From NCBI GenBank assembly GCA_021292105.1, contig CM037861.1, forward strand, positions 54,090,920 to 54,154,919: a stretch of DNA of 64,000 nt, given 5' to 3'. The DNA is from Anadara kagoshimensis. Lineage: Eukaryota > Mollusca > Bivalvia > Arcoida > Arcidae. Position numbers and translations under genes: made by a program. Of the stretch, positions 1 through 64,000 are shown in pieces. The notes below the pieces were generated by a model. The model worked only from the letters and a program-made list of their open reading frames with translations, was not told where the DNA came from and did not search any database. Within the stretch, counting starts at the first letter, position 1, and the number at the start of each line of letters is the position of its first letter.

Positions 1-148
1 CTTCCCCAGAAGAACCTATTTAGTAATCAATGCAATATTCATATTTGTAAAGTTTATAAGTTCTTGAAAATTTTATCAATGTGATTGAAACAACACAAGA
101 TAATTTCACTTCATTTTACTTATGCAACCCTTAACATATAATACATAC

Positions 149-3100
149 CTGGTTTCCAAACGGCGTATGATTTTCGAAAATAACCTGTCCAGAATTCTTT
201 ATTTGCCAAGAATATGTTCTTTTCAATGGTTTGAGAGTCTGCAAGTTCTAAATTATAAGTTGTACATTCACTGACGGCATCTTGCCATTGTTTCGGCTGC
301 ATACGCTCAATTAGATGTCCTGAAAAATTAGATTTTGAACATTTAAAAAATATAACTACACTTAACGGTCAATAACAAATATTTCAGGGTGGGATCAGAG
401 ACATATGACAGTATGGACAGGGTAGTCAGCCCATCAAACAACCGAAGCGTAGATTGTGATATAAAAGAACAGCTCGATATTTCCTTTTTCTATTGATAAA
501 ATGGCTACATTGTAAGTTTACTGTTACTTCCTGTAAATCGTATCGGGTCACCCTGATATGAATTCATACAATAAACAAAGGGTTTAAATACTTACTTCGA
601 CTGTCTTGACAGAGTACAGGAAACATAGCGGTACAATTACGATCTCTATATTTATATACTCCTCCACGTACTTCCACAGTTAGACACGAGTTATTGCCTT
701 TATCCACTATACTTAATTCTGTAAATTAATCAATGAACACAATTAAGAGCAGAAATCTGAAATATGGAATGTCGCACAAAAATGATTGCACTTGCAGTGG
801 CAGATTCAGAGGGATACAGGGGTTGGAAAACACCCCTTTACTTCTGTCCATGATATAGTATTAAGTTTGTGTCTATCACTTGCTCAAATTGCAGGAAATT
901 GCAGGATAACAGTTTTGGGGAGTGTGTCCAAGACCCTCTAGGTCTTTTTTCACCATCAGCAAAAATGGTTTCCAACCTTTCTAAATTTCCTGGGTCAGTC
1001 ACTAAAGACCGATGAAATTGGACTACTAGTAATACCGGTAACACTATAGAATTGGACGTGCACTGAACATAATAGGAAAACAAATTACTCATAAATATGA
1101 TATGGATAGTGGGCACTTTTGGTTTATATATCCACATGGAAATAAATATTCTGTTGAAAGCCATCTTTACACACGGAATACATCCGTTGATTTTGCCGTT
1201 TTTAGATTGATCGAATGGGGTGTTACGTCCAAATAAAGAACATTTCACTTATATCGAAAAGTCACGAGCTTTATTGGCAGACATTTTAACCTTTCAAAAT
1301 TCAGAAGGTATTTTTTACGAGTCACAACAGGTGATTTAAGGTCTCTTCCGAAGGAACCCATTACTTTCATTTCTAAATGCCGAGTGATTGGCGAAAGAAC
1401 AGTCACTACCTATCTTCAAGTCTTGGTCAATTGTTTTAAAATTATGCTTTACAGAGCATTGTTTTCAAATGATACATGTACAAGGGTCGTTCAAAAAGTC
1501 TTGTCCCTTCCTGTAAACCGTAAATAAAACACCGTAATTTAATATATTGTCACTTGTCACGGGTGACTGAGTTCATTCCCAAACATGGAACATTTTTAGA
1601 TTATATATGCAAAAGAATTAGTTTTTACTTGCCATATTTTCATCATAACACTCATTACACTGCTTGGAAAATGACGGACATGACAGGTAAAAACATTATT
1701 GAAATGAGAAGCTTCATGAAAGCCTGTGCAAAACTCGTTAAATCGCCCAATCAAACATTCATTGAAATGCAAGATGTTGTTGGTGAGCGAAAGCTGTCAT
1801 ATAGGTCCATCTCATGCTAGATACGTAAATTTAAAAATGGTGTTAACGACATTTCTGATAAGGCCCGTTCTGGAGGACCAAAAACAGCATGCACCAAAGA
1901 AAACATTACAGAAATTCAAAAACTGGTCAATAGGGATGGAAGGTTGACTGTAAAACAGATAGCTGAAGTCGTTGGTTTATCAATGGGGGCCGTACATTTC
2001 ATTCTCAGAAAAAACTAGTCATGAGAAAGATTTGTGCTAGATGGATCCCTCATTTGTTGTCAAAAGAGCAAAAGCTCACAGGGGTCAAAATGGCTAAAAT
2101 CTGCTGAAAATATATGGTAATTGTAACAGCAGGCGTCTGGCTGATATAGTTACAGGTGAAGAAACATGGGTATATTACTTTTAGCCACATAGAAAGATAA
2201 ATAATAAAATATGGATAACCATGCAGAAAAAGAAAACGACCTGAAATTGCAAGGCGCACTCAACGCACAAAGAAAGTTCTTTGTGCTATATTTTTCAATA
2301 GTAACGACATAGTTGCCAAATTCCCATCCTTAAAGACCAGGGTATCACGGAAAACATTTATAAAAATAAATTCTTAAGAAAATGAAAAAAAAATTATGAA
2401 AAGAAAAGACCAAAGTCAGGAATTCGTGGTATTCGGTTACTCCATGACAATGCTCCTGCTCACAAATTAAGTTGGTGACTGAATTTTGTACAAGGAACGT
2501 GTTGTTGTTTTACCTCATCCACCTTATTCACCTGATCTTTCACCGTGTGACTTTTATCTCTTTCCTAAACTTAAGAAACACCTTTCTGGTCGTCGATACA
2601 GATCTCGTTCATCGCTAGGTTCAGCAATTCATTAGTTTCTCAATGGTATATCCAAAAAAGATATGCAAATGTATTTAGAAAATGGATCCAGCGACTTAAA
2701 AAGTGTGTAGCCGTTAAAAGTAGTTATTTTGAAGGAATGAAAATAAAATATCATAAATAAAACGTCTTAATTTGTGTTTTTATTATGAAGGACAAGACGT
2801 TTTGAACGGCCCTCGTAATAAGGAACTCAGTCTGAAAATAAGAAATAGAGAAGAAGAAACATCTTACACACCATCAATGCCGTGGTTATAAATATTAATG
2901 TATTCATGGTATCCAAGTTTTCCACTCCCACCACAAAGTTCATTTGTATTTCCAGGGCAAGTTTTTTGGCAGAACGATCCAGAAACTTTCTTAAGCTTGG
3001 GGAACGTAGTGAGGCAATAACAAGTCTCATTCTGAAAAATAACCATTTGGTCTGCATTGTAATTAGATCATAAATAAACTGAAATTTTAGCTGACATTCA

Positions 3101-5676
3101 GAACTGCTATGGTTATAATCATGGTATTTAACCTAAGCGTCCGGCTTCAACAAGAATTTTTTAGCGTATTTTAAAACTGTAGTTATTAAGCTCTATGTTA
3201 CTATGTTTTTCTGTTCGAAACAATGCTTAAACTCTAGAAGAAAAAAATAAATATCTGTTTCCCTAACAAAAGTTGGCTATGAATTTTATTTTCGTTTAGG
3301 AAATATCTAGAGCACGACAGCATGTTTAACGATACAGTATGTGTGCACTTTAACAAAAAGTAGCTATACGCTCTGTAGCGTCACAGCAACATAGGAATGA
3401 TAGGGTTAATATATACCTTTTGAAATTAAAAGCGAAGAGTGTCCAACATTGAAATAAGCCAGTGTAATGCATATTAAAATAACAAAAAATCTACAAATAC
3501 ATCAAAAAAATTTAAATGGTAGTCTGAGGTAGGGAATTTTTTTGACAAGATTCTCGCTCTGTACATACTAACAAACCAATTGGCAACTGATCTTTACATC
3601 TTCGTAGACATGACAAGGGATTGTTTTCCTTCAGAGTGTAAAAACTTCGTATTTGGATGTATTGTTCGACGTATCTATAGCAACCTATTTAAATAGAATA
3701 TATAAAGTAACAACAGAATAATAATATTCAAAGTCACCAAGAAAACTTTATAACTTCATCATACCTTGAATAGGTAAATATAAACAGCATGATAGAGACA
3801 AATTAAAAAAAAACTGTTTATAAAAGTATATACTTCAGACGGACACTGAATATAAAAACAAAACGGGATCCAGTGGTGAGGTTAAATTTGTCTTTCAAGA
3901 AATGTAAAGCAGTCGATTCAAAGTGCTAATATCCTTGCAAACTTAATAGTTTTTAACGGGCATGCATATAACTGATACATGTATTACGTAAAATTTCCAG
4001 AGCAATAAAAAACACACATTACTGAAACATAAAGAAAACTTAAATTAAAAACAAAAGATATAATCAAACACAAACATAAAAGTCACAACCGAAAAAGAAA
4101 AGAGATTAAGTTAAACACCTGAACTTCCACCAGGGAAGTGAGGCAGGGTGCTCCGGAAGGGTAAGCACATCAGTCCTGTATAGCTAGCTTCATCCACCAT
4201 GACATGAAACGAAAATTGCGAATGAAAGGAACATGAAACTAAGGAAATAGTTGAAAACCTGTCTTTGTTTGAGATACATGTGTATTTACGAAACTTTGGA
4301 CAGACATAATGACATGCTTTTGGTGATATCGAATCACGTGACTGTGCCTTATGTATCATCCGGAATATGTTTAGAACTTCTAATGAAGTTAAAATATATT
4401 TTTACCAGCATTTGCTATCCATGGTGACCATGTCGTCACACCGTCTAACCATACGGGTAATTTATCTACAAAATCACCCAATATTGGAGTTTGTCCGAGT
4501 AATGTTCCACCACTAGACTCGCACGAATACTTTGCTGTACTCCAGTTGACTTGATGATTGCTATAAACATATCCAGCTAAAAATGGGATAAATCATTCAT
4601 ATAATAATTCTAGAAATTCGTGGAATAGCTCATCACTGACGAACTTTGTGTTTGGCATTTCAGGCGTTAAATAACTTTTAATGTAGATATAGTAAAAAGT
4701 AAAAATCTTATTGCATTCATTACCAAAAGGAGTTTTATAGACTTTTTTTCATTTACTAGTGTATTAGTTATATTTACGTATGATACCGGTATGGTGTGTC
4801 TTTATTTTAAAGTACATGCTAACAAAATTACTCATAGATCTACATACATACTATAAAGAATTCCAGAAGACGAGTTAATTTCTGATATGAGGCAGTCTAC
4901 CTCAATACAACGATATATGGTTCAACTAATGCAACACGAAGTTACAAATAATAAATAAATGAATGAATTAATTAATAATCACGCATACCATGGCCAGTCC
5001 ATACATGTCCACCAGGGAAGTGAGGGTGATAAATAAAAAATAAATAATATAAATAAATAAATAAATTTAATGTGTACATAAAGAAAAAAGTGGAACAGAA
5101 ATAAACTTTAAAGTACAATGTATATGTGTTTGTAAGATACAGAAAATAGAAGAAACCCCTGCCAAAATCCACTATAAGTCTTTATTGGCTCTAAATATAC
5201 ATTTAATTTTTAGCCACAACATATATCCAAGTCTTAATTGATAATAACATTCTCATTTTACTAGAATTTTAAAATTTTAAAATATTTGGCCAATGACAAA
5301 TTAATGATACTAATACACTTACATCAAGTGTGCATGGATATAGTACACGCCATTTGCTGTTAAATAGAAATTAAATACTTGACTTATTGAATAGTTATTG
5401 ACTATGCCGGATGTCATTATAACAAGTTACGTATCCATGCCCATGAGTGCACTTAAATAAACATCGAAGATGTCCCTGTCACATATATATATGTATTTGA
5501 TTTCCTTCAATCGATAAAGCCCGATTTGGTCAAATCCTACATAAACACCATTTTTATACCTATTCTTATATTGGTGATTAGCATAAAGGTGAAGATTCAC
5601 TCTACTTGTCATACATACCATCTGTGTCGGAGACAAGTAACACCGTGACAAATATCAGGAATTGTAAAACAGCCAT
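149..5676 (-). CDS. Receptor A: WSC/C-type-lectin-like receptor, 5' portion (partial)
   Basis: Six exons on the minus strand: 5619-5676, 4406-4576, 3569-3684, 2872-3031, 596-718 and 149-319. All have GT-AG borders and compatible phases (1,1,0,1,1,1). Exon 1 starts MAVLQFLIFVTVLLV, a signal peptide. Exon 2 is the first half of a C-type-lectin-like domain (CTLD; W-S-T-A-K-Y-S-C, then LPVWLDG). Exons 3 and 4 form a WSC domain with eight cysteines (IGCYRY; CYC, CQKTC, CGG). Exon 5 completes the interrupted CTLD (SCLTVE, RNC, VLCQ). Exon 6 begins a second CTLD (WTGYFRKS). The gene continues off the left edge, so its CTLD end, linker, membrane helix and tail are not visible. It is a tandem paralog of Receptor B, with the same exon order and nearly the same exon lengths. 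No WND or EPN/QPD sugar-binding motif is seen, so calcium-dependent glycan binding is not supported. Extracellular ligand unknown. The intron between exons 4 and 5 holds a mariner element. Confidence 0.85.
1481..2815 (+). mobile_element. mariner-family DNA transposon, both ends present, transposase decayed
   Basis: About 1.34 kb bounded by imperfect inverted repeats (left begins CAAGGGTCGTTCAAAA, right reverse complement CGAGGGCCGTTCAAAA) and flanked by TA on both sides (1479-1480, 2816-2817), the mariner target duplication. The interior reads as a plus-strand transposase in fragments: DKARSGGPKTA near 1855, RKICARWIPHLLS near 2027, DETW-like EETW near 2160, LLHDNAPAH near 2440 and PHPPYSPDLSPCD near 2513. 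It is broken by several stops and frame changes, so it cannot encode active transposase. It lies in an intron of Receptor A, on the opposite strand. Confidence 0.93.
4095..4210 (-). repeat. Dispersed repeat family A, partial copy
   Basis: Contains the family hallmark read on the minus strand: CATGGTGGATG, TAGCTAG, a purine-rich CTTCCGGAGCACC box, then CACTTCCCTGGTGGAAGTTC and TTTAACTTAA. Other copies are near 7660, 9829, 11497, 15650, 21725, 24640, 26390 and 43530. No coding capacity or terminal repeats recognised; class unknown. Confidence 0.7.
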
Positions 5677-6628
5677 ATTTAAAATTTAAAATTACACCTA
5701 TATGAATACCTTGACCTTTAAGTTAGATCATGTTAGACGAGCGGAGGTGTTTACTAGACTGGAATTGAAATAAATGACATAAGTCTATGAACGAGTGCAG
5801 AATGTAGTTAAAATATCATGTTTAAAATTAACGATAAATGATTAACTTTTAATGACTTCCAGATTTAAGTTTTGAAAAAAATAAAGTTTGAAAAATAAAA
5901 CGAAGTGAAACCATTATGAAGTAGCTACTAGTGCATCTTTTGATAATGTTTAAAAATTAATGATAAACGATTAACTTATTAATGACTTCCAGTTTTAAAT
6001 TTTTGAACAAAGTTTTAAAGAAACCATTATGAAGTAGCTACGTTTTCTGTTTTCTTTAACTTAGCTATTTATTAAAATTTCATTTGTCAACCTTGCTTTA
6101 TTAAATATTGAAACACTTAACAGAATTATATTTAAAATAAATGATAAAAAGAAACTAAAAATGTTATCAGCTCATTTTCATAGTTTTCCTTAATAATTAT
6201 TATTTCCTAAATACATTTGTGGGTACGGTTCCTCTTAATAGAAACTATTTTTTGTTTCTTCTATTATCGTGATTTCGAAGATAATAATAACAATAATAAT
6301 AATAATATGATATATAAATTTGTAATACATAGTTTTAAGTTTAAAAAGAATAAGATTCAGAAATTGTTCAATAAATTAGAACTAAAGGGCAAAAAATGCA
6401 AAAACAGATAGATTATTGTTTTAGTTTGATTGGAGATGTCATCTAGTCCGTCGATTTTCAATAGTGCATTCCATGGCAAGCCATATTTAACTACACCGCT
6501 TTTACATTGGACGATCTCAGTGCGTTTTTAAATCAATGCATGCTTTATTGTGAGTGTTGCGTCATGATATTGATGGCTATTGTCAAATACATATTAATCA
6601 GCTATCTTAAATGAATTTGTTTGCATAT

Positions 6629-6726
6629 AGGGTTATTGAACTGATATTGTGAAATATTGTCCCGAGTTGACTCGACATTTCGAGTCAACGAGGGACAATA
6701 TTTCACAATATCAGTTCAATAACCCT
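6629..6726. repeat. Perfect-arm foldback element
   Basis: Inverted repeat with arms of about 35 bp (6629-6663 and 6692-6726, left arm starting AGGGTTATTGAACTGATATT). The spacer contains a second small palindrome (GTTGACTCG / CGAGTCAAC), so the whole 98 bp can fold into one hairpin. Resembles a palindromic MITE. Confidence 0.85.
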
Positions 6727-6816
6727 TTTATTATATAACAAAATAAATTTCGTTTACTTCCCACTTCCCACTCGCCTCAAAACACTATTTTTTTCTAACA
6801 ATACATAAATATTGCA

Positions 6817-7260
6817 CTACTGTAGAAACCACTGTGGCTGTGACAGTGAAATTCTCTTTATATCCATAGAAAATCAAATAAATTTGAATAAAGATCGATA
6901 TTTTTCACTTACTTGTACCTAGTCGTAACAGGAAATCTGTATGCGCATCTGCGATTAGTCCAAAATATATCTGCATAGGGAAAAATGTTGGTGCTATGGG
7001 GATTTAACATGTTGAAAAACCATGCAAATGGCGGCTTCTGTTGCGCATATGACGTAAAACGTCACCTAGGACATCACTTCCGGTGTAAACATTTTCCTTT
7101 TTACAGACATACTTTATGACAATCGCGGATGTGCATACAGATTGCCTGTTACGACTAGGTACAAGTAAGTGAAAAATATAGAACTTTATTCAAATTTATT
7201 TGATTTTCTATGGACATAAAGAGAATTTCACTGTCACAGTCACAGTGGTTTCTACAGTAG
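6817..7260. repeat. Foldback element with 140-bp arms
   Basis: Arms at 6817-6956 and 7121-7260 are near-identical inverted copies, beginning CTACTGTAGAAACCACTGTG and carrying GTACCTAGTCGTAACAGG. The spacer is 164 bp. No ORF of note. Probably a non-autonomous foldback or TIR element. Confidence 0.85.
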
Positions 7261-7654
7261 TTCTTGTATACGGATATAAGAACTAGTGCAATGCGACAAC
7301 AACACAATCATGACGTAGTCAGTCATGTAACAACAATCGTATGACGTCATAAATGACAGCGTCATATGACAAAGCGTGCAATATGAAAAAATTGATTCGG
7401 GATACCTCGGACTGCAACAAAGTTTGCGTGCAAACATCGATATATATTGCACGCTAACACCTTGGGTTTCTATGTGATGCATATATTGCTATATAATAAT
7501 GGTTGTTGTAGATATTTCCATTGACATTGTAATGTATACTCATTCTTATAATTTATTTTAATATATCACAATATATATCAATACACATGGGCATGGTATT
7601 GGAAGCAGTCTGATAATTCACCTGTTACTGTTTTGCCATTGGTTTGTACGAGAG

Positions 7655-7790
7655 ATACAAGGTGCTCACCTTTCTGGAGCACCCGGCCTCACTTCCTTGG
7701 TGGAAGTTTACGTGTATAACTTAATTCTCCGGTTTTTAATGGTCTTGATGTGCTTTGGACATGGCTAGGTATGTTAGAGTTTGATTTGTG
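7655..7790 (+). repeat. Dispersed repeat family A, partial copy
   Basis: Plus-orientation copy with GGAGCACCCGGCCTCACTTC, GTGGAAGTTTACGTG and the downstream box TTTGGACATGGCTAGGTATG. Confidence 0.7.
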
Positions 7791-8527
7791 CCGCAAAAGA
7801 AGAATCAATAACAATCACTACTTATTATTTATTTACTATTTAGTATTTATAAACTACTGAACATATGATACCAGGATATTTAAAATCTGTGACTGGTTTC
7901 AGTTTGTGCCTCTTCTTTCTTATTTTGGTCATTTTCGTTTTGTTGTTTTCGATGGATTAGCTATTGTACAGTGTATGTGTGCGGTGCAGTTCAAAATTCA
8001 AATAAGTAATAGGGTCCTTCGAACGCCGATGCATGGTGTAACCGTAGGCGTTGTGCGCTACAGGACCCTACCTGCACATTCCCCTAAGCGCATTACAAAG
8101 GTAAAAATTTCTGCAACTTCACCTATAGCTGGTGACAAAGTGGAATCTTCTTGACTTGGATGTAAATTTCCATTCAATCGATCACCGAACCAATCAATTA
8201 ATCAATCAATCAATCAATCGAAATTTTGTATAAATTATAATAACCTAACTATATAAACTTCTTTATATTCTGTATTGTCTTAAGATGATGATGATGATGG
8301 AAATTTTGAGATGATAAAAACCTATGTTCAAAATGTTTATAATTTCTTTATTTGTATAAAAATAACCATTGTAAAATAAAAAACAAAACAAACATTAATA
8401 AAAAAAAAGTATGTATAAAAAAGAATCTATGGTTAATTGGTATTCTTTGGTAATAAGCCCATTATAAAACCTAGCACCAATATTGACAGAATTCTAGTTA
8501 CTTCAGCAACAAGTCATTTCGGCACTT

Positions 8528-8650
8528 AGCGAGTCATTTCGGCACTTGGCGAGTCATTTCGGAACTTAGCGAGTCATTTCGGCACTTGCTAGTGCCGAGT
8601 CATTTCGGCACTTAGCGAGTCATATCGGCACTTAGCGAGTCATTTCAGCC
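8528..8650. repeat. 20-bp minisatellite
   Basis: Six or so tandem copies of GAGTCATTTCGGCACTTAGC with a 20-bp period (clear starts at 8531, 8551, 8571), with one interruption near 8590. There is no spacer between units, so it is not a CRISPR-like array. Confidence 0.9.
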
Positions 8651-8652
8651 AC

Positions 8653-9180
8653 GGTGTTGATTTTGACTTAGTGCCGAAATTACTGGTTACCTATTGACAA
8701 TCTCACTGTAACATTTGATTTTCTTGTATGATCATAAATTTATACCATCGGCGTTGGCAGTTCAGGTCATTTCGGCATGTGGCAAGTAATTTCGGTACCA
8801 AGTCATATAAGCACCGGTGTTGATTTTGATTTGGTGTCCAAATGTCTTGTCACATATTGACAATATCACTGTAACACCTTTGTTGTGTAAACATAAGTAC
8901 CATCTGTGTTGACAGTTCAGGTCATTTCGGCACGTGGCAAGTAATTTCTAAGCACTGGTGTTGATTTTGACTTGGTGCCGAAATTACTGATTACCTATTG
9001 ATAATATCACGGTTACATATGTGTTGTATGATCATAAGCACCATCAGCGTTGGTAGTTCAGATCATTTCGGCACTTCGCGGGTAATTTCGGCCCAAAGTC
9101 ATTTCCTCACTGGTGTTGATTTTGACAATATCATTGTAACACATTTGTTGCATGATCATAAGTATCATCAGCGGCGGCAG
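8653..9180. repeat. Tandem array (period 140-163 bp) reaching the 3' coding end of Receptor B
   Basis: Units begin GGTGTTGATTTTGA at 8653, 8816, 8957 and 9112. Each contains a segment that, read on the minus strand, resembles the last codons of Receptor B (TYDHAT in the gene; AYDHTT and TYVYTT in downstream copies). The fourth, shortened unit overlaps the true stop codon at 9131. The downstream copies lie after the stop and are presumably non-coding or 3' UTR. Confidence 0.85.
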
Positions 9181-12100
9181 TTTGTGGTTTATGCGCTTTA
9201 TCTATGTGAGAAATCCCGTAAGTGTCTGTTCCACTAACATCATACAAATTGCCATCGTCAACGTTAAATGAAACCCTTTGTCCTTTTAACTGCAAATGGT
9301 CGTATTCGCCGTCATCCATCCTTGGCTCTGACTTTGCAGGTTGCTCCAGTGTTTCGGGCTCACAATAAGTATCCGTTTGTTTTGGCTTAGGTTCCGGGCC
9401 TGGTTCCACGTACAACAGGGCTGCTTGTTCTTTAGTTGGTTCACGCACTGACTTAGTGTTAAACGTTTCACGCTTTGCTCTAAATTAAAAAATAATAAAG
9501 AAATATAAAAGTAATCAAGACGGATTTTACAAACACACCCGTTTATCATTATGTGTGACTCAATGGTACTTTTGTGAAATAAATAAAACAATCCACTCAC
9601 GGCAATTCGCTAAAGATTCGCTGGTGAAAAGAACTTTGTATGAAAGCTTCTTTGCATACAAGAAGGAGTTGAAAAAGTTCAATCCTAAACCATTTGGATC
9701 TACAGGGGGTGGGTGGGGGTTTATTCTATTTTATAAAATCGGTCCAGCCTGTTGATTTTTGCAAGTATTACTTCTGTGATTGAGATTTATGCCTATCATA
9801 TTACACACGTGGCGGATGTAGATAGCTAATCAGGAGGTGCTTACCTTTCTGTAGCTCCTGGTTTCATTTTCTTGGTGGAAATTCACATGTTTTAACCTAG
9901 TTTTTCAGTTTTAAAGTTTTGGCTTTGATTTGGGATTGTGATCTAGACATGGATTAGTATGTTTTGATTTTTATTCGTAAAATTAAAAATGTTTCGAAAG
10001 CATCAAAGGTGAAAAGCTTACCAATTTTATTGAATATTCATTGATTTTTATTAAACTTTAAACTTGTAAAATATATATACTTGCCTTCTACGCTTGCAGA
10101 TAATAACGACAGCTATAATTATTACCAGCAATATCACCACACCACCTACAGACGCACCAATAATGACTGAAATAGTAAGAAGTTAAAATGAGTTATAAAA
10201 ACTACTACCATAGTCACCAGCATACTACGGTGGAACAAAAGTGACATGGAATATATATAACGTGCACACGAAATATAAAACTATTTTCCATGTCACTTCT
10301 GTGCCACCGTATCATGCGTCTATGCTGCGTTTTGAATTTTGTACATTTTTGTGCATTTTTTGTCGTACCGTATCGTGTTATTTATAACTCTGGCTATTGC
10401 CAACAAATACGCACCAATCAACTTCAATCATCTAGATTTAATTTTGTTAAGTATGCCGATACATTCACAATTGGAATTAATCTTCCTTAGATTAACCTAT
10501 TTGTGTTCGCAGTAATTCAATCGTTCCCGAACAAGGCCTGGGTTATGAATGCATTGTTTAATGTGTCAACATTCCAACCTAAAATCACGTTTCTATTCGT
10601 ATTTGGAAAATCGCTGTTTCACCAATTCCATGTTTGTCGGAATCTTGGATAAAATAAATTAATGTAATATAATGTTTTATTTCTGTCATCATGCTAACGC
10701 GGTTTATTCAATGTGCAATTCCTCTCATTCATAATATGGAATGAATACAATACAATAGAATATTATTTCTTAAGTCTACGTGGCAAATATAAAATTAAAA
10801 CTTCGAACATGTGTGCAAATATGGATGGGATCATTTTGGTTTTTTATGGTTTAAATGTCTAAAAAAAAGCGGAATGTTCAATAAAAAGTAAATGAATAAT
10901 CCCATCTGTGAAATATTTTGTTAAAAATATGATTAATATACATTATTTTATTATTCGAAACCCAGTATCAGAAACCATTGTTTTGACAAATCTTTCCTAT
11001 AGCTCGGTGTGCGATTACATATGATATATCAGCATTAGACGGTCGTTTCGGAATACAATTCGTCATCTGCAATTTAAATTTTTCAGATGGCCATTAAAAA
11101 TGTATTCTTAGTGCAATATGACGATGGACACCAAGGCAGCACATCAATATCTTGGCATTCATGCAATGTTAATTATAGGTCACTATGACTTAACAACGAC
11201 GTCTTTTGGTAAAATAAGGGATCAATGAGTTCCGTCTAGAATGAACACTATAGGCATATGTAATGAAAACAAAACTGGTATCAGCAAACAACACTGACCT
11301 GTCTGCTTGACCTTTGATTTAAATATTTATTATTAGAAAGTAAATATCCGTATAGACACACAAGTATTAATTCGTATACATATTACTAAATCCGTACATT
11401 GGTTATTAACTGCTAATTCTGTACTGAGTGACCCCTCTTATATGACAAATCCTGATAAAAGGTCAAGCAGACAGGTCAATGTTGTTTTCATCCAAGTTTT
11501 ATAGCCGTCATCATCACAATATTATTGGTAAATATGATGTCTCTGTACATCCAAAATTAACCTGAATATAGTTAACGTACCATAGTTCTATGTTCTTTTC
11601 ATTCCAATTTTGATTACGTTCATGGCGGGTATACCTATCTAAACGGGAGGTGCTCTCACTTCCGGAACACCCGGTCTCACTTCCTGGTTCAAGTCCACGT
11701 GTTTTACTTAATTTGTCAGTTTCAACTGATTCACTTTGCTTTGCGATTTTGGTTTGGACATGGATAGATATGTTTGATTATGCTTTCAATCCAAATTGTT
11801 TACATACCTGGCAAATTTATACCGGCATCTTCCTCGTCTTTTTGTTTTTGAGGCTGTCTTGTTGTGAGTCGAACATAGGACGGCGACGTCAGTGGATCAA
11901 TTGCAACTTCTTTCTCTGTTGATAAGAAATAAAAAGGTTCAGAAAGTATCCGATTGATCGGAAAGATCATCTGTCAGTTTCATGATAGGTTGTGGTATCC
12001 GGTTTTATATTTTACAATCAAAAACCTCCAACAATAGAGAATAGCAACAGCTAAGCGATCCTAAGCAACTTCGAGAACTTGACTGCAAATATATTTCACA

Positions 12101-14191
12101 TTCAGCTGCTCCATTAAAATTTTTTGTCCAACCACAAGTGAAAGACAATTGTTTGATCAAACCGCTTACAAAACTGTTAAATGTCAAATTCAGAATTATA
12201 TATGTGATACAAAAATCTTAACAATTGTACATTGCATTGTTAAAAATATATTCAATACAGCTTGTTCATTTTATAGTTACCTTTAAAGGATTAAGATAAA
12301 ACGGTCTATACAACGACAACAACAATAACACCACTAAAACCATCTCATCTACATGCCAAAGCAGTCGAGGGCTTCAAAAACGCTCTACAAAATTGCTGCT
12401 AACAGCACCAAGCAGCACTCTCTCTGTCGTTGGTCTAATATCCAGAAGTGGATCCATCAACGTACTAGTATATATATACTGATACAGATACAGATCTCTC
12501 CCACCCCAAAAAACCCAAACCATGCTATTGCAATATATACTATTTGTTCTGATGCTCAGTGGGGAAAATGTTCAACATTAATCTGATAAGAGAATTCAAA
12601 CAAGAACTGAATAGTTTCAATGATCTTACTCAGTCCTTGTCTTAAAAATAATGTCATCCGAAGGTAAAAGTATTCAATGTTACAAAATGTTTTGAAAATG
12701 ATCTTCTATAACTTGGATTTTATATACATGTAGGGTATACCTTTGACACAGATAAAGTGGTTAAGTTGACTGCAGTTCTTCACTTTACTTTCGCCATTTT
12801 CCAATAAATAACAACCAATGGGATTCTTCACCTCACCGGCTGAAATAAAAGTTTTGTGTCAATCTGAACCAATGCGACAATTTCTTGTAATGTGACAATT
12901 TCTGGTAATGTGGCAATTTCTGGTATTGTGACAATTTCTGGTAATGTGACAATTTCTGGTATTGTGACATTTTTCGAAACGACACCCACTTATTGACTAT
13001 CGGTTTAGTAAATGATTAGACAAGTTTGAAAAAAACTATATTATTGTGTACAGCTAAGGGACCAGTAAAAGTGGCCCTTATGAGCAGGTTGATTTTATAT
13101 ATAGGCTCAAATAATATGAACAAAGAACAATCGGGGTACAATTCTACTGGCCTTTATAAGCAGATGGTCCTTATATTGAGGTGGCTTTTAAGACAGGTCG
13201 GACAGTAACTTTAATCGTTCACAAACATCTAGGTTTTCCCTTTACTTGCCAACTTTGTCGCTTATCAGTTTTCTTCAGAACCCCTTTCAATAAAATTGCA
13301 TGTAGTGTCATAAAATAATATAAAGTTTTCAATTTTCTGAATGAAAAATTCACGAATAAACTGAAAAATTGAAAAATTTATAATCTGACAAAAGGATTGT
13401 TATATAGACGACTGATCTGGTACATTTTAGGTCACGTATTGATATGGAAAAAATAGGTTGACAGAATAATTACTACAGTCTAACCTGCCTTAAAGGCCAC
13501 TTCTATATATGGGCCACCTGCTTATAAAGACCTGTGTAAAATTGTATAATAACTGTTCTTTATTCATATTATTTGAACCTGTTGATAAAGGCCACCCGTT
13601 CATAAAGACCAATTTTACTGGTTCCCTTTGGTTGCCTTTATAGAGGTTTGACTGTACATGTAGTTTTATAGATGTCCCATGAAGTCGATGGACATGCATT
13701 ATAGTAAATAGAGTTAACTTTGATATGCAGATTATTATAATGTGTACTTACACTCTTAAAGTGGCTCAAATTGCAGTTAGTTCATTTGAGTACTTGTTTA
13801 CCTTATAAACGAACATATTTTTCTTTCTATTATTTTTTTTAAAATTTATTATTATTATTATACATGTATCTAGAATCATTATTTATACTTATTTGTATTA
13901 CCGCTGTCAACAATTAAAGCTTACTTTGTTTCCACATTGGAAATGATTTCCGGAAATATCCAACCCAATAACCTTGATTTTTCTTGACTCTATTGTCTAA
14001 TACAAATTGATCATTCGCCAACACTAAATTATTTGCTTTACATGTCTGTAACGCGCCGTTCCAATTTGTTTTTGTATCGAATACTTCTACATGTCCTAAA
14101 ACAGATAATAAATCATTAGATAAGTTAACAAGTCGGTAACTAAGATACAGTTGTATTATTTTAACTTTGTAATGTGGAAACTCTGACCATG

Positions 14192-14227
<36 letters not shown>

Positions 14228-17200
14228 CGCCAAAGACCTTAAACTTAAGGGTACAGTGTATCACAAAAACAAGTGCATCGCATAAAGGGCAATAATAATA
14301 CGCGAGTTCGCAATCTAAAATAGTTTTAAACTAAATAAAATGGCAAATGGTCATCTTTCAAACATACCAGCATACCACAATGTCTTTTTATAAATTAGTT
14401 TCACATTGCCATATAGTTATCGCTGTGATGCTATATACCCACCAGTTGTTTCATTTTGACACAAGACTGGTAACATGCTCGTGCAGTTTTGAGCCATGTA
14501 TTTCTTGTTGCTAAATTTAATTTCAACTGTAAGACATTCGCCATCGCCTGTCACATCTGTAGTTTGAATATCTGAAATCAAATGACATGTTCGATAAGAC
14601 TAGAATACAGATAAACTGAAAGGGAACATATTAACATAAGCCCCTTCTTCGAAAATCAACGTTTTTAACCATTTGACATAAAGCACAAACCTGAATGGCA
14701 AAGTCACCGAGTCCACAAGAAACAAAACAGCTTATAAAACAATGAAACTTCATCCTATCAAACTTAAGATAAGAAACTGAATATTAAGTAAAAATATTGA
14801 AATAAGTGCACATCGGAAATAGTGCGCCATGGAAAGGAATGTAGGTAGAATGTATCTTTTCTATTGTTAAGTGTTGATTATTAGACAATCATGTAATGGA
14901 TCTGTTGACATATGGGCATCATGAATAAAATACTGCAAAATCCATTACTATGTCGCCGGGTACATAATTATACACTTTACAGTCTGGCGCAATAATAATG
15001 AACCAAATGAAAAGTAGACTATCCAAAGCCACAAACAGTACATACATGTCCAAAGTTTAACACTAAGCTAACGAATTAGTACCGAATCGACAGCTTATCT
15101 CAGCTTCTCGTTACCTACATATCGACAACTTTTTATGCAGATAATATCGATCTCTTGGCAGCTTTTACTTGGCCAAGTCAATAAGTAACCACCTTAACTC
15201 ATTTCCAGTTGAGATCAACTTCTTCTTTTTCGATGTAATTGCCATCTAGTGATGCACTTAGACCAACAGTGTTCAAGTGACATATGTCCAGACCTGATTG
15301 TTATTGTTCTTTTTTTGGGTAAAAACTCCAACATAATAGCACGCTTTGCATCCTAAAATACTGTTGCCATCACCTTGCTGGCAGACGGTTGTTTCTTGAA
15401 CTTCTTTGGCCTCGGGCACCCAGGCCCTACCCACTGGCGACTTCGAGTTTTATTCTCCGGCTCATAATAATGAACACAAGTCTCAACTACAGTCGCCAGA
15501 CGCTAAAGAAAATCATCTTTGACCTAAAACGCTTTAACAAGACCTGGTTACTTACTGACTCGAACCTCATTAACTAACACGAGGCAATGCGTCGCATACC
15601 AAATTTAGGTTCATGGGTCAAGGGCAATGACTCAAAAAACTTATGAGTGTAATCAAAAACAAAGCATACTTATCCATGTCCGAATCACAATTCAGAAGCA
15701 AAGTAAAAACTTTGGAACTGACAAGTAGGGTAAGACATGTGAACTTCCACCAGGAAAGTGAGGCCGGGTGCTCCGGAAGGGTAAGTTCCTCCTGTTTAGC
15801 TAGCTACACCCGCCATGTATGTAATCAAAATTGTGTGAAATGAACATGTAACTAAGGGACGTCAAATATATCCAGGACAATCCTGGACACAGAAACATCT
15901 AACTTATCAACAATACTGTGATGACGGCCATAAAAGTTTTTGAGGGCCTTTTATAAGGCTAGGATTATAATATCCCTGAGTCAACAATTAATTGAAAACA
16001 GCCTACTTTGTTGTACATAGTCTACTGACATGTACATGTATGTAGATTAAGTTTTGACAACTTTAAAATAATTTTGTTTTTCTTACATATGTGACAAAAT
16101 TATTCCAATTTAATACAATGGTATATCGTGACATTTTATAGTTATATTTAAAAGAAATGTATCATGAAGATCAGTTACCATGACTACCATCGTAAACTGT
16201 GACGTATTCATCAAAAGATTCGCGAGCTCCACCACACAAATCTTTACTATCTCCGGTACATGTTTTCGTACAGGTCAAACTCGATGCTTTCTGCAGGTTA
16301 AAATTTGGCTTCAAACAGTAACAAGCGTCTTCCTAAAAAAAGAGTTTATATATAAGTTGGTACTTTTTGAGTGGAAAAAATAAAGACCAAACTATTGATT
16401 TCTTCTAGGAAACGAGATGCCATTCAAGCAGACAGTCTTTAAGTGTTTTTGATGCCAAGATCGGATGTCATTGATATCGATACTGATAACCATTTAAAGG
16501 TTAAGTTATATATAGGCTAATATATTAGAATCTCTCCACAGCGGTCTGCGATTCACAGTTGCTTTCACAGCAAAGTTCAAATAAGACATGTACATGTCTT
16601 ATGTGAGATGGTTTGTAAGGACACTTTGCTTTTCTCCAAAGCCCGGTACAAACAGAACAGAAGCAAAATGGATAGTTTTATCCAAATAATATCTGAACCA
16701 GAAAGGGACAACCATCTTTTCAACTAGTTCTATTTTGCTGATGAATGTTCTTTTCTTAATTTGTGGGCTTTTTGTTCCATTCCTGTCCAACAGTCAGTTT
16801 TCCCCTCCATGCTAAGTCGTTAACAAATTGATGTTTTAAATTTCCGTATTAATTATTGTACGTAATATTAAACTTCCGATTGCTAATTACACATGGCGAA
16901 TATTAAAACTACATATTATAAATTATAGTTATTGTTAAAACTGGTTGCACTTTCACCATTGCCCGGAAATTATCTGCTTGAAAAAGTTCAGAGGTTTATT
17001 AATCTCTGAAGGCCACAATGTTGTCCTATATATCATACACTTACCAGTAAACCAATGGGTAATTCGTTTTCACAAAACTTTGAGCAACCAACTGCACTAT
17101 TCGAACTATGCAATACATTGTGTTTTTTAACTTCTGCTGCGTTGTATCTGTAGCAACCTATTGGCAAAAAATTTAAATTTTATCTCTAAAACGTGAGAAA

Positions 17201-19098
17201 AGGCATTTAATCATGTTTCCTCCACGTAACCCCGTTACTAAGGTAAAGCAAAACAGAAATCCCAACAGATCTTCCATTTTTCCATTAATGTCGGCTTTGC
17301 TGCGAAGTGTGCAATTACATGGTGATACAAAGTGATATGTCCAGGACTCAAGATGTGATAAAATATAGAAAGTCCCAAATGCATATCTTGCATAGTCAGA
17401 ATAACCAAGAATAAACATAACACAAAACATTATTTTTATTACACAGTACTCAAGTAACACGTATTGAGACTTATTGCAAAACTTTGGACATTAACCATCA
17501 CCAAAACAAACCGTCTCAATGACAATTGGTATGATAATTTACACCATAAATTATATTATAAGTACATAAATATCTCAAACGGGGTTTGCCAGTGTACCAC
17601 GTGAAAACCCATAACGTTTAGAGCTGCGGACAATGTAAGTATTTCCATTGGAGATGGAATCACTTCAGTTCACATTTTCACGTGAAAATTGCGACGTAAA
17701 ATCATCAAAAACGTCCCACAGGAAGAAACGTTAAGGGGTATTGATCGCGCGTTATCGGTACGCTGGCGAACTCCATTGACCTGAGAACACGACACTAAAT
17801 TAAACACGTATTAAGAGGGAGATGAACATCACCAATAAACCGGAGTTTAACGCATATTGTACTGGTCCTCGTCTAATTTTGAAACCTAATTCTATTTCAT
17901 ACCTACCAGCGTTTGTCATCCATGGTGACGAGGTTACTACACCGTCTAGCCAAACAGGTACATTATTGTCATGTTCATCTAAGTTGAAAGCCTGCTGAAG
18001 TAAAGATCCAGCAGCACTCTCACATGTGGATTTAGCTGTTTGCCAAGTCGTAGGGTTTTTACTGAGGACATGTTCAGCTGTAATGGACAATTTTTATTAA
18101 AATACAGTAAAATGAGTGTAAAATTTTACACACAAGTTTCGAAACGTACGTTTTTAGTCTCATCAGCCAATCAATAAAATTTAAAACGTTTTTTGATAAA
18201 CAAGTACGGTTTTCAATTCAGAAATGTGCCATCTATACTAATATCTTGGCTTGTCAAGTTTGACCCTGCCGCTTGACCTTTAATTTGAATATTTATCAGG
18301 AACGATCGATTATAAATATAAGGGTATCAATACAAATGTCGCTAACGACAGCAGACAGATGTATTAAATAACCGTATAAGAAGTATATACCACGATGACC
18401 GTGTGGTTAAAGTTTATTGTCTTATGATCTGTATTCCGAACGTTCAGGGTTCGGAGCACACGCTTGTGCCGTATTTTACAGTACTTGTACTGTTCACTTT
18501 TTATACACTTTGTATCTTATAAATGAAAAATTGTGCATTTATTTTGGGTTTTAATTAATTGAATATATATTTTTATTATATTTTTTCTTAAGATGTATGC
18601 ACTTCTCTTTCAAAAGAACTAGCAGTATTACAAATTGTGTTTCTAGCATCATTCGGCCATTTAGATATTTAATTGTGGATTCTGTCGGACATGTTTATAA
18701 TCGTTAGAATTTCATACTACACTGAAAAAGAGAGAATGGTGCACGGATTTTTCACGCGTGAAAGAGGCGCAAGAAAATCAAGTAAATTTAACAAACAAAA
18801 AAATGGGAAGAAAAAAATCAGGTTTGAACCGTTGACCCAGTAGCCAGTTTAACAATTATGTAGACAACACATTAACACGCTCGGCCACCCTGGTTGTTGA
18901 CTTTGAACGTGGTTGCAAAAGATAAACCCATGAATCGTTGTTTCTTATTTAAACATTATCGATACACGTATTTTTTATATATTTTTCTCAATTCATTTTA
19001 TATATATACCGTCAGTGGCGTACCGCCCTATACGCAAAAACGCAAGTGCGTACACATAAATTGGTCAAAAATTATTTTAAAATAAAAATAAGTATAAG

Positions 19099-19168
<70 letters not shown>

Positions 19169-20446
19169 CTAAATTTTCCGGTTTACACTCTAAACCATGC
19201 CACCTACAACAACCACGGCCGAGAGAAGTTTCAGTGCGCTGAAACATCTCAAGACTTATTGAAGGAGCACAATGAAAGAAGATCGCCTTTCATCTCTTAC
19301 ATTAATGCACATACATCATGAGATAGACGTCGACGTAGAGACAGTTATTGACACATTTAACGCACAGAAGAAGAGGAAAATTAACTTTGAATGACCAATA
19401 AATACTAATATACATTTGTAATCGTCGGTTACGATTATTAAAATAATCCAAAAATTTCTTTTTATTGTATAAGTATAGTACAATTCAAATTAAGAATGGA
19501 AGTAACAGAGATCAAACAGCAAGAAACAGGCACACAATAAATAAAACACTAATACAAAATTAAAAAAATAATAATTTCGATTTCAATAAATTATGCATCA
19601 TCATTTATAATCGGAGATCAAATCTGAAAATCTTTCAAATTATCAAACCAAAAACTTTTATCCATTTAAATCTATGATAAAAACGCAGAGAACACGTGTG
19701 GTTAAACCTGGTACCAAACCTTCCACTCCCATGGATCAGTAGGATCCGCATATTTAAAATTTGTAATTAAGCTCCAATCTATATCAAAAATTTGACATGA
19801 GAAGGTATTGTATATCTGTCTCAAAATGCAGGAAAAGCCGTTTTGAAGCATATATTTCAAAATTTTCCGGGGGAGCATGCCCCCGAACCCCCCTAGCGTG
19901 GTCGCGCCTTCGGCGCTCCAACTTTGCGTTCACATATAATCAGGTCACGGTACGCCGCTGCCCGTGAATTTAAAAAAAAAGACTTAGTATATTTCCGTAC
20001 TTTTGAAAAAAGAATTCAAAAGCAAACGTCTTATTTTTAATCAAGTATACCATGTACTTCATAATCGATCATTCCTAATAAATATTTAAATTCAAGCGGC
20101 AGGGTCAAACTTGACGATCTATACATATATAAATAGCTATCATTTTAAAGACGTGTACACGATTTAAAATAGCAATATAAACACCATATTTACATACATG
20201 TACTACCACACTTCCTGGTAAACAATATGTATTGCATAGTGCAGTTTTATTATTTCACGTAGTAATTTTTACAAAAAATATTCACAATTATTCTGATGAT
20301 AATAATAAGTACTTATAAAGTTAGTATTATCAGTACTTTTGTTAGATATTACTTTACCTGTTTATAATAAGTCATATTCACTTACCTTTTAAGACAGTGA
20401 CACATATACACATTACACTGTACAAAACTGGAGATATACCAGCCAT
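9131..20446 (-). CDS. Receptor B: WSC-in-CTLD transmembrane receptor, complete (478 aa)
   Basis: Ten exons, all phase-compatible: 20386-20446, 17907-18077, 17045-17157, 16179-16332, 14443-14571, 13925-14095, 12741-12839, 11808-11915, 10085-10166 and 9131-9479. Order: signal peptide (1-20); first half of CTLD 1 (21-77, TWQTAKSTC, PVWLDG); WSC domain with eight cysteines (78-166, GCYRY, CYC, CTKTC, CGG); second half of CTLD 1 (167-209, ECLTVE, NC, LC); CTLD 2 (210-299, YWVGYFRKS, HFICV); polar linker (300-335); one membrane helix (336-358) followed by CKRRR; and a cytoplasmic tail of about 115 residues. Tail tyrosines: LLYVEP, DTYCEP, GEYDHL, NLYDV, DTYGI, DTYDHA. Intron 9 has a GC donor (AG/GCAAGT), required by the phase of exon 10. 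A type I cell-surface protein; ligand and signalling role are inferred only. No calcium-type sugar-binding motif seen. Confidence 0.9.
9829..9965 (+). repeat. Dispersed repeat family A, partial copy
   Basis: Contains AGGTGCTTACC, CTTGGTGGAAATTCACATG, then GTGATCTAGACATGGATTAG. Lies in intron 9 of Receptor B. Confidence 0.65.
10222..10312. repeat. Short foldback element
   Basis: Arms 10222-10251 and 10286-10312 are inverted copies (ATACTACGGTGGAACAAAAG against the complement of CTTCTGTGCCACCGTAT). The spacer is 34 bp. Intronic in Receptor B. Confidence 0.75.
11286..11487. repeat. Short TIR element (MITE)
   Basis: Terminal inverted repeats of about 33 bp starting AAACAACACTGACCTGTCTG at the left, with the mirror sequence ending GACAGGTCAATGTTGTTTT at the right. 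202 bp, no ORF. Confidence 0.8.
11497..11795 (+). repeat. Dispersed repeat family A, longer copy
   Basis: Extends from TATAGCCGTCATCATCACAA through CATGGCGGGTATACC, the GGAACACCCGGTCTCACTTC box and GGTTTGGACATGGATAG. One of the best copies for defining family length (about 300 bp). Confidence 0.75.
13050..13207 (+). repeat. MITE family B, partial copy
   Basis: Contains CCAGTAAAAGTGGCCCTTAT, then GGTCCTTATATTGAGGTGGC and a degraded right end (AAGACAGGTCGGACAGTAA). Same family as 13476-13656. Confidence 0.75.
13476..13656 (-). repeat. MITE family B, nearly complete copy
   Basis: Left end ACAGTCTAACCTGCCTTAAA, right end TATAGAGGTTTGACTGTA; the two ends are inverted versions of one another. Internal GGCCACCTGCTTATAAAGAC and CTTTATTCATATTATTTGAA. 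Copies recur near 13050, 23678, 60231, 62533 and 63180. Confidence 0.85.
14194..14225. repeat. (GT)n microsatellite
   Basis: About 15 GT dinucleotides in an intron of Receptor B (between the CTLD 1 end and CTLD 2 exons). Confidence 0.95.
15650..15955 (-). repeat. Dispersed repeat family A, longer copy
   Basis: Minus-orientation copy. It spans the equivalents of TGTCCGAATCACAATTCAGA, AACTTCCACCAGGAAAGTGA, GGGTGCTCCGGAAGGGTAAG, CCGCCATG and CTGTGATGACGGCCATAAAA. Confidence 0.75.
18826..18897 (-). repeat. tRNA-like (Leu/Ser type) sequence, probably a SINE head or tRNA pseudogene
   Basis: On the minus strand the segment has a box A-like GGTGGCCGAGCG and a box B-like GGTTCAAACC about 60 bases on. 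The stems are not well formed by eye, so a working tRNA is not claimed. Confidence 0.45.
19013..19960 (+). mobile_element. hAT-family transposon remnant with C-terminal transposase fragment
   Basis: The ends are inverted relatives: CAGTGGCGTACCG at 19013 and CGGTACGCCGCTG ending at 19960. From 19199 a plus frame reads the hAT dimerisation region: TTAERSFSALKHLKTY, then a TGA stop, then RSTMKEDRLSSLTLMHIHHE and a final DTFNAQKKRKINFE with a stop near 19394. The rest of the transposase is missing. A (GA)n(GT)n tract lies at 19103-19166. No convincing 8-bp target duplication was found. Confidence 0.8.
19103..19166. repeat. (GA)n(GT)n compound microsatellite
   Basis: Uninterrupted GA repeats followed directly by GT repeats, inside the hAT remnant. 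Confidence 0.95.
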
Positions 20447-21088
20447 GTTTAAAATTACACCTGAGTAAAACTAATGCACTTTGACCTTTATTCAGGTACT
20501 CGTCAATGTCCAATGAGCGTCAGACGTTACCGGTATTTCCAATATTCTGAATAAATATGAAATCCGGTGTTGTAATTGATTATTTATTTTTTCTAGATTA
20601 GATATACACTGTATGAAAATATAGTTATTGACAAATAAACATATTACACATAATTTAACATAAGTCAACTATATAGACGCCCAGTATTAATGGACTTTTA
20701 CTATATATGAAGGTGACATGTCTATAGCTATGCTTGATATCCGATACAACATGCATGGTCAAAGGTTCATTAAATGTACTAGAATATATTAAGTGTTTAT
20801 CTACTTCATTGAAGTTAATTATTGAAATTCTTTCGTTATTCTAACTGATTCGAGATTATATTTTGGTATTCTGGTTTGGGTATCTAATATGGCATAATTT
20901 TCAATGGATGGATGATTGTTTCAGCCCGGTCATTCAGCCACTAACTTGAATATAAATTTTTATATTCTTTCAACATGATTTTAGCTATATATATAGTTTG
21001 TATTTTGTTATGTGTATACAAATGTTTAAATAATAGTATGGTTATATTTGATTTTTACACACTTAAATATGCAGTGTTATTGAATTGG

Positions 21089-21384
21089 TTGTAACTACTC
21101 CTAATGAAGATTAACGTCTAATGAAGTCTGGAATCTGGACTTCATTAGGCGTTGACAATTTTGACGCCTAATGAAGTCCAACGATTGAAGCTCTAGACGA
21201 AAAGTCTTTTTCCTATTACAAAATAAATTATTCTCAAACTTGAACGACTGTATTTAACCTCTCGTATGGAGCTTCAAAAAATTCAAGTCCTAATGAAGCC
21301 CGGACTTTATAAAGCGTTGTAATTTCGAAGACAAATGAAGTCTAAGTTTCATTGGGTGTTGGCCTTCATTAGGGGTTGTTACAA
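21089..21384. repeat. TIR element with internal TAATGAAG repeats (MITE)
   Basis: Left end TTGTAACTACTCCTAATGAA and right end CTTCATTAGGGGTTGTTACA form an inverted pair. The motif TAATGAAG (either strand) recurs at least six times inside. Confidence 0.85.
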
Positions 21385-21724
21385 TGATTCAAGTGGTACA
21401 TCATTTCGGCACTAAATCAAGCAAACATTTCCTAATTCTTCATTCTTATTTCTTCAACAGTAATGTATTTGAAAAATCATGTTTTTATCAATTAAAACAT
21501 CATGAATATGAAGTAAAGAGTTATTGCATGTTCTCTTGTAGAACATAACCCATTCTTTACACTGAATACAAATGTACACGCCTCCTATTTAGAGCAATAT
21601 TTTTTTTACAAAAAGCTGTTGAACATTATCCATCCTCTAAAATAAATGCAAACGTACGTGCCTCTAACGTAAATACTAAATAATTTACAAATAAATCGTT
21701 GATGAATCGGGGACATTGCAACTA

Positions 21725-22035
21725 TAGGCTTATTAATGCCCTCAAAAACGTTTATAACCATCAGCACAATATTCTTAGTATATATATAAGTATAATGCTA
21801 TTGTATCCAAGATTGTCATTGATTTGTTGGGCGCGGCATAGGCTCATGTTCCTTTTATTCTCAGTGTTGACTTTGCACATGGCGGGTGTTACCTACTAAA
21901 TAGGAAGTGTTTGTCCTCTTGGACCGCCCGGTCTGAGTAGCGCGGTGGAAGATCATGAGTTTAACAAAAAAAAATACAGATTTTAATTTGCTTTTGGGAT
22001 TGTAATTTGAACATGGACCGGTATGCTTGTGTTTG
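21725..22035 (+). repeat. Dispersed repeat family A, longer copy
   Basis: Starts CTCAAAAACGTTTATAACCA, includes CATGGCGGGTGTTACC, TTGGACCGCCCGGTCTGAGT and GTAATTTGAACATGGACCGG. Confidence 0.75.
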
Positions 22036-22657
22036 ATTGATTACACGGTTTGTTTAAAGATGTTCATTTGTACATGTATTTGCACATGATAATGCTGATG
22101 CGCCGTTAGTACAATAATAATTTCATCACCACTCAGGCTTTAAACTGTAAAAGAGGCAAGTGATTTGATATTCAATGCTTCTATCCATGGACAATATTTG
22201 ATTGCAGAATCTATATCACGAGAAACAAAACCCCAGTTAACACTGATCTCGCTTGTAACGATAACTTATACACCCTCCGAACGGATACCCTAAAACAATC
22301 GTATCGTGTCATATCGTTTTTTAATATTGATATTAACATTTATGTTTAAAAAATGTATTATATTTAGGGTTTTTAACTTTTTGAGCGAAACATGCATACA
22401 CAATGTATTAAAAATTACGATATGACATAATAACAAAGTACTGAGGGGTGGTGTTGATCGGCCAAGTGGTCGCAAATCAAGAATTACATGTTTATAAAAG
22501 ACAAAATCTCAATAATATTTCAATAATTGAACATAATTTGAATTTCAACTTATTCTAAGTCTCAGTTCATTAAAGGAAATTTGAATGACGATTGAGCATG
22601 ACTGTTCAATTAAAACAAGGGAATGTGTAATTAATATTGACCATAATATCCGGTCAC

Positions 22658-22664
22658 TATATAT
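22658..22664 (+). promoter_or_regulatory. Candidate TATA box of Receptor C
   Basis: TATATAT about 75 bp upstream of the start codon at 22738, a plausible spacing for a short 5' UTR. AT-rich background makes this uncertain. Confidence 0.4.
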
Positions 22665-22737
22665 GTAATCAAACGCCCTGGCTGGACATCAACTATCACA
22701 ACAAGGCTATAGACAGCTGGACTTTTAATATTAACAA

Positions 22738-22789
22738 ATGGAAAAATTAATTCCTATAGTTTTTATTGTACCTTTCGTATATTGTGAAC

Positions 22790-22870
<81 letters not shown>

Positions 22871-23006
22871 TACAATGTACTTCATCAGCTAAAATTTAAT
22901 TTCGTGTATTTTATTCAAACAATTCACAAGGGTATAACAGGTACAAGTTTGAATTTATTATTAAAGTTAGAGAGATTTTTATCTATTTATTCATATATAT
23001 ATACAG

Positions 23007-23083
<77 letters not shown>

Positions 23084-26000
23084 TTTATTTGGGAGTGGAT
23101 TTTTTATAATAGTTATCTTTTTTTTCAATTTAAATTATTTGTGAATTGAATTATTTATATATTTATTTATTTGAGAGAGAATGAGACGGTTAGAAATAAT
23201 AACAATAATCATAATATTAATATTTATTTTTGCAGTTATGCTATCTCCAACGGATCTAACATGGAAAGAATCAAATAAGCAGTATGACTTATTAAGCAGA
23301 GAAGTTCTTTGTGATAATACAACCTCGTCATCCTGTGCATTTGTACTTAAAGATGAAGATTTCAACATAAATGGAGATTTTACTGCATGGGTTAAAGGAT
23401 ATGTCATCAAATCACCGTTCATGAATTCAATAGGTAAGAGGTAGGGGTTGATTAACACAAAAGTACTTGTATTTGACATACATTATACCCAATACCTTAA
23501 ACACAGTCAAACCTGCCTATAAATGTCAATAACATAAATGGAGATTTTATTGCATGGGTTAAAGGATATGTCATCAAATCACCGTTCATGAATTCAATAG
23601 GTAAGAGGTAGGGGTTGATTAACACAAAAGTACTTGTATTTGACAAACATTATACCCAATACCTTAAACACAGTCAAACCTGCCTATAAATGTCAACTTT
23701 GGAAACCAGTAAATTGGCCTTAATTGACAGATGTACCTTAAAAACAGTTTCAAACAACACGAATAAAGAGCAAAGGGGAAAATTTACTGGCATTATAAAG
23801 CAGGTGGTCCTTATATTGAGATGGTCTTTATCATGTTTTTGACAGGTTTCACTGTAACACACCCCAACATTTGTTTCTGACAAAACACGAGTTTGTGATT
23901 GATAGAGTAAGCTGGATTAGTTATTTACAGCCATATTTTTTATTTGTTTATTATAAGTCTGACGTTGTTGGTTCGCTGTAATTTTGGAGTGGTAAACAGG
24001 GTTGCCTTGCGCCCCAGTTAGTTACCCATCCTATGTTGGTCCTAATGTTTATTCGTTTCGTTCGCGCGTTGTGTCATGTCACGTTCTTGGTTGGTTGGGG
24101 TTTTGCCAAGTCTTGTAATCTGCTGGCACTATATAACGTTAGTTATTTGGATTCATAAAGAATAATTTTGTCTAACTTCACATCGAAACAGTTACTAAGT
24201 AAACATTTCGAATGTTACGGGAGAGGGTGCCATTGTGATTGTTAAAATGATTTCTTATTGTTCTACTTAGTCCATTTTCAGACCATTTATTACTATACTT
24301 CATGGTGCATTAGACATCGGTGTTGTTATGTTGCAATTGTTGAGTGTATTTAATGGCTCTGCCTACTGTAAAATTGACGTTATTACTATAACCAAATTAC
24401 TGGACACCGCTTCTGTCAATATCATGTAATCATGTTGTATTAGTAGATAAGTTGGCTATTGCCAAGATCATCAGTCTTCTATTTCATCATTATCTATTGT
24501 CCATTCAAATTAGAATGTTTATCTCTATCAATGAACTTAACATGTCTTTTTTTACTTGTTTGCTGGTTCTTTCAAGTAGTTTTTGCTTGAAGTCTTTTGG
24601 TGCATTTCGTTAAACAGTAAATAAAATTGTTTTGGGTATATTTGACGTCTCATCGTTCCATGTTCCTTTCAGTCTCAATTGTTAATTTCACACTTGGTGG
24701 GTGTAGCTAGCTCGACAAGAGGTGCTTGCCCTTCTGTAAAGCCCCGGGCTCACTTCCCTGTTGGAAGTTCGTCTGTTTAATTTAATGTGTCAGTTTTCAA
24801 AGTTTTTCCTTTGCTTTTGAGTTTGTTGTTTGGACATGTACCGGTACTGCGTTGAAACCATTCCATGTTTTACATTTACCCTTTTTTCAGATGAGCTACA
24901 AAGCCCCCTTGCAATTTGTTTTAATTTTTGATGCGATATTTATTTTATTCGCTAAAACTAATATGTGCCCTTAATGATGGATTAAAAAGAGATTCTTTTA
25001 TTATAAAATAAATTTTATTTAAAATAAAACAATAACAAGTTACACAAATGATGATAAGTTATACTGCGTTTCACGCAAATTAATAATGACATCGATATCA
25101 TTAACACATATGTTAGAAAGTACTAGTTAAGCACAATTTAAATTAAGATGAATTAAAACTTATTGTGATTTATCATGACTAGTAAATAAATTAATTCACA
25201 AAGAATACAAACCCTGAAACACTTTAAAAACAATACAATTTCGAATAAATAGTTGTATGAGAGATGAAATAGAGATCTATTAAATTATGATCACATAATG
25301 TTTATCACGATTTGAACAGTAATTTAATTACAAGTCATCGTGGTTATGACTATCGCCGTCTTCCGTTGTTGAACTTCCTGTACCGCCGCCATTTTGTTGG
25401 TAAAGTTTACTTATAATCGGGTTAGCTATATTTTCAACGTCCGACTTTTGTTGTTTATATTCATCAGTACTAGCACCTTGGTTGCTATCTAACCATTTTA
25501 TTTTTTCATCAATTATATTTTGCAATGTCTCTTTATCTTCGGAACTAATTTTATCTCCTAATTTTTCTTTATCATTTAGCTGATTTTTAAGATTATAAAT
25601 ATAACTTTCGAATTCATTTTTAGCTTCAACTCTTTCTTTTAGTTTCGAATCTTCCTCTGCAAACAGCTCTGCTTCTTTGATCATCCTGTTGATTTCATCG
25701 TCTGATAGTCTGTCATTATCATTTTGGATGACAATGTTATTCTTCTTCCCGGTTCCTTTGTCTTCTGCTGTTACAGTCAATATTCCATTGGAATCTATTT
25801 CAAATGTGACCTCAATCTGTGGTATGCCTCTTGGAGCTGGAGGAATTCCAGTCAAATCAAATCTACCGAGGTTATGGTTATCTTTGGTCATTGGTCTCTC
25901 TCCTTCGAAAACCTGAATGGTAACGGTTGGTTGATTGTCTGCTGCTGTAGAAAATATCTGAGACTTTTTGGTTGGTATATGTGTGTTTCGGGGTATTAGT

Positions 26001-29000
26001 TTTGTCATAACACCACCTACAGTTTCAATGCCCATAGTTAGAGAGTTTACGTCTATCAATATGATCTGGGGATCTTCTTCCCCACTCAAAACTCCCGCCT
26101 GAACAGCGGCTCCATATGCCACTGCTTCGTCTGGGTTGATGGCTCTGTTTGGTTCCTAAAATAAAACAATACAATATCAATTAAACACAATGTTATAAAA
26201 TGTTATTTTAAACTATTCATCAGCGTGTACTTCATCGGGATATTATTGTAACAATTATGTGAATGGCATTGAACAAAGGAATCCCCAATTTACAAATTTC
26301 TGAACCGTTACAGAACAAGTGTTATGGGAAGTAACGCAAACTCAGTTCATATTATGATAGTCACTATAACATTAGAGTACTTGAAGTAACTGCATGGAAA
26401 TCCTCACTAAAACCGGAAATGACAAAAATCAAAATCTTACTTTTTGGAATTAAATATTTATAGTAAGGATAAAAACAAACATAACAGTCCATGTTCAAAT
26501 CATCATTTAAAAAATCACACAAAAAAACTTTGAAAACTGGCAAATCTAGATAAACACATTCCAACCAGGATATGAGACTGCGTTATTTGAAAGGGTAACC
26601 GCCTCCTGTTTAGCTAGCTGCATCCGTCATGCAAGTGGTCAAATTTGTAGTAAGGGGAAGGCATTGAAACATAAAAAGTAACAAGAAATAGTTAAGTAAT
26701 TACCTTTCCGTTGAAATGATTTTTAACGAGTTGTTGTATTTTAGGAATTCTTGTAGATCCTCCTACCAGTACAATCTCTGCTATGTTGTCCTCCTTTAAA
26801 TTAGCGTCTTTTAATACACGTTTAACTGGGTTTAATGTTGATCTAAATAAATCCTGTCAATGGAAGGTTAAAACAACGATAAGAATTTAATCCATAAAAA
26901 CGTATTTTATAAGTGATGACAATATTATTGAAATTAATCTTATAACTTTATTTTGTAAAATATTTTAGTAACTTTAAAATTGATTTTGATAAAAGTCAGT
27001 GCAAGTAGCTGTACTCGTGTTTAATTAATTGAAAGAATCGCGAATGGGACTCATTTCTCCTGTATTCGCCGTCATCAATATAAAGTAGTGTAAGTTTGCC
27101 ATATGTAAACGACTAAGCCATATTTGGTCATGTGAATAAAGTTATGTGAATGAAGCCGAATGTTACATCCCAGCTTGTTAAGGTTAAAATGATCTTCACA
27201 AATTTACTACTTGTGTTTGTATAGAGGTATTAAATTAGCTTTAATTTAATTTCACGCATCTTGTTATTTAGTTATATTTACATATTTGAAGTTATCTCAT
27301 TTCAAATTAACAGATTGCACGGCACGTTCTTGGACATTTATGGACAATGCAATTTGATTATTTGTCCATAGACATTTTTTCTTGACTTTTTAATTACTAG
27401 TAAGTAAAAACTTACCATATTCAACTCTTCAAACTTGGCACGGGTCAGGGTCTCTGAAAAGTCTTCGCCATTATACAGTGATTCAATTTCTATCCTGGTC
27501 TGGTGTTGTGATGACAGTACACGTTTTGCCTTCTCAACTTCACGTCTTAATTTCTGAACAGCTCTGGCGTCTTTTCGGATATCCAAACCCTTTCTCTTTT
27601 TAAAGACTTTAACAAAATAATCCATAACTCTGTGATCAAAATCCTCTCCCCCTAAATGTGTATCCCCGTTGGTTGCCAAAACCTCAAACACGCCATTGTC
27701 GATGGTGAGTAAAGTGACATCAAAGGTGCCGCCTCCTAGATCAAACACTAAAATATCCTTTTCCTCGCCTTTCTTGTCCAGTCCATAAGCAATTGCAGCA
27801 GCCGTTCTGTAATGAGAAATACCAGTAATTAGAATCATTTGATGCCGATACTATTACTTAGACATAGATTTAGAAGTAGAACATGTCGAATCATACGGCA
27901 CTTGCACAAAATTGTAATGTCAAGTACATGTATACCGTCTCGATGTAAGTGAAAGAATTTTGACTGTGACATTAAACTCCATTACTTCACTCAAGTACAG
28001 ATATAACAGATATAAAAGTACAGAGAACCATCTGAACAATTTTACACAGTAGTACAGATTGCTGGTGTTTTCCAAATTCTACCGTATCTAGTTGAATTGG
28101 AAACTTTTATTTGTTATCAGTCTAGACAACACCTTCAATGAGGCAATTTAGTACTTTGGGAACGAGTAACTAAACATCCACTGGTATTGCAATATATGTA
28201 TAAGCATATTAGGAAGTAAAGGTCAAGAACTTTAAGATCACTGAGCGTACTCTGAATCAGGATACTAAAAGAATCTAGTCAGAACCAAGGTAAAATGTTA
28301 TTCTGTCAATCTTTAAAGTATTAGATATAAATATACATTGATAACTTACGGTTCGTTTATGATCCTTTTAACGTTGAGTCCGGCAATCGACCCAGCGTCT
28401 TTAGTAGCCTGTCGTTGTGCGTCGTTGAAGTAAGCCGGGACTGTAACAACGGCATGGTGTACTTCATGGCCGAGGTAGGCTTCTGCGATCTCTTTCATTT
28501 TACGGAGTACCATGGCTGAAATTTCCTCAGGAGTAAACAATTTACTGCCGTTTCCTACGCCTACTTCTATGGTCGGTTTGTTGTTCCTATTGACGACTTT
28601 GAAAGGGTATAACTTGATATCTTTCTGTACGGCTTCGTCATCCCAACTTCGTCCAATCAACCTTTTGACGTCAAATATGGTGTTCTGTGGGTTTGATGTA
28701 AGCTGATTTTTGGCGGCATCGCCTATCAGTCTCTCCCCGTCTTCGGTAAAGGCTACGTATGATGGTGTAATGCGGTTACCCTGATCATTGGCAATTATCT
28801 CCACTCTACCATTCTTATACACACCAACGCTAAAAAAACACAAGTTTTGATACATATACTTATTAGCCGTCATGCATAAAACTTATAGTTTCACCGATTT
28901 GGCATTTCATTTTAGTCCATTCCCTCTTTTGCAATATCATAAATTCATTCCGATTAAATATTGTTTGCCTACTAGAACATTAGGAGTTTTGTATTTAAAT

Positions 29001-30610
29001 CACCTAATACCAAATGTATTTATATGTCTCAGCTGATCGAAAAAATATACACTGATCAAACATGCGAACTTTCACCAGAAACGCGAGCTTGGCTGGCCGA
29101 GTCTCATACTTATAATTCTGTGTACGCTTAATTCAAAATAATAGACCAATTTAAATTCGGGTGGTATTTTAAACATGATTGTGGTTTAATGTAGATTGTG
29201 TGATTACTGGCGAAACGCGAAAGAAAATCTGCTAAAGTTTTTAAAAACTTACCAAGAATATGTGGTTCCTAGATCTATCCCGATAACGGTTTCATGCTTC
29301 TGTGAATCGGCATCACCTCCGAGGGCCACTGTGGCCACCAATGCCACCAACACTAATGATATCATTAACTGCCTCATCTGTAACAATTAATACCGTTTAA
29401 AGTCAGACTCTTTTATAACGTCGTGTGATCTAAATAACGTACCATTTCCAGTTTCATTGGAAGTTTTCATAAAATTAGTTACAGGAATGTTATGCATGTA
29501 AATGTTATATAGTAAGCTATTAGACAACCCTAGCCATACATGCTCAATAGGAGTTAAAGATAAGCAGAAATTCAAATGATGCGGCTGGGGCTTTCTGAAC
29601 ATATCTGTAAATAAGTCAATTGTTGAAGTGACTGTTTAATTTCAATCATGCGTTTATAGAAATAATGTTATGACAAAACTAAGAAATAAATTACATATTG
29701 CATTTTAACAGTGAAATTCTTTTCATTTTCTTGTTCATTCATAATAATAATTGAGAATATGATTAATGAGAAATAAAAGCATGGATAATATCGGCACCAG
29801 AAAATACATGATTAACAAATGAGCGAAGGCGTACTGTGTAATCATAAATAGAAATTATAAAATGATAGGCATCAGAATAAAATTTGTTATTTAAAAAAAA
29901 AAACTTTAACTTACTTTTTGTTGTTGATATTTTCAACTTTTCCAATAATTTTAAGAATACAGCTGCAATTTCTATACAATGTCGTCTATATTGGAATAAA
30001 AAAATTTGTCACTGTATAACGCTGAACTTGAAAAATAAATTTCGTATCTTCTGTATAGGTATAGTAGACTACGGAATAAATATTTTGATGTTCTGTACTG
30101 TGTGTGGAAGGTTGATATTAAGTTTAAATTTCGCTCGTCTTTTATATGCTGTTTTTGCGTTCTTTATTCCATTATGCTGTCGTGGCATTATTTCGTTGAG
30201 TGTTAAAGCTTATGTACACGTAATCTTTTACCAAAATTCTACGATGAATTTTAATTATGAATCAAACATGAATTATTTCATCATTCTTTACAGATTATCT
30301 CTATTCAGCTTGTTTACAAACAGTACTTGACGTCACACAACTAAAAATAGGTGACCTAGAAATTACTTGTTAAGCCACGTCACACTAAAACACACAAATT
30401 ACGCACTTTTTTAAAACATAAATGAAAAAAGAAATAATTTCATAGCATTTATTTAACTTGAAGTTTCGTTTATATATTTTAGGTTGCTTTAATGTGAGTT
30501 CTGAGACGCTACAATCACCAAATATCATCAGAAAAGAAATATCAAATAATGACGTCAGAAGTTGTGCACTTAACTGTGGATTTTCCTTATATTATGGGTT
30601 AACGGTATGC

Positions 30611-30655
<45 letters not shown>

Positions 30656-30900
30656 AATGTGAACAAAAAAAAGAGAAATATGAAAATAAAAATTAGCCAA
30701 ATAAGGAGCTTCTTAAGACATTAGGTAAATTTTTATGCCAGGATATGTCAAATGAGCGTATACCCCAACCTTCAAATCTACCTACCTAATTATATCATGA
30801 ACCGAAAATTTGGGGACATAAAATTTATCGTCATTTCTAAGGTAGTGTCCTCACATTGTACATGCAAATGTGAAAAAAGCATAATAAATTTCCGGATATT

Positions 30901-30942
<42 letters not shown>

Positions 30943-31727
30943 TGTGTGTGTGTGGGGGGGGTGTTGTTGTGTTCGTGTGTCATACAATTGTAATACATAG
31001 TTTTCTTTCTTTTTACTTATTAATTCCTCTTTAAGCGTTATCCGAGTATTCCTAATCGTAACTTAGTTCACACTTTCTACGACTGTTTAACCACCACCCT
31101 TATTGATAACAATATTTCTAATTCTAGAAAAGCTGGAACCTTCAAACAGTATTGGAAGGAAATGACAATAGTGTTTATCATCTATATACATATGTTTTGA
31201 AGATGGAAGTATTATATTGTTATATAAATAAGATTTCAAGTTCGGATTTAAAATATTTTTATGATTACGGTTTTGATATCGAGTATTTTCTTGATTTTAA
31301 TCAAACATATTATATAAAACCAAGTAATGTGGGTGAGAGTTTGCGTGTTCAATTTATAACTGTCTACAAACTTTGGTGAAGGATGTACTACTATATACAT
31401 ATATTATTATTATTATTATAATTATTATTATTATTATTGCAGGGAAACACGTGTATATGTATAAATTCTACCATAGATGGCTTTACACAGTTAAAGAGAG
31501 GCGAATGTACTGTTAAATGTCCCGGAAAGACAGATGAAACATGCGGCGGAGAGGCGGATGTGTTACGTATACTCACTGTTTACGCCGTCACAAATACTGT
31601 TCTAGGACAAAGTATGCTGAAATAACACAGAGAGAGAGAGAGAGGGGGAGAGAGAGAGAGCGCGCAATGTTGCGATATTTAAAACTTATCGGTATAACCG
31701 ATATAGGACAAAGTATGCTCAAAAACC

Positions 31728-31785
<58 letters not shown>

Positions 31786-34700
31786 TGTTGCGATATTTAA
31801 AACTTATCGGTATTTATAACCGATATATGGCAATGACTTTAGTCACCCCAAAAGTAAAACAAGTAAAACAGTAAAGTCACGTAGTCATATTTCAAATTAC
31901 CAAACTGCACATTTATCTTGTACCACAATGCCTATTTATGCACACATACGGTACATACCTCCCAAAGCTTATTACTTAGCTAAAGCATTAATATGCCGAA
32001 TCGACAGCTCACCTTGGTCCTCTCGGCAGGTGCTACCTATCTCGGTCACGAAGCCCATCTACGACTCCTTTTTATATAGCTCAATGTAAAACTTTCGTCA
32101 GGTCTGTAATGTACATATCTTTTACGTATAAAATACACATGCATATATCAAACATTGTTGATAAAACTTTTCGAAAATCTCAAATTAACCCCCTGTAAAA
32201 CAAGTTTTATAAACTTAGAAAAACTGTTACACGCAAAAATTCATACCTGTCATATCTGTGCTTGAAGTCGTGCTGTTTTAGAGTCTGTAGTTAAGCTGTT
32301 TTCTTTTCAGGTTGTCAGTCTGTACCACAGAAAGGTTTAATGAAGAATGCAACGGCGAATGTTTACAATGGTACCAATGGATTTATACGGTGCCACACAC
32401 AATGCAGTTTCCATTTTGCAATTGAGGTACGGTTTTACCATTTATATATTGGTATCAGCATTGCTCTATATTATTATAAAATCCAAGTTTTATGGAGTTG
32501 ATGGTTTATGGTATTTCACTAAACGATCCTGATGTTGGAAAGTTTGTCAGTTCACTTGCCGAAGGTAGGTGGTTTTCTGAAGGTAATACGGTTTCCTCCA
32601 CCATACCATTACTGACAGTCTTGATAAACGCGAAACAGTCTTCATTTGGATCGTGTAACGCCGCATAAACATGTTCCAACACGTCTCTGCGGGGAATTTC
32701 AACAAATAGAGGAAGCTGATGTGCGCAAAAAGGCTACCTTCAGCCGCATAAAGAAAACATTTAATGCAGGATACCATAATATCCTTCACTATCATCACCT
32801 AAACCTTTATCATCATTACTACCTTCACTAAAAACACCAACACCATCAAGATGATCGTCATATATTATTATTATTATTATTACCATCATCATTATTACAC
32901 ATCTTTTTACAATGGCATGCCAACAAAATTGCTATTAAGAAAATAAAATTACATTAAAATCGACAAGACACATTGACTTTTAACATTTAAATAAGTTTTC
33001 CATAGAAAAAATTAGTACTACTTGTGAGATATCGTATGTTTATTGCATATTTATGAGTCACCATCGCAACCGTCGTCGTCATCAATATTGTCACCACCAC
33101 CGTTTTTGTGGAGATATAAGCTCTTTGTAAGATTCATACAAAGTCCTCTTTATGCGTTAAAAAGGCACCCTTACGCCGCATATAACCAACACCATTTTTA
33201 TGCGTTGAACGCCGCCGCATAAACGTGACCGACCGCTTTATGCGTTGAAATTTCCCGCATAAACGGGTCAAGCCTGTCTCACACAGAACACACGGCTTAT
33301 ACGGTTGGCCACCCGTGTAAACTGTACATACAACCGAACCAACCGTGGCCTTATTCGACTTACACTCGGGCCATTCGAGTGTATCCGTAAAAGCCGTGTA
33401 TGATTTTTAAAACTTTTAAAAAATTTGCACGGGTGCCATGTCCGTGTATGATCGTATTAGCGATCGTACAAGACCGTGTGAGACCGTACGAGACCGTGTA
33501 TGATCGTATTAGCGATCGTACAAGACCGTGTGCGACCGTACGAGACCGTATATTTTATTATTATCACATTGCAAAAATAAAATTAAAGGTTCCCATAGAA
33601 AAAAATAAGATGTACCTGTATAAGCGAGCAGTGGTTATTTTTCTTAGATATTTTCTTTGAAATAACATTTGCTCCCTTATAAAGGTACATCTTATTATTC
33701 ATTTTTCCCTTTGAAGAAATAACTACTTTGTCCCTTGGTCCAAAAATTAAGTCACCAGTTAGGAAGCTGTACTCTTATCAAAACCACTTTGAGCTCAAAA
33801 AGTGCTATTACACTTTCCAAACACGATATCTAGCAAATGTAACTGTGTATAAAGAAGCAAAGAACATCAAAACATACACGAATGTGTGATAATTCGAGCA
33901 TAACTCGAACAAAAGTCGGTGGGACCGTATGTAAACCCTGTAAATGTCCAGTTAATCGAGTAAAAGTCGTGTTTAATCGTACTAGGCCGTAACAGACCGT
34001 ACTTGGAACCGTACAACAATCGTATGAAAATCGTTTGCAAATCGTGTTCAAACCGTGACAAACCTTGCTTGACCGAGTATAGCCGTGCTTTGTTCGTACA
34101 TACTCGTGCTACAGTCGAGTCTAAATCGTACCAACTCATCCCCAGGCACGATTGGAGCTCAATACTCGTACCAGTCAACCCGTGTATAACCGAGTGTAAC
34201 GTATTCGAACCGTGTGCCCAACCGTGTTCTGTGTGAGACAGGCTTGAATCAGGCGGGTTTATGCGGCGTTACAGGGCCGGGCTAAAACACCATTACTCCA
34301 CTCTGCTCTGAATGTACTCTGTTTATACTTCACAAATCACTAGCACTGAAGTCCGTTTGACTATCTCTTCCCTTTTTTTTCAGAAATAAATCATAATAAT
34401 TCTATGCACACCTTTCTCGTCATAGTTGTATTATATTACAGGGTGATAATTGTTACTGTTTAACGGATGTAACGCTAAATACCAAACCGGTTGACAATGG
34501 ACTATGCAACCAGCTTTGTTCCGGAAACATGTTTGAACGATGTGGTGGTTCGCCAGTTATACCATCGTACCATTTCGTAACGCTTTACCAGACATTGTCA
34601 GGTAAACAGAATTTTTTCATTTTAAAGCATTTCAAAAATAAACTTCAGTTATCTTAAGTTTTAAACTCAGTGGTATTAATATTATACCAGTTTTAATTTT

Positions 34701-36137
34701 ACAGCACCAGACAGCTGTTTCGGAATCAATTCCCATCAGTAGTGTTTGAATAAAAATTGTGAAACCAATATTTTCCCCAAGATGTTAAAAAGCTATCCAA
34801 AGGACCAAATTTAAGAAATGACATTCTGATCATGGTATTTCAAGGGGTAATGAAAGATAGTGTGGCGCGTGCCAAATTCGATGAAAGGCGAAGCCCTTCA
34901 TTATGAATTTGGCACGCGCCACACTATCTTTCATTACCCCTTGAAATACCATGAGCAGAAATGTCATTTCTTATATTTACAATAAATATGTTGTACCTCG
35001 GCGCTATTTTTTCCATATCTGCGCGTGTGATATAGAGTTTTTAGCCATGCAAGATCGGCGTATCTCACATGACCACGCAACCCCCTGTGTAGGACATGAC
35101 GTAATATTGCGGGAAAATTAATACACATCAAGGGTCATGACCCCCATTGTCTTTCATTGGGAATTGAAATACAATTGCTTCTGTGTGTTTCATCGAAGAC
35201 AGGTACAGTCATATTGTAAATATATATATTTTATCAAATTTAGCCGAGAATTTACCCCGTTTCATATTATGTATTCTACAGCCAATGTTTTTTCAATTTT
35301 TTATTTGATTTTATACATACAGTCGCGTTGAAAGTTTAAAATCTAGTTAACGATCGCGAAAAGTGGTTGAAGCTCGGCTGCCGATCTGTGGCTTGCTTTG
35401 GGTCGGAAAGCCGCTAAGAAATGGACCATAGCCGCTGACGAAAAGCTTTTGAGATATTCGTAGCGAGGGTCAGAGATGAACTGCCGATTCGGTACCAATT
35501 CGTTAGCTTAGTGTTAACTTGCGATATGTTATAATCTTGTGATTAAAACGAATGTGTCTTGCTGAAATTAGAACCACCAAGAACATGCTACATCACAGTA
35601 TTTATGAATAAGAAAGAAGGTTCTAAATTGTTTGATACAAAACCATGGGTAACTAGAAAAATGTATTTCATAGCAAGTAACAATTATGTGGAAGGTTGAT
35701 TTCTTGGTTGTTCAGTTTATTAGAAAATAGAGTGTCTGTAAAACATGTACATTAAATGATAAACGGGTTCCTTTATCAAACAGCCTACGAAACGGCGGAC
35801 GGTCCCTTGTACAGTACAGACCTATCGAAAGTTTAACACTGGGCTAACGAATAAGGGTAAAAACTTGACTGTCGAGTGGCCGAGATTTGGATAACCAGTA
35901 ATAAAACAGCTACCGAAAACCTGTCGAGTGGCCGAGATTTGGATAACCAGTAATAAAACAGATACAAAAAAACCTGTCGAGTGGCCGAGATTTGGATAAC
36001 CAGTAATAAAACAGCTACCGAAAACCTGTCTAAATATAGGAAAAGAGGTTAAGTTCATTACCAATCCGTTAGCTAAGTGTTTAACTTTGACAGGTCTGTA
36101 CTGTGTGTGCATGCGCTCATGTACGTGTAGTTTATTT

Positions 36138-36188
<51 letters not shown>

Positions 36189-39100
36189 TGTTAACCAACT
36201 TAGGTACTGAGGACACCTTCACTGGATATGGAGAGGATTGTGTAGCCGTGGTCAGAAATGGTGATAACTATGGTACTGTACCACAAGATTGTAATGACAG
36301 AAACAGATTTATATGTAACTCAGCATCTATAGGTAAGTGTAAATAAACCTTGATTAACACATTTTCAAAACTTGTCTAATATGCCTAGTGTCGATTATGC
36401 CCTTATGACTTCCTTAAATATTATAAATACTCGTGTATCTAACATTCCTAGCGGAGAGCATAAGTTAACATAGTATATTTAACCACTTTTAATTACCAAA
36501 AAACCCACTGCATTGATGATCGATTTCATAGTGACTTATAAAATGGACACTCGACATAAGTTTTTAATCACATTATTTAAGACATTTTGGTTAGTCAGTG
36601 TGCTTTAAATATTTAGCAGGACCTTTTGATTTTGAGATTTACAGTCAAGCTTCAGCTAAATCAATATACATTTGAAATAAAAGACATACTAGTAGTTCAT
36701 GTGCAGAATTTTAAATTAATTTTTTTCTTATCAAGATTCTATACATGACAATGGTATCATCCATTCAATAAAACATGACTATATTATTTTTGGTATTTCA
36801 GGTAGAGAATACGTTAGAATAGGTGCTTCCTGGGAGGATGCTAAGAAGCATTGTGATACGCAGAGAGATGGGCTAGCCATTGAGTTTTATTATCAAAATC
36901 TAGATTTACTCCGGTTTTACTGGATAGGATATTTCCGAGTTGCGTCCAATATCTGGGATAAAGGTAAGATTCAACACATGTAGGTAATGTTTTAAGGTTA
37001 AGACAGCATTAGAGTGGCAGCCGGAAGGAAAAAGAAAAAGGTGGAGACCACATGGAGGAGGGCAACAGAAAAAGACCGAAACGCTGATACGTGGGATACA
37101 GACAAAGCAGCAGGGAAAGACAGACAACGAAAAGATAGCGTTGCGACCTTGTGTGCATTCTGGCAGACTAAGAATGTGTTAAGGTCAAAAACATAAGAAA
37201 TGAATTTGGTTGCAGTGTTGTTTCTGAAAGAACAAAACCCTCCAAGAAGCGCTGACAGATGCTGCAAAAGATAATGGATACTAAGAACTATGGTGCGTGA
37301 TGTATCGGTCATCTTCTTACAGTGGTGTACAATTATATTTAAGCTTAATCAAGGCCCATGAAAAATAAAGACAAAAGGTCGAGCAATGGTAATTTAAGTA
37401 AGCATGTAACATTTTGATCAGCATAATATATCATCTATATTTTCAGATTTACCATTTGACCAGAATAAGCACAGAACAGATTGTTTAGCATTGTCCAGAA
37501 CTGGTAGAATATATATGTTCAAGTTGGTTAATTGCAATACTAGACTGAGTGCTTTGTGTATGACAGAGAGAGGAGGTTAGTTGAACATAATTTTGTTTAT
37601 GGTTCTATTTGAATATATTTAATGAACATGTTTATTTGAATAATAATAATATCATTGTATTCTTGCTACTGTTTTATTCATACACGTGACCTACTGTTCC
37701 TGCTTAATGGAGATTGGAGTCGGTGAGGCTTCTTTTATGGTGCTTTGAAATCACAAATTTAATTTGTTTCTGTTATTAAGTTAATTCAAAAATATTTATG
37801 TATGCAGGGAATTATTTAGGCAACTTTAACTGATGGAAGATACATTTAAACAACAATTTGTTCATGCTATCGATTGCTTTGTTTGTATTTTTTTCAGTTG
37901 TGACCATATCACCAGACAGCAGCATTACACCAACTAGTATTTCTACTACATCTACTAGTTATAACTCAACAACTGAAGATGTTAGACCTGACAATCTTGA
38001 AAGGGTCGGACAATTCCCTATGACCACAGGTACAAATACTACAAGTATTATATAAAAATAAATATACAAAAGTAATAAATACTATTATGTTTATAGATTT
38101 GTTAATAGACCTATAAATGCTAACTCAATTTTTGGAAAACGTGAAACTAGTATACCTCAAAGTAATTAAGAAAGAATATATGAATATTTCCCGATAAATT
38201 TTCATGCAGGAGAAGGAATTAAATCTACAGAAATATATTTGTGTTTTTATCTTGAAGTTTAATTAGTAATATGCGTTTCTTGGAATTGTATTTAAATTTA
38301 AATTTAAATCATTAAAAAACTGTAAAGAAATCTTATATGTATATGTTTACTGTAACACTAATGTGACTATTGGTTTCAGCATCTCACTGAATAGGTTCAG
38401 ACTCTGCTGTGAAAATCCTAGTGAAATATAGGTCAGTTTTCCGCAGATTGGTTGTTCTCTCTGGTTTCATCCACCATCCCAGAATAACAACCACTATTAT
38501 CAAGCATTATCCCACTCTACTACGTTTTACGTAAATAGTTAGTCGATGCTTTTTGATTAATTTCTTTTCTTTTTAAGAAGAATGTGCTACATAGTTTACA
38601 AAATAAACTGCCTTAGTTATGCATTTAAATAAGTATTTAGTGATTTTTGGAGTTTTCGCTTCTTTTCAAAAGAGTAAATAAATGCCTTTAATTTTGTTGT
38701 AGTTATAGGAATTGCTATAGGTGCTGGATTGTTGCTGGCTCTAATCGTTATATGCATCATTGTAGCATGCTGGAAAAGGTATTGTATATAATACAGCCAT
38801 ACAAAATATATCAAAACTATGCTATGAAACATAAACATACCAGTCATGTTCAAAGTGAAATCTTAAAATCAAATTAAAGTAAAAACTTTGAAAACTGGCA
38901 AATGAAGTTAAACAGTTGCGCCAATATCAGCAATATTGTGATGACGGCCTTAAAAGGACGAACAATGTCTGTGATCAGGTTTGGAGTTTACAATTTACGG
39001 TTTTCCAATTGCCATGTGCTATTTTGAGTTTAAGGGGCTGTACAAAATGAAACATTGTAAATTTTTTATGATGTGCTAATTTTAAATTTTTCATTACTCA

Positions 39101-40302
39101 CACTTGTTAGCGTATGAGTTGAATACAGAACACCATGATTAATTTGTGTTATATTGCATTGTCGATCTATTCTCTTTCCCAATGTCAGGACGGATCGTGG
39201 TGTGAGAATTTGACAGTTCGCTTGCCACAGGTAGATGGTTTTCTCGGGTGCCTATGTTCTTCACACCATCTATGACCTGACCGCTTCGATATAATAGAAA
39301 AAAAACGTAAAAAAATGGACGTAAAACGCCATTACTCCACCAAACCCCTAATATACCAATATATAATGTTGGATGATATATAATAAAGGATGGGCACAGA
39401 ACGCAATGACAAAAGTGTGACTAACGTTACTGATATAAATCATGACTGATTTGGTTCCATTCTACAAACAACTGGTTCCAGAAGGAGAGCAAGGTTCGAA
39501 TGTTTGCCCATAACTATTATTGACAACGAAAGGCTTAGATTATGATAAGTTGAATAGCAGATTTTGATTGATTATTCTTGTTTATTTTTTCAGGAAAAGT
39601 AATGCCCCGTTCAAGTCCTTTAAATCAACACAAAGTAGTAGAAGTTTCGAATTCAGAAAGATGTCGAGAGGGAAAAATTCTTATCAGGGTAATATTGACG
39701 TTGTTGAAAATGGCAATGCTATTGTCCCAGGAGGGATGGGTTCCCAAGAGTTGTACGACGAAATTCCGTATGCAGGCACAAGAAAATCCCGTATTCAATC
39801 GGCAACAAACATGTCGTATGATGACGTCATTATTGGAACAAATGGGGGAGCAAGCGTTATATTTGACGCCAAAAGAGCAGACGTACAAAAACCTATGGAC
39901 AATAAAGGAAGTACCACTTCTGTCAAGGACACAAATAGTGATGGCTTGCTTTATCAGATCCTCGAATCATCTGATGATGCAGAAAAAATGAACACGGCTC
40001 CAAAAAATATTCAAAGCCGTTCCAAACTCGAATTACCGAAATCTACCTCACAAACAGATTCGCAGCCACCTGTTTACCACGCCTTAGAGGACATGTCAAA
40101 TTCTCAGAAAGGTAGATCAACACAGGACACTTCAGTACAACAAGAATGTCCGTTATACCACGATTTAGAAGAAACTGTACCTCCAAGAATTGAAAATGTT
40201 GTAAATGACGACGAGTCCGAAGGTTCATTGTACAATGGTTTAAATGACCATAACGTTTCAATAAATAACCCCCTAACTACTCAAATATATGACCATATTT
40301 AA
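22738..40302 (+). CDS. Receptor C: double-WSC-in-CTLD receptor with tyrosine-motif array, complete (717 aa)
   Basis: Twelve exons, all phase-compatible: 22738-22789, 23236-23433, 30483-30604, 31443-31611, 32311-32426, 34442-34601, 36204-36332, 36802-36963, 37447-37575, 37898-38029, 38703-38778 and 39594-40302. Order: signal peptide ([16 protein letters not shown]); weak first half of CTLD 1 (18-83); WSC 1 (84-180); WSC 2 (181-272); second half of CTLD 1 (273-315, [16 protein letters not shown]); CTLD 2 (316-412, YWIGYFR, ALCMT); Ser/Thr-rich linker (413-456); membrane helix (457-480) with Cys and CWKR at its inner edge; 236-residue cytoplasmic tail. Tail motifs: YDEI, YDDV, YQIL, YHAL, YHDL, YNGL and terminal YDHI. 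Type I surface receptor by inference; the array could bind SH2 proteins after phosphorylation or act as endocytic YxxPhi signals. Intron 2 contains a complete BiP gene on the other strand. The join of exons 2 and 3 over 7 kb rests on phase and on the order seen in Receptors A and B. Confidence 0.88.
22796..22866. repeat. (TC)n(AC)n microsatellite at a 5' splice site
   Basis: Begins six bases after the donor of Receptor C exon 1 and continues from TC into AC repeats. Confidence 0.95.
23004..23081. repeat. (TA)n tract
   Basis: Nearly pure alternating TA in Receptor C intron 1. Confidence 0.95.
23364..23697. repeat. 167-bp tandem duplication covering a 5' splice site
   Basis: Copies 23364-23530 and 23531-23697 differ at only a few positions (for example TACTGCATGG against TATTGCATGG). 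Each contains the last 70 bases of Receptor C exon 2 with its GGTAAGAG donor. The second copy has no acceptor and is not needed for the gene model. Confidence 0.93.
23678..23858 (+). repeat. MITE family B copy
   Basis: Begins CAGTCAAACCTGCCTATAAA and ends near TTTGACAGGTTTCACTGTAA; contains GGTGGTCCTTATATTGAGAT. Its left end is also the right end of the 167-bp duplication. Confidence 0.8.
24640..24850 (+). repeat. Dispersed repeat family A copy
   Basis: Contains CCATGTTCCTTTCAGTCTCA, TGTAGCTAGCTCGACAAGAG, CCGGGCTCACTTCCCTG and TTTGGACATGTACCGGTA. Confidence 0.75.
24997..25002 (-). terminator. Candidate polyadenylation signal of the BiP gene
   Basis: AATAAA on the minus strand about 325 bp beyond the BiP stop codon. 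Other AATAAA-like sequences are nearby in this AT-rich segment. Confidence 0.4.
25328..29377 (-). CDS. HSPA5: BiP/GRP78-type endoplasmic-reticulum Hsp70 chaperone (657 aa)
   Basis: Five exons: 29253-29377, 28350-28829, 27416-27806, 26704-26853 and 25328-26155; total 1974 nt, open throughout. The protein starts with a signal peptide ([20 protein letters not shown]), then the ATPase domain with [31 protein letters not shown] and [10 protein letters not shown], the substrate domain with [17 protein letters not shown], a helical lid, and the C-terminus HNHDDL. In this family the protein folds secretory proteins in the ER lumen using ATP and J-domain co-chaperones, and is kept in the ER by a KDEL/HDEL-type tail. 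Length matches vertebrate BiP (654). Odd points: HDDL instead of HDEL/KDEL, and a linker region reading [14 protein letters not shown] where the family normally has a proline (NPLTMGIE or CPLTLGIE). It lies wholly inside intron 2 of Receptor C on the opposite strand. Since it has introns of its own it is not a retrocopy. It could be a divergent second BiP rather than the main one. Confidence 0.95.
26390..26640 (-). repeat. Dispersed repeat family A, partial copy
   Basis: Minus-orientation fragments (TTTGAAAACTGGCAAATCTA, CCTCCTGTTTAGCTAGCTGC, ATCCGTCATGC) in the last BiP intron. Confidence 0.6.
29378..29914 (-). other. Candidate 5'-UTR intron of the BiP gene
   Basis: The sequence directly before the BiP ATG reads TTGTTACAG/ATG, a good acceptor, and AAAAA/GTAAGTTA at 29910-29919 is a strong donor 537 bp upstream on the minus strand. 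A non-coding first exon would then start nearer the stress-response motifs at 30328-30382. Inferred from consensus only. Confidence 0.35.
30328..30335. promoter_or_regulatory. Palindromic CRE (TGACGTCA) upstream of BiP
   Basis: Exact TGACGTCA. ATF/CREB-family sites of this type are known in BiP promoters. It is 47 bp from an XBP1/ATF6-type motif on the BiP promoter side. Confidence 0.5.
30375..30382 (-). promoter_or_regulatory. UPR element (TGACGTGG) upstream of BiP
   Basis: Exact TGACGTGG on the BiP strand, the UPRE core bound by XBP1/ATF6 in other animals. No full ERSE (CCAAT-N9-CCACG) accompanies it. It is about 1 kb upstream of the start codon and only 100 bp before Receptor C exon 3. 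Confidence 0.5.
30613..30653. repeat. (CT)n microsatellite after Receptor C exon 3
   Basis: About 20 CT units starting about ten bases past the exon 3 donor. Confidence 0.95.
30902..30950. repeat. (CT)n(GT)n microsatellite
   Basis: CT tract running into a short GT tract in intron 3 of Receptor C. Confidence 0.95.
31603..31825. repeat. 101-bp tandem duplication covering the exon 4 splice donor, with (AG)n tracts
   Basis: TAGGACAAAGTATGCT occurs at 31603 (across the exon 4 donor AAA/GTATGC) and again at 31704. Each copy is followed by AG repeats and then GTTGCGATATTTAAAACTTA. Reading through the first donor meets a stop at 31622-31624. Confidence 0.88.
32535..32640 (+). repeat. SINE-like core fragment
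   Basis: Contains TTTGTCAGTTCACTTGCCGA, AGGTAGGTGGTTTTCTGAAG and TTTCCTCCACCATACC, matching the shared core of copies at 39187, 47345 and 59528. Confidence 0.6.
32655..34272. mobile_element. Nested TIR elements in Receptor C intron 5
   Basis: Outer ends GTAACGCCGCATAAAC (32655) and GTTTATGCGGCGTTAC (ending 34272) are exact inverted copies. Inside, 33268-34247 is a second element with ends TCAAGCCTGTCTCACACAGA and its mirror TCTGTGTGAGACAGGCTTGA. The inner element is full of short imperfect repeats of the type GATCGTA / GACCGTA / ACGAGACCGT on both strands. No transposase ORF is recognised. Confidence 0.7.
34676..34770 (+). repeat. Dispersed repeat family C copy
   Basis: Shares TATTATACCAGT, TTAATTTTACAGCA and GCTGTTTCGGAAT with an inverted copy near 46960-47037. 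Fragments are near 11030 and 44060. It contains an acceptor-like TTTTACAG but no open exon follows. Confidence 0.6.
34812..34973. repeat. Long hairpin element
   Basis: Arms of about 68 bp (34812-34879, 34905-34973), near-perfect inverted copies, for example GATAGTGTGGCGCGTGCCAA and its complement. The loop is 25 bases. Lies in intron 6 of Receptor C. Confidence 0.9.
35811..36104. repeat. MITE family E copy with internal 52-bp triplication
   Basis: Ends CAGTACAGACCTATCGAAAG and TTTGACAGGTCTGTACTG are inverted. Inside, a 52-53 bp unit starting GTCGAGTGGCCGAGATTTGG is repeated three times (35871, 35923, 35976). A related element is at 47961-48184, and half copies are near 15045 and 35462. Confidence 0.85.
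36133..36190. repeat. (TTTA)n microsatellite
   Basis: About 14 TTTA units just upstream of Receptor C exon 7; it may act as part of its polypyrimidine region. Confidence 0.95.
39187..39310 (+). repeat. SINE-like core fragment
   Basis: GGATCGTGGTGTGAGAATTT, GACAGTTCGCTTGCCACAGG, TAGATGGTTTTCTCGGGTGC. In Receptor C intron 11. Confidence 0.6.
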
Positions 40303-40500
40303 CTTTTTTTCTTTATATTGCTAGAGGTTCCTTTGTATCGCTTAAAATCTTTTTTAAAGATTTTTTTCTTAACATACATTTTAATGAAATGTTCAAACTG
40401 TTTTCGGTCATTTTTCAGTGAAATTTTTTAATTAACTGGAAAGTGGTAATGGAACTATGTCTTGTAGTTATTATTTTCAGTATTTTTGATAGTCTTTTAA

Positions 40501-40506
40501 AATAAA
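40501..40506 (+). terminator. Candidate polyadenylation signal of Receptor C
   Basis: AATAAA 199 bp after the stop codon. Confidence 0.5.
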
Positions 40507-41282
40507 TATGTATATAAACGATTAAGTGTTTTAGTGTATGTTCAGTGCCTTACATACCATTCCATGTACAAAGCATAATCCCGAAGCGAACCAATCACAA
40601 TAAAAACTGTCAACGTATGTTAAACACACTAACTTCCTCCAGAGAAAAATGGTTGCAGCCTTTTTGTAATATCAAACAATCAACTGATGTTACATTTTTT
40701 TATATTGCTATCGCAAGTTGGTATTACTTATACTGAATGGCTTATTGGACGTTTCCGGATTCTAAATATCCTGTCCGTTTCTGCATTTTATAATACACTG
40801 TACGGAAAAATTTTAGGCATACCTACTTCCGGGAAATTCTGTTGGGATTTTCAATATGCAAAGGCAAAGTATTGGTATGCGGTACCAGGGTGCAATTCCG
40901 ATATGCGGAAAGATCCAAGAAAATATCCTCCCACGAAAGGTGTTAATTTTTCACCATTTCCAACTAAGACAAACACGGGAAAAGGGTAACATGGTAAAAT
41001 GTCATTAGACGTTCTCTCGACTAAGATCTTAAACCGTGACACAGGGTGTGTAATCGACATTGCAGTAGGTCGGATTATCCAGACCTATTCCCATAGAATA
41101 AATATAGAGATGATACACCAACCAGGGCTGCCACTACACGGGAGGCGTATTGTTATCTCAGTTGCTTCGAGTTACTAGAACCAATTTAAATGCATGCTTG
41201 GTTAAGCCTAAAAGCTCAGCACTGGTCAACAATCTAAATTGAAAAAAGAAACCCTAAACAAGTAACATATAATTTCACAGAT

Positions 41283-41288
41283 TTTATT
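41283..41288 (-). terminator. Candidate polyadenylation signal abutting the gene D stop codon
   Basis: AATAAA on the minus strand follows the TGA stop (41289-41291) without a gap, which would give a very short 3' UTR if used. Confidence 0.4.
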
Positions 41289-44200
41289 TCATTGTAATTG
41301 CGTATATGTGTGTATGTCTGTAGTATGTTCAGATCCTTGCAGTGTGCTATAGCCGTTTTCAACTGTATCGTCTGTGGTATTGACATAATATTGTTTTTCG
41401 GTAGTAGCAGGCTTTAAGTATCCGTCATCCTCATAGTAAACCTCTTGTTTATCCGGACTCGATTTTAACACTGGTTCATTTTCGATAACTTTTGTTTTAT
41501 AATTCTTATTGTTGTCTGGTAGCGTTTTGTTAATGGGTTCTAGATATGATTGATCTTGAGTCCGGTCATTACCAGATCTTGTAGAATCGTTATTCTGAAT
41601 ACATGTTCCAGAAACTTGTTTTGGGTAGGTAAGAACTGTCGAACTCACTGCGGTATCGTCATACTGCTGGTCAGATTCCGAAACCAACTCTAAATATGTC
41701 CGTCCCTGAATTTGGTCACTTTCTGTTTTAACAGAATCAGGCAGTGGATGTGCCGGTCGATTTTGCTCTATACGAGACTCATTGTCACGTTGTTGGTCAA
41801 CATAATCATAAACTTGATAATAAACCTTTGAGTCCGTCTGAGGTACAGTTTGGTTTGGTTTAGGTCCTGGAGAAACATCCCTCATTAAAGCATCGTACAC
41901 ATGAGGATGTTCTCGTGGATAAGACGATCCGCCGATATTCTGGATAGGATTTTCAATTACAATGGTTGTGGATACCCCTGATTTGTCATGTGAATCATCC
42001 TTAGATCGATAACATTTGCAGCAGCATCTACAAGCAAACACAATCAAAGATATACATTGATACTAAGATTTTAGCCACGAAAAATTGATAAAAACGTTTG
42101 ATGAACCAAAATCAAATTGGTGTTTTAGTATGCATGCAATACATGTACAAGTTAGTGAAACAATATTACAAATATACTAATCTATGTCTGAATCACAACC
42201 CAGAAGCAAAGTAAAAAGTTTGGAAAACACCATTACTCCACTAATTCAATTTTGTTTACAACATGCAAGGCTAGGGTAGTCTAATTGCTTATTACAGAAT
42301 ACACTTACAGATAGTGGGTTTTGATAGACTTTAGAGAAACATCTCTATTCAATCTAGATATGGCAAGAAATTTCGGATTTCTTAACTACATATTAGTATG
42401 TCCATAGTCCCTCAATTATTTTATTTTTAACGATTGCTAACAAAACGGCTTAACGAAAACACATTCAATTCAAGTGAACTTAAAATCATTTAGCTTTAAT
42501 TTCATTAATTAAAAAAAATGAATTTTAAAAATAGAGTATCCTCTAATGGCGGAAACAAAATTTTCTCACAATTTAAAAATGATTTCAATCTGATATATTT
42601 AAACGGTATCAATTAGTTTGGATTGATATAAAATGTTGTTATAAATGTGTGTTTGAAATTAGACCTTACGTCCTCAAATAACGCAAACAGAATTCTCATT
42701 TAAAATGGATTTAATTTGCGACATAGTATTGATGTAGGTGAAAGCATTCTTCAAAATATTCTTTTGTATACATCGAGGTGTTACTTTGGTAGAAATTTTA
42801 TTATAACACCATTGCTCTCATTGGTACGTGGTAGAAATTTTAATATTTCACCATTTTCCCCATTGGTATACTTGGTCTTACTAGAGGGCCATTCCGTTCC
42901 ATGCTCTAGATTTTTTCGAAATCGGTGTCAACTTTATAAGATACATTCATCTATCTTCTATTTCAAAAATTAGTTTTGTAGTTTGTACAATTGCCCAAGG
43001 GTCTTTCAATTAGATTTTGAACACTGTAACGACCACATTCTCCATTTTCACAATAATTCTTTAGCCAACATTTTCGTTAACTTTAATTTCGCAATTTTTT
43101 CAGTTTCTGTTGGGACTATGGGTGTAAAGTTTTGACAAAACTAAATGTAGATATTATAAGCTTGAAGTGATGTTCGAAGTAGCTCCTTAAATTCCGAAAT
43201 ACCTTAACAATCACCAAAAATTTTAATATTTCAAATTTGCAAAATTTAAGTGAAGGAAAGTCTTACTGAAGGAATGATTGTGACCAGGTACCACATGACA
43301 TACTTGCTTACAATGTTAACTTAATGCGCTGTAATAACCTAGGTTTTTCACAGTTTCACACTCATTCCCTCACTAAGATATTACGTAAGTTAAATCTAGC
43401 AAATGTTGGCAATCAGATATCGTACTACTTACAACATATTTTGACAAAACTAGAATATTGATTACATTAGCATAAAGTGAAATTCAAAATTTCACCCTTA
43501 GTGTGTGAATATCATGAAAATTAAAAAAAACCATAATAATCCATGTCCAAATCAAAATCCCAAACAAAATAAAAAAAATTACCCTTACAAATTAAGTTAA
43601 ACACTTGAACTTCAACTAACAGAAAATTCAGATTAAATAAGACAAGGGAAATATTAATTAAGGAATAACTTTGAAACTTCGGTTTGTTTATATAGTATTT
43701 CAACACTTACTTGACAATTTCAATTCCTGCCTTACAGCAGCAGTAACATACTGTTACTATACCAGCCACTAACAGAATTACAACAACTGAAAACAAAGTA
43801 TAACAACATCAAGTATTGGTGATGATAGACACGATATTTACACACAGACTCGCTCTTTATTTTAAGAACATGCATTTATAATAAGGAATTGTTTTGTAAA
43901 ACTGTTAATATAAAGATTACCATATAAGTGAATAGGACTTCATTAAACTGAAGCATTTTGTTTAAAATGATCGATTAACAATAATTGTTCTTTTAAACTT
44001 GTATTAATCATTGGTTAACTTACATATTATTTCTGTGTTAAATATTACAAAAATAGATAGCAGCTTCGGAATACAACTCCCCATCCGTAGTGTTTGGACT
44101 AAAATTGCGAAACCAAACTAAACACATGGTAACTATTAAGTGGTGATAAACGTTATGAAATAATTCCTGACAAACAAAATTAAAGACTAACATTTCCAAG

Positions 44201-46585
44201 ACATTTTCTGGCAAACAAAATTATACATCAATATTTTGAAGATAAATAATGACAAACAAACGTATACATCATTGTAAAATAATTCCTGGCAAACAATTTT
44301 ATACACCAAGGTTTCTAAGATAGTTCCTGGCAAACAAAATTATACAACAACGTTTCAGAGAAAAATCCTGACAAACAACGGTTCTAAGACAGTTTTTGAC
44401 AAACAAAATTATACATCAACGTTGCTGAGAACAATCCTGACAAACAAAATTATACACCAAAGTTTCTAAGATAATTCCTGTCGAACAAAAATATACACCA
44501 AAGTTTCTAAGATAATTCCTGTCGAACAAACATATACACCAAAGTTTCTAAGATAATTCCTGTCGAACAAACATATACACCAAAGTTTCTAAGATAATTC
44601 CTGGCAAAAAATTATACACCAAAGTTTCTAAGATAATTCCTGTCGAACAAAAATATACACCAAAGTTTCTAAGATAATTCCTGGCAAAAAATTATACGCC
44701 AACATTTTTGAGATAATTTCGTTTCTAAGAAAATTCCTGGCAAACAATTATACACCAACGTTTCTAAGATAATTCTTGGCAAACAAAATTGTACATTAAC
44801 GTTTCTAAGATAATTCCTGGCAAACAAAATTGTACACCAACATTGCAAAGATACTTCCTGACGAACAGATTCATGAACTAACGTTTCATAACTAAGATAA
44901 CTCGTGGCAAACAAAATTGTACACCAACGTTTCTAAGATAATTCTTGGCAAACAAAATTGTACACCAACGTTTCTAAGATAATTTCGGCAAACACAATTG
45001 TACACCAACATTGCAAAGATACTTCCTGACAAACAGATTCATGAACTAACGTTTCATAACTAAGATAACTCGTGGCAAACAATTATACACCAACGTTTTA
45101 AGATAAGTCCTGGCAAACAAACTTGTACATCAATGTTTCAAAAATCATTCCTGGCAAACAAAATTATACATCAATGTTTCGAAAATCATTACTGGCAAAC
45201 AAATCTATACACCCACATTTCTAGGATAATTCATGAAAAACGTATTGATTCATACACTAACGTTTCTTAGATTATCCTTACAAACAAAATTATAGACTAG
45301 CGTTTTGACAAACAAAATTATACACCAGCGTTTCTGAGCTAATTCCTGGCAAACAATTATACACCAACGTTTCTAAGATAATTCCTGGCAAACACAAGTA
45401 TACATCAATTTTTCAGAGATAATTCCTGACAAACAAAATTATACATCAACGTTTCCGAGAAGGTCCCTGGCATACAAAATTATACACCAACATTGCAAAG
45501 ATAATTTCTGACAAACAGATTCATGAACTAACGTTTCTAAGATAATTCGTGGAAAGCAAAATTATACACCAACGTTTCTATGATAATTCCTGGCAATGTG
45601 TGGCAAACAAATTTATACACTAAGTTTCTTAGATATTCCCTGGCCAACAAAATTATACACCAATCTTTTTAAGAAAATGTATGGCAAACAAATTTATACA
45701 CCAAGTTTCTTAGATATTCCCTGGCCAACAAAATTATACACCAATCTTTTTAAGAAAAGTCTTGGCAAACAAAATTTATACACCAATGTTTTTGAGAAAA
45801 AAAAAACCTGAAAAAAAAACAAAATTATAAAATAACGCTTCTAAGACAATTTCTGACAAACAAAATTATACATCAACGTTTCTGAGGTAAATCCGGCAAA
45901 CAAAATTATACATCAACGTTTTTAGATAATTCCTGTCAAACAAAATAATACATCAACGTTACTACCGAAAAAACCTGGCAAACAAAATTAAACACCAACG
46001 TTTCTGAGAAAATTCTTGACAAAAAATTATACATCACATTCTAAGATTATTTCTGGTAAACAATTATACACCAACGTTTCTGAGAAAATTCCTGACAAAA
46101 AATTATACATCACATTCTAAGATTATTTCTGGCATACAAAATTATACACCAACATTGCAAAGATAATTCCTGGTAAACAGATTCATACTCCAACGTTTCT
46201 AAGATAATTCCAGGCAAGCAAATTTATGCACCAGCGTTTCTTAGATAATTCCTGGCAAACAGAATTGCACACAAACGTTTTTTATAATTCCTGGCAAACA
46301 GAATTGCACACACACGTTTTTTTTATAATTCCTGGCAAACAAAATTTTCTAAGATGATTCCTGGCGAAAACATATACATATATGTTTCTGAGAAACATCC
46401 TGGCAAACAAAATTTTACACCAATGTTTCTGGGAAATTTCCTAGCAAACAAGATTATACACAAACGTTTCTGAGATAATTCCTGGCAAACCGTGAAAAAA
46501 ATCAACACCAACGTTTGTAATATACATCAATATTTTTTTCATACATACCAACTATTATCAGAATCAATATAGTGCCGAAATCCAT
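41289..46585 (-). CDS. Gene D: ectodomain-less transmembrane adaptor-like protein with tyrosine-rich tail (283 aa)
   Basis: Three exons: 46549-46585, 43711-43786 and 41289-42027; 852 nt including the stop. The protein starts MDFGTILILIIV and runs straight into VVVILLVAGIVTVCYCCCK, so residues 5-27 form a membrane helix with at most a few residues outside. Two cysteine clusters follow (CYCCCK and CCCKC), suitable for palmitoylation. The 240-residue tail has many tyrosines: VYDAL, VYYQVYDYV, TYLELV, SYLEPI, DGYLKP, YYVNT, GYSTL and TYTQL. YVN fits the Grb2 SH2 consensus (Y-x-N). The plan resembles LAT-class transmembrane adaptors, but no sequence homology to LAT is claimed. Intron phases (1 then 2) equal those of the signal-peptide and TM exons in Receptors B and C, and PGPKPNQT echoes PGPEPKPKQT in Receptor B. 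An in-frame TAA precedes the start. An acceptor-like site lies between that stop and the ATG, so a spliced upstream ectodomain is not fully excluded. Confidence 0.78.
43530..43640 (-). repeat. Dispersed repeat family A, partial copy
   Basis: Fragments AATCCATGTCCAAATCAAAA and TTAAACACTTGAACTTCAAC match the family A end. In gene D intron 1, right before the minisatellite. Confidence 0.5.
44150..46500. repeat. 2.3-kb minisatellite (about 41-bp unit) filling gene D intron 1
   Basis: Dozens of diverged units of the form CCTGGCAAACAAAATTATAC-ACCAACGTTTCTAAGATAATT. Adjacent clean units start at 44477 and 44518 (period 41). Some local higher-order duplication is visible (for example near 44850 and 45010, and 45600 and 45680). 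No spacers, so not CRISPR. Confidence 0.95.
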
Positions 46586-47344
46586 GAGTAACTCTTTAAT
46601 ATTCTGTTAATTACTTTAAGACTTCATAAACGCTTTCTGGATACCTTATGTCCAAAAACTGAAATGAAAGTTTTATCACATTATAAGTCAACTTTATGAT
46701 TGAGAACAAACATGTATAATTCTTTTTTTAACTTTTTCAAATTAATTAAAAAAATTAACACATGGCAGAAACATCTAAAAATAAATCATTAGCACAAAAC
46801 ATGTAGTACGTACTATTAAATCTATGCATAATATCTAAATTCCTCAAAAACTAAGGTATATTCCCTCATGCAAAATATTTCTTTAGCTGATTTTGGTACA
46901 ATATATTTTGGTCATTTGGGTTTCTTTTCAACATCTTGGAAAAAAGTTTGATTCATAATTTTGGTCCAAGTACTACTGATGAGGAATTGTATTCCGAAAC
47001 AGCCGTCTATTGCTGTAAAATTAAGACTGGTATAATATGTAATTTAACATTACACGTGACAAAATAGAATCTTTAAACATGTATACCTTATTTTTACACA
47101 AATATGTAGCCCCTAAACACTCATTTTAAGCCGTAAACAATCATCCCGACTGTTATTTCACTGACCTAGGTAAAATTAGTCTTATTTTAAGTTATGTGAC
47201 TACTGTTTACCTACCATGCGTGGGAAAGTTTAAACTTTAAAGGAGTAAAAATCACCACACTATAACTTTCTCGTTAAATTTTATATGCCCAATATAAAGT
47301 GTTATAATCAATGATGTAACTGTGCATCAAGGGTATCAAATGTC

Positions 47345-47495
47345 GGCTTACGGTAATGAACGCCCAGCATTGTCTGGGTTCGAATTCCGCTCGGGTAGAT
47401 CCTGGTGTGAGAGAGTTTGTCAGTGCGCTTGCCGAAGGTCGGTGGGTGGTTTTCTCCATCATCCCAGAATTCACCAACTTTGTGCAAGTGACATA
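47345..47495 (+). repeat. tRNA-derived SINE-like element
   Basis: Has a polymerase III box B-like GGGTTCGAATTCCGCTC, followed by the conserved core GATCCTGGTGTGAGAGAGTT, TGTCAGTGCGCTTGCCGAAG, GTCGGTGGGTGGTTTTCTCC. Core shared with copies at 32535, 39187 and 59528. Confidence 0.7.
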
Positions 47496-47960
47496 ATCTT
47501 GACTTGGTGTAAAGCACAATTACACCTCTTATGTGTGCTTATCTTGTGTCTTGTTTACTTGTAGTGTCTTGTTTATTAATTTCTGTTATATAATGTTGAT
47601 CTTTGTCGCTTTGTCTATTGCTAAGTCAACCTTCCCGCCATCTATTTTGTATGCATTTACAACATTTAAACACTTTCCATGTGGTTCTGAATGGGTTAGC
47701 GTTTACACTACCAATAAATACTACAGTGTAGGTCGTGTCTGAATGCATGAGTCACGACTGTACCGTACCATATAACACAGCATGTGTCTTGGTGATATCC
47801 TGTTTGGAGAAAATGGAATTATTTTAGTACTTTGGAAGCAGCAACGGATCCATACGGGGCACATCCGAAAACTATGCAGATTTTCTGAATGAGATCATTA
47901 ATAACTCAACATGTTTGTTACGATCAGCAATGCCATGTGAATACAATTTGAATAATATTT

Positions 47961-48184
47961 AGTACAGTCCTATCGAACGTTTAACACGGAGCTAATGACT
48001 TTTGTCGAGTGGCCAAGATATCGATATGGATAGCTAGTGCCAGAAAACCTGCCGAGATCTAGAGAAAGATGCCGAAAATCTCGATAAATAGCTATAAAGA
48101 TTGGTCGAGATTAGCTGCCAAACTGGCACCAATACGGCATCAATTCTTTCGCTTAGTGTTAAACTTTCGACAGGCTTGTACTGT
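47961..48184. repeat. MITE family E copy
   Basis: Ends TACAGTCCTATCGAACGTTT and ACTTTCGACAGGCTTGTACT are inverted; the interior has GTCGAGTGGCCAAGATATCG, related to 35811-36104. Confidence 0.8.
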
Positions 48185-50287
48185 CAATATACGAGCGAAC
48201 TTAGTAGGTACCCGGATAGTGCCAAAAACTTATATTTGATTCAGTTTACTATTAATACAAAAAGTGTGTAGACACCTCATAAAACCTCCTAATTCTAATC
48301 TTTTGTTCTGGTGTTAATGAATTTAATATATTTTTTTTATTCTCATTATCAAAAACAAACAAACCAATCCATGTCTAAATTACAATCCCAAAGCAAAGTA
48401 AAATCTTTGAAAAATACACGTAATATAATAACAATGTACACCTCATATAGTCAACCCTGTCTATAAAGGTCACTCGGGGGAATTTTACTGAATTATATTT
48501 CAGCACAGGAAAGGGGAGACCTAAGTGGAAAAATACGCGTTTTTAAATCAGTCTATGTGAGTGTGTACATACCATAAATTTTGCCATTTTTGCAAGAAAA
48601 TCGATATGGTAGTAAAGTACAACTACTCCTAATAGGTACCTCGTTATCGTTTGGTTATATGTAGGTCATCCGGGTGTGAATTTTCTTGATTAAATCACGC
48701 AGGTGAAAGGTAAATTTTCACCCAACATTCATTTGTAATTTGGGGCCCAAATGGTTAGCTGGAATACATATTTTCTGTCACAAATGTGATTTTTTCTACA
48801 TACAGACGTTAACCAAAACATGCAGCATTGACAAAAATATACTTTTAAGTTAGGTCTATGAATAATGAATAAATATGAACTGTTGATTTTGTCCAAGCAT
48901 GGTAATTTTGTTAGAAATACGTGGTTTTCTGGATAGGTCCTTCAATGTAGTTTTATTGCATCAGATTAACCAATGGCTGATCTCTAAATTACATTTTGAA
49001 TTGAATTTTAGTACTAGGCGATGAAAACAAGATGTGGAAAAATCACCTGACCAAGTAAAACTTTTGAGTTATTCCTAATAAAAAGTCCTGGTGTAATTGT
49101 GTTAAAAACAACTTACCTTAAAAATACTTTTCCAAGGTAAAACGACTCTCTTCCAATTTGAATGAACACGAAAGGCTCACAATGGGCAATACACTTATTT
49201 AAAAAAAAAACCTCTGGACAAATATTTCATGTGAATCTGGTACTTGTACATAAATTTCCCAGTGTTTCGGAGAATTTCATCCCAGATGAAGGAAGACACT
49301 TGAATTTAAGCTTACAAACGTATTATATGTTTACGTCAACAAACTTTAGTACCTTGACTTGTATCTTTACTGAAGTGTTCACGGAAATGATAGATTTTCC
49401 AGCAAACAAAATGTGGGTTAATGTCATGGTTTTATGCTTGGTTGAGTGAGTGAGTTATACTGTTATTTTGTACAATAGCTGGGGTGACTCAATGTCACAA
49501 ACCGTAAATTCAGTGAAGGTATAAAATTAAGCCGTTGGCTTTAAAGATAATTTTAGTGATATAAACATCCAGATAATGATCTTTTCTCCTAACATTATTC
49601 ATTCTTGCTTAAAATACATACAAATATAACCTATCACACTGTTTGCATTAAAAATTCTACAACTTCAAGAAAGATGTTAAACTCTCATCATACTTACATG
49701 TTGATAAAACTCTATAGAATGTCCCAGCACACCTTGATAAAATGTGTAAGTGCACAACTTAACTTTTTTAAACTATAATGAAATATTTTAAATAAATCGT
49801 TTTTTCAACTTATTTCTATAAAGTTACTTGTCAAGTTCCTTAATCGCGTTATACTAATCTAATGACGAAACGAACGAATTAACTAAGATTCCACATAGAG
49901 TCGGAAAAGTAAGTTATGTCTTTGTGTCGGACTTTTCGGGTAATGAGTTACCAATGACATTAATTACTTATTATTTTATAGTGCTTAGTTTCCATGACGA
50001 CCAGGTGTTTTTAAAGATTTCTTTTATTTTATGTTTAGCGTCGGTCTCTAAGTGACCGTTGGATAGCCCAGGTAACAATTCCGACACTGAATAAATTTTT
50101 CAACTTTATTTGAGTTTTAAGTTTTATCATTAATTAGTTCAAATTGAATTAGATTCGTCGTTATTATAAATGAACAGTTTGATGAATGGGAGATATATAC
50201 AGTGTTATACTAAAACATTTTATAATTTTGGTACCTAATATTTCAACTGTTGGCTGAGAAGGGACTATCCAACGTGACGAATTCAGG

Positions 50288-52897
50288 TTGATCAATAAAG
50301 AACAGGAGTTCGATATCATAGCCATAACAGAAATTCTGCCAAAGAATCAAATAAAATGCGAGATAATTAACACAGAATGGGAACTTGAGAATTACACCTC
50401 ATACAACAATGTATCTGGCACGAGCCCTAACCGAGGAATTACAATATATATACGTAATAATATACCTTCTAAAGAGATCAAAACCTATGCATTCGAAAGT
50501 ATAGAAGTCGTCAGCGTGGTAATTGATCAAGGTGTAAATAACATTTTATTTTATTGTGTATATAGAAGCCCAAATAGTGGAATCGAATCTATCCCCGAGA
50601 TAGAAAAAGTTTTTAACGAAAATAAACAAAAACAATACTCGCACATCATCATTGTGGGTGACTTTAATTTTAAGAATATAAACTGGGACCGCGAGCAATC
50701 GCTTGCTCCGCCAGCATCCTTAACCAGTCAATTTATGGACATATATAGAGATAGTTATTTATACCAACATATAAGGGACTTCACAAGAGTCCGAACTAAC
50801 GAAGAACCGAGTATACTTGACTTAATTTTCACAAATGAAAAAAATAGCATTGAGTCCCTAACCTACCAACCACCACTAGGCAAAAGTGACCACCTATGTC
50901 TATTTATCACAGTACCCCTAACAGTTACTGCACCCAAATATCATAAAAAAAAACCATCCTACTTTAAGGGAGACTACGAATCAATAAACGCTGAAATTGA
51001 GAAGATCGACTGGGACTATCATCTGAAAGATGTATCAATAGAAGTTGGATGGAACAGGTTTACCGATAAGATTAATAATTTAATAGAAGAATATATACCG
51101 GTGTGTAAACCAAATTCCAGGACTTTCGATACGCCTTGGATGACCCCAGATGCATTGCAGGCAATTAGAGAAAAAAGAAAACGGTGGAACAAATTCAATA
51201 ACTGCAGAAATACCGTAAACTATAACGGTTACAAGTCTGCTAGGAATAAAGCAAAAACCGCTATACAAAAAGCCACTTGTCGTTATGAGCAGTCATTAGC
51301 GCATAAAATCAAGCAAAATCCAAAATTATTTTGGAAATATGTCCAGTCAAAGACAAAAATTAAAGGCACGTTAAATATCATAAAAGATGAGAACAACGTT
51401 GACATATCGGATGACAACATTAAAGCAAACCTATTAAATAACTTTTTCGCAAGTGTATTCACTAAAGAAAACATACAAAATATACCAGAATTCCATCACA
51501 AAACATCGACCACATTGAACAACATAAACATCTCGATTGACGAAATCAAGAAAATTCTGGAAACCCTAAACCCAACCAAATCACAAGGTGAGGATAACTT
51601 CCATCCAAAATTCTTGAAAGAGACGGCACATACAATCTGCGTCCCATTACACATAATCTTCACAAAGTCACTAAGGGAAGGCAAACTCCCGTCGTGTTGG
51701 AAACTGGCCAATATTAGTCCCATCCATAAAAACGGTTCTAAATCAGAGGTGTCAAATTATAGGCCAATCAGCTTAACTTCAGTGGTCTGCAAAATTATGG
51801 AAAAAATTATTAAAAAGGCACTAATGTCTTATCTCGAAACAAACAACTTATTTACACCACATCAACATGGATTTCGAGCCGGCTACTCATGTAACACACA
51901 ATTATTAGAAGCAATTGACTACTGGACCAAAGCAATAGACAACAATGAGGATGTAGATATCATCTATCTGGACTTCCAAAAGGCCTTTGACACTGTGCCC
52001 CATAGAAGATTATGTGCAAAGCTCCAAGGATACGGAATTGGAGGCGATATTTTCAAGTGGATACAAGACTTCTTGTCGGAAAGGAGACAACGTGTAGTGC
52101 TCAACGGAAAAAAATCAGATTGGAAACCAGTACTTAGTGGAATCCCGCAAGGAAGTGTTCTTGGACCTATCCTATTTTTAATTTTTATCAACGACCTGCC
52201 AGAAGCTGTCCAAAGTGTCATTAAAATCTTTGCGGACGACACAAAGCTATATAGGATAATTAAAACCAGACAAGACAGTAATATATTTCAGGATGATATT
52301 GATGCAATAAATAACTGGTCTCAAGAGTGGCAACTAAAATTTAACGAGAAAAAATGCAAACACCTACACCTAGGAAATAAAGATAGTCCAGTTTACAATT
52401 TGAATGGTACAGAAATAAAAAAAGTAAAAGAAGAGAAAGATCTAGGAATAACAGTGGACCATAAATTAACTTTCAGAGACCATATCCACTCCTCTGTGAA
52501 AAAAGCAAATAAAATGTTGGGTCTACTAAGAAGAACCTTCAAAAATATGGATAAGGACACTTTTGTACCACTATATAAATCATTAGTCAGACCTCATCTT
52601 GAGTATGGCAGCAATGTCTGGTCGGTAATGTACAAAAAAGATGCTGCTATGATAGAAAATGTCCAACGTAGAGCCAGCAAATTGGTTAAATCCATAAGAC
52701 ACACCCCTTATTCATCACGATTAAAATTACTTGGTTTACCAACTCTAGAATATAGGAGAAAAAGATCCGACGTAGTACAAATGTACAAAATCCAACACAA
52801 CATAGACAAAGTAAATAAAAACATATTCTCCTACTCAAAAAGCAACACCAGGGGCACAATTTCAAACTCCATAAAGAATTCAGTAGAACTAATATGA
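50288..52897 (+). CDS. LINE endonuclease / reverse transcriptase polyprotein (ORF2-like)
   Basis: An 869-residue open frame. Residues 1-215: exonuclease-endonuclease-phosphatase type endonuclease, with DIIAITE, VYRSPN, VGDFN and GKSDHLCLF. About 470-720: reverse transcriptase, with NYRPISLTSV, HQHGFRAGYSC, LDFQKAFDTVPH, SGIPQGSVLGPILF and the catalytic FADDTKLY near residue 648. C-terminal part with RPHLEYGSNVWS. It nicks target DNA and copies its own RNA at the nick. The frame ends early at 52895 because one base is missing in the G run at 52851-52854. Restoring phase continues into HNFKLHKEFSRTNMRKATF and the segment at 52894-53139. No RNase H domain seen. Confidence 0.92.
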   Translation: MINKEQEFDIIAITEILPKNQIKCEIINTEWELENYTSYNNVSGTSPNRGITIYIRNNIPSKEIKTYAFESIEVVSVVIDQGVNNILFYCVYRSPNSGIESIPEIEKVFNENKQKQYSHIIIVGDFNFKNINWDREQSLAPPASLTSQFMDIYRDSYLYQHIRDFTRVRTNEEPSILDLIFTNEKNSIESLTYQPPLGKSDHLCLFITVPLTVTAPKYHKKKPSYFKGDYESINAEIEKIDWDYHLKDVSIEVGWNRFTDKINNLIEEYIPVCKPNSRTFDTPWMTPDALQAIREKRKRWNKFNNCRNTVNYNGYKSARNKAKTAIQKATCRYEQSLAHKIKQNPKLFWKYVQSKTKIKGTLNIIKDENNVDISDDNIKANLLNNFFASVFTKENIQNIPEFHHKTSTTLNNINISIDEIKKILETLNPTKSQGEDNFHPKFLKETAHTICVPLHIIFTKSLREGKLPSCWKLANISPIHKNGSKSEVSNYRPISLTSVVCKIMEKIIKKALMSYLETNNLFTPHQHGFRAGYSCNTQLLEAIDYWTKAIDNNEDVDIIYLDFQKAFDTVPHRRLCAKLQGYGIGGDIFKWIQDFLSERRQRVVLNGKKSDWKPVLSGIPQGSVLGPILFLIFINDLPEAVQSVIKIFADDTKLYRIIKTRQDSNIFQDDIDAINNWSQEWQLKFNEKKCKHLHLGNKDSPVYNLNGTEIKKVKEEKDLGITVDHKLTFRDHIHSSVKKANKMLGLLRRTFKNMDKDTFVPLYKSLVRPHLEYGSNVWSVMYKKDAAMIENVQRRASKLVKSIRHTPYSSRLKLLGLPTLEYRRKRSDVVQMYKIQHNIDKVNKNIFSYSKSNTRGTISNSIKNSVELI

Positions 52898-53139
52898 GGA
52901 AAGCAACTTTTAGCCAACGTGTGACAAATACATGGAATTCCCTACCAGCGGAACTCGTCAACAAACCATCTCTAAACAGTTTTAAAAGTGCCATTAACAA
53001 ACATTGGACAAAATTAAATCTAAAATTCCACCCGACCATTTACGAACCGGAACCGGACAGAACAGAATATAGTTCAAAGAAATACATTAAAATGGACCAG
53101 AGAGGCGAAAAGCCTATAGTGGTCTCTACAGACAGGTAA
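52894..53139 (+). pseudogene. C-terminal end of the LINE ORF, out of frame with the main ORF
   Basis: Begins MRKATFSQRVTNTWNSLPAE and includes SLNSFKSAINKHW, the usual C-terminal end of CR1/jockey reverse-transcriptase proteins. It belongs to the ORF upstream but is separated by a one-base deletion, so this copy as sequenced would give a truncated protein. Confidence 0.85.
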
Positions 53140-53157
53140 CAGGTAACAGGTAACTTA

Positions 53158-53683
53158 GCCAACATTTTATTTTTTAATCCCCGAAAAAGGAGTGGGGTTG
53201 CTTGTAATGGTTAGTCAGCTGTTAGACTAAGGTGGGAGATGGGGTATGAAAATGTCAGTTATTACAAAATTTAAGATTTTTCAGAAATGACCGCAAAGTT
53301 ACGGAGTAGAAATAATCTAAAGTTTTCTATCATAAAATTACACTATATATATACTGATTAACATTAAAATTTATTTTTAAAAAATGAAAATAACAATTCG
53401 GATTTTTTGTTTCCGCGTAGTCACAGGGGCCAATTTCATATGAACATAAAAAATTAACCATGCTCTTTATATACTTATGGGTATTTTTCAATATTGTTAT
53501 AAAACTGGCCCCTGTGCTCAGCTAGTGCTCTGAGTAATGTAAGTGCGTTTCTTTGCCTCAAAAACGAACAGCTTTAATACTTTAATACAAAGTTTTATCC
53601 TAAAAACCACAATTAACCGATTAAGTCATCCTATTGAAATATTCTGTTTGTTAAAACTTCACATTGACAGCTCTCTCTCTCTC

Positions 53684-53729
<46 letters not shown>

Positions 53730-54154
53730 ACTTGTGGATACATCAAACGTTTAGAAATGTTTGATGCTGCTAGAAACGAAAATTTAATATTTCCCATGCC
53801 ATCAAAGCTTACTGCGGCTTTTCAAGTTATCACCAGTGTTCAAATTGGACATCGACAACATTGTTTGAAATCTTAATTCTACATTCATTATAAGATTTAA
53901 AGTGATTAACTTTATGCAATAAAATGCCAATAAAGTGGGCAAACATCCTAAGTTCGTCCATCAGTATTCCGGAATACAGCCATACCGGAAATGCTACCGT
54001 ATCCGACTAAACTTTTACTTGTTACTATAAACAACATGGCGGTAAAACTGAATATTGAAAGGAATACCGGCTAGAAGATAGATGTTTTTTGCTATTTATG
54101 CTTGCAGACATTCAAAATAATTAACTGATAGGGCATTATTATAAATTTGCAGAT
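53158..54154. other. Region upstream of WDR90
   Basis: Contains an inverted pair (CACAGGGGCCAATTT near 53424 and AACTGGCCCCTGTG near 53503) and a (TC)n tract at 53671-53727. No exon recognised. The 5' UTR and promoter of WDR90 should be at the right end of this stretch. Confidence 0.55.
53671..53727. repeat. (TC)n microsatellite
   Basis: TC repeats with one CCC interruption. Confidence 0.95.
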
Positions 54155-57100
54155 ATGGCACACCGTAAGTTAATGTTTATAGGTCAGGGTATACTTGCAA
54201 ATTCATTATATTGACCAAATACTTTCCTGGAACAAGACTGAACATGCTGCTCAATTACAAATAAAAGTATTCTCTATGACACTTGAACATGCTTAAAATC
54301 TTCATAATTAACATGAACTGTGATCAATCATAACATATACATCGATGTCATAAAATTAGCAGTTAAAAACCCAAATTTTGCGTAATCAACTGCACACTTC
54401 CGCAGATTAATTGAACGCTTCTGCATGCATATTTGTACTTGACAAATGTAGAAGCTGCACAAGTTGAGACAACCAAACATCATTTTGCATGCCATAATTT
54501 AAGAGTTCCCTTATTAAGGACATGTAGCAGTCCATTCATGGCCTCGATCATTGTGAGTTAGCACATGTCACCCCAAGTATAAGATAGAACAAGGCAGACT
54601 ATAAAGTATAAGGCGGATGTTATAACCACATATTTTTTATACCCGTATAACCATACACACCTAACTTCATACATCAATTGAATAGGATTAAATAGTCCAA
54701 TTTTGAATTTGAAAAAAATTTTATTGATATTTTTCAAAAAAGTTGCTGTCTAAATGATTGATGATCGATCTTTGATTGTGATGAACTGCAAAAAACGATC
54801 CAATCATATAACAAAAACAAAATGGCAGATCTAAAACTGTATTTATGTTTTTTATCAAAATAATCTTTTATTTGACCCAAATATGACAAATTTCTATAAA
54901 AATATACTTTAATTATCACTAAATTCATGTATTTATAGCCAATCATAAAGTTATAATGCCCATGTACATGTATACTATGAAATACGGGTATAAAAAATAT
55001 GTGGTAATAATGCTTTTGTTATTGACACATACAGGGCAATAACCACTTCGAAAAAACACACTTGCACATCTCACACATACACAAACTCATTCTTAATGCT
55101 TGGAGAATAGTTGACTTGCTCTAGTGATGAATAGTTGAAAAATTGCTAATGTGAGGAAAACAACATTACAATGACAGCAAGCATCCATTTCAACCAATTG
55201 ACCCTTCATTATAACTGATACTGACTTGAAAATTGAAATAGACTTATCTGTTCTGCCAGGCTGCAAGTTCTCCTGAAAATCTTAAAATAATTGTATTCAT
55301 ATCATGCATGTTTTTTAGACTTTGATATAAATATTAATAAATTATGGTTATTCAGTACACAGGGGTTCAAAATTAGGTTTTGTAATAGAAGGTCCAAGAC
55401 CTTTTGCCTTTATATTTTGCAGTTTGGACATAAAGTTTTGAAAGTCTAATTTCAAAATGGAAAGGTCAATGTGCAATTATGTTATCATATAGAAATTGCT
55501 TTATTATCCTAATAAAAACACCAGGTCTAATGGACTTTTACAGTTTAAATATGAAGGGTCCTAATGTAAAATCAATAGATCCAGGACTTCTGACCTATAG
55601 AATTTTGAACCCCTGAGTACTTAAAGGCCAAACCCATAATACAAGTTTTTGTCTCATAATTTTAATATTCCATGACATAAATACCAGACTCTTTCAAAAC
55701 TGGACATTCCTACAGTTTTGATTTTAAAACTCTATCACAATGTGTAGACTTTGATAATAAGGATTCAGTGAGTCTGACTCAATAAAGCCAGCAAAACACA
55801 AACTGTGTCTGCTACTGTTTTGGATTTTGGTTAAATTAGTTGCCTACTTCTACTAAGTTTACATTTTATGAATATGTTTTGCAAAACATATTATTCCATA
55901 CTTGCTGTTGAAATTTGTCTTCTACTTGAAAATTTTCTGAAATGGTTGAGGATCCTTTGCAAAATACATTGTATCAGATTGTTTTATTCATACTTTAAAA
56001 CAGAATGTTTCTTTTTCAGTTTGGCAACAACCATATGTGAATGTTTTCAAACATTTTGGTGTAGGAGAATGGAAGAAATCAACAAAAGAAGGAGAAGTCA
56101 CCAATTTGATGGTAACATAAATACTATTTTTATAACACAACAATGTGATGTGTCTCTTCAAATTATGATAAAACATTATTATTTGTAAATAAAATTGGAA
56201 GTTTGGCCAATGTCCTGGCCTGGCCACTGCCCTGTTCATGCTAGGGTGCTTCAGATGAGACTTTAAAGTCTGATACCCATTGTTACTGTAGACATGGCTT
56301 ATCTAGTCAGTCAGTCTTTATGACATAACAGATATCAATGAAATTCAAGTCATCAAAATTAAAGAAACTGCTCTGTCATTTATCAGAATTGAATTTGCAA
56401 GCACAGCACAATGTTCAATTTTTCAGATGGGTTATTTTAAAAAACTTTCCTCTAAAACACCAAAACATCTACATTTTTTATTCATGTAATGTTAATCATA
56501 ACATGCAAAGGCCTTAACAATGGGGTCATTTGTCAAAGTAAGTAATAACTGGTCCCATTGTCCCTTCTAGAATGAACACTGTAAGCAAATTGCATAGTGT
56601 ATACTGCATCCATGTTAAAATCAGTTTCAACAATTTGCACTTTAATAGAAAAAGAATTCTCATCGAAATGGACTGGTTTCATTTAAAGCTTGTTTGGTCG
56701 TAACTTTTTTCTCCAGCTGTTTAAAAAATTGAGAAATCATATATAAATTTCATTTATTATTTTTTAGGACAAAGTTAAAATGTACAGTTTACAAAATCAC
56801 AGGATCTGTTCCAGCCAGTAACTACATACAGCTACCTAAAGCTTCATCACAGTCACTTGGTTTAACAGGTCGCTACATGTATCTGTTATTTAAACCAATT
56901 CCAACACAGCACTTTGTGGTTCATATCGATGTAGCCACACAAGACAATCTCAGTATTAGAATATCTTTTAGTAATCTGTTTAAAGAGTTCAAGTCTACAT
57001 CAACATGGCTACAGTTTCCGTTTGTATGTAATGCTGCTAAAGGTTCAGTCCATGCATTCACTTCATCAGGAAGTAAAGGTAATTAAGAATGTTCTGAAAA

Positions 57101-60100
57101 AGTGTTTGATAGACCAGAACCACAGCTAAAAATGTAAACCAAATACCTTACTATCTTAGTTGTTTATCTTCAATGCACCTGATTGCATTCTATTGTAAGT
57201 GACTAGACACTCCCTAGACTTGTAAGTTAAGCAATTGTATAAAGTAAGATATAAATAATTACGCATGTCATAAAACTTTTCCAAATATCTTCCTATAATA
57301 AACTGCAGGCAAGACAGAAACTCTGCAAGAAGTAGTATGCTAATACTGATTATTTAGGGTCATGTCAAATGAACAACCTGGTGGGGAAAATGAAATATAA
57401 ATGTTTCTTTCATACTAAAACATAGGTATCAAATTAAATTCTATGTCTTGCTGTCATTATAAATTTGATTAGTTTGTTTAAATGATGCTTTATGCTCAGT
57501 CAATTCATGTCTATGCATGTACATATACATGTATGTTTCAAAACAGACATTTTTAGAATGACCCCATAGTGTTTGAATTTTTTATTTGTTTTTATGTTTT
57601 TGGTAAGCTGGTTTTAGGTTTATTGCAATTTAATAGTGTCAGTTCCACGTATCAGATGGGTGAAACCCTTGAGGAACATTATGCTAGCTACTATTTTTAA
57701 GTGCATAAAGTAAATGAAACATTGTAAACTAAAAAAATTCTAATACAATCATAATTTCAGTACATAAGCTGTTCAGTTTTGACAGGTTCCACTGTAGTTA
57801 AAAATTAAATTCCATCTGAAACCTTTAGTAACTTTTTCAGGACGTGGTGGACCTACACCCGCACCAGCCTCAACAAGATGGACTGTATTGTGTTTGGATT
57901 TCAACTATATTTTGTCTATGTACCTAAACAGAAAGTTCTCGTATATGAAGGGGATACGTTTATGTGCCAATATAATGGTCAAAAATGTCTTTACCAGTGA
58001 TACACTGTATGATTCAGGTGTGTAATTATTAGTTAATCAGTTTTGTTTTAATGTGGCAAATAATCAATTTTGAATTTTACAAATTTCTAAACTTGTCCAT
58101 TTAGGCATTATAAGAGACTGCGGTGCATGCAGTAAGAAAATTGACTTTTGAATAATAAGATCTTTTTGTATAGTATTATAGGATCTATTTTGTTTAACAA
58201 AGACTTTCACAAAAACAGAAATAAAATTTTTGTATTTTTGTATCATTCAAGACACAGTTTTAAAATTCAAAATATTAAAGTATGCAATGATACTGGTATT
58301 TTTAAACTAAAACAAATGATTTTATGCACTGCCACTAAGTCTTGGTCAGAACTGACTAGGGTTTAAAACCCATACCTCCAACATACAGAGCAAGCAGTCT
58401 ACCAACTGAGCTACAATGTTGGTCAAAATATTGAAATATATTGATAAATTACAGATCAAGTTTTAGTTTGAGTCTTTTGTCAAACAATTCTGTATTATAG
58501 TTATCTTAAATATTCTGTATGAAATACTTACACTTCTTATAGTTTGACCAAAAAAAAATCACATGTATTTGAAGTTAAGCAGTTTTCTTGTTTTTTTAGG
58601 AATAACAGTAGATCAAGCAAGAAGAGCTGGTTTGTTAAAGAAAGGTGTCTCTCCAATGCCTAGAGAAATGGCATATCCTGTTCTAAAGGGAGATAACTGG
58701 AATGATAATTATGACCTTATTAGGTATGTATATCAAGTTTCCTTTCCAGCATTTGATGGGTACAGGTATATGCATTTTAGGAAAATTATCAACCTTTTTA
58801 ATGTTATGAAACATAAACAAATATACATGTAAGTTTAGGATATTTATAATATATAACTAGTAAATCAAATAAGCCTCTGAAGATGGAATTAGAAATATTT
58901 TTTTAAAAGGAAATGTGTTTGGTGAAATTGCCTCAGTATCAATGCACATTGTAAATTGCTGAATACTGGTTTTGCTTTAATCTACCTTAATCTTTATTAA
59001 GTGACAATATTTGTTTTTTCGGCAACCTCATTTTACTATAAAATTTGTTTAATCATTTGTATATTTTCAACTACATGTATATACATGTATCTGAAACAAG
59101 ATGCACCTCCCTTTTTTACACTATTTTCAAAATGTATAAGCTTATAAATGCATGGCCACTTTATATAAAGAAAAAGTTAACTTTAAGTTCTTTGTGTGAC
59201 ATGACCAACTGATTAAGACTGCATTCATGACCCAAGAGCCTGGAGTCAGTCCCAAGTAACACAGTTTTCCTGTGACACCACAATGATAATTTCCTTATAA
59301 CATCATTCAAGTGTTGTGTGTATCTCATTTTCAGTATTCACAAGTGTTCTTCCAGTAACTGGAATTTTAATAATAATGAAACATTTTTCATAATTTTACA
59401 GATTTCCTTCTGATGGAACAAAGAAACCTTTTGATTCAGTGCAGTTCAGCAACTCTGCTTCAAATAGTACAGGCGAGTTACTTTATTTTAGTATGACAAG
59501 TATAGGTTGACAAATTTAACTCTTTAATCTTCAGAATCAGAGCATTGGTGGCTGAGTGGTTTAAAGTGCACACTTACAAATTCATATCACCTCTCACTTC
59601 CTTCTATTCAGCAGATCCTAGTGTGAACAAGATTGTCAGTTCATTCGTCCAAGGCCGATGATTTTCTCCAGACACCCAATTCCATCCTCCACCATCCCTG
59701 AACTGACCCACCTTGATATAAAGGAGACGGGTGGGTGGGTTAAAACATCATCACTCAACTCTCAATCTTTAGAGCTCAATCATTCAATCAATCAAATGAA
59801 CTTTGATATTACTGGTGCTTTTTAAATGATTTGACCTGCTTGTTATGTCCTCCAAATGACATGGGAGGGGTGAGGTATTGTGTTTACAAATGATTCTCGA
59901 AAATCATGGAACAGATTTTTATGAAACATCACAGGAACAGTCTATATGTGAAGTAGATTTGCATACATTGCATACATTGTATACATTGGATTTTAATGTT
60001 AATATGTTTAATATGTTTTTTTATAATGGGTTAAATATCATTTTAGGTTCAGTACAACAAGGACCATGTCCCAAGAGAATAACCCCAAAGTCTGTGGATG

Positions 60101-63100
60101 TCAGTAAATGTGTGTCAGACAGAGTATCATTGATTCAAAATATTACAAATCCTCAACAGGTAAGTTTGTTATCAATCAAATTTTATCAAGATTGATACAA
60201 ATATTACATGTGACTTGTTCATATCCATATAATCAAACCTGTCACCGAAGGGAACCAGTAAAAGTGGCCTATATAGTCAGGGGGTCCTTATATACAGGTT
60301 CAGATAAAATAAATTAATAAAGAGCAATTGTGATACAAGTTTACTAGTATATGAGCAAGTGGTCCTTATACAGAGTTGACCTTCAAGGCAGGTTTGACTG
60401 TATTCATAAAAAATTCATAGTATTAATGATGTGAAAAATTTTAAAAAGAAAATACTGTACCTTTTTGCCTTGATAATTAATTTCATGCAAAAATTCTGAT
60501 AAAGAAAAAAAAGTTTATTGAATGGTAATTAACAAGAGAATGAAGTATTAACGTTGTCATGGTAATTAAAACTGATGTCTAATGAGACCAGTTAACTTGT
60601 TAAGAGTTTAATTTTCAATTCATGATTTTGGTACTACATACTTATTGTAAAGGAAACTCAAATTGTTTTCAGTGAAGATTTGTTTTGATTCAAAATTGAC
60701 TGCCAACATTAATATTGTGTATTATATAGCCAGACCTGTATGAGCAGGTTGTCTTTGCTTACAAGGTAAAGCATAGTACAACTACAGACAAAGAAATGGG
60801 CCATACATGTACCTTTGTTGACTTTCAAAATAAATTACTCTTTAGGCATCATTGACTCTGCTATGAAAATACAGATTTTGTCATAAAAGCTGTAGAATGT
60901 ACAGTAAAGACTATATAGGAACCTTTTTGTATTTAGAAATGTGGAATTTATAGACAGTATCTTATATAGAGGTTCTGTTAGGTTGAAAAATGAAGCATTG
61001 AGATCTCATAACACTGGGTTAATGGTCTGGTGGTCTTTATTTTACTATATTCTTATAGTATAGAGACAGCAGCTTTTACTGTATCTCACCTTAATTCTTG
61101 TTTTCTACAGAAGATAAAAAGACACCAGGTGACCAGAGAACTGCCCTCAGTAGGTGTAGATGATATTGATATTAAGAGAGATGACCATGGAGGTGTCCAC
61201 TTGTTTGCACACCCTGATGATGAAGTAGTTATACATCAAGATGATAGAAGTACCGGAGAGGTAAAATACTTACTTACAGTATGTCACTTGGTGTGACGGT
61301 GTGCCACAATAGGTGTGACGGTGTGCCACAATAGGTGTGGTGTTGTGTGTCAGGTTAGATGTGGTGTTGTGTGTCACAATAGGTCTGGTGCCATGTGTCA
61401 CAGTTGGTAATATGGTGTTTACAGTAGATGTGGTGTTGTGTGTCACAGTAGGTGTGGTGTTGTGTTGTGTTTTTCACTTTACCTTTTCCACAAGGTTGGA
61501 GAGAACAAGACATTTAATTACAAGTATCACTTTTGTTTTTTTAATTTTTGTATTCTAAAGAAAAAAGTGGAATAGGAAAAATGGTGTTTTATGTCCTAGT
61601 CAAGATATTTTTACACACAGAAAAACCTTGATCCAATGTCACTATTTGTTCAGTCAAATTTTGGCAATAAGTGAAGTGGCACAGTTATCAATGAGCATTG
61701 TAATGAGGTTTTACTGTATATTGAGGTAGTAAGCTTGGAGAATGGTGTAGGAAAGATGAGTACCTTAAGGGAATTTTGAGCTATAAAAGTATTTAACCTT
61801 CTCCCATTAGAATCCATCTGGGTATGATTTGAATCAAGGAGAAGAGAGGCATTGTGATCCACAAAGACACACTTTAAACCACTTTGCCACCAAGGCATCC
61901 CTATTCTGGCGAAGAAATTAATAAGTCAAACTTTTTATAATTTCAGTCATTGCAGGTTTCAAAGTTATCTGCTCCTGCAGATTTACCTCCAAAGAAGACT
62001 ACATATAAGGTTTGTAGTACAATGTATTTGTATTTCATTATTTATCAATTATTTGTAATACAAACTTATTCAAATCAGAATAATGGGTACTTATCAAAAC
62101 TATTAACAAAATCTAGTACACATGTTTTTGAAATATTTTTCTGAAATTTTATAACGTATTACATAATTTGCATACTGTAAATGTATTTAATTTCGCGTGT
62201 ATTTATTTTCTTGGTATAGGATATTTAGACATTTTGGCATAGTTAAACTTTCGCGTTTTTGAAATATGCACCATTACACATTAAGCATAAGATAATTTTC
62301 GCTTGGCATTAATTTTCGCGCAAAACAAATGACCGCGAAATAGCGAAAATTAGTACAACGCCAAAATAAATACATTTACAGTACTTTCTTGAAACATTAT
62401 CAACATACATGTAGTATAAAATTGTGTTGGAGTTACTAATCTTACCTATAAACTTTATACTTAAGTGAAGATTTAACTAAAATACATGTTTATAAATGTT
62501 ATGTAAGTTTGTTTTTGTGTGACTGTTATACAGTCTAACCTGTCTATAAGGGCCACTCGGGGGAAGTTGCAAAAGTGGCCTCTATGGACAGGTGGCCTTT
62601 ATATAGAGGTCTGTAAATCCAGTTATGACATCAATATAAATATTAGTTGAAAAAATAGTGAGCAGTTCTAATTTGTTAAAATTTCTATAACAAAAAAAAG
62701 GCATTAGCTTATTTTAACAGAATAATTTCTTTGAAAACAATTAAAGAAAAATCTTCTGACCACACTATTTATTAATCTTTGAAAAAAACCCTTAAAAACA
62801 CCAAGTATATACACATATCTTAAATAAACAAATGTTTTCTTTAATAGGTAGGGGCCAGTAATGAAAACAATAGAAAATAGTATATGTATCATAATTAATA
62901 ATGAGTAATAATCTATCCTTAGTGCTTTATGGCTTCATTTGTTGACATGAGGATAAATAACTTAAGAATTTTTTTAAGTTTTAAAAAAGTTTCAAAAATA
63001 TATTTTTTTTTAAAAATTCTTTTCTTATCAACATACAGATTTGGTTACATGTACTTAGTTTAATAATCAATGGTTTAAAGTTAAATTTAGCTTCAAGATT

Positions 63101-63728
63101 TTTAAAAAACTACATTGCTTAACATTTTTGCACAAATTTTTAGAAACTATAACAAAACTTGTTCCCAAAATACGAATAAAAAGTGGCCTTTATAGACAGG
63201 TTCATGAGCCATTTTGTACAAAAATAGGGTGGCCTCTGGCTCAGTTGAACAGTGGCCCTTATATAGAGGTTAAATAAAGAGTAAAATGGCTTGGGAGGAA
63301 TTGAAAGTGCCCTTTATAGACAGGTGGCCCTTATATAGAGGTGGCCTTTAACACAGGTTTGACTGTATTTATACAGTGTAAAATACAAAAAAAAGGGCCA
63401 AAAAAATTAAAAAAATTATAGTTCTACTGTAAAATACAAATTTAACAAACACGCTTACATGGAATACCCAGATAGTGCGAAGTCAAATATTGGGTCCAAC
63501 CGCTCCCTAAAAGTCTTTTTAGAGCAAAATAACGAAGTCGCTTTATAACGAAGTTAAAAACAGAGTCCTTAGGGCTTCGTTATAAACATGTTTTACTGTA
63601 CAGTGTGTAGTTCATATTCTTTTTTCAAAGTTTCATTGTTTTTTATTTATGCCTTTCAGACTTTAGAACCAGATCCTATATTAAAGCTAAAGAGAATTGT
63701 TGGGTTTGGAGGTAGCTCATTTAGGGAT
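54155..63728 (+). CDS. WDR90: WDR90/POC16 homolog, N-terminal ten coding exons (partial)
   Basis: Exons: 54155-54164, 56020-56111, 56768-57078, 57841-58017, 58600-58723, 59402-59472, 60047-60159, 61111-61260, 61947-62009 and 63660-63728; the gene continues past the right edge. The start is a 10-nt exon giving MAHL, spliced to WQQPYVNVFKHFGVGEWKK. Then comes the CFAP20-like (DUF667) domain: NYIQLPKASSQSLGLTGRYM, FSNLFKEFKSTSTWLQFPF, RLCANIMVKNVFTSD. Next are SPMPREMAYPV, a low-conservation stretch, and EPDPILKLKRIVGFGG, which in WDR90 immediately precedes the WD40 repeats. WDR90/POC16 is a centriole inner-scaffold, microtubule-associated protein. Two irregularities: exon 3 changes frame a few bases after its start (see findings), and intron 6 uses a GC donor (ACAG/GCGAGT), fixed by phase. 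Introns contain MITEs and tRNA-like repeats. Confidence 0.93.
54622..55008. repeat. TIR element (MITE) in WDR90 intron 1
   Basis: Ends ACCACATATTTTTTATACCC and GGGTATAAAAAATATGTGGT are exact inverted copies; 387 bp, AT-rich, no ORF of note. Confidence 0.85.
55355..55620. repeat. TIR element (MITE) in WDR90 intron 1
   Basis: Left end GTACACAGGGGTTCAAAATT, right end AATTTTGAACCCCTGAGTAC. 266 bp; internal inverted blocks AAGGTCCAAGACC and AGATCCAGGACTT. Confidence 0.85.
58356..58423 (-). repeat. tRNA-like sequence (SINE head or tRNA pseudogene)
   Basis: Minus strand: box A TAGCTCAGTTGGTAGAC and box B-like GGGTTTTAAACCC. The 5' CCAACAT has no matching acceptor strand after the T arm and the anticodon arm is poor, so not a functional tRNA. 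Confidence 0.55.
59528..59770 (+). repeat. tRNA-derived SINE-like element
   Basis: Begins with a box A match TGGCTGAGTGG, followed by the core GATCCTAGTGTGAACAAGAT, TGTCAGTTCATTCGTCCAAG, GATTTTCTCCAGACACCC and TCCTCCACCATCCCTGAACT. In WDR90 intron 6. Confidence 0.7.
60231..60401 (+). repeat. MITE family B copy
   Basis: From AATCAAACCTGTCACCGAAG through CCAGTAAAAGTGGCCTATAT to AAGGCAGGTTTGACTGTA. In WDR90 intron 7. Confidence 0.85.
61795..61895 (-). repeat. tRNA-like SINE head
   Basis: Minus strand: box A TGGCAAAGTGG followed about 40 bases on by a box B-like TTGATTCAAATC. In WDR90 intron 8. Confidence 0.5.
62175..62385. repeat. Short TIR-like element
   Basis: Left ACTGTAAATGTATTTAATTT and right AAATAAATACATTTACAGTA are inverted; the interior repeats TTTCGCG on both strands. 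No ORF. Confidence 0.7.
62533..62615 (+). repeat. MITE family B fragment
   Basis: CAGTCTAACCTGTCTATAAG followed by GGGAAGTTGCAAAAGTGGCC and GGTGGCCTTTATATAGAGGT. Confidence 0.75.
63180..63372 (+). repeat. MITE family B copy
   Basis: Repeated blocks GTGGCCTTTATAGACAGGTT and GGTGGCCCTTATATAGAGGT, ending AACACAGGTTTGACTGTA. In WDR90 intron 9. Confidence 0.8.
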
Positions 63729-64000
63729 GTAAGTATTTTTAACTTGCCAGCACATAAATAGTACCAGGTACTATAGCCATACCTCTAGCTTCAGTTTGAC
63801 TATCGGTGTCCAGTATTTATGTTTTAAGTTAAAGATGTTTTGTGAAAATGTCATCTTTGATGTTCATTCTGACAGATCATGTTTTCAAAATTGATTTAAT
63901 ATATTGGTGCTTCGTTTATATAGCAGAAACTTTTCCTTAGTCTCCTTGAACTATGGCAGCCTGTCTATGTGTTTTGTTGTTAAATATTTACTTTTTAACT

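Follow-up and report, generated by a model that had tools for sequence, protein, structure and literature searches.

WSC domains placed by exon arrangement inside a C-type-lectin-like domain in a family of predicted bivalve membrane receptors

C-type-lectin-like domains (CTLDs) are among the commonest recognition folds of animals, and their diversity usually arises at the variable loop of the fold. A pattern of four cysteines is characteristic, with one cysteine in the helix and three near the end, and in the sugar-binding C-type lectins the long loop carries EPN or QPD together with WND motifs. The CTLDs of the NK-receptor type, such as NKG2D, KLRC1 and CD69, do not have these sugar-binding loop motifs, and we know of no domain inserted at the loop in any of the three.

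The closest described systems are polycystin-1 and the REJ-type proteins, whose ectodomains combine WSC with C-type lectin domains in a single membrane protein (PMC9672506, PMC1934368). As far as we are aware, the domains are counted there as separate, whereas in the genes described here the WSC domain interrupts the CTLD. Domain insertion as such is common (PMC13114784), and the integrin alpha I domain and other insertion architectures resemble the present case in that a whole domain interrupts another one and may take over ligand binding (PMC10659397, PMC13114784). The domains involved are different ones, however, and the main text of PMC13114784 mentions neither lectin nor WSC. Bivalve transmembrane C-type lectins are also membrane CTLD proteins; the available text of a review on them names the signal peptide, CTLD and transmembrane parts and has no wording on nesting, insertion, inserted domains or WSC (PMC12842671). 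No description of a nested WSC/CTLD arrangement was found in the open-access literature. Consequently, what appears to be new is the nesting of WSC in a CTLD, domain insertion in general being already known.

The region analysed, referred to as the window, is a stretch of 64,000 nt (C5:54090920-54154919) in a genome of 1.1 Gb in 36 contigs. Receptor B is encoded on the minus strand (20446-9131) by 10 exons with clean splice sites, and its predicted product of 478 aa consists of a signal peptide, the N-terminal half of a first CTLD (CTLD1 N-half), a WSC domain with eight cysteines, the CTLD1 C-half, a second CTLD (CTLD2), a stalk, a transmembrane segment and a cytoplasmic tail. Exon 1 (20386-20446) holds the start codon and the signal peptide and ends in phase 1. 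The CTLD1 N-half, which has the helix, VWLDG, PWMTNA and a single cysteine, is exon 2 (17907-18077, phase 1-1). The first and second halves of the WSC domain follow in exon 3 (17045-17157, phase 1-0) and exon 4 (16179-16332, phase 0-1), i.e., the WSC is entered in phase 1, split in phase 0 and left in phase 1, and the CTLD1 C-half with GECLTVE...NC...LC and three cysteines is exon 5 (14443-14571, phase 1-1). The two halves of CTLD2 are exon 6 (13925-14095, phase 1-1) and exon 7 (12741-12839, phase 1-1), the stalk is exon 8 (11808-11915, phase 1-1), the transmembrane segment is exon 9 (10085-10166, phase 1-2, with a GC donor) and the cytoplasmic tail, which has six tyrosines, is exon 10 (9131-9479). 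The nine introns are GT-AG except for the GC-AG intron after exon 9. Exon 4 has a second possible donor nine bases further upstream, which leaves the phase unchanged, and a direct join of exon 2 to exon 5 stays in frame (phase 1). As an exon arrangement, the nesting of WSC inside CTLD1 is thus confirmed. The exon order, phases and cysteines given in the original prediction all agree with the gene model, its splice sites and the cysteine counts, and the halves of CTLD2 do lie in adjacent exons (6 and 7) joined at phase 1, as had been claimed.

The full nested order is present in four (B, D, A and F) of the six genes of this type examined, the six being B, D, A, F, G and E, with copies at C5:7.87-7.95 Mb left out of the count. 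When the genome was searched for relatives of receptor B, only its own locus was found, apart from weak matches. Gene D is a tandem copy on the minus strand (4576-149) that continues into the neighbouring loci L017 and L018, and it has the same order and phases as B: CTLD1 N-half at 4406-4576 (phase 1-1), WSC halves at 3569-3684 (phase 1-0) and 2872-3031 (phase 0-1), CTLD1 C-half at 596-718 (phase 1-1) and CTLD2 N-half at 149-319 (phase 1-1). Its CTLD2 C-half exon and tail-like frames are to the left of the window, in L017 and L018.

Receptor A is on the plus strand (22738-40302) and has two WSC domains between the N-half and the C-half, followed by CTLD2, again with the phases of B. A signal peptide exon (22738-22789) is followed by a degenerate CTLD1 N-half (23236-23433, phase 1-1), the first WSC (30483-30604, phase 1-0, and 31443-31611, phase 0-1), the second WSC (32311-32426, phase 1-0, and 34442-34601, phase 0-1), the CTLD1 C-half (36204-36332, phase 1-1), the CTLD2 halves (36802-36963 and 37447-37575, both phase 1-1), a stalk rich in Ser and Thr (37898-38029), a transmembrane exon (38703-38778) and a cytoplasmic tail (39594-40302, acceptor at 39594 or 39600) with seven YxxI/L/V motifs. 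Gene F, which is 44 Mb away (C5:10.30-10.32 Mb), has the two-WSC order of A, and its splice sites permit the same phases. Gene G (C5:10.25-10.28 Mb) has the second half of a WSC, a C-half and CTLD2 in order, its N-half (C5:10246042) being a search match only. Gene E (L047) has an N-half, two WSCs and a frame break in CTLD2; a CTLD1 C-half was looked for in this gene and not found.

The WSC domains are recognized with the Pfam profile PF01822, whose cut-off is 27.8 bits. All four spliced WSC domains of the window exceed it when tested alone (B 30.4, D 38.0, A 37.5 and 28.3 bits), and each one has eight cysteines and matches the profile over nearly its full length, as expected of a WSC domain. 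The score of the receptor B domain (exons 3 and 4 spliced) is 28.1 bits within the CTLD1 region and 25.8 bits in the full protein. For Lectin_C (PF00059, profile length 107) the cut-off is 22.6 bits. CTLD2 of receptor B scores 24.4 bits in the full protein and 22.6 bits alone, which equals the cut-off, over profile positions 2-107. CTLD1 of receptor B scores 22.4 bits against this cut-off of 22.6 once the WSC is removed, and the match covers positions 3-106 of 107; with the WSC in place, the C-half alone matches (14.7 bits). Removal of the WSC raises CTLD1 of D from 15.0 to 19.4 bits, which is under the cut-off, as is the score of the joined halves in a protein of the bivalve Tegillarca granosa (16.1 bits). 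In all three, the joined halves align over profile positions 3-106 or 4-106. The joined CTLD1 halves of receptor A have no Pfam match. A host domain that scores better without its insert is what a nested architecture predicts, and this was found in receptor B, in D and in two genes on contigs C11 and C15 that are described below.

In B, D and T. granosa there is one cysteine in the N-half, three in the C-half and eight in the WSC, so that CTLD1 fits the four-cysteine pattern (1 + 3) of the fold; the counts argue for a predicted disulphide bond that would span the insert. CTLD1 of A and F does not fit (2 + 3) and has an odd total of five. The conserved pattern of CTLD1 is W..AK..C, VWLDG and C...C...C. 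When compared with PDB entries, the CTLD2 profile has its best matches to the NK-receptor-type domains of NKG2D (E 2.3e-8), KLRC1 and CD69, although the genes described here differ from NKG2D-type receptors in their type I topology and in having two CTLDs. The receptor B ectodomain and the CTLD1 profile gave chance-level PDB matches only, the CTLD1 profile finding no CTLD, and a comparison of the CTLD1 and CTLD2 profiles was weak (probability 42, E 2.6e-4) and put VWLDG in the wrong place. An NCBIfam search returned one chance-level match far below its cut-off.

The score of the true joined halves was reached with shuffled N-halves in 0 of 1000 cases for receptor B, 1 of 1000 for D, 4 of 1000 for T. 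granosa and 59 of 1000 for A, and with shuffled C-halves in 2 of 1000 for receptor B and 0 of 1000 for each of D, T. granosa and A. The match of the receptor A N-half to the CTLD profile is weak. With a home-made profile, swapped CTLD1 halves score almost as high as joined ones, and the half-shuffle test is therefore blind to the order of the halves. When the deletion in receptor B was shifted by -25, Lectin_C gave 20.8 bits in two stretches, and a shift of +25 gave 11.1 bits, while two shuffled controls gave 14.7 and 16.7 bits; for D the shifted deletions gave 17.4 and 15.8 bits and two shuffles gave none. Deletion scans with two home-made profiles ranked the true WSC start 62nd and 35th of 102 in receptor B and 16th and 61st of 99 in D. 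The same two profiles ranked it second and first of 137 in the C11 gene and second and third of 108 in the C15 gene, where the best cut is at the WSC borders or at most five residues off. The true cut is, therefore, singled out in the C11 and C15 genes, but not in B and D.

These two genes (L034 on C11 and L033 on C15) display a second site of nesting. As read by eye, a two-exon WSC (phases 1-0 and 0-1) comes after a CTLD exon that bears the helix (phase 0-1), and the exon after the WSC, which starts just ahead of WIGG or WLGG, has a complete long loop. The first CTLD exon was identified directly in L034 only, the one on C15 being a weak search match (C15:765902, E 0.31), and the last acceptor of L034 has two candidate AGs that give phase 1 or phase 2. 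The WSC domains score 67.9 bits (C11) and 74.6 bits (C15). With the WSC in place, the Lectin_C match consists of the C-part only, and removal of the WSC raises it from 33.7 to 45.8 bits in the C11 gene (profile positions 2-106) and from 36.0 to 52.9 bits in the C15 gene (positions 11-107). The cysteines of the C11 CTLD number 3 + 6 = 9, which is odd. A splice-site scan for a hidden CTLD exon between the two parts in C11 and C15 found none that was convincing. Nesting is present in two of the four WSC loci that were examined together; the other two (L031 and L032) have no CTLD exon within their 10 kb. Judged from their predicted exons, the C11 and C15 genes are stronger proof of nesting than receptor B is, at a different intron. 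A second CTLD intron that holds a WSC makes shuffling more likely still, and nesting at two positions suggests that evolution arrived at new receptor heads in this way more than once.

The intron that would have received the WSC can be compared with introns that are empty. In CTLD1 of receptor B the intron that holds the WSC is in phase 1, directly after PWMTNA. CTLD2 of the same protein also has a phase-1 intron, three codons past its Trp, with no WSC there. In an ordinary CTLD gene on C14 (L011, of which L012 is a near-copy), a phase-1 intron interrupts the Gly codon of WIWVTG-DG, and this intron of about 470 bases has no WSC match. Give or take one or two codons, the slot therefore matches an established CTLD intron where the long loop begins. 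A gene at C5:47 Mb (L058) had also been considered as an empty-site control and was dropped, its introns being elsewhere. Ahead of the first cysteine of the C-half there are 12 residues in CTLD1 of receptor B and 11 in D, with CTLD2 equally short, as opposed to 31 in L011; therefore, the long loop of receptor B is mostly missing as well as interrupted. The original prediction placed the WSC where the long loop of a CTLD would be, and this holds for the start of the loop with the refinement that the loop is also shortened. It had further proposed that a symmetrical 1-1 module entered a CTLD intron, and the same slot and phases in D, the pair of WSCs that A and F have there and the empty introns in CTLD2 and on C14 all support that proposal.

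A look for the same order in mollusc proteins had been suggested as well, and it led to T. granosa. P0001, which is recorded as a WSC domain-containing protein, has the one-WSC nested order, and gene D is 76-83% identical to it over the four CTLD1 and WSC exons, compared exon by exon. A protein search with receptor B found P0001 as the sole relative, and a search with a two-row alignment did likewise. With receptor A (717 aa) as the query, 7995 candidates were scored and no match reached E 0.01. The single Lectin_C stretch that Pfam assigns to P0001, at residues 226-311, is CTLD2; this means that profile scans overlook a host domain that is split by an insert.

The same exon order could have other explanations. 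For example, an ancestral row of CTLD, WSC and CTLD may have lost its inner exons, in which case the N-half and the C-half would come from two CTLDs and the same protein would have arisen via deletion. The boundaries are in phase 1, so such a loss would also preserve the frame; WSC and CTLD exons are adjacent in this genome (L002, C17), and both domains occur in polycystin-1 (PMC9672506). However, exons would have to be lost on both sides of the WSC and at two different CTLD introns (the B type and the C11/C15 type), in the C11 and C15 genes the two parts, once joined, score well as a single CTLD, and the slot is an empty intron in CTLD2 and on C14. We consider this origin unlikely. A search for a hidden second CTLD half in the introns that flank the WSC in B, D and A gave chance-level matches only, besides known exons and a repeat of a receptor A exon end; the best one (17810-17673, E 0.27) is without the closing cysteine.

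About as unlikely, in our judgement, is that the two halves are not one CTLD at all, the N-half being a separate small module before the WSC, the C-half a degenerate linker and CTLD2 the sole real CTLD. The cysteines of B, D and T. granosa are odd in number in each half and even in the two together, the CTLD1 pattern given above is conserved, and the shuffle results and the C11 and C15 genes, in which nesting is clear, point the same way. What would fit separate modules are the low scores of CTLD1, which has no match at all in receptor A, the odd cysteine totals in A and F, the inability of the home-made profiles to single out the cut in B and D, and an AlphaFold2 run on P0001 with a six-row alignment that yielded no usable fold (mean pLDDT 29.4). 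A third alternative, of similarly low probability, is that the WSC exons are facultative, with most transcripts skipping them and the nested form being minor or noise. The phase-1 join of exons 2 and 5 would allow it, but a WSC with eight cysteines has been retained in B, D and T. granosa and twice over in A, and it is part of the recorded T. granosa protein.

The exons, phases, paralogues and CTLD-like halves set out above document this family, and we regard it as probable that its members are type I membrane receptors in which WSC domains, one in B and D and two in A and F, were shuffled into the first CTLD, with the CTLD serving as a frame and the WSC as a head. That the two CTLD1 halves fold as one domain and that the proteins function as receptors is what we infer from the sequences. 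A two-exon WSC cassette with phases 1-0-1 would have entered, by shuffling, an ancient phase-1 intron of the CTLD just past W-x-W, at the start of the long loop, and a like insertion at another CTLD intron may have given rise to the C11 and C15 genes. The CTLD1 halves would then come together as a single CTLD, in B and D via a disulphide from the single N-half cysteine to a C-half cysteine, and the WSC would project at the place of the calcium- and sugar-binding loop. Skipping of the WSC cassette would preserve the frame, and isoforms whose CTLD1 is empty may therefore exist.

No EPN, QPD or WND motif is present in either CTLD of receptor B, and the protein does not have the features that mark the calcium-dependent sugar-binding C-type lectins. 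Because neither CTLD has a sugar-binding loop by these motifs, such binding is unlikely, and since the calcium and sugar loop is gone, the WSC probably binds the ligand. It may be a binding head, for a glycan or a protein, that is carried by a CTLD scaffold. In yeast, the Wsc1 domain folds as a PAN/Apple domain with four disulphides, PAN domains are noted to mediate both protein and carbohydrate contacts, and the Wsc1 surface is without an apparent ligand pocket (PMC9024836). Fungal WSC proteins have been described as glucan-binding (PMC9252488), and the C-type lectin and WSC domains of polycystin-1 have been reported to bind Wnts (PMC9672506).

A disulphide-rich whole domain at the loop of a CTLD, doubled in some genes and matched by a like insertion at another intron in others, offers a clean example from nature of domain insertion mediated by introns. 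Empty slots for comparison exist in CTLD2 of the same protein and in a gene on a second chromosome. It is a tentative thought, and one that we would hold doubtful, that the CTLD served repeatedly as a frame in bivalves, with single or doubled WSC cassettes shuffled into at least two phase-1 introns and once replacing the calcium loop as the head, and that their 1-1 symmetry led to splice-switchable, immune-type receptors with an exchangeable head.

The tail tyrosines may relay a signal. The tails of B, D and A have no canonical ITAM and those of B and D no canonical ITIM. A motif, YDHLQL-GQRVSF, is common to the tails of B and D, and the tail of receptor A has two ITIM-like motifs, LLYQIL and SLYNGL.

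Two stretches located elsewhere in the same genome, both on the minus strand, also have a WSC domain within an intron of a C-type-lectin-like domain (CTLD), namely L034 (C11:4857000-4863999) and L033 (C15:759000-764999). The order in both is a helix exon, the WSC and then the exon encoding WIGG/WLGG, and the CTLD intron concerned is a different one from that occupied in receptor B, the minus-strand ten-exon gene. When the WSC is removed, the score with the Pfam profile Lectin_C rises by 12 bits in L034 and by 17 bits in L033.

The donor site of the receptor B transmembrane exon (10085-10166, minus strand) is GC. Two tail-like open frames lie collinear with paralogue D, the tandem copy of receptor B, on the minus strand at about 16507 and 15206 of the 20000 positions of L018 and L017 joined; the second is a diverged copy of the first. 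An open frame at 41289-42062 (minus strand) also resembles the Tyr-rich tail of another receptor, and no ectodomain exon of the receptor A and B family was found upstream of it within the window.

In receptor A (plus strand), the end of the N-half exon and its donor site are duplicated shortly 3' (23236-23608), the second copy of the exon end being within 23501-23608. A 7 kb intron of this gene houses several exons on the opposite, minus strand (25328-28882), which resemble those of an HSP70-type gene, the protein ending in HNHDDL. Receptor-A-like exons also form two similar clusters elsewhere on C5, at 7.87-7.95 Mb and 10.24-10.32 Mb, perhaps representing a segmental duplication or unmerged haplotypes.

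Finally, an 879 aa open frame at 50258-52897 (plus strand) has endonuclease- and reverse-transcriptase-like sequence and is perhaps a LINE-type element.
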